NCBI GenBank assembly: GCA_014904985.1
Contig: MU128964.1
Location: 10,582 to 74,581 of the forward strand
From: Hydnum rufescens UP504
Lineage: Eukaryota > Basidiomycota > Agaricomycetes > Cantharellales > Hydnaceae
Direction: 5' to 3'
Length of the DNA stretch: 64,000 bases
Of this stretch, positions 1-64,000 are shown piece by piece. The notes below the pieces were generated by a model, which saw nothing but the letters and a program-made list of their open reading frames with translations, ran no database searches and was not told where the DNA came from. The position numbers and the translations under genes are program-made. Every line of letters begins with the position of its first letter. The stretch's first letter is position 1.

Positions 1-143
1 CATTTTGGCCAATTCTGGGCCAGGAGGTGAAATCATAAAAATGGCCATTTCGGCCGGAATAGTGATGGGACCTACTTAGGTACCATTATCTGCCCCAGAA
101 GTGGTACCTAACTAGGTAGGCTTAGATGACTGACCAAGGTGAT
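1..143. repeat. End of a GGTCAG-type inverted-repeat element
   Basis: The stretch around 50-143 closely matches the right end of the large palindromic element at 53075-56684. Shared blocks are GGAATAGTGATGGGACC, ATTATCTGCCCC, GAAGTGGT and TAGGCTTAGATGACTGACCAAGGTG. Only this end is inside the window. The body would lie to the left, so its content is unknown. The neighbouring gene starts directly after it. Confidence 0.7.
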
Positions 144-252
144 CCAGACAAGGTCTGGCGTTCTGCAGATAAGGTCCTGAATTTTGTCCGTCATGATCCA
201 GACGAGGCCCTGAGTTCTCCACATGAGATTCCAAGTTTTGTCTGTCACAATC
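141..252. repeat. Two tandem imperfect 54-58 bp copies
   Basis: Two adjacent copies start at 141 and 195, both with GATCCAGAC and both ending in TTTTGTCYGTCA. They abut the element end at 1-143 and may be the tail of the minus-strand gene or a local duplication. No function is suggested. Confidence 0.5.
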
Positions 253-279
253 CTCTTGAGTAGGTGCATGGTTCAGATT

Positions 280-1534
280 TCATGGGTTTGGTGACAGCGG
301 GGGATGTGCACGAGTTGGTTGATCACTGTCTGCTGAGACAGGATATTTTTCACTGCCGAGTGAATCACCAGTTGTCGAGGGACCAGGATATGAGGATGGG
401 CCAAGTGAGGAATTGCCATGAGAGGCAGCATTTTGCGATGTGTCAGGAGGGCACAGGTTGTGAGTGGGTTGTTCATTCGGTGCACTAACCCAGAGAGAAG
501 GGCCATGCAGTCCCCAATGGCTAGAATTTCCCATGGATGGGTCCGTAGTAGTGATTGTGACATTGTTGGCATGGGTAGGGGGACGGGATGAATCATAGGA
601 GTCGACAGTGAATGTTGGCAAGAGAGGATTGACACAATCCACCTCATCTGGAAGGGAAAGTGCCAGTAGGTCTGTGGAATGCCCAGATGGGACTCGAACT
701 GATGTGATAGCAGCCCTTTGTGACGTTTTATGGACCTTGGAGGAAACCTTTTCAGCATCAAGTTTATTCAAGGTGCAAACAAGCTGTTTGCACCTCATTT
801 CCTCGGCAGTTGCCCAGGCATGCCCAGAGGCCTTCTGAGGTATGGGCACATTTCCCTGTGCAGGGGTACGGCTATGCGTAGAGACATGAGAATGGGAGGG
901 TGGTCGTGAGGGCTCAGAACATCGAAGGAAATGATGTTCCCAATTGTCAATTTCATCTGCCCTTATATGTGTTCTCTCCTCAGTGTCTACAACGAGGCTA
1001 ATAGAGCCATTGTTTCTGCGGCTTTTGTTGTATAGCTCATCTAAAGGATGAAAAGTCAGAGAAAGTATTGCAAAAGAGACCCATGCTTACCATCTGTCCA
1101 CTTCACAAGCTTGAAATTCTGCCTATTTTTTAATATCCAAATGAAAGATATTAAGTTCTGTGTGGCTTCGGACCCCATGGCACTCCACTTCACACCACTA
1201 TGCCTGTGGGGGAATTGCTGGAATGAAGGCCATCCAACCAGCTGAACACCGCATTCAAGGCATGCTTGCCCCATACCCACAAAAATATGCTTGAACAGCA
1301 CAAAACTGTCTGGGACTGGGCGGGTTTGTGGATCAGTTAGTGATTAGTTAAAAAAGAACAGAAAAGTAAGCATGGGAAGGACTCATGAAGAGAGCATAAG
1401 AAGTCAACAAATACTTTTTTTCCTTGGTTGCGTATGGCAGCGTTGGACCTGCACAATTTATTGCATGCCTCTTCAGACCACAGATCCATGTCTGGATGAC
1501 TACTTTTGTGTGTTTCAGAACTGAAATGACGCAA
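280..1534 (-). CDS. Possible downstream exons of the decayed gene at 1541-3642
   Basis: Three minus-strand open stretches (1534-1337, 1301-1056 and 849-280) have protein-like composition and could be 3' exons of the gene just upstream. The last is rich in Ser, Thr and Pro and looks like a disordered tail. The first contains a hydrophilic segment with DMDLWSEEAC. I could not assign every splice site or a continuous frame, so these may be decayed remains rather than working exons. No domain is recognised. Confidence 0.3.
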
Positions 1535-1540
1535 AAAATG

Positions 1541-3642
1541 TCAGATGTTGAGTATAAATGGACTAAGGAATTGGGGGCCTACTATACTCGAACAATAATG
1601 TTGGAGAAATGACGTGCCATGTCTTGGTGCATATCCTGGAATGCTTTCCCAACCGCTGGCATCCCAAAAAATGAATTCTGAGTAACAGCACAACCATTGC
1701 TGGGTCTCTGCACAGAACATAGCCTGCCATGACAACATTAAGTTTCTCCAAGGCTCATGCCTATAAATAGTGAGTCAATAGGATACATGAGGCTTGAGCA
1801 TATCATACTCACCTGGCGAGAGAGCTGGTTACCAATGCAATCCATAACTTTAGCACACCCCCCATTCAACACCTTGGTTAGGTCTTTAGATGCTTCATCA
1901 TCCATGCAACACTGGATCATATCATCTTTGAACTTTTTAAGCCCTTCATTATCAAGTGAAGCTCTATGGGCATTGTATCCTGGTGCCACAATGTCATGTG
2001 TCCACACCTGCAGACCTACCAAAAAAACATGAGGAGAGGGATATATGATAAGAGTATTTAGCTTACTTTGGTCACATGGTTTCTTATTCGTGTCCTTAAA
2101 TGTCTTCTGGAATCCTGTCCAGGCAGATGGGGCTCTCTTGTCCTTGAAGAGCATACCGAGAGCGAGCCAGATTTGGGAGATAGGGTCGTTCATACGGGTG
2201 GCCATATCCTCCACCTGATGGTCCAGATCATCCACAAGGTCCAGGATTTCATCCTCCTCAAGTTGGGTTAATCGTTGGCCAGGTGTGGACTTGGCCGCAC
2301 TGCCATTGATCTCACCACTGTCATCCTGGCCAGTGTCGATTCCACCATCATCGCTTCCATTGTTGTCAATTCCATTGTTGTCAATTCCATTGTCATCAAT
2401 TCCACTGTTGTCGATTCCACCACCATCAATTCTGCCATCATCAATTCTGCCATCATCAATTCCACCGTTGGCGATTCCACCATCATCAATTCTACCATCA
2501 GCGATTCCACCATCAGTGATTCCACCATCAGTGATTCCACCATCAGTGATTCCACCATCAGTGATTCCACCATCAGCGATTCCACCATCAGCGATTCCAC
2601 TGTCAGTGATTCCACTGTCGTTGATTCCACTGTTACCAATCCCCCTGCTGTCAATTCCACCATTGTCGATTCCACTGCTGTCGATTCCACCAGCATTAAT
2701 TCCACCATTGCCATCATAGTGATCATCATCAATGAATAGTTTGCTTTTGATCACCTGATGCTTGGTTTTGAGAGGTCGCTGACTCTGCAATCCCCGATTG
2801 TTGTTCTCACCAGTAGCATTGCCTGTACCATCACAGTGATTGCCAATTACAGCTGAATTGGGGGCAGTGGGAGACTTTTTTTTACATTTCACAGGTGGAG
2901 AGGGTTTGTTGAGTTCCAGGAAATGGTCTTCGTCAATTTCGTCCTCGGAGACATTTGTCAGATCAAACATGTCTTCCATATCTGGATCTAGATCACTCTT
3001 GATAATTTCATTGCCCTTATTGACAGCAAATAGATGTCTGTTCACCCCCTGAGTGAGTTGAACCAGGGGAGGTGTGTGGTAAAACTTCAATTGTAGGGGT
3101 TGGAGGGTGTTAGAGTCGGTATTGTGGGTGGAGACTGAGGTGGCAGGCAGGTTATGTTGAGTCTCACTCTTGTGGATGCTGGAGCTCTCCTGTGAAAATA
3201 TGTTAAAAAAATGAATAGTAAAGTGCAGGAAATACATACATATTCCTTATTGAACAAAGTGTAGGAAGTTTGGGCCATGGAAATAAGGTTTTCAACCCAC
3301 TGGAGCATTGGACCATCGCTGGGGACACTGGTGAAGACTCTTGAAGTCATCTGCAATTGTGATGGTGTGTTTTCTGCAGCCCCATAAGACCAAGCCATCC
3401 ATCTCCATTGCAATTTGAATAGGGGATAGTTGTCCTTTCATTGGGGGAGCAGAGCAAATTTTGAACACCTCAAGGTGCCTCTCTTGCATTGTGTTCCAAA
3501 TGCTGGCACAAGTCCCAAATATATTAGCGAGAGAATCGTGGTAAAATGCTTGAACATCATCATCATCTAGGTCATCTTCAAAAGGCTGTCCAAATGTGAA
3601 GTCGTATTCCGAAGCTTCTGGAAGCTGCCTTGGAAGGTTCAC
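1541..3642 (-). CDS. Hypothetical protein with Gly-Gly-Ile pentapeptide repeats
   Basis: No known domain is recognised. Minus-strand exons can be placed from clear introns: 3190-3239 (GTATGT...CAG), 2016-2066 (GTAAGC...TAG) and probably 1724-1812 (GTGAGT...CAG). The N-terminal part is acidic (EDDLDDDDVQAF). The middle holds about 24 five-residue units of the type GGITD/GGIDD. The C-terminal part is helical with QVEDMATRMNDPISQIW and a SAWTGFQKTF motif. Between 3300 and 3410 the frame changes without an intron, so the gene is probably broken. The WxxFQ-type segment loosely resembles one in the gene at 23.6-30.9 kb (WNTYLNLL), suggesting a lineage-specific family often found among transposons. 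An upstream exon may lie near 3680-3800. Confidence 0.55.
2338..2715. repeat. 15-bp coding minisatellite
   Basis: About 24 tandem units of the type GATTCCACCATCAGT run through this stretch. Four to six units near 2515-2590 are almost identical, and the flanking units have diverged. The period is a multiple of three, so the minus-strand reading frame stays open and encodes pentapeptides (GGITD type). The opposite strand is open too, which is a by-product of the repeat. Confidence 0.9.
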
Positions 3643-4412
3643 AAGGAGTTGGCAGAGGAGTGTAATTCATGGATTTCTGGAAGGGGAAATTAGTGTATTT
3701 GGAAGTTCTTCATAAGGTGGAAGGACAGATGATGCATGTGGCAAGGGGCAGCTCTCCGATCCAATTTCATGATCCACGAACATGGTCTCCCCCTCTACAC
3801 GAGTAGTGGCTGGTTCCATCTGTATTCAAAGAGTGAGACTCATATACATGATCATCAAGGATTCTGCCCCACACCTCATTTGTGGCAGCAACATCATTCT
3901 GTCATTCCAGGATCCTTGCCAATGCTTTTTTGGGGCTAAGTGAATTCTTGCAGCAACACTTCATGGGGACAGGCACCTCTTCTTTGGTATCATCCATTTT
4001 CTTAGAACTCTTTGAGTATGTTAGCTGCAGCAATTGGATCATGTTAGAAGGCTGACCTCAGGCTCCTTCCACTTAGCTGCTCTTTTTCATGGGGCAGGTT
4101 TACTGCTCTGTTCTTGCTTGTTAGAGGCTGCTGCTACATGGAGGGCAGTGGCATCTGAATTCATAGTGACAGTATGATTCCTTCTAGCTGCCTCGTGAAT
4201 TGGTTGTTGCTGCTGAATGAAATTAGCAGTTAGATTGTGTCACCGGTGTAAGGCAAAAAACAAACATTGAAGAGGGTGAAGAACTCGGCATCCTCTTGGT
4301 TTGCCTTCAGAGGCCAGTCAGTATGATCATAGTGCCTTGAAAAACACGAAATTGTTCGCACCATGCAGGGGGTTTCTCTGGCAAGCCATGGTCAAGCGAG
4401 GGGATGGGAGGG
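3643..4412. other. No clear gene; possible upstream exon and hAT target flank
   Basis: On the minus strand roughly 3680-3800 reads as a short protein-like stretch (PHASSVLPPYEELP) that could be an upstream exon of the gene at 1541-3642. The remainder to 4412 shows no convincing coding sequence. It ends in a G-rich run directly at the hAT insertion site. Confidence 0.3.
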
Positions 4413-4420
4413 GGGCAAGT
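4413..4420. repeat. Left 8-bp target site duplication of the hAT element
   Basis: GGGCAAGT lies immediately before the element terminus TAGTGTTGCCA and is repeated exactly at 9509-9516. Eight base pairs is the hallmark length for hAT transposition. Confidence 0.95.
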
Positions 4421-4575
4421 TAGTGTTGCCAAGGACTTGGCTTGAAGTCGGCTCAAGTCCAAAGCCAGTCTCTTCTAAGCCAAGTCAAGTCAAGTCCTTT
4501 GATTACTAATCAAAGGACTTGACTTGACTTTGGGCGACTTGGCTTTGGCTTGAAGTCGGCTCAAGTCCTAAGTTT
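4421..4575. repeat. Left subterminal AAGTC repeats of the hAT element
   Basis: Many copies of AAGTC, CAAGTC and GACTTG occur in both orientations, including a near-perfect palindrome centred at about 4510 (AGTCCTTTGATT, then AATCAAAGGACT). Such short subterminal repeats are typical transposase binding sites in hAT elements. The matching cluster is at 9366-9508. Confidence 0.8.
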
Positions 4576-6425
4576 AATAGCCACATGTTATTTAGGTACC
4601 ATATGTAGTGGACATGTTTTCTAGAGTAGAGAAAGGTGCTAGGGAGCTCTCCAGATGTAGTCTGCAGTAGTAAATCAAATCATAAAAAATGAATATAATC
4701 TGAACTCTGTTTTTCCTCATATCATGTCAAAGCAGGCAAGTGATGAGTGTCCCCCTGATGCACGGAAACACTCAAAACTGCATATTATAGATCCTCAATT
4801 ACTTTCTGGGACAGAAATGGGTGGCACCAGTGTGTCCGGGTGTATGATCATACCCACCATTCCCTCAAGTTTTGAGTCTGCTGACAACAACCAGGAAATG
4901 GCACCATCAGAACAGCCCAAAACCCCTGTGCCGACTCACTGGCGGACTGGGTCCACACTGCCTCGCATCATCCAAAATTCACCCACCATTCGTGCTCTGA
5001 AAAAGGTGGCAAAACAAGGCACTGCTAGGACAGCAGATATTACCCACTTTTTTACAAGGTACAGCATGTCCTCTGGAGGGCAGGGGGAGGCACAGTGCAA
5101 ATCTTGCAAGTATGTTGATTTCCCCATCAAAGAATGTATGCATGAGTAGTACTAATTGTACAGATCTCTCTATATGGGGTCAAATGGTGCAAAACCTGAT
5201 GATGGTTGCACTTGGGTTTACGGAAACTCAAGCACATCTACATTGCGCAATCACCTCGAAAAATACCATGCAGACGAATACCTTAATGCATGTACCACCC
5301 ATGGCTGGACTATTGCTATTGATTCTCTTTGTGCGACCTATGAGAAACAGAAAGAGCAAGAACTAGCCCACCAGCAAAATATCAAGGAGTCATTCACCTG
5401 GGATGGACTCCTTAAATGTCTAGTTCACTGGATTGCAGCGGATGACCAGGCGAGAGAACAAGGTGTTGCTAGGCGACATAATAACTGACTCTGGTTTTAT
5501 TGCTAGTCCTTAAATGTGATCAAGTGCCCAGAATTTCAAGACCTTCTGGTTTACTTGAATAATACACTCACAGACAAGAATATCCCACACTGAACAATGA
5601 TCCAAAACACAATTATCAAGATGTGGTGTGAAGAATTCAGGAAGCTGAAAAGCGAGATGGCTGTAAGATGTTGATTCCACGATATTACTGACCCCAATAA
5701 TGATACTTAACTACTTAAGGCTTTGATTGGAAAAATATCATTCACCACCAACATATGGTCTGATAGTTGCCTCTGTCCATTCTTAGCGATTACTGCCCAC
5801 TGGATACAACACCGGGATCATGCTTTGGTCCTCTGTGCCGATCTCATAGCATTCCACTACCTCCCCAGGAGCCATGATGGATGGTCAATCTGTGCTTCTG
5901 TCAAGCAAATGCTTGAGCATGCCAATGTCATAGATAAGGTGTGTCAAGAGCATGATATTGCCAAGACTTAACGAAACCATATCACTCTAGATTGGATGGT
6001 GGACCCTCGATAATGCATCAAACAATGATACATTCATGGCAGAACTTGAAAAAGTGTTGCATGCAAAGGGCATCTCATTCTCATCCACTGAAAATCGTAT
6101 TCAGCAAGTCATTTTCATTGGCTTCGGGGCTCTAAACTAATATCCTGAGCATTTCCAGATGCTTTGCTCATGTCATTAATATATCCATTCAGCACATCCT
6201 TTCCCTCTTGAAGACTGCACCTGAGGGTGACGTTATGGCTGTCAGCTGCAGTCTTGTCAGTGTGGTCCGATCATCTGGTGACCACTGTGTTGCCTTCCTG
6301 GATATCATATGCAAAAGCAATGCTATGCAGGAATTTATTCCCAGTGTGCCTGAACTGGAATTGCTTTGAGAAGTCGAGACAAGATGGGATTCTGCATACA
6401 GGATGTTAAAGAGATTGATACCCGC

Positions 6426-8072
6426 TGTGGAAGATAAAAACATCCAGTATCAGAAAACGCGAAATCACACCACTCCCAGCCTTTGGATGATCACATGACC
6501 AATTACGAAATTAATTACGGCTACGCACAGAAATCGAATTCGTTCTATAACTCCGTCAGTTTTGATCGGAGAGGTACGCCCATATAACGCTTAGAAAGCT
6601 ACGATTCACACCTTTTGAACGGTACCAAACACAGGTCGAACGGACCAAAAATGCACTCTCCAGGCCAGTTTTACTACCAAAATCCGGAATTTCCAGTAAA
6701 AAACGAATTTCTCCGTCAGTTCGCATTCAATCCTTTCGGAACAACCGCTCCTAGAAAGATATAAAAAATCCGCATCCGACGGTACCAAGCACGCGAAGAA
6801 CAGATCAAAACTGAACTCTACAGAGCGATATTACTATCAGAATCAACACCCATCAGTAAAAAACGAATTTCTCTGTCAGTTTACACCGGATCTTCTCGGA
6901 ACCACTGCGCCCAGAAAGCTGTGAAAAATCCGCATCTAATGATATCAAGAACGTCTATTACGGATGCAAACTGCTGTTTCTGCATCGAATCCCATCCCAT
7001 GCACTTGTCCCCATTATCAACCAACAACAAAACACCTTAACCACTGGACTATGCTCAAATTAATCTCCAAAACCCAGAGATATCCTTTCATTTCACCTCC
7101 AGAATGCTCCACATGGTCAGTGACCACATGCTCCAAGCATTCCACATGCTCAGCAAATTGGTGACATCACCCTCCTCATGATTCCTTTTGTTCTCTTTAT
7201 GAATGACATCACTATGACATCACCCCTCATGATTCCTTTTGTTCTCTTTATGAATGACTCAGCTATGACCGCATTATTACATCATCTTGTTATTTTTCTT
7301 TTGTTCTCACCTATGACTCACATATGACTCACCCATGGGGGAGTCATATTTCTTAAACACAGCCACCTTCAGAAAGGTATAAAAGCTGGTAGATTTCCTG
7401 TACCCCTACACAATCATCTCCTCTGGAAATCATTACTGTCAACCACTGTCAACTTTTCTGCTTGCCTCTAAAGAACAGTCTATCTATAAGCCATCTGGAG
7501 CTAAGTCATCTTCAAGGTTGTTGAGACAAAGCCACTGGTAGCCCTCTACACGAATCACTAAAGCCAAGGATAGTTGCAGGACCTAAGGTTAGAGTTGCTG
7601 GACATCCAAGGAAAAGTAAGCATAATGAAATACATATCAGGTTTTGAAGAAAGAAGAAAGAAACATACTAACAAGACTAACCAAGCACTGACCAGTCTAT
7701 AACCCACAGATATCCGCATTTTGACCAGGAGAACGTAAACAAGAATACACAAATATCAGTAAACAGACCAACACAACACGAACGATGTATAAGCCTTTCC
7801 ACAAGCATCCCAGATGTATAAGCCTTTCTATAAGCATCCCACATGACGTATAAGCCTTTCTACAAGCATCCTACACGATATATCATTGACTACAGCTAGT
7901 CCATATCCCATCCTATTCTCCACTGAACACCATACACGTCTTACAGAGTGTGATCAACCATTGAAGCGAACCAGCCCAACGAATAACAACAGAAATACAG
8001 TCTCCCATCCACACACTGGCTGAACCAGATTTTGATTTGACAGTCATCGGAGCTCCCAACCCTTCTTCTATA
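6426..8072 (+). mobile_element. Solo-LTR-like insertion, copy 1, 1647 bp
   Basis: This segment matches 48746-50338 over its whole length. Both copies begin TGTGGAAG, end CTTCTATA (imperfect inverted termini) and are flanked by CCGC. Here CCGC sits at 6422-6425 and 8073-8076. The hAT coding frame resumes directly after it, which shows it is an insertion. It has no long ORF. Three roughly 130-bp modules containing AAAAACGAATTTCTC and GTCAGTT lie at 6524-6960, followed by a TATA box at 7378. This organisation and the lack of coding sequence fit a solo LTR. The parent element is not in the window. Confidence 0.75.
7378..7385 (+). promoter_or_regulatory. TATA box of the solo-LTR-like element
   Basis: TATAAAAG is preceded by CTTCAGAAAGG and followed by GCTGG. 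The same block is present in copy 2 near 49728-49740. It supports reading the upstream 950 bp as U3 and the remainder as R/U5. Confidence 0.55.
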
Positions 8073-9365
8073 CCGCATGACCTGTAAGTCACTGGGGAGA
8101 TATATCCTACATATTATATTGATTTTGTTCACAGGCCATTGATGCAATGTCCGCAAAACATAAATACTGTGATCTCCAAAAGAACTTAAACAATGAGCAA
8201 TGGAAAATGGCAGAGAAAATAAGGGACATCTTAGAGGTAAGTCCATGCTCCTCGATGTGCGAGGTCCAAGATGACCATAATACGGCACCAGTTTCCACAT
8301 ATGGTTCAGCACTTAATGTCAGGCGAGAAAACACCAATCCTCAGTGGGGCTTTGCCTGCCTTTCAATCCCTCCAAGATTGCTGGGAGGAACATGCACACA
8401 AATATCCCGAAGTCCAAAGGTACATAGTGGGATAGTGGGAGGCATGGATTGGTTGAACAAGTACCACAATAAGGCTGGAAAAACTCGTGCTTATGTGATT
8501 GCCATGGGTGAGTTTCGCCTTCCATCTGTGACTTCCACTGACAATGACTTCAGTTCTTAATCCCAGCATCAAGTTATATTTCATCAACAAGAACTTCTCT
8601 CCAATGGAACAGGAGACTGTTGTCAAATGGATTAAGGATGAGGTTAGTCCATGGGTTACTGGCTTCATGTGATTCCCGAGTCTTGACTCCCAAGCCGTGT
8701 CCAGCTCAAGATGTATAGAGTGATCATTACCACGACACCTTCAACCACATCTAACAAAAAACTCTCCACATCTGCCCATATCAAACTTGGCCTTATTGAT
8801 TCCAATGACAATTTTGGTGAAGAAACCAGCATAGATGACGAGTACAACAATTATATGGTTCTATCATGTCATGCATATGCCAAGATCTCCATGCTCACTT
8901 TCTGGCAGGTTTGTCCTGAAATTTAACTTCAACTACTTTTTTTTACCTCTTGCCTGGATACTAGGAGCATGAACACGCATTTCCAACATGGTTCTGAATG
9001 GCAATGGATTACCTTCTGATTCAAGCCACTTCTGTCCCCTGCGAGCGCATATTCTCTTCAAGCTCAGAGACTATGACAAAAAGATGCAACTGCATCAAAC
9101 CAGAATTGATGGAGGCTCTCCAAATGCTAAAATTCATGCTCAAGAATGAGCGACTTCATTTCATGGAAAATTGGAAGACTCTGATTGGCAACATCATGAC
9201 CGACCCAGATGATGAGAACAACACACTCCAACACATATTGGGTGTCAAACCTACGGAGGTAGAAGAATTACTTGAGCATCTAATGGGGAAGAGGGTCCAC
9301 TTGATGAGGATCCAACAGAGAAAGACTAGAGCGACATTTTGTCATATCTCAGATATTATCTAATC

Positions 9366-9508
9366 AAAAATTGGCCTGAGTCGACTTCAAGTCCAAGCCA
9401 AGTCTTATTTTTGACTTGACTTCAGAGATAAGTCAAGTCAGACAGAAGTCGTGTGGAGTCACCCAAAGTCAAGTCCAAGTCATGCTAAGCCAAGTCATGG
9501 CAACACTA
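9366..9508. repeat. Right subterminal AAGTC repeats of the hAT element
   Basis: A cluster of CAAGTC, AAGTC and GACTTG motifs mirrors 4421-4575 and runs into the terminal inverted repeat ending CAACACTA at 9508. Confidence 0.8.
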
Positions 9509-9516
9509 GGGCAAGT
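9509..9516. repeat. Right 8-bp target site duplication of the hAT element
   Basis: GGGCAAGT is identical to 4413-4420 and directly abuts the terminus CAACACTA. Confidence 0.95.
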
Positions 9517-9552
9517 CCTTCCTGAGCTACTACACAAGGAAGTAAACGAACA

Positions 9553-9936
9553 ATGGAACTCACTGTGTTCGATTGGAAAAATCCATACAAAAGCCAGAGA
9601 CAGGTGAACATAAACATCCAAATCATGTCTGAAGCAGATCAGGGGTCAGTGGCTTGGATTGAGACAAATGGGGCAATTTGGGGGAAACAATTCCAGGGCA
9701 CTGAAAATAATGCAGAGCTCAGTATAGCACAGAATATGTTCAATCAATATATACCATTGTGCACTCCACCCATAACCCGTGCACTGTTCGAGGATAGATT
9801 GTCGGCATCAGGGGAAAATCAGGTGGGGTTGGTTATATGCAGCTACTTCCTGGCCATAGCAAATTATATTATTTCAGATCCTATTTGCATGGAAGGGAGT
9901 GTTGCAACACTGTGCAATTCTTTAGCTTGTCATTGA
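9553..9936 (+). CDS. Short hypothetical ORF next to the hAT insertion
   Basis: An open frame of 127 codons with ordinary composition (SEADQGSVAWIETNGAIWGK) is visible. No domain is recognised. It may be the remaining part of a gene into which the hAT element inserted, since no matching upstream half is obvious before 4412. Confidence that it is a real gene is low. Confidence 0.25.
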   Translation: MELTVFDWKNPYKSQRQVNINIQIMSEADQGSVAWIETNGAIWGKQFQGTENNAELSIAQNMFNQYIPLCTPPITRALFEDRLSASGENQVGLVICSYFLAIANYIISDPICMEGSVATLCNSLACH

Positions 9937-10104
9937 TTCAGACTATAGGTTATTTCAGCTACTGCCAAAGTCAGTCAGATCAGTGCATTAACATGCATTA
10001 ATGTGGTGCAACTCAATGTCTGCCAAGGTGGGGTTTTAGACTCAGATTTATTAAGAGTATGTATGGGCCATGTAGTGCATACAGGCTGCAGGAGTTGAAT
10101 CAAT

Positions 10105-11140
10105 CCAATGACCGCCAAATGAATATAATCACTCAATGCCGGGAGTGGCCAAGCCCAGAAAGCGCCCAACTGCAGGTGACAAACCCACAACACAGAAAGA
10201 TATATGAGAAAATAACAAGATAAATCATCATTATGTGGTTAACAATGGATATCCATGAGAAAATATCAATGAATAAAGAGGAGATGAGTCCGATATGAAG
10301 CATTTACATCCCCATCGAGGGCTTTGGGGCACATCTGACATTGCCCGGAGGCTTTTTTTCTTGCAATTAGTTTTTATATGATACACCTCACTCTTTTGAA
10401 CTGTTCTGCCACCCTAAGAAGGTCACCAGGACCAGTTAAGACCAAAATTCCTCATTTGGTCATGTATATTTGCTGTCCTGTGGGGTTTGGATCACCATGG
10501 ATATGCAAGATACTGTGTGCTGAGATATATGGATACCATGTGTACAGTTTTATTATTTTTTCATAATTTTCTGAGAATAAAAATCTGAGAATTACTTCAG
10601 CAGACCAGAGTGAGTTTTGAATACAAGTGATGTTTGGTTGCCTCAAGTCTCAAAATTGTGACACAACATTTTTTTGCTTGGAAAATTATGGAAAAATTAT
10701 AAAACTGTAGGCATGGTATATATATATATCAGAACAGAATGCCTTGTGTACTCATAGTGATCCAAACCCACAGGATGGCAAATATACTTAACTAAATAAG
10801 GAAATTTTGGTCTTAAGTAGTCCTAGTGACCCAAAGGAGTGAGGTGTATCATATAAAAATTAATAGCTAGAGAGAAAGCCTCTAGGAGATGTCAGATGTG
10901 CCCGTAAGTCCTTGCGGGGGATGCAAATGCTTCATATTGGGCTCATCTCTTCTTTATTCATTGATTTTTTCTCAAATATATCTATTATTAGCCACATACG
11001 AATGATATATCTTGTTATTTTCTCATATATCTTTCTGTGTCATGGGTTTGTCACTAGCAGTTGGGTGCTTTTCATTGCTTTCCTGGGCTCAGCTAACTCT
11101 GGTGTTGAGTCATTACATCTCATAGGAACGTTTCATCCCC
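10105..11140. repeat. Long imperfect inverted repeat (foldback) of about 1 kb
   Basis: The arms at about 10105-10580 and 10640-11140 are reverse complements with scattered mismatches. Landmark pairs are GCCCAACTGC (10166) with GCAGTTGGGT (11059), AGATATATGAGAAAATAACAAG (10197) with its inverse near 11010-11033, TATATGATACACCTCACT (10374) with its inverse near 10840, and TTAAGACCAAAATT (10436) with its inverse near 10803. The loop is 60-90 bp. No transposase is encoded. It could be a foldback or MITE-type element, or a source of hairpin RNA. Confidence 0.85.
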
Positions 11141-11630
11141 TAGCCCTTTTTGCATTGATATAATGCCCTGCCCTCATAGTTACCAGCATTATCTGCCTTA
11201 GTGTCCCAGTGGGACTGCCTTTGGCCAAGTCCGCCTACATGGTAAATCCATATTTCCCTCTCTCTCTCTCTCTCACTCACACAGTAGTTCCTTGTCTAGA
11301 TAAAAGGAGGAAGGCTCTAGTCAGCCCATGATGTCTTAAGGTGAGTATTTGATAGCATCCCTACATCTGTGGTTTTTCATTCATGTTATCTCTCCCCTCC
11401 CCCTACATTTTTTTCATGCACTGTGCATGCTGTGGACAACTCAAGGGGCCATGTGGCCATGACTGTTGTGCATGCTGAGCTGCCTAAATAGGTGAGAGCA
11501 GTGCCATCATTTTTTCTTTGGTCTTGCAGTGTATATCCTCACTCCCACTCATACCACAGGACCATTATTTGAGTTCAAAGGCACCATTCAAGGTGCAAAC
11601 CACTACATTACTAACAAGGTGGTATCTGTG
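11141..11630. other. No gene seen; short CT microsatellite
   Basis: Nothing convincing is coded here. A (CT)n tract lies at 11258-11280. The stretch is downstream of the GRF gene on the minus strand and may include its 3' untranslated region. Confidence 0.4.
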
Positions 11631-12311
11631 TTAATCTTTGTGTATGATAGCTTCAACAATGTCCTCCAGGGCACAAAGACAATCATCCATCTTGGCCATC
11701 TTGCTCCCGGTCTCAGTCTGCTGTTGCTTGATGACATGCACGTCATTTTTGAGACAGCCTCTCACCTCTGTAACACCAGCAAGGACGTTATTCAGGATTT
11801 CCGTCAAATCCTCAATGCCAGCAGCCGATTTCGAGCACTTAGTGGGGGAATTGGGCATGGTCTATATGTCCAACATCAGTTTTTGGTGTGAGAATTTTTA
11901 CTTCGTGCATACCAAGTCTCCTTCATGACGTTTGTAATGTTGAGACCCATGTGCTGTAGATCTTGGACAACCTGGTGTAGAATGCAAGACACAAGAAGAC
12001 GTTGGGGTATTCAGGGGTGTCAAAGACTGGGTGGGATTGTTTATGGGCAGATCAGCCCACTCTAATGGGTGCACAAGTGTTATGGCATTCAACGAAGCAA
12101 TTATTGTTGACTCACCGAAGTAACCACAAGAGGTTGTGTGTTTGCTGTGAACCCTACAGGCAAAGAACTTGCATCCTTGGTTGGGTGAGTCCTTTCGTAC
12201 AGTCCGCAACACAGCTAAATGGAATAGTGATGAATTCAAGCATTTACCCAGGCTGCAATCTGCTCCAGCCTCACCAGGATGCTCACACCAACAATTTGGA
12301 GGTGTTGACAT
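11631..12311 (-). CDS. GRF-type zinc finger protein, small
   Basis: The exon starting at the ATG at 12311 encodes CWCEHPGEAGADC. After a short intron (12215-12247, 33 nt) the frame gives VRKDSPNQGCKFFACR and HTTSCGYF, which joins across a second intron (12062-12115, GTGAGT...TTAG) to EWADLP. This is the GRF zinc finger pattern (C-x-H, NxGRxFxxC, CxxFxWAD) that binds single-stranded nucleic acid in other proteins. The canonical GR of the family name reads GC here. A later stretch, 11858-11631, is a hydrophilic probable coiled coil (IEDLTEILNNVL) ending in TAA. How the two parts are spliced together near 11860-11990 is not resolved. Agaricomycetes carry many such small GRF proteins of unknown role. 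Confidence 0.6.
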
Positions 12312-12596
12312 GATCCTGCTGGGGGGGGATAAGCAGTAAGTTTGGGGGAGGATGGAGTGGATGGAGTTGGACTTTTTAACTGATGCAGGATCCCTAGAGG
12401 GTGATCACCACGGTTTTGCTTCCGTCCGTGGGATTCAGACGCCACTGGCCTTCATTCCACTCTTGTTTACCTTCCATTTCTTCTCCATCTCTATTCTGTG
12501 GCCAGGGCCATGCTATAGCATCATATCATGTAGCAGACTATGTTCATCTGGCACCAATTTGGGATAGGGAGCATGGTCAGTGCTCTTATGAGTTTT

Positions 12597-12634
12597 AGTG
12601 TAGCTACACTAATTCGAAATAGTGTTGCTACACT
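12597..12634. repeat. Palindromic AGTGTAGCTACACT motifs, left of the KDZ gene
   Basis: AGTGTAGCTACACT (12597-12610) and AGTGTTGCTACACT (12621-12634). The same motif recurs several times to the right of the KDZ gene (16985-17275) and nowhere else that I saw, so it probably marks subterminal repeats of a KDZ transposon. Confidence 0.65.
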
Positions 12635-12868
12635 AGTTCTTCCTAACTGGGAAGGTCCCATTGCATCGGTTTGTTGAGCTGATGCCATCCTGCTCCTGTT
12701 GCATGTGTGTTACACCTTAATATCTGCTTCAGGTGGAAAATAACCAAACACTCTGTGAAAGATATGCATTTATATCCATGATCATGCTGCCCACACAATG
12801 TTTGACTTAGCATGGTCAGTCATACCCATTGCTGACCCACTGATTAGTTCAGTATCCCACCTAGACAC

Positions 12869-13231
12869 ATGCCCAGCAATGCTCCAATACGTGGGCTTGT
12901 TCGAGTTGGATTTTCAAACCAACTAGAGGCAAACCCCAGTCCACTACATCAATCTCCACATTGTAATGCTCTGACTCAATGTCGTAATGCCATCATGGAT
13001 AGGACCACTCTCACTGGCAACCCAATCATTCATATTAGCGAGCCGCCGGCATCACACATTCGTGATACCATTCCTGCTATTGTTGGGGCATCTGATCCAC
13101 ATAGATCAAATCCATGCATATGGAATGTAGTATTCCAGGGTTTCAATTGCCAGTGTACTACTATCCAGAGCGTAAGGATCCTATCTGTTGTACAGGAACC
13201 TATCATTAACAAACCAACAGGGTGTTGTTGA
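12869..13231 (+). CDS. Open stretch upstream of the KDZ transposase, uncertain
   Basis: This is 120 codons of open frame with low-complexity, Pro/Asn/Ser-rich composition. It may be an N-terminal exon of the KDZ gene that follows or a chance ORF. No domain is recognised. Confidence 0.2.
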   Translation: MPSNAPIRGLVRVGFSNQLEANPSPLHQSPHCNALTQCRNAIMDRTTLTGNPIIHISEPPASHIRDTIPAIVGASDPHRSNPCIWNVVFQGFNCQCTTIQSVRILSVVQEPIINKPTGCC

Positions 13232-13340
13232 ATCTGAGGGAACTCCAAGGCCCAGGAGCCACCATGCATCTCATATGTCACATTGCAAGAAACCAAGGTG
13301 ACCCACGACATCAAAGGCATTAAATTCCAAGTCATGCAGT

Positions 13341-16300
13341 ATGCAGCCACCAACTGCCACCCACCATGGCAATTCAAATAATCGATTCACCCCCCACCTC
13401 ATACAGTCTCATGACAATCATCCTGTAACTCCCATGCACAGGCCTTTTGAACTCTTCAACAGAAGTACCGCATGTCCACCACCAATCATCCCTCAAAAAC
13501 GAAAAGTCAATGCTTTCATTCCCATGATTCATGCTGGGGGCCAGACTCTGTATCAGAGAAATACTCAGCTACTTCGTGCGAAGTGTAGTCATGCAGAAAC
13601 TAGGACAGGTGAAAATGACAACAGTGGTGCACCAGTGGCTCCCAGTTTGATACCTCTGGATGATCTCAGTGTGAATGATGTATTTACTGAGTCTCCTGCT
13701 GTCCATTCTCCAACAAAACGAACATATTGCACAACGTCGGAGAAACAAACGGCATCTGCTAGGTGATGGAACATGATTCTCCCTCAGTTGGTGACACCAT
13801 ATGCAAAGCTCATGAGTGCAACTTCCAATGGGCAGCACCCTGTGCCAACTTTCCACAGTTCATGCACAAAAACTAACTGTAATGGACCCTCCAGGCAGAA
13901 ACTTAAGGTTACATGTGTCTATACAAAGTGTTCATTGATTTTCTTTCTATTTCTCATGGGTACTAACATCCTAAATAATGTAGACCTCAAAGAGATTTAC
14001 CTTGATGTTTGCAAATGTTGTCCTGCAAGCCTTCAGCTCCTTGAGCGGGGCCTCTTTCCATCTGCCCCAGTGCAGCCTACACTTGCAGTTGATCTTGATC
14101 AGCTCAATATTGTATCAATGCTGTTCATGGTCAGTGCCCCAAATGTCATGAACTGGGCCAAGACTCTCATGTTGTGCCTGGCAAGGAAGGGGTATGTGCT
14201 TGGGGGTCAGGTTAGTAGTCTACATTTGAAGCTTCGTGTTTCCCTCATCTTTTGAATCAACAGGATGTTCTTCATCATCATTATGGCCAGGCGCTACAGT
14301 ATTACCAAGTCATGATTGACATGGTGTCTCAGACTGTCAATAACATGATTGAATCCTCTCGGAAGCACCAGGCTCAAGGGGAACATGCTGTGATCCCACA
14401 GACATTCGAATCGCTGGCTGGGAACCCCATCACCCGTTCCTACTTCACCCAGGACGAGGACCAAAAACCATCACATGACAGGAAGTGCCTGAGCCCTTAT
14501 CTTCGCTCATGATGCCCAATCTGTTGTGGCGGCAATACTTATTTAACCACAGATGGGTTGTATGTTATCAATTTAGAATACACTGGGACCAAAGCTAACT
14601 TTATATTGATTCTAGGCCTGATATACAGTTTTCTGGTGATGCATGTTTCACGCAATTGCGTGAGTATGATGAACATGGGGTTCATGACCCCGCTCTCAGT
14701 GACTGTCCCCCACACACTCTATTTGTTTCACCAGAGGAGTGCGAGGCTATGAAATGCTACATAGAAGGGAAATGAAACAGCAAAGTCCCAAATGTAGATC
14801 ATGAGAATGGCATCACTGTCGCAAACGAAATATTGGATCTTTGTGGTGAATCATTTAATGCAGTGAATGAGGCTCGATCAAAGAGTAAGAAATCGAAATT
14901 TGATGATACAGGGCTTGTTGCAGCTGTTTGTCGCCACAACCACATCTGGTACCTTGTCAACATGACAGAGGCTGGTGAAAAGCAATATTATATGTTTGCC
15001 ATACTGGACAAAATTTTTCAAGAGATTCCAGGGAACTTTACAGTGGGATTTCTCCATGATCTCGCATGTCAATATCACAGAAGCATGATGAAGGTATGTT
15101 GTCTTGTCATGTATTTCTACCTTGGGTAAATTTGGCTTAACAAACCATCCACAGTGGAAGATCCTGCCCAAATGGGTGAACCATATTCTTTTCGGTCTAC
15201 CTGCATTGCATGCATACAGGCACCAGTTTGTGTGCCAGATCACATATCATCCCCACAAAATTGAAGCCTTTGGATGCACAGATGGCGAGGGGACCGAATG
15301 ATTTTGGAACTCTATCAGCCCTTTGATTCATGTTTGTCGAGTATTGGGGGTTCATTTGCCATCATCTCAAGTGCCATTAAATGCATACTCATGACTCTGC
15401 AGTTTCACCAGTGTCTCTATACAATCGATACAAAACTTGCATATCTTGATCAACAAAACCTCAAGTGACTAGGCAGATGGCTTAGCCGACGATATCAGGA
15501 TGCCACGAAAAAGATATCCGAAGTGGGAGTCCAGTTGGTCGAATTAGGAATACAGCCATCCCAGTTGGACAACTTGGCACAGGACTGGAACAAGGTGAAA
15601 CTCTACTACCAGGCCCAAATTCCAAGTGCATCAATCTTCTCTATTCTTTAACGTTCCCTGCCAACATTGCTCCACAGGCCATGGGGGGCAAGGGATGGAA
15701 AAAGAGATCAAAGGTCTCCGTCTCCAAGACAGTCTTGAACTCATTCAAGGCCATATTACCAAGGTCGGATGACAAATCAATGTTCTCGTTAGTGCTGGAT
15801 GCATCAGCACTCCTCTCAGACTTCAGAATGATGAACTTAGTGAATTGATGGAGCAGGAATGCATGATCGCACACCAACTTTCTGCCAAAGAAGACAAACT
15901 ACTCAGCAAGTCATTGGACCAGAATCAATTGGAGACGATGCTGCAGTCCAAATTGTACACCCAACTAATTCAGCTGCGTGCAACACAGACTCAGCTTCAG
16001 GATGCCCTTCATGCCCAGAAACACTCATACATGCAGAACATAGGCCATATTCATCTTCACCTAGGTAAGTCTAGTGCCCTCAAATAGGATGTGTTCATTT
16101 ATACCGTCTGGAAGATCACCAGGCACAACGCGCTGCACAAACTGACAAGAAGCTCAAACCCCAGATATATCAACTTTGCTGGAAATTCAATGAGTGTGTC
16201 AAATGAGTTCTCCGCAGCTGGGACGAAGCTCCTGTGCATTGGAAAAAACCTATTCCTGTGCCTAGTGATGGGATGTTAACTTAGAATCTGACCACCTGAT

Positions 16301-16946
16301 TCACCAACATTTTGGACCTCTCGACGGTCTCGATGGCTCCGCTGGCACTCCTCCATGTTGGCAAATGGACGAGGCATTCTTTGTGGCAGCCAGTGCCATG
16401 CACACACTCAAAGGTGCACAGCAGGAACTTAAGGTAATCACTCAAGAGAGGTGGGCACTTCACGTATGGGCCCATGAGGAAAATGAGGCTATTCTCCATG
16501 TGTTATGGGAAGCTGGTGTGTGAAGTCGCACTATGTTTGACAGTGCCATTGATCATGAGGCTCTTTTTTCCCCACTACTAGAACATGATGATGTACTCCT
16601 ATACCACCTTAAACAGAGGAAGGCTGAACACAACTATCTCATAGAACAATGGTGCGGAGCTACAAAACATGTCCCATGTCTTGGTAATCCACCCAACTGG
16701 CCAGATTTGTGCGAACATACGACGATAATGACTTGGGTGGGTATGGAGGCGAGTTTCCCAGCGGAACGTGAGGCAGGACATGATCTCGATGGCAATGACA
16801 TCAATGACTCCAATCTGGAGGATCTTATTAAGCCAGAACCACCAGCCCTCCTCATCAGTGAGTTTTCAAGATTGATTGATGGGGAGGATGAGAGATTTGA
16901 TGATGTAGACTCAGATATGGATGATGTTGACATCAATCTTGAATGA
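13341..16946 (+). pseudogene. KDZ-family transposase (CxC1-like), inactivated
   Basis: KDZ (Kyakuja-Dileera-Zisupton) proteins are DNA transposases expanded in mushroom-forming fungi. Visible family landmarks in order: a polar N-terminus with a PQKRK segment; YLDVCKCCPASLQLLERGLF and the AVDLDQL stretch (14000-14110); ALQYYQVM (14290); CPICCGG (about 14515); SGDACFTQLR (14635); GLVAAVCRHNHIWYLVNM with GEKQYYMF (14910-15000); LHAYRHQFVCQITYHP (15210-15255); TDGEGTE (15279). The stop TGA at 15299-15301 falls exactly on the invariant arginine of the family motif DGEGxERxW, and the frame continues with FWNSISPLIH. The final exon is acidic and ends at 16946. Several other stops and frame changes show it is dead. 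Confidence 0.85.
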
Positions 16947-16984
16947 AAAAATTCTTTGTGCTTGCACATTTTTGAAGGCAAATA

Positions 16985-17275
16985 CTGCTATGTGTAGCTA
17001 CACTGCTTCATTCAATACTCACCCATAGATGTAGCTACACTAAATAAATCAGGTAGAAACCATGTAGCTACACTATTTGAAGCACTCTATAGGGTGTAGC
17101 TACATGACTACCCTGAGGCACACAACTGTAGTTCCACTAATAGTCTAATTCAAAAATGTAGCAACACTACCCCTGAGCTCCTGGGGGCTCCACCCCCGGA
17201 CCCCTGGGGGTGCTACACTTCAGGTTGTGTAGCTACACTTATTTATATGGAACATTCTGACTGTAGCTCCACAAA
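16985..17275. repeat. GTGTAGCTACAC repeat cluster, right of the KDZ gene
   Basis: There are at least five copies of GTAGCTACAC(T) at about 16994, 17031, 17062, 17096 and 17229, plus variants GTAGCAACACTA and GTAGCTCCAC. A GC-rich hairpin (CTGGGGG...CCCCCGG) lies at about 17178-17215. With the two copies at 12597-12634 this frames the KDZ gene. Exact transposon ends and target duplication could not be fixed by eye. Confidence 0.65.
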
Positions 17276-17895
17276 GGTACACATTCAGTCCTACCTTGTT
17301 AGGTTGACATCCGCACAGGACGAAGTCAACCTAAGGAGGTTGCTGAAATGGGGGGCCTGAGGTGCAGATTCGTCAGAACTGCAATTGCAGTGCAGCTCGT
17401 CGGGAGAAGCAGATATCGAATTTGAAGAGGAGGCCATTGCCATGGAAAGGACAGATTCCAAGTCAAATGACAACTATTGATCCGTGTTGACATTGATATA
17501 ATGGCTGACTGTGTTTTGCTCACGCCCGAAGGCCATGACAGCCCCAAAGGAGTCCCAAAGGGCATGTCATTACGTCAGCAGCTTACAGAGTGTGAGCGTC
17601 ACTCAAGATTGATTCATTGACCGTCCCACAAGTCCGATCTGCAAACAGATCTTTGGGGTTTTTTTGGACCATCTGAGTGATACTAGTGGCACTGACTACC
17701 TATTTCTGAAAGAGCAATCCATCGCGCCAGTTTTGGTGGATAGCGGCTTCTCAACGAGCGCAAATTAATCTCCGCTTCTATTCAAGTACTAATCACTCGC
17801 AGCACCGTCCATCCATTTTCGAGACCCAGAAATCCGTCCTTTGGAACGCTCCCTCGGACATCCCGGCATCCAAAGACCCGCTGGACCCAACGGAC
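17276..17895. other. Region between KDZ element and NACHT gene; likely NLR upstream region
   Basis: There is no convincing gene. A 60-codon minus-strand frame (17473-17291, Ser-rich) is too short to call. The plus-strand reading frame of the NACHT gene is open for some codons upstream of its first ATG, so transcription may begin in this stretch. Confidence 0.3.
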
Positions 17896-20800
17896 ATGCA
17901 CAAAGTGTATATTTCAGGTATGCCATCTACTTGCAGACCAGCTATTTGCATCTAACAAACCTATTTGGCCCTCACGACAGAGGCCAGATGTAACAGCCCT
18001 CTTCTACATACGTCGAAACGATATCGCCTTCACTTCACAATTCAGCCTCCTGACACCGTCACTGGACTTCATTCGCCAAAGTCACAATACATCAAGGCAA
18101 CACAGGATGCCATGGCGTGGAAGGATCCCTTTGGGGATGGGTTGTACGTCCCCTCCACGCACATGTGCCTCGTTGCCCTTCATTCATATTCTCTTGGCAG
18201 CATGGTGACTTCATCATCTATCGATTGCATAGTGGCTATAGATTTGCTCGAGCACCATTTGGGACGTTCGGGGCGGATCATCGCATCGTGTAATTTGGAT
18301 CTCTCCCCCACGACTGACCAAGGTGAACCTGCCCATGTTTATATCAAGGGAGGGCCACGCTCAGCTAGTCTTTATCCTTGCAGAGATACGCGTCGATTTG
18401 GAAAGCGACGTGAACGACAAATTCAGAGAGTTGACAATATCCGTGGCATCCTCTCTCGTATCCACTAGTGAGGCTGTCGAGAGTGCCAACCAGGATGCCC
18501 AGGAGCTAGGCCCGGACTAGCCAAGGTCAACGATGTCATTCAAGCGGCCACACCACTTGCAACAGAAATCATAGACCAATCCAATGCTTGGCAGCCCTTG
18601 TTGAGTCGCCTCAGCGCACTTATGAAAGTTGCTGATACAGTCGCTGAGGCACGTTTCATCCTGAATTACCTGTGCCCCACGACCACTAAGTTTACAAACA
18701 GGTTCACCCCTGGATTAAGTTGGCATGGGGAGTCGTCTCAGCCGTGTATAAAGTATGACTGCAATCAAGTTTTGTATCTGTATTCTCTCTGATTGGTCTT
18801 CCATTAGATCGCTTCCACCCAGAGTGACCGGGATGCCAAAGTGATGGATTTAGTGCAGACTATGGCGGATAGCTGCTTCTTTGCCGACGAAGCCGAGGAG
18901 TTGAAGAAACGCTCGCGAACCGATCAAGGTATCATCAACCAAATACTGCACCAAGTAATGGAGTGTGCATATTTCATTCGAGACTATTCCAGGGACAAGT
19001 CTTTCAGTATGTGGAATCTCCCACGTTCTAGTTACTCCAAGACTAATCAATACAGGCCGCAGTCAAACGTGTCCTGAAGTACACATTTTCTCTCGTGGAC
19101 ACACGGATCGAAAATTACAAGGGGATCCTTGAGACTCTCCGACGGAATCTGATTGATCGTGCCAACATACAATGCACCGTCATTATGCATCATGTCTTAG
19201 ACGTCGTCACTGAAGTCCGTAAGTGCTTCTTGTATGTCTTCGGCCAAAAATCATGTTCTAAAATGGTCCACAGGGGACTTGCAAGTGCTTAGTGAACTAA
19301 AATATGCCCCGGAGGCCCATCACCCACTGGATAAAGTGTGCTTATGAGGCACACGTACCGAAATCATTGACGCTATAGTATGTTGGGCTCTTGGTGCGGA
19401 TACGCCGTCATCTGAGCCAAGCCTTCCAATGACATTGAGCCCCAACAAATCATCTCGTGTGCTTTGGTTATGTGGCACGGCGGGTGCGGGGAAATCGTCA
19501 ATCCTTCGCTCATGCGCGAAACGCCTTTCTGACCTTGGACGCAAGGGGTCGTACTATGGCTTCGACAAAAATAAACCCCTGGCCAACCTCACCAACCTGT
19601 TCAGTACAATTGCTTGAGACCTCGCCGACCTCGATAACTCCCGGAAGCAGCGCCTGGTCGATGCTGTCAAGAACAACACCGCAATACGAACAACACTTGA
19701 CTGCACATTGCAATTCCAGCACTTTATCATTACATCATTCCAGGACGATATGGCCGTGGGGAAGACCGTTGTTTTCGTCGACGCATTTGACAAATCTGGG
19801 GATGTTACGGCTCACGCCGACGCGCTCGCTATTCTAACAAAGCGAGCCTCAGAACTTCCTCCGGGTCTTCGAGTCGTAGTGACTTCGAGATATGAGCGTG
19901 ACATTCAAGATGTGTTGCAGTCTCCGCTACCACCTGGGGTTGATCTGATGCTTGTGGATGCCATTCCGACTGATCAGACCTCTTGCGACATTGCGATGTA
20001 TATACGCCATGAACTCCGTGGTGTGAATGAGTTCCGAGAGGCGCAGTACCAGACGCAGCTGAGTACACTCATTCAGAGAGCAGGGACATCCTTTCAGTGG
20101 GCTGCTACCGCCTGTCGCTTCATTCGTAATGATAGTGATGCTGGTACCGACCCCCGCGAGCAGATTGGGACTGTGCTCCGTGCTGATGAAGGCCTGTATG
20201 GGCTCTATAGCACCATGATGCAGGAACACTGCAATCCATCTAATCACATGGCACTGCAACGAGTCAAGTCAATCCTAGGCCGAATCATATGCGCTCAGGA
20301 GCCTTTATCATTGCATGCCCTTGTGCACCTCATTCCCCCTGATTCAATCCTCACTCCAGATGACATGCAGATACAACGACAAATAATGAAGCATCTTGCC
20401 TCACTCCTTAGCAGTACACATAGTGACCACGAGCCGGTTGTACCTCTCCACTCATCTTATCGTGATTTCTTGTGTGACCCAAAGCATAACCAAGATTTAT
20501 GCATTGACAAAGCGGAAGTGAATCAGCACATGGCCCTGGCATGCTTCCGCATGATGGAACAGAATTTGACATTCAATATCTGTCAACTTCCGACGTCATT
20601 CCTTCGCAATGTTGACATCCCCGAGATTACTGCTCTTCGCAAAAAACACATCCCCAATCATCTGTTGTATGCTTGCCGATTCTGGTGTTCTCATGTGTCT
20701 GCATCACCTGGCAGTGAGTTTGCTCAGAAACACATGGAGTCATTCTTCCAGAAGGACTTCCTACACTGGTTGGAGGTGATGAGCCTCACCCGGAGCTCCC

Positions 20801-23135
20801 CTCAAACTGCATTAGCCCCCCTTAGTGCCTCTCATGTAAGCATGACCCCAATTCCATCAGATACTGAAACTACAGGTGGATTCTTACTATGCATTTCCCA
20901 GATGGCCCCAGACCTTGTTGAACTGCAACATGATGCCATGCAATTCATCTCCACATTTGCAACTGCCATCATGACCAGTACCCCTCACATCTACCTCTCA
21001 GGTCTGACATTTGCTCCTACATCATCACTCCTATATCAGAGATGGCAGGGTCAATTTCCAGGAGTTGCAAAACTTACTCAGGGACAACTTCAGCACTGGC
21101 CAAAGATTGTGCTGATCTTAGAAGGACATCACAATAATGTAACTTGTGTTGCTTTCTCACCTGATGGCAAGCAGATTGCTTCTGGCTCCTGGGACAAGAC
21201 TATACTACTCTGGAATGCAGAGACAGGTGTGAGGATTGGCCAGCCAATTGAGGGGCATGATGATTGCATCTGGTCCATTGCTTTCTCACCTGATGGCAAG
21301 AAAATTGCTTCTGGCTCCTCAGACCAGACTATACGACTCTGGAATGTGGAGACAGGTGTGAGCCTTGGCCCACCAATGAAGGGGCATCATCATGACATCA
21401 CATCTATTGCTTTCTCCCCTGATGGCAGGAAAATTGCTTCTGGCTCCTGGGACCAAACCATACAACTCTGGAACACAGAGACAGGTGTGAGCATTGGCCA
21501 GCCAATGAAGGGTGGTCATATCTCATCCATTGCTTTCTCACCTAATGGCAAGCATATTGCTTCTGGGGGGCAGGACACCATACAACTCTGGGATGTGGAG
21601 ACAGGCATGAGCATTGGCCAGCCAATGGAGGCATATGATTACATGTCCTGCATTGCTTTTTCACCTGATGGCAAGCAGATTGCTACCAGTGGCCAGGACA
21701 TGGTCATACAACTCTGGAATCTGGAGACAGGTGCATGCATTCACCAATTGAAGGGGCATAATGGTGCCATTGTGTGCATTGCTTTCTCACCTGATGGCAA
21801 ACATATTGCATCTGGCTCCAATGATAAGAGCATACAACTCTGGAATGTGGAGTCAGGTGCAACCATTGGCCAGCCAATGATTGGGCATGATGATTCAATC
21901 TTAACCATTGCTTTCTCACCTGATGGCAAGCAGATTGTTTCTGGCTCTACAGACCACACCATACGAGTCTGGAATGTGGAGAGGGGTATGAGCATTGGCC
22001 AGCCAAAGAAGGGGGATACTTATGATGTGGGTGGGCCAGTTGCTTTCTCACCTGATGGTGAGTGGATGGCTTCTGGCTCCTCAGGTTGGGCCATGCGACT
22101 CTGGCATGTGGACACCAGCACTACCATTGGCCAGCCAATGAAGGGGCCTCATCATCAGATATCATCCATCACTTTCTCACCTGACAGCAAGCAGATTGCT
22201 TCTGACTCTCAGGATAACACCATTCATCTCTGGAATGTGGAGACAGGTGGGAGCATTGGCCAGCCAATGGAGGGACATGATATGGCCATCAAATCCCTTG
22301 TTTTCTCACCTGATGGAAAGCAGCTTGCTTCTGGCTCCCTGGGTAGCACCATACAACTCTGGAATGTGGAGACAGGTCTGAGCATTGGCCAGCCAATCAA
22401 GTGGCATAATCATGACATCTCACACATTGCTTTCTCACCTGATGGCAAGCAGATTACTTCTGGGTCATGCAATGGGAGCATACAAGTCTGGAATGTGGAA
22501 ACAGGTGTGAACATTGGCAAGCCAATGGAGGGACATAATCAGGACATTCAGTCCATTGCTTTCTTGCCTAATGGCAAGCAGATTGTTTCTGTCTCCAGGG
22601 ACACCATACAGCTCTGGAATGCAGAGACAGGTGTGCACATTGGCCAGCCAGAATGGCTTGGTAGTACCCAGTCATCCATTGCCCTCTCCCCTGATGGCAA
22701 GCAGGCTGTTTCTGGCTCTTCAAACACAGACATACAGCTCTGGAATGTGGAAACAGGGGAAAACATTGGTCAGCTGATTGGAGGAAATGATGATGGCATC
22801 TGGTCCATTCATTTCTTGCCTGATGGTAGCCAGATTGCTACCTGCTTTGGCTTCTTCACTGGTGCCACAATTTCATGGTTATCCCCTGGAAAGTCCAAAC
22901 ACAGTCTGCAGTACCCCCCCATCTATTCCCACTCCCACCATCCCCCTTTCAACTTGATGATGGGTGGATCTTGGGACCCAGTGATGAGCTTATTCTTTGG
23001 GTCCCTCCTGCCTACCGCCAAACCCTTGAGCACCCTCACCATCAGATCATTGGCAGGCCTCACAATACCCAGATTGATTTCCAGCACCTCAAGTGTGGCC
23101 AGGAATGGGCACAATGTCAGGAACTATTAGAGTAG
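17896..23135 (+). pseudogene. NACHT-WD40 (fungal NLR-like) protein, inactivated
   Basis: Proteins of this type are STAND NTPases linked to non-self recognition and cell death in fungi. First ATG at 17896 (MHKVYIS), spliced by an intron at 17918-17980 to a possible C2-like N-terminal domain. A helical region follows with LLSRLSALMKVADTVAE, then introns 18649-18701 (GC donor), 18753-18807 and 19219-19273. NACHT: Walker A GTAGAGKSS (about 19475-19505), Walker [11 protein letters not shown] (about 19770), then [10 protein letters not shown]. Fourteen WD40 repeats run from 21115 to 22890. Damage: TGA at 19345-19347 and 19615-19617 with the same frame open on both sides, frame changes near 18370, 18515 and 19015, and another near 22940. 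After the last one the conserved C-terminus ([12 protein letters not shown]) lies in a different frame and ends at 23135. Only the 19708-23130 part remains one long frame. Confidence 0.85.
21115..22890 (+). repeat. Fourteen near-identical WD40 repeats
   Basis: Each unit is about 120-130 bp and encodes the pattern [30 protein letters not shown]. Units match each other closely at the DNA level, with blocks such as GCTTTCTCACCTGATGGCAA and CTCTGGAATGTGGAGACAGG recurring many times. Differences concentrate in the first residues after each GH dipeptide and around the S/D positions. High DNA identity points to concerted evolution, as described for HET-D/HET-E-type fungal NLR repeats. Confidence 0.9.
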
Positions 23136-23270
23136 TAGACATTTGTGGTCTCAAGGATGTGTAACATTTAAATACAGTTTACATTTCAGTTAATGGTTTT
23201 GGAAATAACCACCTAGGCACTTTCTGACCTGCCAGATTTACTCCTTTTCCATGGGGGTCCACCTTGGTCA

Positions 23271-23480
23271 GCTGGTTATGACACCTACCTTAGGTCGAAA
23301 AATGAGGCATTTTTAATACCTAACTAGGTCCCAAGCAATATGGAACATAATTGGGTCCAACTCAGGGTCTTTGATACCTGGTGACTTACAGTCTTTGGGC
23401 CCAACTGTGCCCAACTTGGGCCCATTTGTGGCTACCTTGGGCCCAACTTGGGGAACTTGCACACTTGAATGGCAGATCCT
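23271..23480. repeat. Left end of another GGTCAG-type element
   Basis: CCACCTTGGTCAG at 23271, followed by ACCTACCTTAGGTCG and CCTAACTAGGTCCC, resembles the inverted ends at 53075 and 1-143. It is followed by repeated TTGGGCCCAACTT blocks (23395-23460). The partner end was not found, so it may be a fragment. Confidence 0.4.
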
Positions 23481-23594
23481 TAAACCTCACTAGAAACCTA
23501 ACATTCATGTTGAAAACTTAGAACACTATTAATGATGACAAGAGCAATGTATTATGATAGGAATGGAATGATATGGACATGAGTAGTCTCATAT

Positions 23595-26500
23595 CTACAA
23601 GAGCCCAGCACCATTTCCTGCCCAAGTAGCAAAGCTCATTTGAAGTGCATCAAAGTCTGCAGCACTGAGATGAACCTGTGCACTGGGCAGTGAAAATGAG
23701 GCCTGTGAGGGTCCATTCAGGTGAGTGCTCATCATGTCAGGACCAGAGTTGGGAGTGGAAGATGATGATGCTGAGCTATCCCTAAGAACTTGTATAGGTG
23801 GAGACATAGCCGTAGGGAAATTATCCAAGGGTGTTGAGGCCCCTGAGTTCGTTGAATATGTTGGCATCCTACATAGTTGCATGACCTGGCTGTTGACCAA
23901 AGGTACTGTGGCTCCTACATGGCTTGATGCAGAAGTTGTCACAAGAAAAGGTGGAGGGCTCTGGTTACCCTGAGCACGGATGAGTGAGTTGGGAGAAAGA
24001 GGAGTTGGCGACTTGTTGAGTTTGTCTGGAATTGTAGATGTCGATCTTCTTGGGAGTCGTAACTTCCTTCTCCTTCTCACTGGCCTCTCATCCTCCTCTA
24101 TGTCACTGTCATGCTCCCCAGCATCCTCAGCCACATGACCAGGCCAATTCCTGTAGAGTCCCAACTTCTACCCAATTCACTATACTTCTGTTTCCCCATT
24201 GTGCTCTCCACATTCTCCTCCCAGACTTCATCCAGAACTGGACTGTTGATTCCTTCTCCCCCCAGTGTGGCACCCCCAGACCAGTCATTCGAAGCTCTAG
24301 CATGATCTACACTCCCAATGGTATGCTGGACTCGCCCATGGTGATCGATCATGACCGGCAACATGGACTCATCAGAGTTGAGAGGAGACTCTGGGAGTTC
24401 TTCTAGGCAGATCTGATGATCTTCAGGATGAGTAAAGGCCTTGTACATCTTGTTCCAGTGGGACATTCGGTACTTATTGGCTATCCAACTCCCTAAGAGT
24501 GGGAATTCATCCACAGTAGGAAGCCCCTCCAACTGAAGTTGATTAAGCCTCAACAACTTTGGTATCTCCATCCACCTTGTTACTTTGACCTTCACCGGCA
24601 TATAGGGGCCCAGGAGCTTGCGCATTCTCTGTGCACAAGCAGCTTTTGTATGGTGCATGTCTTGTGTTTCCATTGTATACCACCAGTGTGACTCTCCTTC
24701 TTCCAAAGCCTCAACCTCCTTCAACCATAGTTGCTGAGCAAGAATGTATTTGTAGACATCACCAATGTGCTGGGTGGGGTCAAAGTGAGACTTGTACCAT
24801 GATTCCATTTGGGGTGAGTTCATAGAGGAGGTATTCTGACTATGAGCAGCTGATGAAGATGCCATATCGGAGACCATCATGTAGAAGGTATAGATGCCAG
24901 TGTTCAGCAAAGTTTTGCCATCTGCATTCCACTGGCACTGTGTCTGTTCCATGAGCTTCACCACATCCCTCCTGATTCTCCTTTCTTCTTTCCTACCACA
25001 GTCTTCCTCCCACAAAGTTCAGACATCAAGCACTCCATCTCTGCCACCCAGGCTTCAGTATCACTGCTGCCCATATCATTTTTGAGTTTTGCATATGAGT
25101 TGCGCACTTCTGACTTTGACACAAACTCATCTTTCTCTATGTTCCAGAGATCAGAATGAGAAATGAAGGGAAATTGTGACATCAAGATCACAAACCTTTG
25201 AGAAGGTTGAGGTATGTGTTCCAAGGATTCCCGCACTGTCGGTGCTCACTTGTATTCAGTGACCATTTCCCAATTCTCATCAAGTGTGTGACGGTACAAC
25301 CCAGGTGCTGGGCACATGGTTTAACTTTTGTCTCTTCAAACTGGTGGAACATTTCTACAACTTCATCGATTTTGTCATTCTGGAATTTGTGCCTTCGATG
25401 TTGTATGTCTGCAGTATCATCTCCATCCTCACCATCTTCATCACTATGATCATCATCCTCATCACAATCATCAAGGGAATCATCAAATGACACCATTTGG
25501 CATTGAGATTTTTGAGACCGGGAAGGGGGTGATTGCCAATCAGGGTTTGATTCATCAGAATCATGGTCTCGATGTCCTCCAGAGTCTTTCACCCTAGGGT
25601 GGTCAGGGGGTTCCAGCAATGGTCAGTGAATGGGGATGGAGTGGTTGACTGGGGACTCAGGGGACCATCCATCCCGCAAACCAAAACCTGGACCAGAGGG
25701 TGGGGTGACTTCCTGAGCCATAATTTTATCACTCATTGCATTGGTGGTCTCTAGTCTGGAGTACCAGATAATAAGCAACAGTGTAGATATAATCTCCAAT
25801 AAACTACTCACTTAATTTGCACTTCCAGGGCCTCCACAAGACATTGTAACTTGGTTCCAAAGTAGACTGGATTCAAGCCACGCTTTTCAACAAAGAAGGC
25901 AAGCCTTCTACAATCCCGAGAGTACCACTGGATCCTCTCCTGATGCCTTTCACAAGTACATCCATTGGTATGTCCACATGGAGCACATGATTAAGAACTG
26001 GATCCAGATTCTCCCAGTCCTCATCACAGTCTTTGCCACCACCTGTGAAGGACAAAGGTATAGTCTCCAGGTGTCTCGCATCCCAGAGACATGTAGCCCT
26101 ATCATCCTTCTGATCCCATTCAGGGACATTCAGAGGAAGTTGGTGGGATAGTTTCTGGCCTTGATCAAGCAACACTAATACATCAGCAGATGTGAGGGCA
26201 CGGTCTTTCTTTGCAGATATAATATCCAGGGGATTTGGCAAGTTGGGCGAAGATGAGGGTAGAATACGCTGGACAGAGGATGTGGATGTGGAGACCTTTG
26301 AGGGTGGGTTTGTGAAGATATGAGAATGAATGTTGACAGAGACGAGTGTTTGTCTGCTGGTAGATGCAAATGTTGGAGCCTTGGCAACAGCCCATAGAGG
26401 ATCTGAGGCCTTGGATGGTACTGCTGGGGAGGAAGAGGCTGGTGCATTCGAAGCTGTCTTTGCACTAGAGGAAGCCAGTGTTCCTTTGGATGAAAGAACT

Positions 26501-27045
26501 TTCGCTTTCAATAGAGGGCATTTAGCTTTAGGCGAGGGTGGCTTTGGATTAGATGAGGAACCTTTCATAGAGGGGCATGGGCACTTGGTGGATGAATGTG
26601 ATGAATCTAATGATTCAGGGTGGGCCTGTGTTCTAACCATGTTGATGGATACTGTTGGACAGGATACCAGAGGTCAGAGAATGCTGACCTCCAGCACTGA
26701 GCTCAACAAGGATGGTTTTCCCAAGGGATGCCAGACAGGAGACTGGACATCTGAATGTGTTGATGACCAGTACTGGAGTGGATGAAAGTTTGATAGAGAA
26801 AGCATTGTAAGGTCATTAGAGTGACATTCAGAACTGGATTCAACTGACTTTAACTTATGAATATGCGAATGAGATGAAATTGATGCTTGTGGTAGCAATG
26901 GGGCCACAAGACTGCTCCACAAGGATGCAAGAGAGGACACTGAACATTGGTGAAGCTGAATGTTCAGCACTGGACTCAAGGTGCGTTCCGTGTGGGAAGG
27001 AAGTGAGAAAAAAACATGTCTGGAATTGGGCATCAAGAAAGTCAA
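23595..27045 (-). pseudogene. Decayed large hypothetical gene, 3' portion
   Basis: Protein-like minus-strand segments run from 27045 down to 23595 and probably belong to the same gene as the segments up to 30935. Visible parts: a Ser-rich stretch (27045-26674); a Ser/Pro/Lys-rich stretch with RALTSADVLVLLDQGQ (26640-25873); QERIQWYSRDCRRLAFFVEK ending at an intron 25756-25811 (GTGAGT...CCAG); an acidic region DDSLDDCDEDDD followed by VVEMFHQFEETKVKPCAQHL (25619-25188); a long helical exon (25015-24098) with MPVKVKVTRWMEIPKLL; and a basic, Ser/Pro-rich tail ending TWAGNGAGLL at 23595. Frame changes near 25915 and 24130 have no fitting intron. No known domain is recognised. Confidence 0.5.
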
Positions 27046-27097
27046 TCGGTAATATCTGAAACCATTACATTTTCAGAGTACAAACTGCACAAGAAAA

Positions 27098-27631
27098 TCA
27101 ATAAATGGTAGTGTGGGGTATGGTTTTTGAATGAATAATACCAGGAACTGTTTCCTCTTGTGGATCTTTCAAGAAAAAGGGTTCAGGTAAATCCATCTTG
27201 AGTGTCAATCTCCAACATTTATGGAGAGTGAATCCAAGTGTCTCCCGAAGCTCCAAATGGTTCTTGCCCTGTTTCAATCCATCAGTTTCTGCCCACCTCA
27301 CAATCTGGCAGATGATGGCGTTGACTTGGCGAGTGTTTGGCCAGATTGGAGCAATGAATGCCTGCTTGAATCCAGTGTGTGCATGGATATGGAGAAAGAT
27401 TTCCAGCTGCTTGAGGTCAATAGGAATGTCATGGATTTGTTCTATCCTGTTCATGAGCCATACAGTTGTGAATTCAATCATTTGCATATCCTGTTTTCAA
27501 GCAGGAAAATTGGCAGGAGGATATTGAGTGATGGCTTCAGGTAGACGAGGAGGATGTCAGACATAATCAAGAAACTCCATTTTTAAAGTCCTCTGGAGTC
27601 TTTATAGGTGGAGGGCCACAAGCAAGGAGAG
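27098..27631 (-). pseudogene. Decayed large hypothetical gene, middle portion
   Basis: Minus-strand reading from the LTR edge gives LACGPPPIKTPEDFK, then HPPRLPEAITQYPPANFPA, then MQMIEFTTVWLMNRIEQIHD and ETLGFTLHKCWRLTLKMD. Two in-frame TGA codons interrupt otherwise continuous frame before HPPRL and before KQDMQM, and a run of five A near 27577 carries a one-base frame change. Sequence on the other side of the solo LTR (GSKLERDAL) joins directly to this stretch once one GAGAG copy is removed, so this is one gene split by the insertion. Function unknown. Confidence 0.5.
27627..27631. repeat. Left GAGAG target duplication of the solo LTR
   Basis: GAGAG directly precedes TGTCAGG and is repeated at 28477-28481 directly after CCTGACA. 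Confidence 0.85.
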
Positions 27632-28476
27632 TGTCAGGATCAAATTGACATTTGCTTCCGCCTAAGGACTTACCCGTCAGAGTATCATTCTTCATCGACC
27701 CTATCATATGGCATCTACTTCCTCAAATGCTCTTGTCTCCTCTCTCCCTCCATTCACTACGGGGGTTATTGTCATCCTTGCCATTATTGGCATTTCTCTT
27801 ATTATTATTGCCCTCGTTCTATCAGGCCTTGGCCAGCGGGCTATGGGCTGGGTAGTCAACCAGTGGCAGCATTGGCGCCCTTGTCAGCACCTGTTGTTCC
27901 CTTGCTCCCCACGTGAGTCCATGGAGTTGCCAATCCAGACTCCCCCTCCTCCTCCTCTACCCCCAGTCCCTGAATCCACATCACCTGTCCCAATCCATAC
28001 TCCATCCACATCATTATGGTCCTTTGACACTTTGGACACCTTTGGAGTACCCAGGTGTACACTGCCTTGGAAGTACATATGCTAAGGGGGATACATATGG
28101 AAGTTGGGCATAGCCATGTGGAGGTGTGCACAGGATTCATAACACGGCTGCGTCAGCTTAGTGAGGCTTAGTGATGGTGGCTGTGGAGGCTGACTGATGG
28201 GCTGTGGAGCCGGCATTCTAGGAGGATCCGGAAGGTTATGGAAGATGGCGGAAGGCTCTGGAAGGTTGGAGGCTGTGTGCAGGAAATAGTATTTATATCC
28301 CTTCGCAGTTGGGGGATCACCAGTTTCGATCTCTCAGGATTCCCACTGTGATAGGTGCGAGACTTGTGTGTCCCTTGTTGTGTGGTGTATACTCAGGATT
28401 CCCACTGCGATAGCGTGTGGTTAATTAATCTCTTTCCTCTTTCTGTTTGTGGCTTCGACAGCAGTGTCACCCTGAC
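27632..28476 (+). mobile_element. Solo LTR, 845 bp
   Basis: Begins TGTCAGG and ends CCTGACA (perfect 7-bp inverted termini with TG...CA), with a 5-bp duplication GAGAG on both sides. A TATA-like TATTTATA lies at about 28289. The downstream part has two copies of CTCAGGATTCCCACTG. No internal retrotransposon region remains, so it is a product of LTR-LTR recombination. It interrupts a minus-strand gene. The last 370 bp of 61590-62216 resemble its 3' half (the CTCAGGATTTC pair and the CCCTGACA end), so a related LTR fragment lies there. Confidence 0.85.
27708..28085 (+). CDS. 125-codon ORF with a membrane segment, inside the solo LTR
   Basis: The ORF encodes a short Ser-rich N-terminus, one very hydrophobic segment (GVIVILAIIGISLIIIALVL, residues about 19-38), a basic/aromatic stretch and a proline-rich tail. 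It would be a single-pass membrane protein. Because it lies wholly within an LTR it may be fortuitous, as LTRs rarely code. No homologue is recognised. Confidence 0.25.
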   Translation: MASTSSNALVSSLPPFTTGVIVILAIIGISLIIIALVLSGLGQRAMGWVVNQWQHWRPCQHLLFPCSPRESMELPIQTPPPPPLPPVPESTSPVPIHTPSTSLWSFDTLDTFGVPRCTLPWKYIC

Positions 28477-28481
28477 AGAGA
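28477..28481. repeat. Right GAGAG target duplication of the solo LTR
   Basis: Identical to 27627-27631 and directly after the LTR end CCTGACA. Confidence 0.85.
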
Positions 28482-30935
28482 GCATCGCGTTCCAGCTTGC
28501 TACCAGCACATGCATAAACCTCATCAACATACAACAGGTCCACTGGGGCAACATATGGGTGTGCTACCACATTGGCTGTGGATGTCTTTAGATTCTTGAA
28601 CCTGTTCTTGTTCATCTCCTGTGAGAAGTCAGCAAGAACACTGTCCTTCTGTGATTCGCTCTTGAAATACAAGGAGCAAAGGTAGGGCTGACCCGTGATG
28701 CATTTTCGTCTTGTACAGCAGATCCCAAGGACCCCTCAATGGGTAAACTCCATCATGAGGCCATTCGCAATATCTTTGATGTTGCTCTGGCCCACTATCA
28801 GTGGCCCCCACTCAATGTAGAACCATTGACCCAATGGAACCCATTCAAATGGCTTGGCAGATGACAATGGGTGCTCTACTGGAGGAGCTGTAGGGTTTGA
28901 TGCTTTCACAGGGAAGGGCAGCATAATCAATGTCCCCACAGCAGATGGGACTGGTAGAGTGGACTTCTTAAAGTTCAGGGAAGTTTGCACCCCTCTTCCT
29001 GTAATGAGGGCATATTCAAGGGTGATGTACCATGGGAGTCCCTCAAGCCATTCTTAAATGTGTATGACCTATAGAGCTGTTAATACCTCACTCTAACTCT
29101 ATAGGGATCATGATAACCCTCACTATTTTGATTTCATAGACATAGAAGTCACTTCAGAGGCTTCTCCAGTAGTTAATTCCCTTGGACTAGATGTTCTAGG
29201 CTCCTGGTAAGCTCGTGGGTTCAAGGATCCAAGTTCCAATCAGCAATAGGAGCCATTGTGCCTTGGGCCAGTTGGTGGAATAGACTGAGGGTTCAAAGGG
29301 TCTGGAAGTGCCCTGGGACCAGTTGGTATTGGCTTGCTGGGTTGCAGGCTTGGAGCTGAAGAAGTAACAGAGGGATGTGGAGCACCATGCTGGGAAGAAT
29401 GGAGCTCAGAAGAATTGTGGGGAACCCTGGGATGATGAGAGTGATGGGAAGGGGAGCCAGATCGAGAATGGGAATGAGAATAGGGATGGGGAGGATGGTG
29501 GCGATTGGGGGGAAGATGAGAATCTGGGAGGGGAGAATGGGCATGGGTGTGAGAATGAGAATGGGGATGGGAACAGGGATGGGAATGGGAACGGGAACGG
29601 GAATGGGAACAGGAACGGGAATGGGCATGTGGATGGAAATGAGAATGAGAATGAGAATGGGAATGGGAATAGGAATGGGAATGAGAATAAGGATCAAGGG
29701 AATCATGGGGGAGAGAATGAGAATGAGAAAAATAGTGTGAGGAAGGTAAAGAGCCATATAATTGATTGGGACAGGAGAAAAGCATGTGAGGTCACAATTA
29801 TGGCCATGGGGTGCCCATTCATGATCACAGATCTGGAGAGGACAGGTGGGAGGGGGAGAATGAGCAGGTGCAGGGGTTGGGTGCTGTATCTGCACCTGAG
29901 TCCCAGAGCCAGGGAGCGATGCATTTGTTTCCTGGGCATCTCCTGCTGGGGTCTTCACTAGCCTGGCCTGAGTGTTCACCTCTGCAATCTCTGCAGTTTG
30001 CCAGCATAATCTCTTTTCATGCTTCCGATTGTTCGATTCAATGTTGTCCAGGTTTATGAAATGTTGCCGCAAATAGATGACTCCAGGACTCACAGGCAGC
30101 TTGCCATCTCTCAACCTCACCCCATTCTTTCTGCCATGCTCAGCATTGATCCTCCAAATAATCTCAGCTTTGGCTTCCCAATCACCTTTCTGTGCCTTGG
30201 AAAGCAGCTGGGCAGCTTTGTTGATTGCCTCAGCTTCTACTCATTTCTGCTTTTGTCTCTCTCCTATCTTGGCCACCCTAGTGGACTTGACCACAGTGTC
30301 ACTGGGAGTTGAATCATATGATGATATGTCAGAGTTGTCATTGTAAGGTAGGCCCTCAGAGGGCTGATCCCAGAATTGGGCATATAGATCCTCTGTGTCA
30401 CTCACTGAATCATTGATTGGTACAGAAGGAATGTGTGTGGAAGGATTGCTATCTTTGAGGGATAACTGATCAATTTGAGAAGTGATTTCCACTTCAGTTG
30501 CACTTGGAGGAAATGGACCCCTTCCCAGGATAGGTCAGATTGTCACAATCATTCTTGGGTCCAGCTTCACTGATGTGGGGTCAGGAAAGAGTTCATGGAG
30601 GAGGCATTGTTCCAAAGGCTTGTGACTTCCTGGAAGTCTATTTCCAGGATATCCGCTGGGGCTTGAGCTCGCCAGGGCTCAGGATGCAGGATATGTGCCA
30701 GATGGTGTTCAACATGGACAATATGCTGACTAGTAGGGAGGACTCTGCCTTCTGGAGCAGCCACCTGCACCCCTTCTGGCAACTCTTTGATGCTCCTAAC
30801 CCCTGACTGCATTGGACCTTCGACTACACCAAAGGTTGGGACCCCATCCTCCAGTAATTCCTCTAACCACTGTGAATTGGCCTGCGACACTGGATATGCA
30901 AAAATGGTGCCAATAAGGGTTTCATCCATGCCCAT
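28482..30935 (-). pseudogene. Decayed large hypothetical gene, 5' portion
   Basis: Minus-strand exons: 30935-30567 (MGMDETLIGTIFAYPV...VTSLWNNASS); 30492 to about 29240 (acidic start, then VEAEAINKAAQLLSKAQKGD, VSPGVIYLRQHF, a Pro/Thr-rich linker and a His/Ser-rich low-complexity tail); 28990-28736 (VPSAVGTLIMLPFPV, FEWVPLGQWFYIEWGP); and 28672-28482 (KDSVLADFSQEMNKNRFKNL, VAPVDLLYVDEVYACAGSKL). A TGA at 30241-30243 lies between two stretches in the same frame, typical of a single nonsense change. The reading is cut at ERDAL by the solo LTR and resumes beyond it. No catalytic motif is recognised. Confidence 0.5.
29460..29710. repeat. Hexamer low-complexity tract (GGGAAT/GAGAAT)
   Basis: Tandem six-base units GGGAAT, GAGAAT and GGGAAC alternate through about 250 bp. 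The minus strand reads His-Ser repeats in the frame of the surrounding gene, and the plus strand is open as Asn-Gly-Glu repeats. The period of six keeps all frames free of stops, so openness is not evidence of coding on the plus strand. Confidence 0.85.
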
Positions 30936-31020
30936 TTTGGGGGGTGATGCTCCAAATGTATGGGTGACTTGCCAGACACATCAGCAAGCCAGTAAATGGG
31001 CATTGTGGGAGGAATAACTG

Positions 31021-31855
31021 TCTAGTATTTGAAAACACGAGTTTGGATGTGCTCTGACCTTAGACCTCAATCAATGATCTGTTGGAGTGTTTAGGACAAC
31101 CTTATCTTGCTACAGCCCAAAGATATCAAGGAAACTCAGTTGAGATAACTCCATTCGACAAACAAAATAAAAAGTTTTCTACATGTCAAAAAATATGCTT
31201 ATGTAACCAAGATTTGTAATCAAAAACTCGGACTCAAAAGTATGACAAAGCTATTTGTATGACTAAGCAAAAGATATGACTCAGCCTGATTTAGTCATCC
31301 AAATGTCCCACAACTGCACCATTCCAAACATCACACAGACTTTGGTGCAGAAAAGTACACAGACATCCAAAAATACATATAAGGAATCGAAATTTGTAGT
31401 TTTAGGTAGCTTTTAGATAAGACTCCCCTTGAAATAAAGTAGTTACAGACGAGAAATTCAAGTGGCCAAGTAACTGAAAGGCATACTCAGAGCAACAACA
31501 AGAAGTTGTAGATAGTTGTAGGACCCTCAGTGTAGGTGTGCTAGACGTCTAAGCCCTGAATCATATGATAATAGGTTCAAGCCCATAAAAAGTTTAAAAT
31601 CAGAAATAGCTTCTAAGTTTCAATTCGACAATCATGATACAAGTAGTCCAGCTAGAGTCAGAAACATTACATCATATCAGAGTCATCCATCCATTTCTAT
31701 ACCTAGTAAGCCAATCAACCCATTGAGACTAACCTGAGCCCCTCCCATACCTTTTCATTTCCAATCCCTATAACCTTAGCCAACATCTGGTGGTGTTAGT
31801 AATTTCTGCAGAGCAATAAAGCATCTTCTACAGCGTAGCCTCCAAATTCATACGC
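31021..31855. other. Intergenic stretch without a gene; tRNA-like fragment
   Basis: There is no open frame of note. At about 31525-31585 the sequence TGTGCTAGACGTCTAAG followed by GGTTCAAGCCC resembles pol III A- and B-boxes at tRNA-like spacing, but a cloverleaf does not fold convincingly. It may be a SINE remnant. The rest is AT-rich non-coding sequence up to the retrotransposon. Confidence 0.3.
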
Positions 31856-33235
31856 TGTTGGAGGGATAAATCCCTACACCATAGAAATCCTCATCCGAGG
31901 CCATTTTCCCTATGAACGAATCAATTATATGTCACCGCGCTCATTTAATTTTATCGCCATTCGTTTATTCAAGAAATCAATTGGATTCCTACCCCTTTCC
32001 AACCCATAATATCACCTCATTCCTTTACCATGTCTACCAGTCAATTTATTGACTATCCGTCAGACTTCAACAGTCCTCATCAAAAAGGGGCAGTTTATGC
32101 CCTACTTCAAGTCCATTTTCTTTGGACAAGGCAATTCAACTTGCCATCTTTCTTCAAGACTGGGTGACTTGCCTGCTCTTCCAAGTCATCCTACTGCCTT
32201 AAGGGCAACAGATTGTGATTATGTAATGACACGGACCGGGCCTAGTTCCGATTCTGGACTCGCAGATCCGTCACATGATCCAGATAGGGGCTGCACTACT
32301 CTGAAGGAGTATTTTTCGAATTTCTCCGTCATTTTTGATCGGATCGACTCGAAACGACCGCGCCCAGAAAGATACGAATCGTACCTATCGAACGGTACCA
32401 AACACGAAACGAACGGATCAAAAATGCGGTCCCTGTAACAATATCTTGCCATGATTCATACTCTGAAGGAGTATTTTTCGAATTTCTCTGTCAGTTTTGA
32501 TCGGATCGACTCGAAACGACCATGCCCTGAAAGCTGTTGAAAATGCGCATCGAACAGTACCAGGGCAAAATGAGCGGACGCGAACTCCATTTTTCACAAG
32601 ACAACTCCCTCCCCATGACTCCCCTTTGCTCCACCATTCAAAATAGCGAATTACTTCCGGCCCTCTTATGTCCGATGGAGAAGACCCTCAGGGCGACCTA
32701 TTCCACTTTTCCTTAAGGGAACTTGTCCAGGTTTGAAGGAGGAATAGCATGTAATGTGTCAATCTCCCCTTTTATCTTGAAATTGGAATATCTCCATCAG
32801 TTTTGAAGATTTTAACTTGATTTCTTTTTCTCTGTGTGTCCCTTAAGTCCGACTTTTTCACTTTCTATTGAGTCGAAGTCTGGATTGTATATTAGGTGCA
32901 GCTAGCACACAAATTCTGTAGTTCTCCCCCTCCCTCCAGTTTGAAGCTCCTTGAACAGCTGCTGGTCCCTGGGTGATTTCTCACTACAAAAAGCGAATTC
33001 TAACTACACTTTGACTAAGGTCTCAAGAAGAGATTCTTAGGGTGTGGTAATTTGACTGAAAGACACATTCTCACTTAATTGCTTGGGCTTTGTTGGCTCA
33101 CTGCAATTTCCCCTGTTCAAAAGACCTTCCCCCACTCGAACCTGAACATCCGGATTAGATCTGTGATCCCCTCTTTCGTCCCTGGCTCAACATCGTGGAC
33201 AGTAGTTGGATTGGTTTATAACCATCCTGCTTACA
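31856..33235 (+). repeat. 5' LTR of the Ty3-type element
   Basis: 1380 bp, TGTTGG...CTTACA. Near the start is the short palindrome AGGGATAAATCCCT. Two tandem modules at about 32305-32430 and 32465-32590 contain TTTTTCGAATTTCTC and GATCGGATCGACTCGAAACGA, resembling the modules of the solo-LTR-like element at 6524-6960. The primer-binding region would begin at 33236, but no tRNA match was recognised. Confidence 0.95.
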
Positions 33236-33320
33236 AATTGGTGGTCCTTACAGGGGATCTCAAGTATCTCAATTCGGACCCCTATTACCAACACTTGCAA
33301 CAATTTCTCACGTCTCAATA

Positions 33321-34145
33321 ATGTCTTCACCGACATTCACTCGCATGCCTGGACCTCGTTCCAGAGACGCCCCCAGGTTTACTGGGAAACGGATCTTACA
33401 TTTCCTCGCGGAATACGAGTTTTGTATGTCCGCGGCGGGCCTTACACCAGCCCAAATGGTCCGCCAAATCACTCGTTATTGTGACACTAAGTCCGAGCGG
33501 TTCATCGAGACACTCGATGAATACTCGGGCGACGACTGGATGGTATTTAAGGCTCGATTACTCGAGTACTATCTGTCTGAAGAGGAAAAACCGTATTACA
33601 AACTCGATCACCTCATCAAACTAGCTAGGAAAAGCCGTAATTTAACGTCTGTTCAAAAGTTTGATGAATATATACGCGAGTTCAAAGTTATCGCGAAAGC
33701 GCTTGAGGATCGCCGGTCTTTATCTGAGACCGATAAACACGACTACTTCTGGAGGGGATTAAAACCTCGTACCTTCCGTGAAAACATCGCGAACATCCTT
33801 ATGAATCTTGAGCTGTGGACAGACTTGACGAAACCCCCGCCTATGAACGAGGTCATTAGTACTGTTAAAACCCGTCTTAAGCGAGATCTTTACCACGTTG
33901 TTGATGATGACGAAAGCCCGGAGGTCTCGAGCAAGACGGGCGTAACGAGTTCCTCAGATTCGGACGACGAGTCCTCGATATCCGATTCGGATGTCGAGAA
34001 GGATAGTAGTCGATCTAAGTCTAAGAAACGTCGTGTTAGACTTGAGTCGAAAGTCAAGAAAGAAGAACCTACTACAAAACTCCAACAGGAAGCTAAGCCC
34101 CAGGCGCAGGAGCCCAGGGACTCGTCTAAGTCGAATATCGACTGA
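33321..34145 (+). CDS. gag: Gag protein of the Ty3-type element
   Basis: 274 codons from the first ATG downstream of the LTR. Helical capsid-like core: FTGKRILHFLAEYEFCMSAAG, AQMVRQITRYC, DDWMVFKARLLEYYL, LDHLIKLARKS and KFDEYIREFKVIAKAL. The tail is acidic and Ser-rich, then basic (KSKKRRVRLESKVKKEE). The frame ends in TGA at 34145, but the nucleocapsid part follows directly in another frame, so gag is split by a one-base change. Confidence 0.85.
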   Translation: MSSPTFTRMPGPRSRDAPRFTGKRILHFLAEYEFCMSAAGLTPAQMVRQITRYCDTKSERFIETLDEYSGDDWMVFKARLLEYYLSEEEKPYYKLDHLIKLARKSRNLTSVQKFDEYIREFKVIAKALEDRRSLSETDKHDYFWRGLKPRTFRENIANILMNLELWTDLTKPPPMNEVISTVKTRLKRDLYHVVDDDESPEVSSKTGVTSSSDSDDESSISDSDVEKDSSRSKSKKRRVRLESKVKKEEPTTKLQQEAKPQAQEPRDSSKSNID

Positions 34146-34897
34146 CCTTGTCGATAAGATCGGCTGTTTGACGATCGCGATCGAGGCGGATAGGTCAACA
34201 AAGAGGCCTCCTAGGCCTTCTGGATCATCAATAACGTGTTTCATGTGCACAGAGAACGGGCACTCACTGAGGGACTGCCCGGAGACCAAAGCTTTTATTG
34301 CGAAGAAGATTTTGAAGTTTTCGCATGAGGGACGTCTCGTGAAGTTCGATGGCTCGGATTTGCCTCGTGGTGACGTGGATAAAGGAGGCGTCACCCAAGT
34401 TCTGCAGGAACAGATAGCGAATGCCTCTAACGTTGAAGCGGATGGCTCACCAAGGTATAACTCCTTTCAACCACGAGTTCGCGACGTTTGGGGAATACGA
34501 GTATGATGTTTTCCCGGCTGAGCGAGCCCAAAACCGAGGTCAGAAGCGAACAGAACTGTATGATAAGGACGATCCAAAGGGAAAGCGACCCGAACGATCC
34601 GAACAGCCTAATCGCACTTATGTTGAAGTGCCTGCTAAAGATGCAAGTCAGCAAAAGCCTATGTTGCCACAAGATATGACGCCTAGCTCATCCAAACGCG
34701 ATACCCGTGCATCTGATGAACAGAAGGGCTTACCAGAGTCTGCTAAGCAGCCCGTGACCATCTTGAAGCGGGATAAAGCTCTTCCTGACGAAGATGTCGT
34801 GATGGGTGATGGGACGCCGACTAGTCCTCGTGTTCACAACCCGCCAGGTATGGATTTGTGCGAAGGAAAAGGAATCCAAGTCAAAAAGGAGGGTTAG
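34146..34897 (+). CDS. Nucleocapsid zinc knuckle and linker, frameshifted
   Basis: A CCHC zinc knuckle CFMCTENGHSLRDC (C-x2-C-x4-H-x4-C) is read from about 34228 to 34284 in a frame different from gag. A further frame change near 34430 leads into a hydrophilic linker (DVFPAERAQNRGQKRTELYD) ending at 34897, where the pol frame takes over. In an intact copy this would bridge gag and protease. Confidence 0.75.
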
Positions 34898-37800
34898 ACC
34901 TACCCTCGAAGATGTTGTCACGGTCCACGAAAAGAATGACGTACCAAGAAAGCGAGCTTCGCCCACGTACCGGTTTGCCAGCGAGTTACAAGAAGCCGTT
35001 AATGTCGAGGACTTATTCAAGTCTTTGATGGAGAAACAAGTATCCGTTAGGCTCGGCGATGTCCTTGGGTCTTCCTTTGAGCTGTGTAGGCGGCTGCAGA
35101 TTGCTACTAAAACCCAGAGGGTGCCAGTCACGGCAGAGGATCCACGAGTCAAGAACGTTGAGGTTTCGATTAGCTCAGCGGAGTACGGAATCAAACCGCT
35201 TGATGCCAAAAAGGGACCTAAGCGCCCATATGTCAATCGTCCTCCAAAAGACATACGTACTATTGGTTTAATCCAAGTCGACTCTGATGACGAAACATCA
35301 GATGAATACCTTTCTGATGATACCGAATACACGTCGAATACCGATGAACAAGCTGAAGAATATTATAAACGTCAGCTTAAAATTGAACATGACCGCGTCT
35401 TCAATACGAAAAATTCGGATTATTCGTTTAGCCCGTCCTTTTTGGCTATGGTAACGGCTAAAATCCAAGGCACAATTATGGGTCGACCATGTACAATGTT
35501 AATCGATAATGGAAGCGAGTTGAACATGATGGGACAGGCGACTCAAGTCAAATTGGAGCTCCCGATGGATCCTTCAGGAAAAGACTGGCATCTGCACGGA
35601 GTTTCTGGCCACCAAGTTAATCTTGTTGGGCTTTGTCGCGACGTTCCGGTACACGTTGGAGGAGTTCCACTCCACCACAATTTCTTTATAACGCCCGACG
35701 ACATTGGGTCCAAAGAAGTAATTCTAGGACAACCATGGTTATTTTCGTACTCGGCCAGAATCGATTACACTCACGGATCTGGGATGAATCTCCAAATATG
35801 GCAAGATGGAGATCGAGACACTGGACGTTCCGTTAAAGTGACGCTGCCAATAATGTCGGCACCTAGGAACGTCCTTCCTATCGAATTAGTCAAATGTCGT
35901 GCGAAGTCCGCTTCAAACAGCTGTTCTGCTGAAGTGGAAACCTTTGAAGAAATTCCGGAATTTCCTACAAATATATCTTCAATTCTGTCGGACATGGGAG
36001 GCAAGCTTATAAAGCTGAGGCCTGTTAACCACGATCCGGACATTCTTAATCAAGCTTTACACGCACCTGTCATTCTTGACGCTCTCCGAACAGCGTATCA
36101 TGTTCAAAACTTGATCCAGGACAACCAATTGGAGGCTCGATTAATGAAAGCCCTTATAAATAACGGTCTTTCATTCGCCCGTACAATAGGTCCGGCCGAG
36201 GAGATCGCAAGATATATCATGGGCAACCGGAAATACAAACCTGTTGGGAAGAAAGTCCATCCGGTAGCGTCGTATAATCCGGATTTTCGCGCCTTAGTCT
36301 TCAATCCGTTGAAACTCGGGGAATTTCCATCCCTGCCGACGAATCCTATCAAGCTAGAGGATATTCAATATACGGAACGAATAACAAGGGAACGTCTTAC
36401 CTATATTTTGGACAAGATTCCTACGGGTTTCCTAACCAAACTGGAAACTGAGCTTATTGCTCACTTGATCGTTACACACGGCGATGCCTTTGCGTTTGAG
36501 GAACACGAAAGAGGAACCTTTAATACGGAATATTTTCCTCCGTATGAAATGCCGACCGTACCTCATGAACCTTGGATGAGGAAAAACATAAGAATTCCTC
36601 TCGGTCGAATGGACGAGGTTTCGAAATTGCTCCAGGAACAGTTTGATAGCGGAAAGTATGAGCGATCCGCTTCATCCTATCGTTCAGCTATCTTTGCAGT
36701 CGAAAAGAAGTCCGGTTTCTTGCGACTGGTGCATGATTTACAGCCCCTGAACGCTGTGACTATCCGTGACGCCGGTCTTCCACCTCGTATCGACGAAATG
36801 ATAGAACAATTCACGGGACGAACCTGCTACTGTATTTGTGATCTTAAGAGCGGATATGACAGCTATTTATTGGCTGAGAAATCCCGCGATCTAACGACCT
36901 TTCATGGATACGCTCTGGGGCCGCTTAGACTTACAAGATTACCTCAAGGCTACACCAATTCTATGCAAGTCTTTTGTCGCGCGACCTCACATATGATCGG
37001 ATCTATGGCACCAGATCGTGCCAACGTCTTTGTAGACGACTGTGCAGGAATGGGACCCCGGTCTGACTATGGCAACAGTTCAATTCCCGAGAACAAGCAA
37101 ATTCGTCGCTTTATTTTCGAGTTTGCTACGATGTTACAGAGACTTTTAATACGAGTTAAAGTCTCTGGTGCTACTATCGCAGGCCAGAAGGCCATTATTG
37201 CCACACCCCGACTTGCGCTTCTTGGAGCCGTCGTCTCTAAAGAAGGAGCCCATGTATCGCATGAGATTAATGCCAAACTTCGAAAATGGCCCACCTGTGA
37301 CAATTCAACGGAAGTTCGAGGATTCCTCGGAACTGTTGGAGTCGTAAGACGTTGGATTAAAGACTTTGCGATAATAGCAAAGCCTCTTACGTTGTTAACT
37401 CGGAAAATGGCACCTAGCGAGTTTGCTTGGAGCCAGGAAGCACAGTGCTCCTTAGACGAGTTGAAACGACTAGCCGCGACGGCTGTACCAATTAAGGCAA
37501 TCGACTACGATCTTGCGCGAGCTGTCGTATCGAAATCGCAACGAAATGACGACTATGGCCTTGTTTCCATCGCAGTGGACTCGTCTACTACGGGATGTGG
37601 CTGGGTAGTCAGCCAACAAGTCGATAACGTTGATTATCCGATTAATTTCGGATCACTTACCTTCAACAATACCGAGAGTCGCTATTCACAGCCCAAATTG
37701 GAACTGTACGGGGTTTTTCGTGCCTTGAATGCCGAACGATACAGACTACACGGAATCCACTTCCGCCTCGTGCTAGACGCAAGCTACATAGCAAAGATGA

Positions 37801-38381
37801 TCAACAATCCGGGCTTACCCAATGCGGCAATGACAAGATGGATCTCGTACATATTGCTTTTTGATTTTGAAGTGATGCATTCGCCTGCTTCAAAACATCG
37901 AGGCCCAGACGGTTTATCGCGACGTCCACAAGCGAGTCAAGATTCGGACGAATCTGAAGCAGAGTCTGATATTAGCGAGACTATCAAGCTGGTCAAAGTA
38001 CCAAAAGACGACTTATCTGAAACCTCAGACACTGTGGAAGACCCGATCTTGCGATTTACGACCTTGAATCGATTATCGGGAGAAGAGAACTCTCTTGAAG
38101 TCGATTGGGTGCAACCCGATTGTGTGTCTAGCGAAACTCCAGATGATGAATTCTCGCTCGAAGCCTTTGAGGGCGAAGCATTCGTACCTGCTGAAGACGA
38201 GTCAACAAAGAAGTTAACTCATAAGCATAAGATCTATGAGTACGACACTTCCGAATACTGGGATGAAATCCTGGCGTACCTTACGAGTCTAAAGCTTCCT
38301 GAGGATCGAAAGCGAAGGAACCACATAGCCAACCAGGCTAGGCACTTCTTTATTCTGGAACAAATGCTTCTGGCGACGTAA
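34806..38381 (+). CDS. pol: Pol polyprotein: protease, reverse transcriptase, RNase H
   Basis: A conserved-looking region (FASELQEAVNVEDLFKSLME, resembling a domain found ahead of protease in basidiomycete retroelements) precedes the aspartic protease motif LIDNGSELN (about 35500) with VILGQPWL. Reverse transcriptase: RLVHDLQPLNAVTIRD, LPPRIDEMIEQF, CDLKSGYDSY, LPQGYTNSM and the catalytic FVDDC (about 37028; most Ty3 enzymes have YxDD or FxDD). RNase H: IAVDSSTTGCGWVVSQ and VVSQ...SRYSQPKLELYG, then HRGPDGLSRRP. The frame ends at 38381 by a one-base shift just before integrase. Translation start inside this frame is not meaningful, since it is part of a polyprotein. Confidence 0.92.
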   Translation: MMGRRLVLVFTTRQVWICAKEKESKSKRRVRPTLEDVVTVHEKNDVPRKRASPTYRFASELQEAVNVEDLFKSLMEKQVSVRLGDVLGSSFELCRRLQIATKTQRVPVTAEDPRVKNVEVSISSAEYGIKPLDAKKGPKRPYVNRPPKDIRTIGLIQVDSDDETSDEYLSDDTEYTSNTDEQAEEYYKRQLKIEHDRVFNTKNSDYSFSPSFLAMVTAKIQGTIMGRPCTMLIDNGSELNMMGQATQVKLELPMDPSGKDWHLHGVSGHQVNLVGLCRDVPVHVGGVPLHHNFFITPDDIGSKEVILGQPWLFSYSARIDYTHGSGMNLQIWQDGDRDTGRSVKVTLPIMSAPRNVLPIELVKCRAKSASNSCSAEVETFEEIPEFPTNISSILSDMGGKLIKLRPVNHDPDILNQALHAPVILDALRTAYHVQNLIQDNQLEARLMKALINNGLSFARTIGPAEEIARYIMGNRKYKPVGKKVHPVASYNPDFRALVFNPLKLGEFPSLPTNPIKLEDIQYTERITRERLTYILDKIPTGFLTKLETELIAHLIVTHGDAFAFEEHERGTFNTEYFPPYEMPTVPHEPWMRKNIRIPLGRMDEVSKLLQEQFDSGKYERSASSYRSAIFAVEKKSGFLRLVHDLQPLNAVTIRDAGLPPRIDEMIEQFTGRTCYCICDLKSGYDSYLLAEKSRDLTTFHGYALGPLRLTRLPQGYTNSMQVFCRATSHMIGSMAPDRANVFVDDCAGMGPRSDYGNSSIPENKQIRRFIFEFATMLQRLLIRVKVSGATIAGQKAIIATPRLALLGAVVSKEGAHVSHEINAKLRKWPTCDNSTEVRGFLGTVGVVRRWIKDFAIIAKPLTLLTRKMAPSEFAWSQEAQCSLDELKRLAATAVPIKAIDYDLARAVVSKSQRNDDYGLVSIAVDSSTTGCGWVVSQQVDNVDYPINFGSLTFNNTESRYSQPKLELYGVFRALNAERYRLHGIHFRLVLDASYIAKMINNPGLPNAAMTRWISYILLFDFEVMHSPASKHRGPDGLSRRPQASQDSDESEAESDISETIKLVKVPKDDLSETSDTVEDPILRFTTLNRLSGEENSLEVDWVQPDCVSSETPDDEFSLEAFEGEAFVPAEDESTKKLTHKHKIYEYDTSEYWDEILAYLTSLKLPEDRKRRNHIANQARHFFILEQMLLAT

Positions 38382-39368
38382 TGGTGACAAGCCACCTCTT
38401 CAAGTTGTATTGAGCAAAGAGATCCGTACTAGGATTTGTCGAGACGCGCACGACGAATCCGGACATCGAGGGCGAGACCTGACCTTTCGTAAAGTCAGAG
38501 ACTCGTACTGGTGGCCTAACATGTACAATTTTGTCGCTCAGTACTGCCTGACTTGCCATGAATGCCAAATGCGATCGACTTACAGGAATACGATTCCTAT
38601 TCAACCGCAGTATACTCGCACGTTACTCAGGCGATTCGATATGGACTCGGTCCATATGCCTAAAGGGAAACACGGGTTTAGATATGTTGTTGATCTAGTT
38701 GACAATCTTACCGGGTTTCTCGAGGCTACGAAGCTGAAAGCTTTATCGTCGGACAAGATCGCCGACTTTTTATTCGACATCATGTGTCGATACGGCTGCA
38801 TTTTCCAGCTTACAATCGATAACGGATCTGAGTTCAAAGGAGCCGTTGAGGGCCTCATGCAGAAATATAAGGTGCCTGTTGTTAAAATATCACCTTATAA
38901 TCCTCAAGCAAACGGAAAATCCGAACGTGGACACGCCGTATGGATTAACGCGCTATGGAAGATATTGTCGATCCGAATCTATGATTGGCCCGACTATTTA
39001 GGCCATGCTATCTGGGCTGATCGGGTGACGGTCAAACGAAACACGGGATATACTCCCTATTATTTGCTGTATGGCCAGCACCCGCTTATGCCCCACGACG
39101 TTAAAGACCGCACTTTCCACTCTTTGGATTGGCCGTCTGTAAAAAGTACCGAAGACCTTCTTGCGTTAAGGATTTTGCAGATCAGCAAACGAGATGATCT
39201 ACTAGACAAGGCCGTGTTAGCAAACGAAAACTCGCGAAGGAAAGCAGCTGCTGCCTTCAATCGGAAACACGCAGCGTGAATGAGATCCGGGGAATATCGC
39301 CCAGGAGAATGGGTTATTGTTTATAACGAGGCCCTAGATACTCAGCATGGTCAAAAAGGAATGGCTAA
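38382..39368 (+). CDS. Integrase of the Ty3-type element
   Basis: The zinc-binding HHCC domain is visible as DAHDESGHRGRDL then CLTCHEC. The catalytic triad is D in DMDSVHMP (about 38641), D in LTIDNGSEF (about 38815) and E in NGKSERGHAV (about 38922). The open frame closes with TGA at 39277-39279, but the same frame continues with RSGEYRPGEWVIVYNEA, a typical integrase C-terminal SH3-like segment, so the stop is a nonsense change in this copy. A frame change near 39455 passes the reading to the next ORF. Confidence 0.9.
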
Positions 39369-41138
39369 ATGGTACGGACTGTTTATAATCGTTCAACGAA
39401 GGCCGTCTGGCGCGTATATCATACAACAACCCGATGGTGTCGTCTTGCGCAACCAATAGCCTGGAAAAGATTAAAGCTTTACCACTTTCGAGAGAACACG
39501 GAACCTATCATTACGAAGCCCGTATGGAATTATTACGAGGAAGATCTTGTGATATCCTCCGCAGCCAGACCGGGTGACCGATGCAGGCTTAGGCCTTGGG
39601 AGATAACGGATCCAGATGAACAAATCGAGTTCTGGAAGTCAAAATACGAGGCAGCCAAACGTCGCGCCTTAGGTTATGAACCTATAAAGGAAGAAGATGA
39701 CGATCTAGACCCGTTTATCGAAGAAGAACGCGAGTTATGGGATTACAGCCGCGGAAAGCTAAACGAGGAAAACGATCAGACCCGATTCCCGAATGGGATT
39801 AACTTCGTACCTGAGCTGTTTAACTGGTTGCCTTGGGGCACGACATCGAAGCGTCTTTGTGCGAATCTTCGGTTAGGAACTCCGATGATGCATACTGAAG
39901 TATCAAGTTCTGTGAAATCAGAGCATTCCTACATTGAAGAAACACGTCGGCTAATTGGGAATGATGGGTTAACTGAGATCATAATGATGACTAGTGATTT
40001 AACAAACCCTGAATTCCTTACCTTCGACTGCAATATGGCAGAACGCATTCCACCCTGCTGTTTCAACTTGTACAGGCCTAGTGAGAAGAAAGGATCTTCG
40101 CATCGTACATCGGAACATATGTCGGATAGAGCAACTAGCTTCGAGAACTGGCGTTCCCGTCTGCCTCCAAGTAGGGGCGTGGAAAAGTGCTCAAATAGGA
40201 ACGCAGATAGACATTTGTCTAGTAAGAAGCCGGTTTCGAGATCCGATATGCCTGAACCCGTTGGAAGACCAGAATCTTCCATTCCGACTGTGGATCGTAC
40301 CAAGCTTCTTGAAGCCTTGAAAGACTTGAGCAAAACCGGCAATATTAACCTCGGGTTGCCAAGTCTTCCTGAAGAAAGGCCTGAGAAGAGACCAGAAATA
40401 AGACCCGAGACATCAACTGAGGACAGAACTACCTCAGTTCAAATCGTTAAACGCGACCCGTTTATTAGCGTATCCGACCAAGTCTTGAAAAACGTTGGAA
40501 TTGTGGGTTCTCGATTGGCATTCTACGAGAAGGAATGTCACGATCTCCAGGAAACAACCAAAGACGCATTGGAGATCCTGAATCGAGAACTTCTGCATGT
40601 GCATGACGTGGCGGATGTTCTTATGAAACGAACAGAGGATCTAATCAAAGACTTCAAAAGGACAACATCCGGGGTGTATAAACGATTTGATTCTATTAGC
40701 GTTCAGCAAATGCATGCAGTCGAGATGACTCACGCATTAAAAGACGTCCTATTAAGGATCCACTCTGATTCCTTTTCAATGGAAGATTATTACCTCGCGA
40801 TCAACGAGTTATTTCGTGGGGCACTCACTTTGATGTCCATTAAAGTCGACAATGAGGACCCGAGGTTCCTGGCTTTGAAGGCTGAGATCCAGAGTGTTTT
40901 TCACCAATGGAACTCGATAATTCCAACCACGCCGAGTCACGCAATTTGGATGGCTGAAATAGCGAATATCATCGGCCAGAAGAAGAAGGAACTGTGGAAG
41001 GAGCCAGATTTGACGAACAGACCTATGCCACTTGTGTTTAAACAGCCAGAGGTCTCGGTCGAAGAGCCATCTTCCCAGTCGAAAGAACAAGAACGTAGCG
41101 AACCTGTTGTCGTCGGCAATGCCCCGTCAGAGCTTTAA
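39369..41138 (+). CDS. Extra 3' domain downstream of integrase, unknown function
   Basis: 589 codons. The first part (IAWKRLKLYHFRENTEP, from about 39455) completes the integrase C-terminus. The following 540 residues match no retroviral enzyme I recognise: an acidic linker (EEDDDLDPFIEEERELWDY), a segment with MAERIPPCCFNLYRPSEK, a charged linker, and a long helical, probably coiled-coil domain (DLQETTKDALEILNREL...). Such a large region between integrase and the 3' LTR is where an env-like or accessory ORF would lie, but no signal peptide or membrane segment is visible, so env is unlikely. Confidence 0.75.
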   Translation: MVRTVYNRSTKAVWRVYHTTTRWCRLAQPIAWKRLKLYHFRENTEPIITKPVWNYYEEDLVISSAARPGDRCRLRPWEITDPDEQIEFWKSKYEAAKRRALGYEPIKEEDDDLDPFIEEERELWDYSRGKLNEENDQTRFPNGINFVPELFNWLPWGTTSKRLCANLRLGTPMMHTEVSSSVKSEHSYIEETRRLIGNDGLTEIIMMTSDLTNPEFLTFDCNMAERIPPCCFNLYRPSEKKGSSHRTSEHMSDRATSFENWRSRLPPSRGVEKCSNRNADRHLSSKKPVSRSDMPEPVGRPESSIPTVDRTKLLEALKDLSKTGNINLGLPSLPEERPEKRPEIRPETSTEDRTTSVQIVKRDPFISVSDQVLKNVGIVGSRLAFYEKECHDLQETTKDALEILNRELLHVHDVADVLMKRTEDLIKDFKRTTSGVYKRFDSISVQQMHAVEMTHALKDVLLRIHSDSFSMEDYYLAINELFRGALTLMSIKVDNEDPRFLALKAEIQSVFHQWNSIIPTTPSHAIWMAEIANIIGQKKKELWKEPDLTNRPMPLVFKQPEVSVEEPSSQSKEQERSEPVVVGNAPSEL

Positions 41139-41219
41139 TCACATGACGGCGTATTGTACAACGAGAATATATTTTTGGATGCCTGTCGTGAGGGACCATG
41201 ACTTAGCTGAGGCCTAATA

Positions 41220-42601
41220 TGTTGGAGGGATAAATCCCTACACCATAGAAATCCTCATCTGAGGCCATTTTCCCTATGAACGAATCAATTATATGTCACC
41301 GCGCTCATTTAATTTTATCGCCATTCGTTTATTCAAGAAATCAATTGGATTCCTACCCCTTTCCAACCCATAATATCGCCTCATTCCTTTACCATGTCTA
41401 CCAGTCAATTTATTGACTATCCGTCAGACTTCAACAGTCCTCATCAAAAAGGGGCAGTTTATGCCCTACTTCAAGTCCATTTTCTTTGGACAAGGCAATT
41501 CAACTTGCCATCTTTCTTCAAGACTGGGTGACTTGCCTGCTCTTCCAAGTCATCCTACTGCCTTAAGGGCAACAGATTGTGATTATGTAATGACACGGAC
41601 CGGGCCTAGTTCCGATTCTGGACTCGCGGATCCGTCACATGATCCAGATAGGGGCTGCACTACTCTGAAGGAGTATTTTTCGAATTTCTCCGTCATTTTT
41701 GATCGGATCGACTCGAAACGACCGCGCCCAGAAAGATACGAATCGTACCTATCGAACGGTACCAAACACGAAACGAACGGATCAAAAATGCGGTCCCTGT
41801 AACAATATCTTGCCATGATTCATACTCTGAAGGAGTATTTTTCGAATTTCTCTGTCAGTTTTGATCGGATCGACTCGAAACGACCATGCCCTGAAAGCTG
41901 TTGAAAATGCGCATCGAACAGTACCAGGGGCAAAATGAGCGGACGCGAACTCCATTTTTCACAAGACAACTCCCTCCCCATGACTCCCCTTTTGCTCCAC
42001 CATTCAAAATAGCGAATTACTTCCGGCCCTCTTATGTCCGATGGAGAAGACCCTCAGGGCGACCTATTCCACTTTTCCTTAAGGGAACTTGTCCAGGTTT
42101 GAAGGAGGAATAGCATGTAATGTGTCAATCTCCCCTTTTATCTTGAAATTGGAATATCTCCATCAGTTTTGAAGATTTTAACTTGATTTCTTTTTCTCTG
42201 TGTGTCCCTTAAGTCCGACTTTTTCACTTTCTATTGAGTCGAAGTCTGGATTGTATATTAGGTGCAGCTAGCACACAAATTCATTAGTTCTCCCCCTTCC
42301 TCCAGTTTGAAGCTCCTTGAACAGCTGCTGGTCCCTGGGTGATTTCTCACTACAAAAAGCGAATTCTAACTACACTTTGACTAAGGTATCAAGAAGAGAT
42401 TCTTAGGGTGTGGTAATTTGACTGAAAGACACATTCTCACTTAATTGCTTGGGCTTTGTTGGCTCACTGCAATTTCCCCTGTTCAAAAGACCTTCCCCCA
42501 CTCGAACCTGAACATCCGGATTAGATCTGTGATTCCCTCTTTCGTCCCCAGCTCAACATCGTGGACAGTAGTTGGATTGGTTCTTAACCAACCTGCTTAC
42601 A
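41220..42601 (+). repeat. 3' LTR of the Ty3-type element
   Basis: 1382 bp, the same orientation as the 5' LTR and nearly identical, including the tandem regulatory modules. Differences are scattered transitions and 1-bp changes in homopolymers. Confidence 0.95.
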
Positions 42602-42608
42602 ATGCGCA

Positions 42609-44115
42609 TCAGAGATTATCATAAACAGCTTGTGTGTGATGCACAGACAAAGAATGGGGAGTATCAAGGGAAGCACTGGATGGGGGTAGACAAGGCACAA
42701 AGTCTTTGCCAACAGGGATACTGAGTGACTCAGCAACTAATTTCCAATCCATGTACAGAGCTCTGTTTTTCTCCAGGAAATATGTAACATTCTCATGGTA
42801 AGGTGATGATAGGAGGTAGCCACTAGAAGTTTTGAGTGCAAGCTCTGTTGAAAAGGGCTTGGGATCACTGGGCAGTCGTTGGATGTAAGGTCAGTATGGA
42901 GCAGATTTATTGTAAGTCGTGGGGATGCGGGTGAAGTCCTGGGGCATCACACCAGGAGGTTCTTTAAGTACGGTGTCTTTGGGGCCATACTGCGCCAGCA
43001 TGTACATATCATTGGTAGTCCTCCCATGTTCCCAATGACCAAAGAACTGGAATGGATGGTGACTGTTTGTATATGCTAATGACCATTCATATCTATTGAA
43101 ACTATGCACCCAATTCCCTTGACCTGGAATGGAAATCAGCATGAATGCAGAGCAGTGAGATGCAAAAATCAGTATACACACGCATATTATGAATCACATG
43201 CCTCAAGAGCTCATCCTTGTGGAGGGCGGCCCAGTCTACCAGTCCAGTTGGTGATGGAGATGGCATAAGAACACCATTTTCATCCCATGTCATGGCTTGA
43301 CCTTCTCCAGTGAGGCAACAAAATGACCCTATGGCAGAGTCACCCTGACTGCCCTTGAGCTGGCTGCCAAACCCCTGACATGTCTCAGGACAATCCACTC
43401 CACCAGGGGAATCACACAGTGCACCATTGGACTGGCCAGTAGTCACCATCGAAACAGCAGGATTGGAGTATTTTTGGCAGACCCCGAGAACCCTTTCTAC
43501 ATGTCAATCAAAAGCTCTAACAATGAGTTTATATCTCACTGGTACTGTCTTTGTCGATTGTTGGTTGCACAGACCCCAACTACCTTCATAATCAAAATCT
43601 AACCAACTGTTAAGTGTCTTTCTTTTTCAAAACATTTATCTGTGTCCTAACAATTAGACCTACAGTGCCAAACCTTGTTCCTTTGATACTTCCACTAAAT
43701 TTTTGTGGTCAATCATTCCTGCAGTGCATCATGTCAACCATACAACACAAGTATATTGTAACATTGGGAATACTCAGTGTCAATCCTGGATTCAAGGCCT
43801 TGAATTGGTGTGGTGATGTAGATACTATGTTCAGCATTGGGATCATCCACCTTCTCGCTTGGTTTGCAGCCACCCAAGTACACATCACAGATATTTATGC
43901 TTGAGCTGATGTATGTGAATGTCTCATTGTATCACAAAAAAACATTGACTGATACAAACTAGAATCCCTACATTGTCACCCTCATTGCCAATGAAGATAT
44001 CGAACACACCATGGACACCCTTGTCGGCAAACACAAACTTACTGTCCAAGGAAGGGAAAGCATGGTTCATGTTTCCATATGCTGTGCTACCAGTACTGAG
44101 GAAGTCAAGACTCTA
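42609..44115 (-). CDS. Hypothetical minus-strand gene abutting the retrotransposon
   Basis: Exons read on the minus strand: about 44115-43990 (FADKGVHGVFDIFIGNEGDN); about 43910-43760 (ICDVYLGGCKPSEKVDDP, TEYSQCYNILVLYG); 43449 to about 43190 (LVDWAALHKDELLRHVIHNM); an intron with acceptor TTCCATTCCAG at about 43126; then GNWVHSFNRYEWSLAYTN and HPFQFFGHWEHGRTTNDM; and a last part YFLEKNRALYMDWKLVAESL ending in TGA at 42609-42611, eight bases from the retrotransposon. A one-base frame change near 42800 may be an error or damage. No domain is recognised. The 5' end is not defined. Confidence 0.5.
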
Positions 44116-44123
44116 GGTAAGTC

Positions 44124-44822
44124 ATGATCTATTGTAGTTTTAGCCTTGCTATGAGCTTACATCCCCCAGGCTTTCAAAAACTACCAAGAAATTTGGTTTG
44201 GTCTCATTGGTCTGATCATCGATGGAAGTGCAAAACCTCATTTGACTATGTCAGTGTCCCAGAGAGGAGGAGAGATCTCATGAGAAGCCTCTCTGACCTT
44301 CCAAACCCTTTCCCCCGGCCTATCACAAACCAACCACTGCAAGGCCTTTGGTGGTATTGTTGGATGGGCGGATCTGGTGGGAAACATAAAGAAGCTGAGT
44401 CTGATGTGTTAGATGAAGCTAGGCTGTGTGACAATCTGCATTCGTACAAACGTGCCCAAACAGAGGGAGGTAGTGACTTCATGGACACTTCTCCTACCTC
44501 CCCAACCTGCATTGCCCAGCTGAGTCATGCTGCCACCCCTCTACCAGCAGATGATGGAATGGATGGAATGGATGTCAATGAATTGCCAATGCCTGGAACT
44601 AGGGACACCGACAAGGCTCACAAAGACACCACAGACAAGCTTCCTGCCTTGCCAACCCATGCCCCCGACCCTCCACCTGTGGATGATGGAATGCACATTG
44701 ATGAACCCCTGGTATCTGGATCTGGGGATGTGGGCAAGGCTCATGACACTGCAGTGATTCCAAATTGTTTCCATCCCCCATGTCCACATATTATTGAGGA
44801 CTGGGTATTCTTCAAGTGCTAG
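44124..44822 (+). CDS. Hypothetical acidic, proline-rich ORF
   Basis: 232 codons. The N-terminal 40 residues look non-coding. From about 44240 the sequence is hydrophilic with two diverged copies of a Pro/Asp-rich unit (PADDGMDGMDVNELPMPG and PVDDGMHIDEPLVSGSGDVG). It could be the last exon of a plus-strand gene divergent from the one at 42.6-44.1 kb. No homology is recognised. Confidence 0.35.
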   Translation: MIYCSFSLAMSLHPPGFQKLPRNLVWSHWSDHRWKCKTSFDYVSVPERRRDLMRSLSDLPNPFPRPITNQPLQGLWWYCWMGGSGGKHKEAESDVLDEARLCDNLHSYKRAQTEGGSDFMDTSPTSPTCIAQLSHAATPLPADDGMDGMDVNELPMPGTRDTDKAHKDTTDKLPALPTHAPDPPPVDDGMHIDEPLVSGSGDVGKAHDTAVIPNCFHPPCPHIIEDWVFFKC

Positions 44823-44881
44823 GATACCCATGTATAATTCTAGTGGTTTAATACATTTCAGTTTAGGCTATTGCATGGGGT

Positions 44882-44984
44882 CCTGTGGGGGATTTTTTGA
44901 CCTCCCCCACAGGTTCAAAAACCACTGAGTAGAATCCTGTGACCTGTGACTGAACCTGTGGTAGGTTCAGTCACAGGTCACAGG
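44882..44984. repeat. Two adjacent hairpins
   Basis: First hairpin: CCTGTGGGGGA (44882) with TCCCCCACAGG (44902). Second: a 22-bp perfect stem starting CCTGTGACCTGTGACTGAAC at 44936, with its inverse at 44963-44984 and a 5-base loop. No ORF is near. This could be a terminator-like or MITE remnant. Confidence 0.75.
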
Positions 44985-45179
44985 GGTGCTTGTGAACTGA
45001 ACCCCAGGCATGGTGTCATGCATCACAGAGGCCTCGACGCATGCCCTTTTGTATGTGACCGCACAGTAAATGATGGTTGGTTTTCTTGCTAATCTGTCTG
45101 GCCGTCATTGTCTCCCACTGGCCACTATGACACAATTGGAACTTTCTGCAATGGCCCTGGCAAACTATGAAAAGGCTCC

Positions 45180-45325
45180 CTTTGAAATAGCCAAGTCGAG
45201 CCAAGTCTTTTGTTGAAAGGACTTGATCCGGATTCAGCCTAATTCATGGTATAAAATATACAAGTTGTTGGCTTGAGTTGAGTCAACCCAAGTCAAGTCA
45301 ACTTTGACAGTCGAGCCAACCACAT
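45180..45325. repeat. AAGTC-rich fragment resembling hAT subterminal repeats
   Basis: Copies of CAAGTC, GACTTG and GAGCCAA cluster in both orientations, as at the ends of the hAT element at 4.4-9.5 kb. There is no transposase. It is probably a small derivative or remnant of a related hAT element. Confidence 0.45.
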
Positions 45326-45987
45326 CATTTTCAGCAATTAGCACAACCCCACTGAGGTCGCTTTGCATGTCCCAGTTTCATTATGGATCCAAATTTATCC
45401 ACAGGCATTATCACACTGGGGAGCACACCAATCATACTATGTAATATCTAATTATCTATTGTTGAATTAGGGTCTTTCACAATAACAAAAATGAGGCAAA
45501 AATGCGCACAAAACCAATTCAGTTGGCCTTGAAAATGCTGTTTTTGGGTTCATTTGAGTTCTATCATGAAACACCCTATTATTATCACAACTTATTTAGA
45601 GTACACACTCCTGCTTGCCTAAGGGGCTCACCTGCGCACACACCACCCAACCCGGTCAGCCACAAATGTACATCTAGTTAGATACAATGAGCCTTGCATT
45701 TAAATAGTCTAACTAGATGTTTTTAGGCGGGGCCTCTGGGCCAGCTAACATGATTTGCGTGATTCAGGCAGGGGCCCCAGGGGCCCCTGGCTCTGAACTT
45801 GGAAAATGATCAGGGAAAAGTCATGGTCTTTTATGGTCTGACTTAGAGAATCTCAGACTTGCAGGACAGCGGGCCATATGGGCATATCAGGGATTCCATT
45901 TATAATTATTTATTTATTATCACTATATTATACATATACCACCTGGGGTTTCATTCTGTGGTCCCATCATTAACTTGTATTCAAGAA

Positions 45988-48168
45988 TTCAAACACCTGC
46001 TTGGGCGGGTGTGGTACTGTCCATACAAATCAAAAAGAAAAAAGCACTACTTAGCACCACACACCCACCCTAGTGGGTGTGTGGTACTGTCCATAGAAAT
46101 TAAATTTTTCTTTAAAGAAACACTATATAGTAGCACCACACACCCACTATGGTGGGTGTGTGGTACCTTCCCTTCCTTCATCAGGAGTTCGGCTGGTTTT
46201 TGAAGGGGGGGGACGTTGTGGGCGGTATTTGATAACCTAGAATAAATTTTAAAAAAAATAGGTCCTTGGGAGGGGGGGTTTGCCTGGCTCATTGTTAGCC
46301 ATTTGGACAGGCATGGCTGGGTGATTCACCATTGTGCAGGGTCATTTGGGGGTCATGGCTGTCTGTTGTCATTGTTTCAGGAGCTTCAAATTTGATCCTA
46401 GAATGGAATGATAACATACATTAGTAAAAAAATTCGAAGTGACACCAAAGGGGCAGCTTGCGCTGCTCCTTTTGCATCACTGTAGATGTAGAAAGTTTAA
46501 AAAAAAATACCTTGCAGCACCACACACCGGCATTGGTGGGTGTGTGGTACTCGTTTTTGCCTGGGGTCATGTACCTTCGACTGCCGGTTTTCCGTACAGT
46601 TCTCAGGTGGGTGGGGGGGTTTTCAGGCACGTACTCATTGGGGGGAAGGAAGATCTAGAATACAAAATTTAGATCAGTAAAAGTTAAAGCGATGCAAAAA
46701 GAGCAGCCTTCACTGCTCTTTTTGCGCCATTGGGGGTGCATTACATTACATACCTTGTATAGAACCACACACCTGCTACTGCGGGTGTGTGGTTCATCTC
46801 TTCATTTGGCGTGTCGTCATTCACGGGGATGTTGTCATTCTGGGGGGGCTTGCTTCGTGGGTCTTCACTTGTGGTGATACCTAGAATAAAAAATCATGAG
46901 TTTAAAAATTAACAGCAATGCAAAAAGAGCAGCTTTCACTGCTCTTTTTGTGTCGTCGGGGGTACATTACATACCGAGTATAGAACCACACACCCACAGT
47001 AGTGGGTGTGTGGTTCTCTTTGTGTGGTCTGTCGTTGTTTGCAGGGGTGTTGTCATTCTGGGGGGCTTGCTTCGTGGGTCTTCACTTGTAGTGATACCTA
47101 GAATAAAATCATTAGTTTAAAAATCAACAGCGATGCAAAAAGAGCAGCTTTTGCTGCTCTTTTTGCATCATTGGGGGTACATTACATACCAAGTATAGAA
47201 CCACACACCCACAGTAGTGGGTGTGTGGTTCTCTTCATGTGGTCTGTCATTGTTTGCAGGGGTGTTGTTGTTCTGGGGGGCTTGCTCATGGGTCTTCATT
47301 TCTGGTGATAGCTAGAATTAATATTAGTTAAAAAAATTAAAAGTGACGCAAAAAGAGCAGCTTTCACTGCTCTTTTTGCACCGTTGGGGGTGCATTACAT
47401 GCCTTGTATAGAACCACACACCCACAGTAGTGGGTGTGTGGCTCGGTTCTTCATGTGGGGCGTCGCCGTTCATGGGTCTCCTTTGGGGGTGGGTTATCAT
47501 TGTAGGGGGCTTGCTTTATGGGTCCTCATTTCTGGCAATACCTAGAATGAAAGATTATTAGTTAAAAAATTTAAAGCAACACAAAAAGAGCAGCTTTCGC
47601 TGCTCTTTTTGCGCTGTTGGGTACATGAGAATTACATACCTTAGATAGAACCAGACACCCGCCAGGTTGGGTGTCTGGTTCGCATCGGTTTTTCGTTCCG
47701 TTTTGGTGGTGTGTTCGTCAGGTCTTCATTTGGCATGGCTTCAATTGGCTCGTGTGGATGTTGGTTCATATCATGACCTAGAATATTAAAACATACGTTA
47801 GTGAGAAACTTGAAGCAGCGCAAAAAGAGCAGCTTTCACTGCTCTTTTTGCGCTACTGTATTTATTGGGAAAAGCAACTTACCTTAAATATTACCACACA
47901 CCTGCCACAGTGGGTGTGTGGTTTCGGGGGCCACTCATTGGGTGGTCTGTGGTTTATTTTTGTTTGGTTTTTGCTGTCTGGGCCCTCGTAATGTCGTGGG
48001 TTCTTGTCTTGGGCCTTGGACCATGATCTGAAATAATAAAAGTGTGTTAGTATATAGATTCAAAGCAGTGCAAAAAGAGTAGCTTCGCTACTCTTTTTGC
48101 ACCGTTGTACTTACTAGAATGGAAACTCACCTTGTGACCACACACCCACAGCAGCGGGTGTGTGGTCG
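45988..48168 (-). repeat. Tandem exon-intron-like hairpin modules, left arm of alpha
   Basis: Read on the minus strand, each unit of 213-249 bp has an exon-like part of about 120 nt ending in hairpin B (ACCACACACCC...GGGTGTGTGGT), a splice donor (GTATGT or GTAAGT) about 10 nt after it, hairpin A (GCAAAAAGAGCAGC...GCTGCTCTTTTTGC), a branch-like CTAAY and a TAG acceptor. Example: intron 47098-47189, exon 46975-47097. A hairpins at 46446, 46694, 46920, 47135, 47348, 47582, 47820 and 48070; B hairpins at about 46055, 46134, 46517, 46763, 46984, 47200, 47412, 47650, 47892 and 48137. Reading frames are not conserved between units. Confidence 0.85.
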
Positions 48169-50495
48169 TGGGGTTGTGTCATCATGTTGTTGCCTTGTGC
48201 TGGCATAGTTGTGAAATTCAATGCCGGCAATTGCTGATACTCAAGAAGCGCCCAAGTGCTGGTGCTACAGGCACAGTACACATCAATAGAAAAGCATGTA
48301 GATATATAATAAATACTATATAATAAATATTTGTCCAAAAAAAAAAGGGAAAATGACAATGATAATGGGTCAGAGCCCAATAAGGCATGATATGGCTAAT
48401 TGCAAGTGGATTGGGCCACTTCTATGCATCAGAATTGCCCCAAATTTAAATATATTTATGGCAATTCTGATGCATAGAAGTGGCCCAATCCACTTGCAAT
48501 TAGCCATATCATGCCTTATTGGGCTCTGACCCATTATCATTGTCTTTTTTTTTTGGACAAATATTTATTATATAGTATTTATTATATATCTACATGCTTG
48601 CTATTGATGTGTACTGTGCCTGTAGCACCAGCACTTGGACGCTTCTTGAGTATCGGCAATTGCCAGTGTTGAGTCTGCATTGCTCTTCCATCTCCGCAAC
48701 CACAACAAACCATCTGGAAAGGCAACCATGCGACCACACACCCGCTGTGGAAGATAAAAACATCCAGTATCAGAAAATGCAAATATCTATTGATCCCAGC
48801 CATTGGAATGATCATGTGACCTATTACAAAATCAATTACGGCTACATGCAGAAATCGAATTCGTTCTATAACTCCGTCAGTTTTGATCGGAGAGGTACTC
48901 CCATATAACTCTCGGAAAGCCACGATTCATACCTTTCGAATGGTACCAAACACAAGTCAAACGGACCAGAAATGCACTCTCCAGACCAATATTACTGTCA
49001 AAATTCAGGATTTTCAGTAAAAAACGAATTTCTCCATCAGTTCGCATCCAATCCTCTCAGAACAACCACGCCTGGAAAGATATAGAAAATCCTCATCCAA
49101 CGGTACTGAGCACGCGAAGAACAGATCAAAACTGAACTCTACAGAACAATATTACTATCAGAATCAACACCCATCAGTAAAAAACGAATTTCTCTGTCAG
49201 TTTACACCAGATCTGCTCGGAACCACCGCGCCCAGAAAGCTGTTAAAAATCCGCATCGAATGATACCAAGAACGTCTATTACGGATGGAAACTGTTGTTT
49301 CTGCATCAAATCCCATCCCATGCACTTGTCCCCATTATCAACCAGCAACAAAAACATCTTAACCACTGGACTACAAACAAATTAGTCTCTAAGAACTCGG
49401 AAATATCCTTTGATTTCATCTCCCATTGCCACAAATAACTTCTAGAACCTCACAGATAAGAAAGATAACACTCCCTTGACTACCCTTTTGTTCTGTTTAT
49501 GAATGACTCACCCTCCTTACAACCACTTTATGAAAGATAACACCTTCTTAGCAACCCTTTTGTTCTGTTCATGAATGACTCACCTATCTTGCAACCACTT
49601 TATGAATGACTCACCTATCATGCAACCACTTTATGAATGACTCACCCTTCTTGACAACCCTATTGTTCTCACATATGACTCACCTAGGAGTGAGTCATAT
49701 TCTTTAAACACAGCCACCTTCAGAAAGGTATAAAAGCTGGTAGATTTTCCTGTATCCCCCCATCATCTTCTCACTACTGGAATATACTACTGTCTACAAA
49801 TCTGCTTGCATCTTAAGAGAGTACTGATCTAAAGCCATCTGGAGCTAAGTCATATACAAGGTTGTTAAGACTAAGTCACTGGAAGCCCTCTACGCGAAAT
49901 ACTGAGCCAAGGATAGTTGCAGAACCTAAGGTTAGAGTTGCTGGACATCCAAGGAAAGGTGAGTAAAAACAAAGTTAAGTCAGAAGAAGAAAGAAACACA
50001 TTGACATACTAAATCAAGCTTAAACTAGTCTAGAGTCCTCTTTAGAATCCGCATTTTGACCAGGAGGACACAAATAGGTACCCACAAATAGCAGTAAACA
50101 GTTCAATACAACATGTATAAGCCTTTCACAAGCATCCCATGATATATCATTGACTATAGCTAGTCCATACCACAATCTTATCCTCCACTGAATACCATAC
50201 CTAACTTGTTAGAGAGTGATCAACCATCAGAGCGAACCAGCCCATTGAATAAAAACAGAAATACAGTCTCCCATCTACACACTGGCTGAACCAGAGTTTG
50301 ATTTGACAGTCATTGGAGCTCCCAATCCTTCTTCTATACCGCCGCTGCGGGTGTGTGGTCACAAGGTGAGTTTTTTTATTAGTAGATACAATGGCACAAA
50401 AAGAGCAGCAAAAGCTGCTCTTTTTGTGCTGCTTTCGAATTTCTTACTAACATGCTTTCACAACTGTCTGTACTGTGAATAGATCAACCATGGTA
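48030..50495. repeat. Central palindrome of alpha, about 410-bp arms
   Basis: The left arm 48030-48439 is the reverse complement of 48460-48745 plus 50339-50495, with a 20-base loop at 48440-48459. The right arm is interrupted by the insertion at 48746-50338. The innermost 90 bp (around CCACTTCTATGCATCAGAAT) are almost perfect. The flanking module (A hairpin 50394-50429, branch TACTAAC at about 50447, acceptor GAATAG) is in plus orientation, mirroring the left side. Confidence 0.9.
48746..50338 (+). mobile_element. Solo-LTR-like insertion, copy 2, 1593 bp
   Basis: It matches 6426-8072 with the same ends (TGTGGAAG...CTTCTATA) and the same flanking CCGC (48742-48745 and 50339-50342). It lies exactly within hairpin B of the right arm of alpha. 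Removing it restores ACCACACACCCGC...GCGGGTGTGTGGT. It includes the three AAAAACGAATTTCTC modules and a TATA box near 49728. Confidence 0.8.
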
Positions 50496-50559
50496 TGATA
50501 CCAGTGTTAATTAATATATCAACACAGTATCTTACCGCTTGGCTAGATACCAGCAGGAT

Positions 50560-50700
50560 AGCCAGAGCAACAACCCCCATGAAAAATAATACAGATTATA
50601 ATCTGCCACTTGTAAGATTTGAACCCCCAAGCTTTGAAAGCATGAGGGACTCCAGACATCACAGACGGCTAGGTCAACTCATTGTGCTTGTTTTACACTA
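50560..50700 (-). other. tRNA-like (SINE-type) fragment
   Basis: On the minus strand an A-box-like TAGCCAAGCGG (near 50540) and a B-box-like GGGTTCAAATC (near 50620) occur, with a second A-box-like CTAGCCGTC between them. No acceptor stem could be folded. A pol III-derived SINE remnant is possible. Confidence 0.25.
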
Positions 50701-50853
50701 TGCAAAGTCCTCTATATACCCTGAGGAGTCACATGATCACAAGAAGCTCACGTCTGTAATTATCGATCTCTCAGTTCATGCCATTCAATGTTAACCAGAT
50801 AGTCATGCAATCCCAACAGTTATAACAAACACAGAGGGAGTACGGGAGCAACA

Positions 50854-53074
50854 CTATCCATCCTCTAGACCTTCCTCCCCTGCACTATCAAGACCTGGGA
50901 TGTCTGGTGTACTGGGGCTCAACCACATACTGGCAAATTCGATCTGCCGGTTTCTGTAGATAGCAGCTTGTTTTGCTGCATACGCCTGAACACCATCCCA
51001 TAGATCCAGAAAGCGTGTATCAGTATGGGATGTGCCTCTTGAATCCCACCAAGCTGCTTGATATTCAAAAAATGCGAGAACTCAGCACATTTCTTCTTGG
51101 AGAAGCTGGACTTCTTCTTCCCACCGTTGCATTCAAGCACGTGATCTAGCCCATTCAACATGCAGCACTATCGGATCGTGAGCTGCCTCCACAACTTGAA
51201 GTACAGTGCATTGCATACCTTCGTGCATCTCTGGCATATCCAACTTGTCCGTACTGACAGTGATCCAGATCCAAGATAAAGTCTGATGACCCTCGCCAGG
51301 GCCATCTCTGTGCCTTCATTCAATGTCATCCTCAGGTGTAGTGAGTGACTGTATATCTTGCTGCATCAAGGGCTTCAGAACTAACTCCCACTCACCACGA
51401 CCCACAATGGTCTGATAAGCTGCTCATGCCACCCAGTACCTTGCTGCAATTCGTTCTGTCTGACCTTCAGCCTTGTTGAGGAGTGTATGTGCACGTGTAT
51501 TTGCATGCTGACCATGTACTTGGTCTTTCTTATACTTGATCAGATGACTACAAACTGTGAGTGATTGCCAAAGTTCGACAATCATGTCAGTCGCTTGCAC
51601 ATACTGCAACTGGCGTTCAACATCGGCAATCCGACCATTGGATGATCTAACCAAAGAAGGGAGTTGTGAAGGAAGGAGGAGTGACTGTGTCTCAGGATGA
51701 GACTCCAACTGATCATTTGGTGGGTGTGCCACTAGGTAACAGGTTGCCTCAGGCATGTACGCTGCCTGGATCACCCAAAAGGCCATTATCCGCTTCTCTA
51801 TATGAAGACGGCATTCTTGAATATCAGCTTGCTGAAGGGTTGTGCCCAAATTAGCATGTACATTTGCAAGTTGGGCAAGGCAGTGTCTACAACATTCAGA
51901 TATAGTCATTGACAAAAAGACCTTCGACTCACTGATTTTCTTCCAGCTCGAGCCCCATGATTAAGAAAGCAGTGGCACTTACAGCATGCAATTCGGGGGA
52001 GCCTTGACTGAGGGAATCCCTCTCTTGACGTATGAGGTTGAGCCGGATTTGTGCCTGAGTCTGGGCTATTGAACACCATAAGCTTTAAGCTCATGACAGG
52101 TGTAAACAAACATACATGAGGCTGGTATAATGTATGGGTCAGGATTGCTATTGTTGAGCTCCCAAGCCAATACCCCTGCCTCCCATTCTTGGGTCACAGC
52201 TCCTGGGAATCCAGAACTGAACTCTGTGAATTGTTCAGTGTGGATAGTGACAGCAGTAATGGCAGCTGCTAGCTTGGTTCGAAGTGAGACACCTTTTAAA
52301 AGTAGCATTTATATAATGGCATATTTGAATGGAGTAGCAACAACTCACCCAATCCAACTACCTTGCGGTAATTCCAATCGCCAAGGAGATTGTTGATGAT
52401 GTCGTGACGGGATCCTTCACCCATTTCTTTCGTGCTGGAAGCAGCAGGATTGAGATTCGCCCAATCACGCTCTATGCTTTCACTGTCTGTTCGCCCAGCA
52501 CCAGGGCAGAGATTTAGTGAGTATTTTGTCTGGCACAGTTGTTTGTGGGTGGGGAGGTGGAATTTTGGCACAACACCAGTAAGGTTGATTTTTGGATCAA
52601 GCTGGAGAGGGCAAGGCAGTGAAATATGGCGCGCTTGCTGCTTCTTTGACCATTGACAGAATATGTCGTAGGAAAGGAGGATGCTGCGAAGGCCGCACGA
52701 TTGGAGGCTCAAGAAAATAATATAATCCATGTTACTATACCTGCCATGCGCATGTTAATTACCATTGCCTGAAATGAAAGGACTCAGTGAATATGGCTTA
52801 CCTCTCACCTTTCTGGAGATCCCCGAGACCTAACGCTCGAATGCATCCTTGATGAGCGCAAACAGATGTGCCAACTCCGGTAACACGAAGTCCTGAAGAC
52901 TTCCTTGTGTTGGCAAGATCTAAAGCAGCGAGACCACTGCATGTAGAGATCTAATTGACCAACAAATTAGTCCCTGAGTGCATGATATGAGAGAACAAGG
53001 TACATCTTTTTCAGACACATAATTGAGAAGGAACTTCTTGTATTCTTCATTTTTGATGAAGTACGCCCAACCAG
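50854..53074 (-). pseudogene. KDZ-family transposase (CxC2-like), 5' truncated
   Basis: Minus-strand landmarks in order: GWAYFIKNEEYKKFLLNYVS (53070-53010); VCAHQGCIRALGLGDLQKG; SNMDYIIF; LLSYDIFCQWSKKQ; VPKFHLPTHKQLCQTKYSLN; GRTDSESIERDWANLNPAAS with SSTKEMGEGSRHDIINNLLG; AAITAVTIHTEQFTEF; LIMGLELEENQ, joined by an intron at 51887-51932 to CLAQLANVHANLG and IEKRIMAFWVIQAAYMP; and a C-terminus RWEEEVQLLQEEM, ending at 50854. In-frame TGA codons occur at about 51423, 51133 and 51082 with frame continuing. The N-terminal half is missing: the gene stops at the edge of the palindromic element that begins at 53075. Confidence 0.85.
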
Positions 53075-56000
53075 CACCTTGGTCAGTCATCTAAGCCTAC
53101 CCAATTAGGCACCACTTCCGGGGCAGATAATGGACCTAACATGGTCCCATCACTATTTCGGCCAAATTCAGTCATTTAGGTCTTTCCCTTTGAAATCTCT
53201 CACTCAAGCTTCTGGCTGAAAATTGGCCGAACATTGCCCAAAATGATGACTTAGAGCTCAAGCCCTTGGAACACTTTAATTAAAGGCCATTATAGATGGC
53301 TTCAAGTCTGCCTTTAAGAATCAAACTTAAACTTAGGAATTTTTAGATATAATCAAACAGTTTTTAGAATATAACAGTACTATATACACAACATATCATA
53401 ACCATATGGTACTGTTCAACTGCATCTTCAGAAAGAGTTGAGGAGAAGAAGGGAGGAGGAGCAAAACACTTGAGTGACACCTGAAGTCCTCAAACCCATC
53501 CAATCCCCCTGAAGATAATATTGGAAGAGATCCCAAACTGAGGGATTTCTATCAAGCCCAGTAGCCCCCCATAGTACACTGCTTCCATCAAACAGTGTGT
53601 GAATGACAAGGCAGATGAATGCCTTAAAGCCCCAACACTAGAAATGCTCCTGCGCATTGAGTTGTTATCAGATCGTCCTGAATGTACTGGCATTGGAATG
53701 CCACAATAAAGGTCTTTCTTCCAAGCCCATATATGAGGAGAGGCATGTAGATTACATGACAAAGTGAGGGTAGGAATGAAATATCAGCTCCAAAGTGCGT
53801 TAGGGATCTCCTGAAGGTGCAATTCGCCACGGATCGGCTTGACAATGGTACCGTTGGAAAGCCCTAAATCACAGCTTTCGATCAAGCACAATATCGTATG
53901 TTTTGGTGGGGATTTGGCGACAAAGAAGCAGGAGGAGTACAGAGGTGATGAGGAGATCACCACTCATCTCACTCCTGAGCATGTAGTTCACCTCCAATTG
54001 TCTCACAAATGGGACCAATGGAAAGCTGTGATTCACGTCTCCATGTCAAGCCTATTATGAAGACGATTGGAAATGAACTCATGGAGATATGGGGGAAAAG
54101 GTGGGAAACAGGGCCATAGGAAAGATGAAGCCACTGTGCCCCCAATACCCCACCAAAATGCGCGATATAGGGCTTGTTTGAAATTGTTGATTCAGGGCTT
54201 TCCACTGGGAATACGAACGCAATGAATACAACAATTATGCTACTCCCTGAAACCACACAGAGGTGATAATAGGGACATGGCGATGATGAAGGACCCTGGT
54301 ATGCCACCCTCCAGAAACCTCACAGAGGTGGTTTCTGGGTGTTGCAGTGGTCCATCCCCCCCTCTTGTGCTACTCCCTGAAGCCACACAGAGGTGGAAAC
54401 AACAGGGGAATGGCGACAGCTAAGGACTCTAGTATGCCACCCTCCAGAAACCTCACAGAGGTGGTTTCTGGGTGTTGCAGTGGTCCATCCCCCCCCCTCT
54501 CTCCCCTAAAAATAAAGTTCTAATGCACCTATCACACCAAAACCATGCAGAGGTGGCTTATGGCAGTGATAGGAATTGACACCCAGAGGGGTGTCCCCAG
54601 ACCTCCTGTTGATCAGGATGGAATGTGCTCAAGTCACTGTCCACTCAGAGGTGGACAGTGACCTTGTGCAATGTTTCCTAAGGCAGCAGCTATGGGGATT
54701 GATGCCAGATCAGTAAAAATCAAAAGATAGTGCAAAAGAGCTGCACTAGGCAGCTCTTTTGGCACCAATGTATATACTAGGTAGCATATACTCACCTTAC
54801 TTCCACAGCCCAGGTGTTCTAGGGTGTGGTGTTGAGTTGGGGAATAAGGGTGGTGGTGAGTTGCAAGGAAAGGGCACAGCCACTGTGCCTTTCCTCACAA
54901 CTCACCACCACCCTTATTCCCCAACTCAACACCACACCCTAGAACACCTGGGCTGTGGAAGTAAGGTGAGTATATGCTACCTAGTATATACATTGGTGCC
55001 AAAAGAGCTGCCTAGTGCAGCTCTTTTGCACTATCTTTTGATTTTTACTGATCTGGCATCAATCCCCATAGCTGCTGCCTTAGGAAACATTGCACAAGGT
55101 CACTGTCCACCTCTGAGTGGACAGTGACTTGAGCACATTCCATCCTGATCAACAGGAGGTCTGGGGACACCCCTCTGGGTGTCAATTCCTATCACTGCCA
55201 TAAGCCACCTCTGCATGGTTTTGGTGTGATAGGTGCATTAGAACTTTATTTTTAGGGGAGAGAGGGGGGGGGATGGACCACTGCAACACCCAGAAACCAC
55301 CTCTGTGAGGTTTCTGGAGGGTGGCATACTAGAGTCCTTAGCTGTCGCCATTCCCCTGTTGTTTCCACCTCTGTGTGGCTTCAGGGAGTAGCACAAGAGG
55401 GGGGGATGGACCACTGCAACACCCAGAAACCACCTCTGTGAGGTTTCTGGAGGGTGGCATACCAGGGTCCTTCATCGTTGCCATGTCCCTATTATCACCT
55501 CTGTGTGGTTTCAGGGAGTAGCACAATTGTTGTATTTGTTGTGTTCATATGCCCAGTGGAAAGCCCTGAATCAATGCTTTCAAACAAGCCCTATATCACG
55601 CATTTTGGTGGGGTATTGGGGGCACAGTGGCTTCGTCTTTCCTATGGCCCTGTTTCCCACCTTTTCCCCATATCTCCATGAGTTCGTTTCCAATCGTCTT
55701 CATAATAGGCTTGACATGGAGCCGTAAATCACAGCTTTCCATTGGTCCCATTTGTGAGACAATTGGAGGTGAACTACATGCTCAGGAGTGAGATGAGTGG
55801 TGATCTCCTCATCACCTCTGTACTCCTCCTGCTTCTTTGTCGCCAAATCCCCACCAAAACATACGATATTGTGCTTGATAGAAAGCTGTGATTTAGGGAT
55901 TTCCAATGGTACCATTGTCAAGCTGATCCATGGTGAATTGCACCTTCAGGAGCTCCCAACGCACTTTGGAGCTGATATTTCATTCCTACCCTCACTTTGT

Positions 56001-56684
56001 CATGTAATCTACATGCCTCTCCTCATATATAGGCTTGGAAGAAAGGCCTTTATCGTGGCATTCCAATTCCAGTACATTCAGGACGATCTGATAACAACTC
56101 AATGCGCAGGAGCATTTCTAGTGTTGGGGCTTTAAGGCATTCATCTGCCTTGTCATTCACACACTGTTTGATGGAAGCAGTGTACTATGGGGGGCTACTG
56201 GGCTTGATAGAAATCCCTCAGTTTGGGATCTCTTCCAATATTATCTTCAGGGGGATTGGATGGGTTTGAGGACTTCAGGTGTCACTCAAGTGTTTTGCTC
56301 CTCCTCCCTTCTTCTCCTCAACTCTTTCTGAAGATGCAGTTGAACAGTACCATATGGTTATGATATGTTGTGTATATAGTACTGTTATATTCTAAAAACT
56401 GTTTGATTATATCTAAAAATTCCTAAGTTTAAGTTTGATTCTTAAAGGCAGACTTGAAGCCATCTATAATGGCCTTTAATTAAAGTGTTCCAAGGGCTTG
56501 AGCTCTAAGTCATCATTTTGGGCAATGTTCGGCCAATTTTCAGCCAGAAGCTTGAGTGAGAGATTTCAAAGGGAAAGACCTAAATGACTGAATTTGGCCG
56601 AAATAGTGATGGGACCATGTTAGGTCCATTATCTGCCCCGGAAGTGGTGCCTAATTGGGTAGGCTTAGATGACTGACCAAGGTG
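53075..56684. mobile_element. Near-perfect 3.6-kb palindromic element delta
   Basis: Arms 53075-54879 and 54883-56684 (1805 and 1802 bp) are reverse complements with few differences, and the loop is three bases. Termini are CACCTTGGTCAGTCATCTAAG and its inverse. Each arm reads outward: a GTGAGT donor at about 54964, hairpin GCCAAAAGAGCTGC...GCAGCTCTTTTGC, a branch-like TTTACTGAT and acceptor CCATAG at about 55070, then about six small hairpins around CCACCTCTGNG (55100-55515) and diverged repeats with GGAAAGC...TTTGGTGGGG. No credible protein is encoded. It interrupts the KDZ gene at 50.9-53.1 kb. No target duplication was found. Confidence 0.9.
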
Positions 56685-56913
56685 GTTGAGAGTGTGAGTT
56701 TTTTTCATCCCAAAGGGAATCCTATGCTTATTATATGTACAGTCCAAAAGACTTCCAGCAAAGGGCCATCCAATTGCTATTGGGGATTGGTTGCAGTGCA
56801 CCTGAAGCCTCACATGGTTCCCTGACCTCTCTAAACCTTCCCTTTTGTGAGCCCATGCAAATTCTTGGTGGACATGGTGGATAGTCTGCCAGCCAAGCTG
56901 GAGGGTCACAAAC

Positions 56914-57111
56914 TTGGACAGAAATGGATTCCACCCCTCAAATGGTAAGGGAGACTGGCCCTCACTGCGTATTCCTGGGAAAAATGGTTTGGTTTTGCAT
57001 ATCATGGCTTTGGGATGGTGGGGAAATGCAGCCCTCAACAATGTGGCAGAAATGGAAAAGTGGACAGATGCTGTGAAGGAATTTACATGGGCGCTCCAAA
57101 AAATGCACTGA
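56914..57111 (+). CDS. Fragment of a hypothetical agaricomycete protein
   Basis: 65 codons with a protein-like stretch KNGLVLHIMALGWWGNAALN followed by WTDAVKEFTWALQKM. The WWG and W..AV.. pattern recurs in uncharacterised agaricomycete proteins, which I note from memory only. It is truncated on the 5' side by delta and on the 3' side by element beta. Confidence 0.3.
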   Translation: MDRNGFHPSNGKGDWPSLRIPGKNGLVLHIMALGWWGNAALNNVAEMEKWTDAVKEFTWALQKMH

Positions 57112-57737
57112 TTGCGTAAAATATAGCCACCAACTCAGTCAGCCACAAATGTAGGTCTAGTTAGATATTATGAGCCTTGCATTTATATAGTCTAACTAGA
57201 GGTTTTGATGCTGGGGCCCCTGGGGCTGGCTAACCTGATTTCCGTGGTTCAGGCAGGGCCCCCAGGGGCCCCTGCCTCCCACCTTAGACTGCAGCAAGGG
57301 AGCTGGCAAATAAATCATGGGGGTGGGCTCCAGCAGACCTGGGAATGTCCCTGAATGGGTGAGCGGGCTATACAGGCTTATCGGCAATTGGGATTGTTTA
57401 TTTATTACTGTTTGTTCTCATTATTACACATTATTATTATTATTATTATTATTATTATACTATTATACAGATTGATCCCCCTGCCCCCCCGGATTATAAC
57501 ACATAATTATTCATTTATTATTTTTATACTATTATACAGCTTATCCCCCCCCTCCCTCTTCTGGTATTCAATGGGGGTTGTAAGTTTATATTTGGTGGGG
57601 TCGTGGGTTTTTATTCGGCGGGGTCGCAGGTTTTTGGTCAGCGGATTTGCGGATGGTGGTTCGTGTTCATGCAGGTTTTGGGACCAGGGGGAGGGGGATT
57701 GGGTGGGGGTAGGTGCAGGCCATGGGGTCAGAAGAAC

Positions 57738-59105
57738 ACCTAGAGTAATAAACAGTATGTTAGTGAAGAAAAGAAAAGCCACGCAAAAGGAGCAGCCTGT
57801 GCTGCTCCTTTTGCGCGATTGTACTTCTAGCATGAAATACTTACCTTAAAAAATTACCACACCCACCAAAGCGGGTGTGGCTTGTGTGGGTTCTCGGCGT
57901 TGCATCGTTTCATGGCTTCATTGGTTTTCGTCATGCGCGGGGGTCTTGTTCGGCATGAGGTCATTCGCGGGTCTTCGTTCACGGGATTCGAGTCTGGGGG
58001 GAGGGGGATTGGTGTGGGCTATGGGGACCTTGAATAATGAACCCTACATTAGCAAAAAAAAGAAAAGGCATGCAAAAGGAGCAGCCTGTGCTGCTCCTTT
58101 TGCGCGGTTGTACTTCTAAGTTGAAATACTTACCTTAAAAATCACCACACCCGCCAAAGCGGGTGTGGCTCATGTGGGTTCTTGGCACCAGGTCGTTTTG
58201 TGTCTTCATTGGGTTTGGTTTTCGTTATTTGTGGGGGTCTCGTTCGGTGCGGGGTCTTTCGTGGGCCGTGCTCGGCGGGCTGTTGCTTTGCGGAGGGGGG
58301 TTCGTTTGGCCATTCGTTCTCATTCAGCAGCTCTTGGTTTCGTTGGTAGAGGTTCAGGCGATAACCTAGAAAAATCAAGTATTAGTTAGACATTAAAACC
58401 AGCGCAAAAAGAGCAGCACTCGCTGCTCTTTTTGCGCCGTTGGGGGTACAAATAATACTTACCTTATATAGAACCACACACCTGCTATGGCAGGTGTGTG
58501 GTTCATTGGGCGCGTTCTCGGTTGGGGTCCACCAGGGTTTTCGGCGTCGTTTCATGTTGTTGTTTGGCGGGCGTCTGTTCTATTCGTTCTTGTTGGGTGC
58601 ATCTTCATTTTGCCGGTTCTGGTTCAGACAATCACCTAAGATAATAGAAACACATTAGTTAAAAATTAAAACAAGAACCAACGCAAAAAGAGCAGCATTT
58701 GCTGCTCTTTTTGCATTGTTGGGGTATATAGCATTACTTACTTTATATGGAGCCGCACACCCGCTTTGAGGGGGGTGCAGTTCACATGGCTACTCGATCC
58801 TCGTGTTCTCATCGTTTATCACGTTTTCGGTTGGCGTGTTTTCGGCTGGTGGTTTCGTTTGGCGTATTTTCGGTTGGTGTATAGCCATTTGGGCCCTTGT
58901 CGTTTGGCCGGCTTCCGTCTGCTACCTTGGAGCAGGCCATAACCTAAAATAATAAAAGATATATTAGTAAAAGTGATTCAAAGCAGCGCAAAAAGAGCAG
59001 CTTTCGCTGCTCTTTTTGCGCCATCATATATACTAATGAAAAAAAAAAAAAAACTCACCTAAGGACCACACACCCGCAGCGGCGGGTGTGTGGTCGCGTA
59101 CCTCC
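57738..59105 (-). repeat. Tandem hairpin modules, left arm of beta
   Basis: A hairpins at 57782, 58072, 58402, 58683 and 58986; B hairpins at 57857, 58143, 58473, 58751 (decayed) and 59064. Example intron on the minus strand: 58029-58133 with GTAAGT donor and CTAAY branch. Two units have the A stem with GGAG/CTCC instead of AGAG/CTCT, and the B stem shortened equally on both sides (CCACACCC/GGGTGTGG), so pairing is kept. Confidence 0.85.
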
Positions 59106-60030
59106 CTATCTGGGTGGCTGCCTTACTTATTGGGTGGTGGCGGTTGCATAGTTGCGAGGAACTCAACACCGGCAATTGCCGGCATCCCAAAAGCGCCCAA
59201 GTGCCTGGTGCCATGAGTACCATACGAACTAGCAGCAAGTAAATAGATGTAAAATAAATAATAAATAATAACTAGTTGCTCCAAAAAAATGAAGAACACC
59301 ATGACAATCAGTCAGAGTTCAAAAGAGGCATGATATAATACATTGCAAAGTGGATTGGGCGAATTTCTATGGTTCAGAACCAGCCCAAATCTAAATATAT
59401 TGGTGGAATACATGAAGCCTATATGGGCGATTAATTATCTTGGACGTTCTCTCCATTTTTCAATTTTTCCCACCTTCATTCCCTATATTTAGGGAATTGA
59501 AGGTGGGAAAAATTGAAAATGGAGAGAACGTCCAAGATAATTAATCGCCCATATAGGCTTCATGTATTCCACCAATATATTCAGATTTGGGCCGGTTCTG
59601 AACCATAGAAATCGCCCAATCCACTTTGCAACGTATCATATCATGCCTCTTTTGAACTCTGACTGATTGTCATGGTGTTCTTCATTTTTTTGGAGCAACT
59701 AGTTATTATTTATTATTTATTTTACATCTATTTACTTGCTGCTAGTTCGTACGGTACTCATGGTGCCAGGCACGTGGGCGCTTTTGGGATGCCGGCAATT
59801 GCCGGCGTTGAGTTGCGTTCTTTCTCGCGACTACCACAACAACCACCACCCAACAAGGCAACTGCCCATTAAAGGAAACACACGACCACACACCCGCCGC
59901 TGCGGGTGTGTGGTCATTAGGTGAGTTTTTTTCATAGTAGCTACAATGGGGCAAAAAGAGCAGCGAAAGCTGCTCTTTTTGCCCTGCTTTGAATTGTTTT
60001 TACTAACACCTTTTATTACTTTAGATTGTG
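58900..60030. repeat. Central palindrome of beta, about 560-bp arms
   Basis: Centre at 59484/59491 (TTCCCT, then AGGGAA). The arms are reverse complements through GGAGAGAACGTCCAAGATAA, TCATGCCTCTTTTGAACTCTG, GGCGCTTTTGGGATGCCGGC and the B and A hairpins on each side. The core is homologous to the alpha core (shared GCGCCCAAGTGC, GTGGATTGGGC, TTCTATG), though clearly diverged. Confidence 0.9.
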
Positions 60031-61353
60031 ACCTGGTCCTAAGCACCAGACGAAAACACGCGAAACGACGAGGGCCCGACTGCCCAGGGCCCAAACGGCA
60101 ACACGCCAGCCAACAACGCACAGGAAACGCGAGTAACGCGACTGCGCCAGACGATGACGCGACGCGCCAGATGACGATGTGACGACGACAGATGACGACG
60201 CAGCTGCGCCAGACAACGACACCACAAACAGAAGACAACGCCCCCAGTGAGTGGGCCGCACGAACCACACCGCTACGGTGGGTGTGATTCTCTATATAGG
60301 GTGAGTCCCCCCTTATATATAGCCACGCAAAAAGAGCAGCAAAGCTGCTCTTTTTGTGCTGGTTGTAAATGTTTTTTAACTAACATCATCTTCTATTCTA
60401 TGTGATGAAGGTGAAACCCACCGAACGAGAACCGGGGGACACGCCAAACGACCCACCCCCCCTTCCCATGCAACACAACAAAGAGAACACAAAAACGACC
60501 AAGCCAGACGACGACACGACGATGACGGACACAATGGCCCAGGAGTGCCCACGAACCGCACCCACTACGCGGGTGTGGTTCTCTATATGAGGTGGCCCCC
60601 AGTAGNNNNNNNNNNNNNNNNNNNNNNNNNNNNNNNNNNNNNNNNNNNNNNNNNNNNNNNNNNNNNNNNNNNNNNNNNNNNNNNNNNNNNNNNNNNNNNN
60701 NNNNNNNNNNNNNNNNNNNNNNNNNNNNNNNNNNNNNNNNNNNNNNNNNNNNNNNNNNNNNNNNNNNNNNNNNNNNNNNNNNNNNNNNNNNNNNNNNNNN
60801 NNNNNNNNNNNNNNNNNNNNNNNNNNNNNNNNNNNNNNNNNNNNNNNNNNNNNNNNNNNNNNNNNNNNNNNNNNNNNNNNNNNNNNNNNNNNNNNNNNNN
60901 NNNNNNNNNNNNNNNNNNNNNNNNNNNNNNNNNNNNNNNNNNNNNNNNNNNNNNNNNNNNNNNNNNNNNNNNNNNNNNNNNNNNNNNNNNNNNNNNNNNN
61001 NNNAAGAGGATATGAGGCGGCAATAACATGGGGAATGTAAGTACCACCACCCGCGCCGCGGGTGTGTGGTACTACAAGGTAAGTTTCTTTATTAATGCGT
61101 GTCTAACTAATGTACTGCTTTTTTTTCTAGATCTTAGACTCGAATCCGCGACGAACCCCCGACCCCTCACCCGCCGAGCCAAACCTGCCAGACGAACACC
61201 CCGCGAACCCAAACCCGGCGAACGAAGATCCGGCAAGCCAAACCCCGCAACCCCAAACCGCTGAACCAAGCAAACCCCCTGGCATGAAGGTAAGGGTTTT
61301 TTCCTTTGGCTACAATTGCGCAAGAAGAGCAGCCCCGGGCTGTTCTTCTTGGG
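59885..61353 (+). repeat. Tandem hairpin modules, right arm of beta
   Basis: B hairpins at 59885, 60264, 60550 and 61043; A hairpins at 59951, 60327 and 61320. Plus-strand introns carry GTGAGT/GTAAGT donors, TACTAAC or CTAACTAAT branch sites and TAG acceptors (one reads AAG). The intron at 61079-61130 is only 52 nt and lacks hairpin A, matching its mirror at 63482-63534. The last exon-like part (61131-61289) is Pro/Asn-rich in one open frame. Confidence 0.85.
60606..61003. other. Assembly gap, 398 N
   Basis: Undetermined bases inside the beta array. At least one further module is expected here from the spacing of the units on each side. Any open frames across the gap are meaningless. Confidence 1.
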
Positions 61354-61589
61354 CATGGGTGAGCCCCACTGGGCGAGCCATGGATGTATATAATATAATA
61401 TAATAATAATAGCAATAATAAATATATTTAATATATGATGCATAATATGGCAGGGGCCCCTGGGCTGCTTTGGGGGCCCCTTGATTGTATTGCAGGGGCC
61501 CCTGGGGGCCCCGGGCTCTGATATCTAGTTAGAGTATATAAATACACCCTTGAAGCATCTAGTTAGATACGGATAATTGCCTGAAAGGC

Positions 61590-63020
61590 TGCTCACTCCG
61601 GTCAACTCCGGTCCACTCCAGATCACTCCCAGTCCTTGTCCACCCACCTTCCAGTCCAGTCCTCCACTTAGTCCTTTGCCCAAGTCCACTTTGCTTCCAG
61701 TTTGACTCCAGTCCAACCCTATCTTGGTTTCATTTCCCTTTCATTTCCCATTGCTTCCAGTTTGCCCCCTGGCCGAGTTCCTGTTCCTGTTCCTGTCCCC
61801 CTTGTAACCACCCCCAGTTTTAGCAATCACTCCCCCGTAGTAATAGTCATCATGTATAAGTAGTCCGAGAGTGAAGTCCAGAGACCCAGCTTTGGTCTCT
61901 CAGGATTTCCACTGTTACTCCGGACCACAGGTCAGCCTTCATGTATTCCATATTCATATTACATAATCTCAGGATTTCTGCTGTTACTCTGGACTACAGT
62001 TCCGAGTATTATCCAGTCGACTCCACAAGCTTAAGGACCGCCATGCTCATTTCCGCCTAGTCCCTTCCGGGCTGCTGGACCACTCCTCCAACACCCTAAC
62101 CTCCTTATCTCATTCTTGCCCGGATTCTTGCAGACTTAGCTGGACTTACACTGGACTTAGCCGGAATTATTTGTGTTTACATTTGTTTGGTGCCCTCATC
62201 ACAGCGTGGCCCTGACAAGATCCCATCCTCCCTGAGCTCAATGGTTTCCATCATGCAGAAGGCAGTCATCTGATAAAACATGGTACTGTCACATTGTGAT
62301 ACTACCTGTTTTTCAGTATCTTCAAGGCATCATCCTGACATCTGATAAAATGCTGTACCATCACATTGTGATAGTACTCATTTTTTAGTACCTTCAAGAC
62401 ATCATTGTCCTCAGTGCTTGGTGAAGTGGGCTGCTGCAGTTTGCTGTGGCACTCATTTCCTGGCTCTTGTTACCATATTTTTTCTTTGTTCTGTCTCATG
62501 TCTTGCCACCACCAAGGTAAGTTAAACTAGCACCCTATTCCCTCTCCCCTTGAGCTCAATGATTTCCCAAGTCATTGGGCTACAGAAGCCCGACATCTGA
62601 TAAAATGCCATACAATCACATTGCGATAGTACTCGTTTTTCAGTACCTTCAAAATATCATCATCCTTGGTGCTTGGTGAAGTGGGTCACTGCAGCTAGCT
62701 GTGGTACACATTTCCTGACTCTTCAAGCATGTAACTGGCTTGTAACACATCACATTGTCGCATTGTGATAGTGCTCGTTGTTCTAGTGTCCTCAAGCTTT
62801 GTCCTACTTTCTTTTGTGGAGTGAATCACTGTGGCCAGTCTGTGGTGTCCACTCCCAAATTCCTCAACTACGCATCTTTGGTTGAATGCTGCATTGTCGC
62901 ATTGTCATGGTGTCCATTTCTCCAACATCCTCAAGTCCACTCACTCCCTTGTTCAAGTGAATCACTGTGGTTTGTCTAAGTGCTCACTTGTCATCTCCCT
63001 CAAATACTGCATGCATCAGC
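61590..63020. other. Spacer between beta and gamma with LTR fragment and tandem repeats
   Basis: From 61590 to 62216 the sequence is C/T-rich with two CTCAGGATTTC blocks and ends CCCTGACA, like the solo LTR at 27632-28476. From 62266 to about 62970 there are four to five imperfect direct repeats with CATCTGATAAAATGC, ATCACATTGTGATAGTACTC and GGTGCTTGGTGAAGTGGG. No gene is seen. Confidence 0.55.
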
Positions 63021-63023
63021 CTG

Positions 63024-64000
63024 GTCAGCCAATTATCCGTATCTAACTAGATGCTTCAAGGGTTGTATTTATATACTCTAACTAGATATCAGAGCCCGGG
63101 GCCCCAGGGGCCCCTGCAATACAATCAAGGGGCCCCCAAAGCAGCCCAGGGGCCCCTGCCATATTATGCATCATATATTAATATATTATTATTATTGCTA
63201 TTATTATTATTATTATATTATATACATCCATAGGCTCGCCAGTGGGGCTCACCCATGCCCAAGAAGAACAGCCCGGGGCTGCTCTTCTTGCGCAATTGTA
63301 GCCAAAGGAAAAAACCCTTACCTTCATGCCAGGGGGTTTGGCTTGGTTCAGCGGGTTTGGGGTTGCGGGGTTTGGCTTGCCGGATCTTCGTTCGCTGGGT
63401 TTGGGTTCGCGGGGTGTTCGTCTGGCAGGTTTGGCTTGGCAGGTGAGGGGTCAGGGGTTCGCGCGGATTCGAGTCTAAGATCTAGAAAAAAAAGCAGTAC
63501 ATTAGTTAGACACGCATTAATAAAAGAAACTTACCTTGTAGTACCACACACCCGCGGCAGTGGGGTGTGTGGTACTTTACATTCCCCGTGTATTGCCGGC
63601 CGGGTTTCGATATGTGGGGTCGCGGGGGTTCTTGCGTTGGTATTTGCTCGCGTGAAAGGTGAAGACCTAATAGAAAAAAAAGTCGGTCAGTTAAGAAATA
63701 AGGGCAGCACAAAAAGAGCAGCTTTCGCTGCTCTTTTTGGCAGGCCGCATCTACTGGGGGGGGGGGACTCACCTTACATAGGACCACACACCCGCCGCAG
63801 CGGGTGTGTGGTTCCTGGGGCTCATCTGGCACGTTGTCGTCTGAGCCCTCGTTGTTTCGCGCGCTTTCGTCATATTGTAGATCAGATCTTGAGCTAGAAT
63901 AATAAAAGACGGGTTAGTCAAACAAGTCCAAAGCAGCGCAAAAAGAGCAGCCTTTGCTGCTCTTTTTGCGCGGCCGTATCTACTGGGGGGGACTCACCTC
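63024..64000. mobile_element. Palindromic hairpin-array element gamma, left part
   Basis: Starts GGTCAGCCAATTATCCGTATCT. Its first 560 bp are the inverse of the right end of beta, so 61028-61589 and 63029-63590 form a large inverted repeat around the spacer. Minus-oriented modules: A hairpins at 63257, 63709 and 63936; B hairpins at 63541 and 63781. An intron without hairpin A lies at 63482-63534 (53 nt). CG dinucleotides are frequent, suggesting a younger copy than alpha. It continues beyond the window. Confidence 0.75.

What the first reader, a model, noticed from the sequence alone, without database searches (positions are those of the whole stretch)
45648..64000. A family of palindromic elements built from exon-intron-like hairpin modules
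Alpha (45648-50495), beta (57137-61584) and gamma (63024 onward) share one plan: a GGTCAGCC end, CTAGTTAG motifs around a TATA-like core, GGGCCCC blocks, then tandem modules alternating hairpin B and hairpin A, and a central palindrome from which modules read outward on both arms. No transposase or other protein is visible. I know of no named element class with this plan. Working idea: non-autonomous foldback elements whose repeat unit is a spliceable exon-intron pair, possibly giving long hairpin RNA. Novelty itself could not be tested here.
Basis: partly seen in the sequence, partly recalled or inferred. Interest (0 to 1): 0.9.

Follow-up and report, generated by a model that had tools for sequence, protein, structure and literature searches.

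The report
Palindromic transposons made of spliceable modules
A mushroom-forming fungus carries what look like hundreds of copies of a mobile DNA element with no visible protein gene, whose two mirror-image halves are strings of small exon-intron units reading outward from the centre, which raises the question of why such an element should keep so many working-looking splice sites.

Summary
The window most likely comes from Hydnum rufescens UP504 (Cantharellales). The elements form a dispersed family with common ends, not a local satellite: 419 genome copies of the 15-bp end pattern, 716 of a central half-motif, and exact 8-bp target duplications at 6 of 11 end pairs examined. The end is shared with KDZ-transposase elements: 3 of 3 exact matches to a KDZ-side 29-bp terminus lie 1578-1586 bp behind a KDZ domain. 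So these are non-autonomous, probably KDZ-mobilised, foldback-type DNA transposons.

The interior is unusual. Each arm is a row of modules with donor, hairpin A, branch point and acceptor in tight geometry. In 9 elements, 84 of 84 distinct introns read outward from a conserved central palindrome. Exons end in hairpin B about 10 nt before the donor, are T-poor and show no coding signal. Four of nine deposited gene models over these modules use one predicted junction. Hairpin A mismatches show no RNA-strand bias.

Corrections: alpha is truncated on the right; beta starts at 57131, gamma at 63017; a 3.6-kb near-perfect palindrome (53075-56684) was missed. No RNA data were available; splicing is inferred.

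The parts
45648..50495 (.). alpha: right-truncated element (left end, left arm, centre, one right-arm intron, about 1.6 kb of other sequence inside a hairpin B)
45648..45662 (+). alpha left terminal repeat CAACCCGGTCAGCCA
45674..45716 (.). alpha subterminal CTAGTTAG...TTTAAATA..CTAACTAG motif
   Evidence: 209 genome hits, 0 control
46398..48114 (-). alpha left arm: eight predicted introns (46398-46527, 46655-46753, 46881-46974, 47098-47189, 47312-47421, 47542-47639, 47778-47882, 48028-48114), read outward (leftward)
46655..46753 (-). predicted intron whose exon junction recurs in 4 of 9 deposited gene models
48218..48672 (.). alpha central palindrome (arms of 99, 56 and 75 nt, 96%, 100% and 92% complementary)
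50366..50482 (+). alpha right arm: single predicted intron, outward
53075..56684 (.). delta: 3.6-kb near-perfect palindrome (arm pieces 95-99% complementary), ends CACCTTGGTCAGTCA, hairpin intron reading outward
54966..55071 (+). delta right-arm predicted intron with an A-like hairpin; the left arm holds its mirror copy (by eye)
57131..61591 (.). beta: both ends present, right end damaged, no target duplication seen, assembly gap 60606-61003
57740..59058 (-). beta left arm: five predicted introns (57740-57844, 58019-58133, 58366-58462, 58636-58741, 58944-59058), read outward (leftward)
59160..59814 (.). beta central palindrome (arms of 206 and 123 nt, 96% and 91% complementary)
59921..60410 (+). 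beta right arm: introns 59921-60024 and 60301-60410 (only, L012 3983-4092), outward
63009..63016 (+). gamma left copy of the 8-bp target duplication GCATGCAT
63017..64000 (+). gamma: left end and first modules; the element continues to window 67479 (L011 699-5161)

Best explanation
These are non-autonomous DNA transposons with KDZ-type (Zisupton-like, 8-bp duplication) ends, 4.4-5.7 kb in the six copies with exact duplications, moved in trans by a KDZ transposase that recognises the short CA...GTCAGCCA ends. Shown: common ends, 8-bp duplications, the shared KDZ terminus, outward splice signals with tight geometry, no coding signal. Inferred: the conserved central palindrome holds two divergent promoters; each drives a non-coding pre-RNA outward through its arm, where the ordinary spliceosome removes each intron (hairpin A folding out of the intron, hairpin B left at the exon 3' end), and the RNA ends in the AT-rich stretch before the GGGCCCC blocks. 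Most likely reason for keeping the introns (inferred, weak): efficient splicing of the element's own transcript keeps its chromatin transcribed and accessible to transposase in a genome where copies decay at CpG. Modules multiply by tandem duplication; the central arms were made alike in each subfamily's founder.
For: Ends and duplications: 11 end pairs tested, 6 exact 8-bp, 1 with 7 of 8 bases. KDZ link: the 29-bp terminus from C31 has 3 exact genome matches, all facing and 1578-1586 bp behind a KDZ hit; a fourth match, with 2 mismatches (C101), has no listed KDZ neighbour. Direction: 84 of 84 distinct introns in 9 elements outward, the centre put at the best split. Opposite strand as control: of 182 hairpin A sites, 117 had donor plus branch point/acceptor on one strand only, 2 on both, 63 on neither. 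Geometry, quartiles: donor to A 26-36, A to branch-point motif 19-21, branch-point motif to intron end 22-25, hairpin B to donor 8-11 nt (130 of 172 with a recognisable B arm). T content 12.6% in exons, 35.9% in introns. No Pfam match in 10 of 41 long frames of six elements. Four of nine gene models carry junction 9-mers absent from the unspliced loci held. Three of four copy pairs are 95-97% alike, with 68, 47 and 62% of their differences being transitions at CpG. Centre arms are 0.86-0.95 alike within an element; medians to all other elements' arms are 0.70-0.73.
Against: No RNA data. The gene models may be ab initio, share one junction type, and five of nine lack it. The KDZ elements' left ends were not seen; only the outer 15-16 bp are shared with the module elements. 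Four of 11 end pairs have no duplication, nor has beta. Hairpin A shows no RNA-strand bias (28 G-U, 33 A-C), so the stems may be maintained as DNA palindromes. At 63 of 182 hairpin A sites no full set of signals was found. Promoter and RNA-end roles rest on position and composition only. Introns were called with motif filters, so the base frequencies are partly built in.
Confidence: 0.6

Rival explanations
1. Passive passengers: a host or transposon exon-intron segment was captured once and multiplied by unequal exchange; the splice signals persist only by descent and the RNA does nothing. (Compatible with the KDZ chassis, so the odds given here are not exclusive.)
For: Copies are young, so signals could persist without selection; module number varies freely between elements; 63 of 182 hairpin A sites lack a full set of signals.
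Against: Donor, branch point and acceptor keep tight spacing to the hairpins across modules whose called exons run from 81 to 423 nt (the longest hold an uncalled intron), and the delta family shares the outward hairpin intron.
Confidence: 0.3
2. DNA-level foldback function: the hairpins and the central palindrome act as DNA (cruciforms, replication or repair substrates), and splice-like signals are secondary.
For: Stems 97% and 96% Watson-Crick with few intermediates (2444 of 2511 pairs in A, 1354 of 1409 in B; both sets were picked for good stems), no G-U excess in A; near-perfect 3.6-kb delta palindrome.
Against: Strict polarity of splice signals (84 of 84) and T-poor exons against T-rich introns are not explained by DNA symmetry; B has a marginal G-U excess (34 v 20, p 0.04).
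Confidence: 0.15
3. Long hairpin RNA source: transcription through the centre gives fold-back RNA that feeds small-RNA silencing.
For: Centre arms are long inverted repeats.
Against: All 84 distinct introns in 9 elements point outward; RNA through the centre would carry one arm antisense and without splice signals. No small-RNA data.
Confidence: 0.08
4. Ordinary coding gene family (the deposited 'hypothetical proteins' are real).
For: Nine H. rufescens gene models match the modules.
Against: 68 exon lengths fall 20/26/22 over residues 0/1/2 modulo 3; open frames in 54 of 109 exons against 46% of shuffles; the models differ in reading frame after the same junction (by eye); orthologous exons of L009, L011 and L012 differ by 1 and 5 nt.
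Confidence: 0.03

Closest known systems
KDZ (Kyakuja-Dileera-Zisupton) DNA transposons, Zisupton-like
   Same: 8-bp target duplications, as stated for Zisupton (PMC12730594: abstract, passages and section 3.2 seen); CA...TG termini, stated there for Kyakuja; outer 15-16 bp shared with KDZ-bearing elements of this genome. Zisuptons are called abundant in Basidiomycota (PMC7550596: passages and one section seen).
   Different: No transposase found; interior of outward spliceable modules with no counterpart in the parts of those papers that I saw. Kyakuja of Laccaria makes 7-bp duplications and has no terminal inverted repeats (PMC12730594).
Foldback-type elements with tandem-repeat arms (Tetris of Drosophila virilis; Galileo, FB)
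   Same: No coding capacity, long inverted arms holding a variable number of about 220-bp tandem units, 8-9 bp duplications, ends shared with another element (Tetris, PMC4079207: abstract and one section seen). Galileo and FB: search listing and recall only.
   Different: Tetris units are not described as exon-intron units in what I saw; here most units carry spliceosomal signals of one polarity.
Introners and stwintrons (mobile introns)
   Same: Many similar spliceosomal introns, some with internal symmetry (stwintron papers: search listing only; introners: recalled).
   Different: Here the introns are internal parts of a larger element with its own ends, not insertions that become introns of host genes.

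Membership tests
KDZ/Zisupton-type DNA transposon, non-autonomous | 8-bp target site duplication | tested here: met
   exact in 6 of 11 end pairs, 7 of 8 bases in one, absent in four (two of these share one left end in L015); beta, read apart, has none
KDZ/Zisupton-type DNA transposon, non-autonomous | terminal repeat shared with a KDZ-encoding element | tested here: met
   3 of 3 exact matches to the 29-bp KDZ-side terminus lie 1578-1586 bp behind a KDZ domain; one further match with 2 mismatches does not; only the outer 15-16 bp are common with the module elements, and KDZ left ends were not seen
KDZ/Zisupton-type DNA transposon, non-autonomous | mobilisation by KDZ transposase | not testable with these tools
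   needs an excision assay
KDZ/Zisupton-type DNA transposon, autonomous | KDZ transposase inside the element | tested here: not met
   0 Pfam matches in 10 of 41 frames of 100 or more codons in six elements, longest 271 codons; none in one frame each of L010 and L016
hAT transposon | hAT transposase element with the same ends | tested here: inconclusive
   hAT matches lie next to two insertions (C252, C31) as neighbouring or interrupted DNA; no hAT element with these ends was seen, but only 20 hAT loci were searched for ends
Foldback-type element | long inverted arms built of tandem units, no coding capacity | tested here: met
   the two arms of an element match well at the centre, less so in their module series
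MITE | short element (under about 600 bp, recalled) | tested here: not met
   the six with exact duplications are 4432-5687 bp; one 395-bp end-to-end copy (L018) has no duplication
Introner | element itself is excised as an intron of a host gene | tested here: inconclusive
   splice sites are internal and the ends are not at splice sites; solo hairpin A sites could not be fetched
Local satellite | confined to one locus, no common boundaries | tested here: not met
Known structured RNA (Rfam) | match above gathering score | tested here: not met
   (window 45400-64000): 58 matches at E up to 1, none at its gathering score

The most novel reading that the evidence does not exclude
A transposon class in which spliceosomal splicing of a non-coding RNA is a working part of the element: divergent central promoters drive outward arrays of exon-intron modules, and the introns are kept because splicing protects the element from silencing or promotes its mobility.
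Probability: 0.3. Interest if true: 0.9.

Novelty: new variant of a known kind. Interest (0 to 1): 0.72.

Why it matters
If these arrays are spliced, a mobile element without a visible protein gene keeps up to eight called introns per arm. That would make the idea that introns help transposons escape silencing directly testable in one genome with many natural copies. It would also show a route by which arrays of introns arise and are carried around a genome. Practically, the family appears to add false 'hypothetical protein' genes to this genome's annotation.

Tried and rejected
Viral contigs (0 matches) and bacterial genomes (30 stretches with one hairpin site each, resembling intrinsic terminators, not examined further) gave no relatives of the family. 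Rfam gave only matches below gathering scores, mostly to microRNA-type hairpins. L017, taken first as a possible autonomous copy, is a left end followed by Ty3/Gypsy-type retroelement frames. hAT as autonomous partner was considered because of 8-bp duplications and a hAT match next to an end in L056; the hAT sequence lies outside the element. One search stopped on an index error after printing the composition; it was rerun. Delta shows no target duplication by eye. Not found in print: seen as listings with abstract starts (three papers looked into further); subscription papers are not held.

Relatives in other fungi could not be searched at DNA level. The last protein search found nine module gene models, the query included, all of H. 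rufescens; this does not show absence elsewhere.

Rows dropped before a count: L012 adds no intron to the 84 because its introns duplicate the window's, and L011 only two; L009 and alpha were left out of the centre-arm identities because their right halves are interrupted; 3 hairpins A and 66 hairpin B windows without a good stem were dropped; exons outside 40-330 or 60-330 nt were left out.
Full report
What it is. The window is C56:10582-74581 of a 63.2-Mb, 539-contig assembly. An open KDZ frame of the same genome (L033) matches BS47DRAFT_1255798 of Hydnum rufescens UP504 at 100% identity over 85% of its length, and another hit of that strain lies on a contig of 539377 bases, the length of C6 here. 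I take the host to be H. rufescens UP504, Cantharellales.

Family and ends. The first 1001 bases of alpha match five other places over their full length at 89-91% and many more in part (only 40 of 900 candidates were scored). Genome counts with reversed-pattern controls: subterminal motif 209 v 0, hairpin A 1645 forward and 1623 reverse v 0, 15-bp end 419 v 2, central half-motif 716 v 0. In the listed rows many half-motifs pair as minus/plus, often about 620 bp apart, some closer or wider. If two half-motifs make one centre, there are some 350 elements or remnants; this is an estimate. Twenty stretches were read. Left ends read CAACTCAGTCAGCCACAAATG or variants, right ends CAGCCTGGTCAGCCAATTATC or variants. 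Of 11 end pairs, 6 (L009, L011 = gamma, L013, L022, L023, L027; 4432-5687 bp) have exact 8-bp duplications, L010 has 7 of 8 bases, and L015 (two pairs with one left end), L018 and L028 have none. Beta was missed by that pattern because its right end is damaged; read directly, it has no duplication.

The KDZ link. The genome is rich in KDZ domains (584 first-look candidates, 150 scored) and has hAT domains (90 matches). Comparing the lists by eye, 4 of the 30 listed KDZ hits on C1-C48 (one on C12, two on C19, one on C31) have a facing end 1.5-1.9 kb downstream (only the first 100 of 419 ends are listed). The terminus at C31 (L089) gives a 29-mer with 3 exact genome matches, at C19, C31 and C530, all 1578-1586 bp behind a KDZ domain; a fourth with 2 mismatches (C101) has no listed KDZ neighbour. 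The module elements share the outer 15-16 bp with these, not the subterminal CTAGTTAG motif. Left ends of KDZ elements were not seen. Delta, the palindrome at 53075-56684, ends in CACCTTGGTCAGTCA, a variant of the same end; its arm had 37 candidate stretches in the genome.

The modules. Scanning hairpin A sites in L009-L028 on both strands for donor plus branch point and acceptor gave both signals on one strand only at 117 of 182 sites, on both strands at 2, on neither at 63 (sites were grouped by rounded position, and ten were seen on one strand only). A second, laxer scan called 172 distinct introns from 223 hairpin hits, duplicates of the window's own loci included. In nine elements all 84 distinct introns point outward when the centre is put at the best split; every element gave one clean change of direction. 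Median intron 105 nt, exon 148 nt. Spacing is tight: donor to hairpin A 29, A to branch-point motif 20, that motif to intron end 24, hairpin B to donor 10 nt, medians. On the outward strand exons hold 12.6% T and introns 35.9%. The base frequencies are partly built in by the motif filters; the agreement of direction with arm and the composition contrast are not.

Not coding. Of 68 exon lengths 20, 26 and 22 leave 0, 1 and 2 modulo 3. Open frames occur in 54 of 109 exons, against 46% in shuffles. Whole exons fold better than mononucleotide shuffles (mean z -1.8), exon bodies without the last 50 nt slightly worse (mean z +0.58, 108 exons), so the structure sits in hairpin B. Six elements hold 41 stop-to-stop frames of 100 or more codons, the longest 271; 10 of them were scanned, with 0 Pfam matches.

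An outside check on splicing. A translation of joined alpha exons found two deposited H. rufescens proteins; a search with one of them found nine, itself included, all H. rufescens. Four of the nine (P0056, P0057, P0059, P0062) contain 9-residue words that cross the junction of the intron at 46655-46753 and occur in none of the unspliced loci held; five do not. I do not know whether these models rest on RNA evidence, and my first query contained that junction, so this shows that gene callers chose the same splice sites, not that RNA is spliced.

Stems. Hairpin A: 167 distinct, 3 dropped, 2444 of 2511 pairs Watson-Crick, 28 G-U against 33 A-C. Hairpin B: 171 windows, 66 dropped, 1354 of 1409, 34 against 20 (one-sided p 0.04). 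Both sets were picked for good stems, which lifts the percentages but treats G-U and A-C alike. Several paired states with few mismatches show that stems stay matched, but for A there is no sign that RNA rather than DNA is what is kept. Template-switch correction of palindromes would also do this (recalled).

Centre and history. Half-arms from centre to first donor align over the subfamilies sampled, with an AT-rich block, then CACTTGGGCGC...GGCAATTGCCGGCGTTGA before the first exon (output cut in the middle). In nine elements left and right halves are 0.86-0.95 alike, medians to all other elements' arms are 0.70-0.73, and the matching arm of a same-subfamily element is up to 0.99: the arms were made alike in each subfamily's founder rather than anew in each copy. 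Four pairs of copies are 96, 97, 95 and 86% identical; transitions at CpG make up 68, 47, 62 and 26% of their differences. Three pairs are thus young and CpG-decayed.

Mechanism. I propose divergent non-coding transcription from the centre, splicing along each arm, RNA ends before the GGGCCCC blocks, and movement in trans by a KDZ transposase. All four steps are inferred from sequence. Why the introns are kept is open; the best guess is that efficient splicing favours open chromatin or escape from silencing. The passive-passenger rival is not excluded, and the odds given are not exclusive because rivals differ in function, not in chassis.

Novelty. The chassis is known. Searches of the paper library listed no element with spliceable foldback modules; this covers open-licence papers only, seen as titles and abstract starts, with three papers looked into further (PMC12730594, PMC7550596, PMC4079207).

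Odds and interest were not changed when this report was checked against the calls.

Noticed in passing
window 53075-56684: 3.6-kb near-perfect palindrome (delta) with a KDZ-like end variant and an outward hairpin intron; a second family with the same theme, more copies in the genome.
   Followed up: partly
window 127-141: A further end of the delta type (CACCTTGGTCAGTCA on the minus strand) at the window's left edge; another such element may lie mostly outside the window.
   Followed up: no
window about 48750-50340: About 1.6 kb of other sequence inside a hairpin B of alpha, with a TATAAAAG and repeated ATGAATGACTCACC units; similar units at 7162-7269 (by eye). Nature unknown.
   Followed up: no
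window 8965-9138: hAT dimerisation-domain match (C56:19546-19719).
   Followed up: no
window 21149-22839: Tandem array with periods 129 and 390; its unit looks like WD40 coding sequence by eye.
   Followed up: no
P0056-P0064 (H. rufescens UP504 proteins): Nine deposited hypothetical proteins match the module arms; some read different frames after the same junction, so they are probably annotation artefacts.
   Followed up: partly
L017 550-9601: Module-element left end followed by chromodomain, RNase H, reverse transcriptase, gag and protease matches in two orientations, so probably nested retroelements.
   Followed up: partly
L018 494-888: 395-bp copy with both ends and no hairpin modules, like a miniature derivative; no target duplication.
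   Followed up: no
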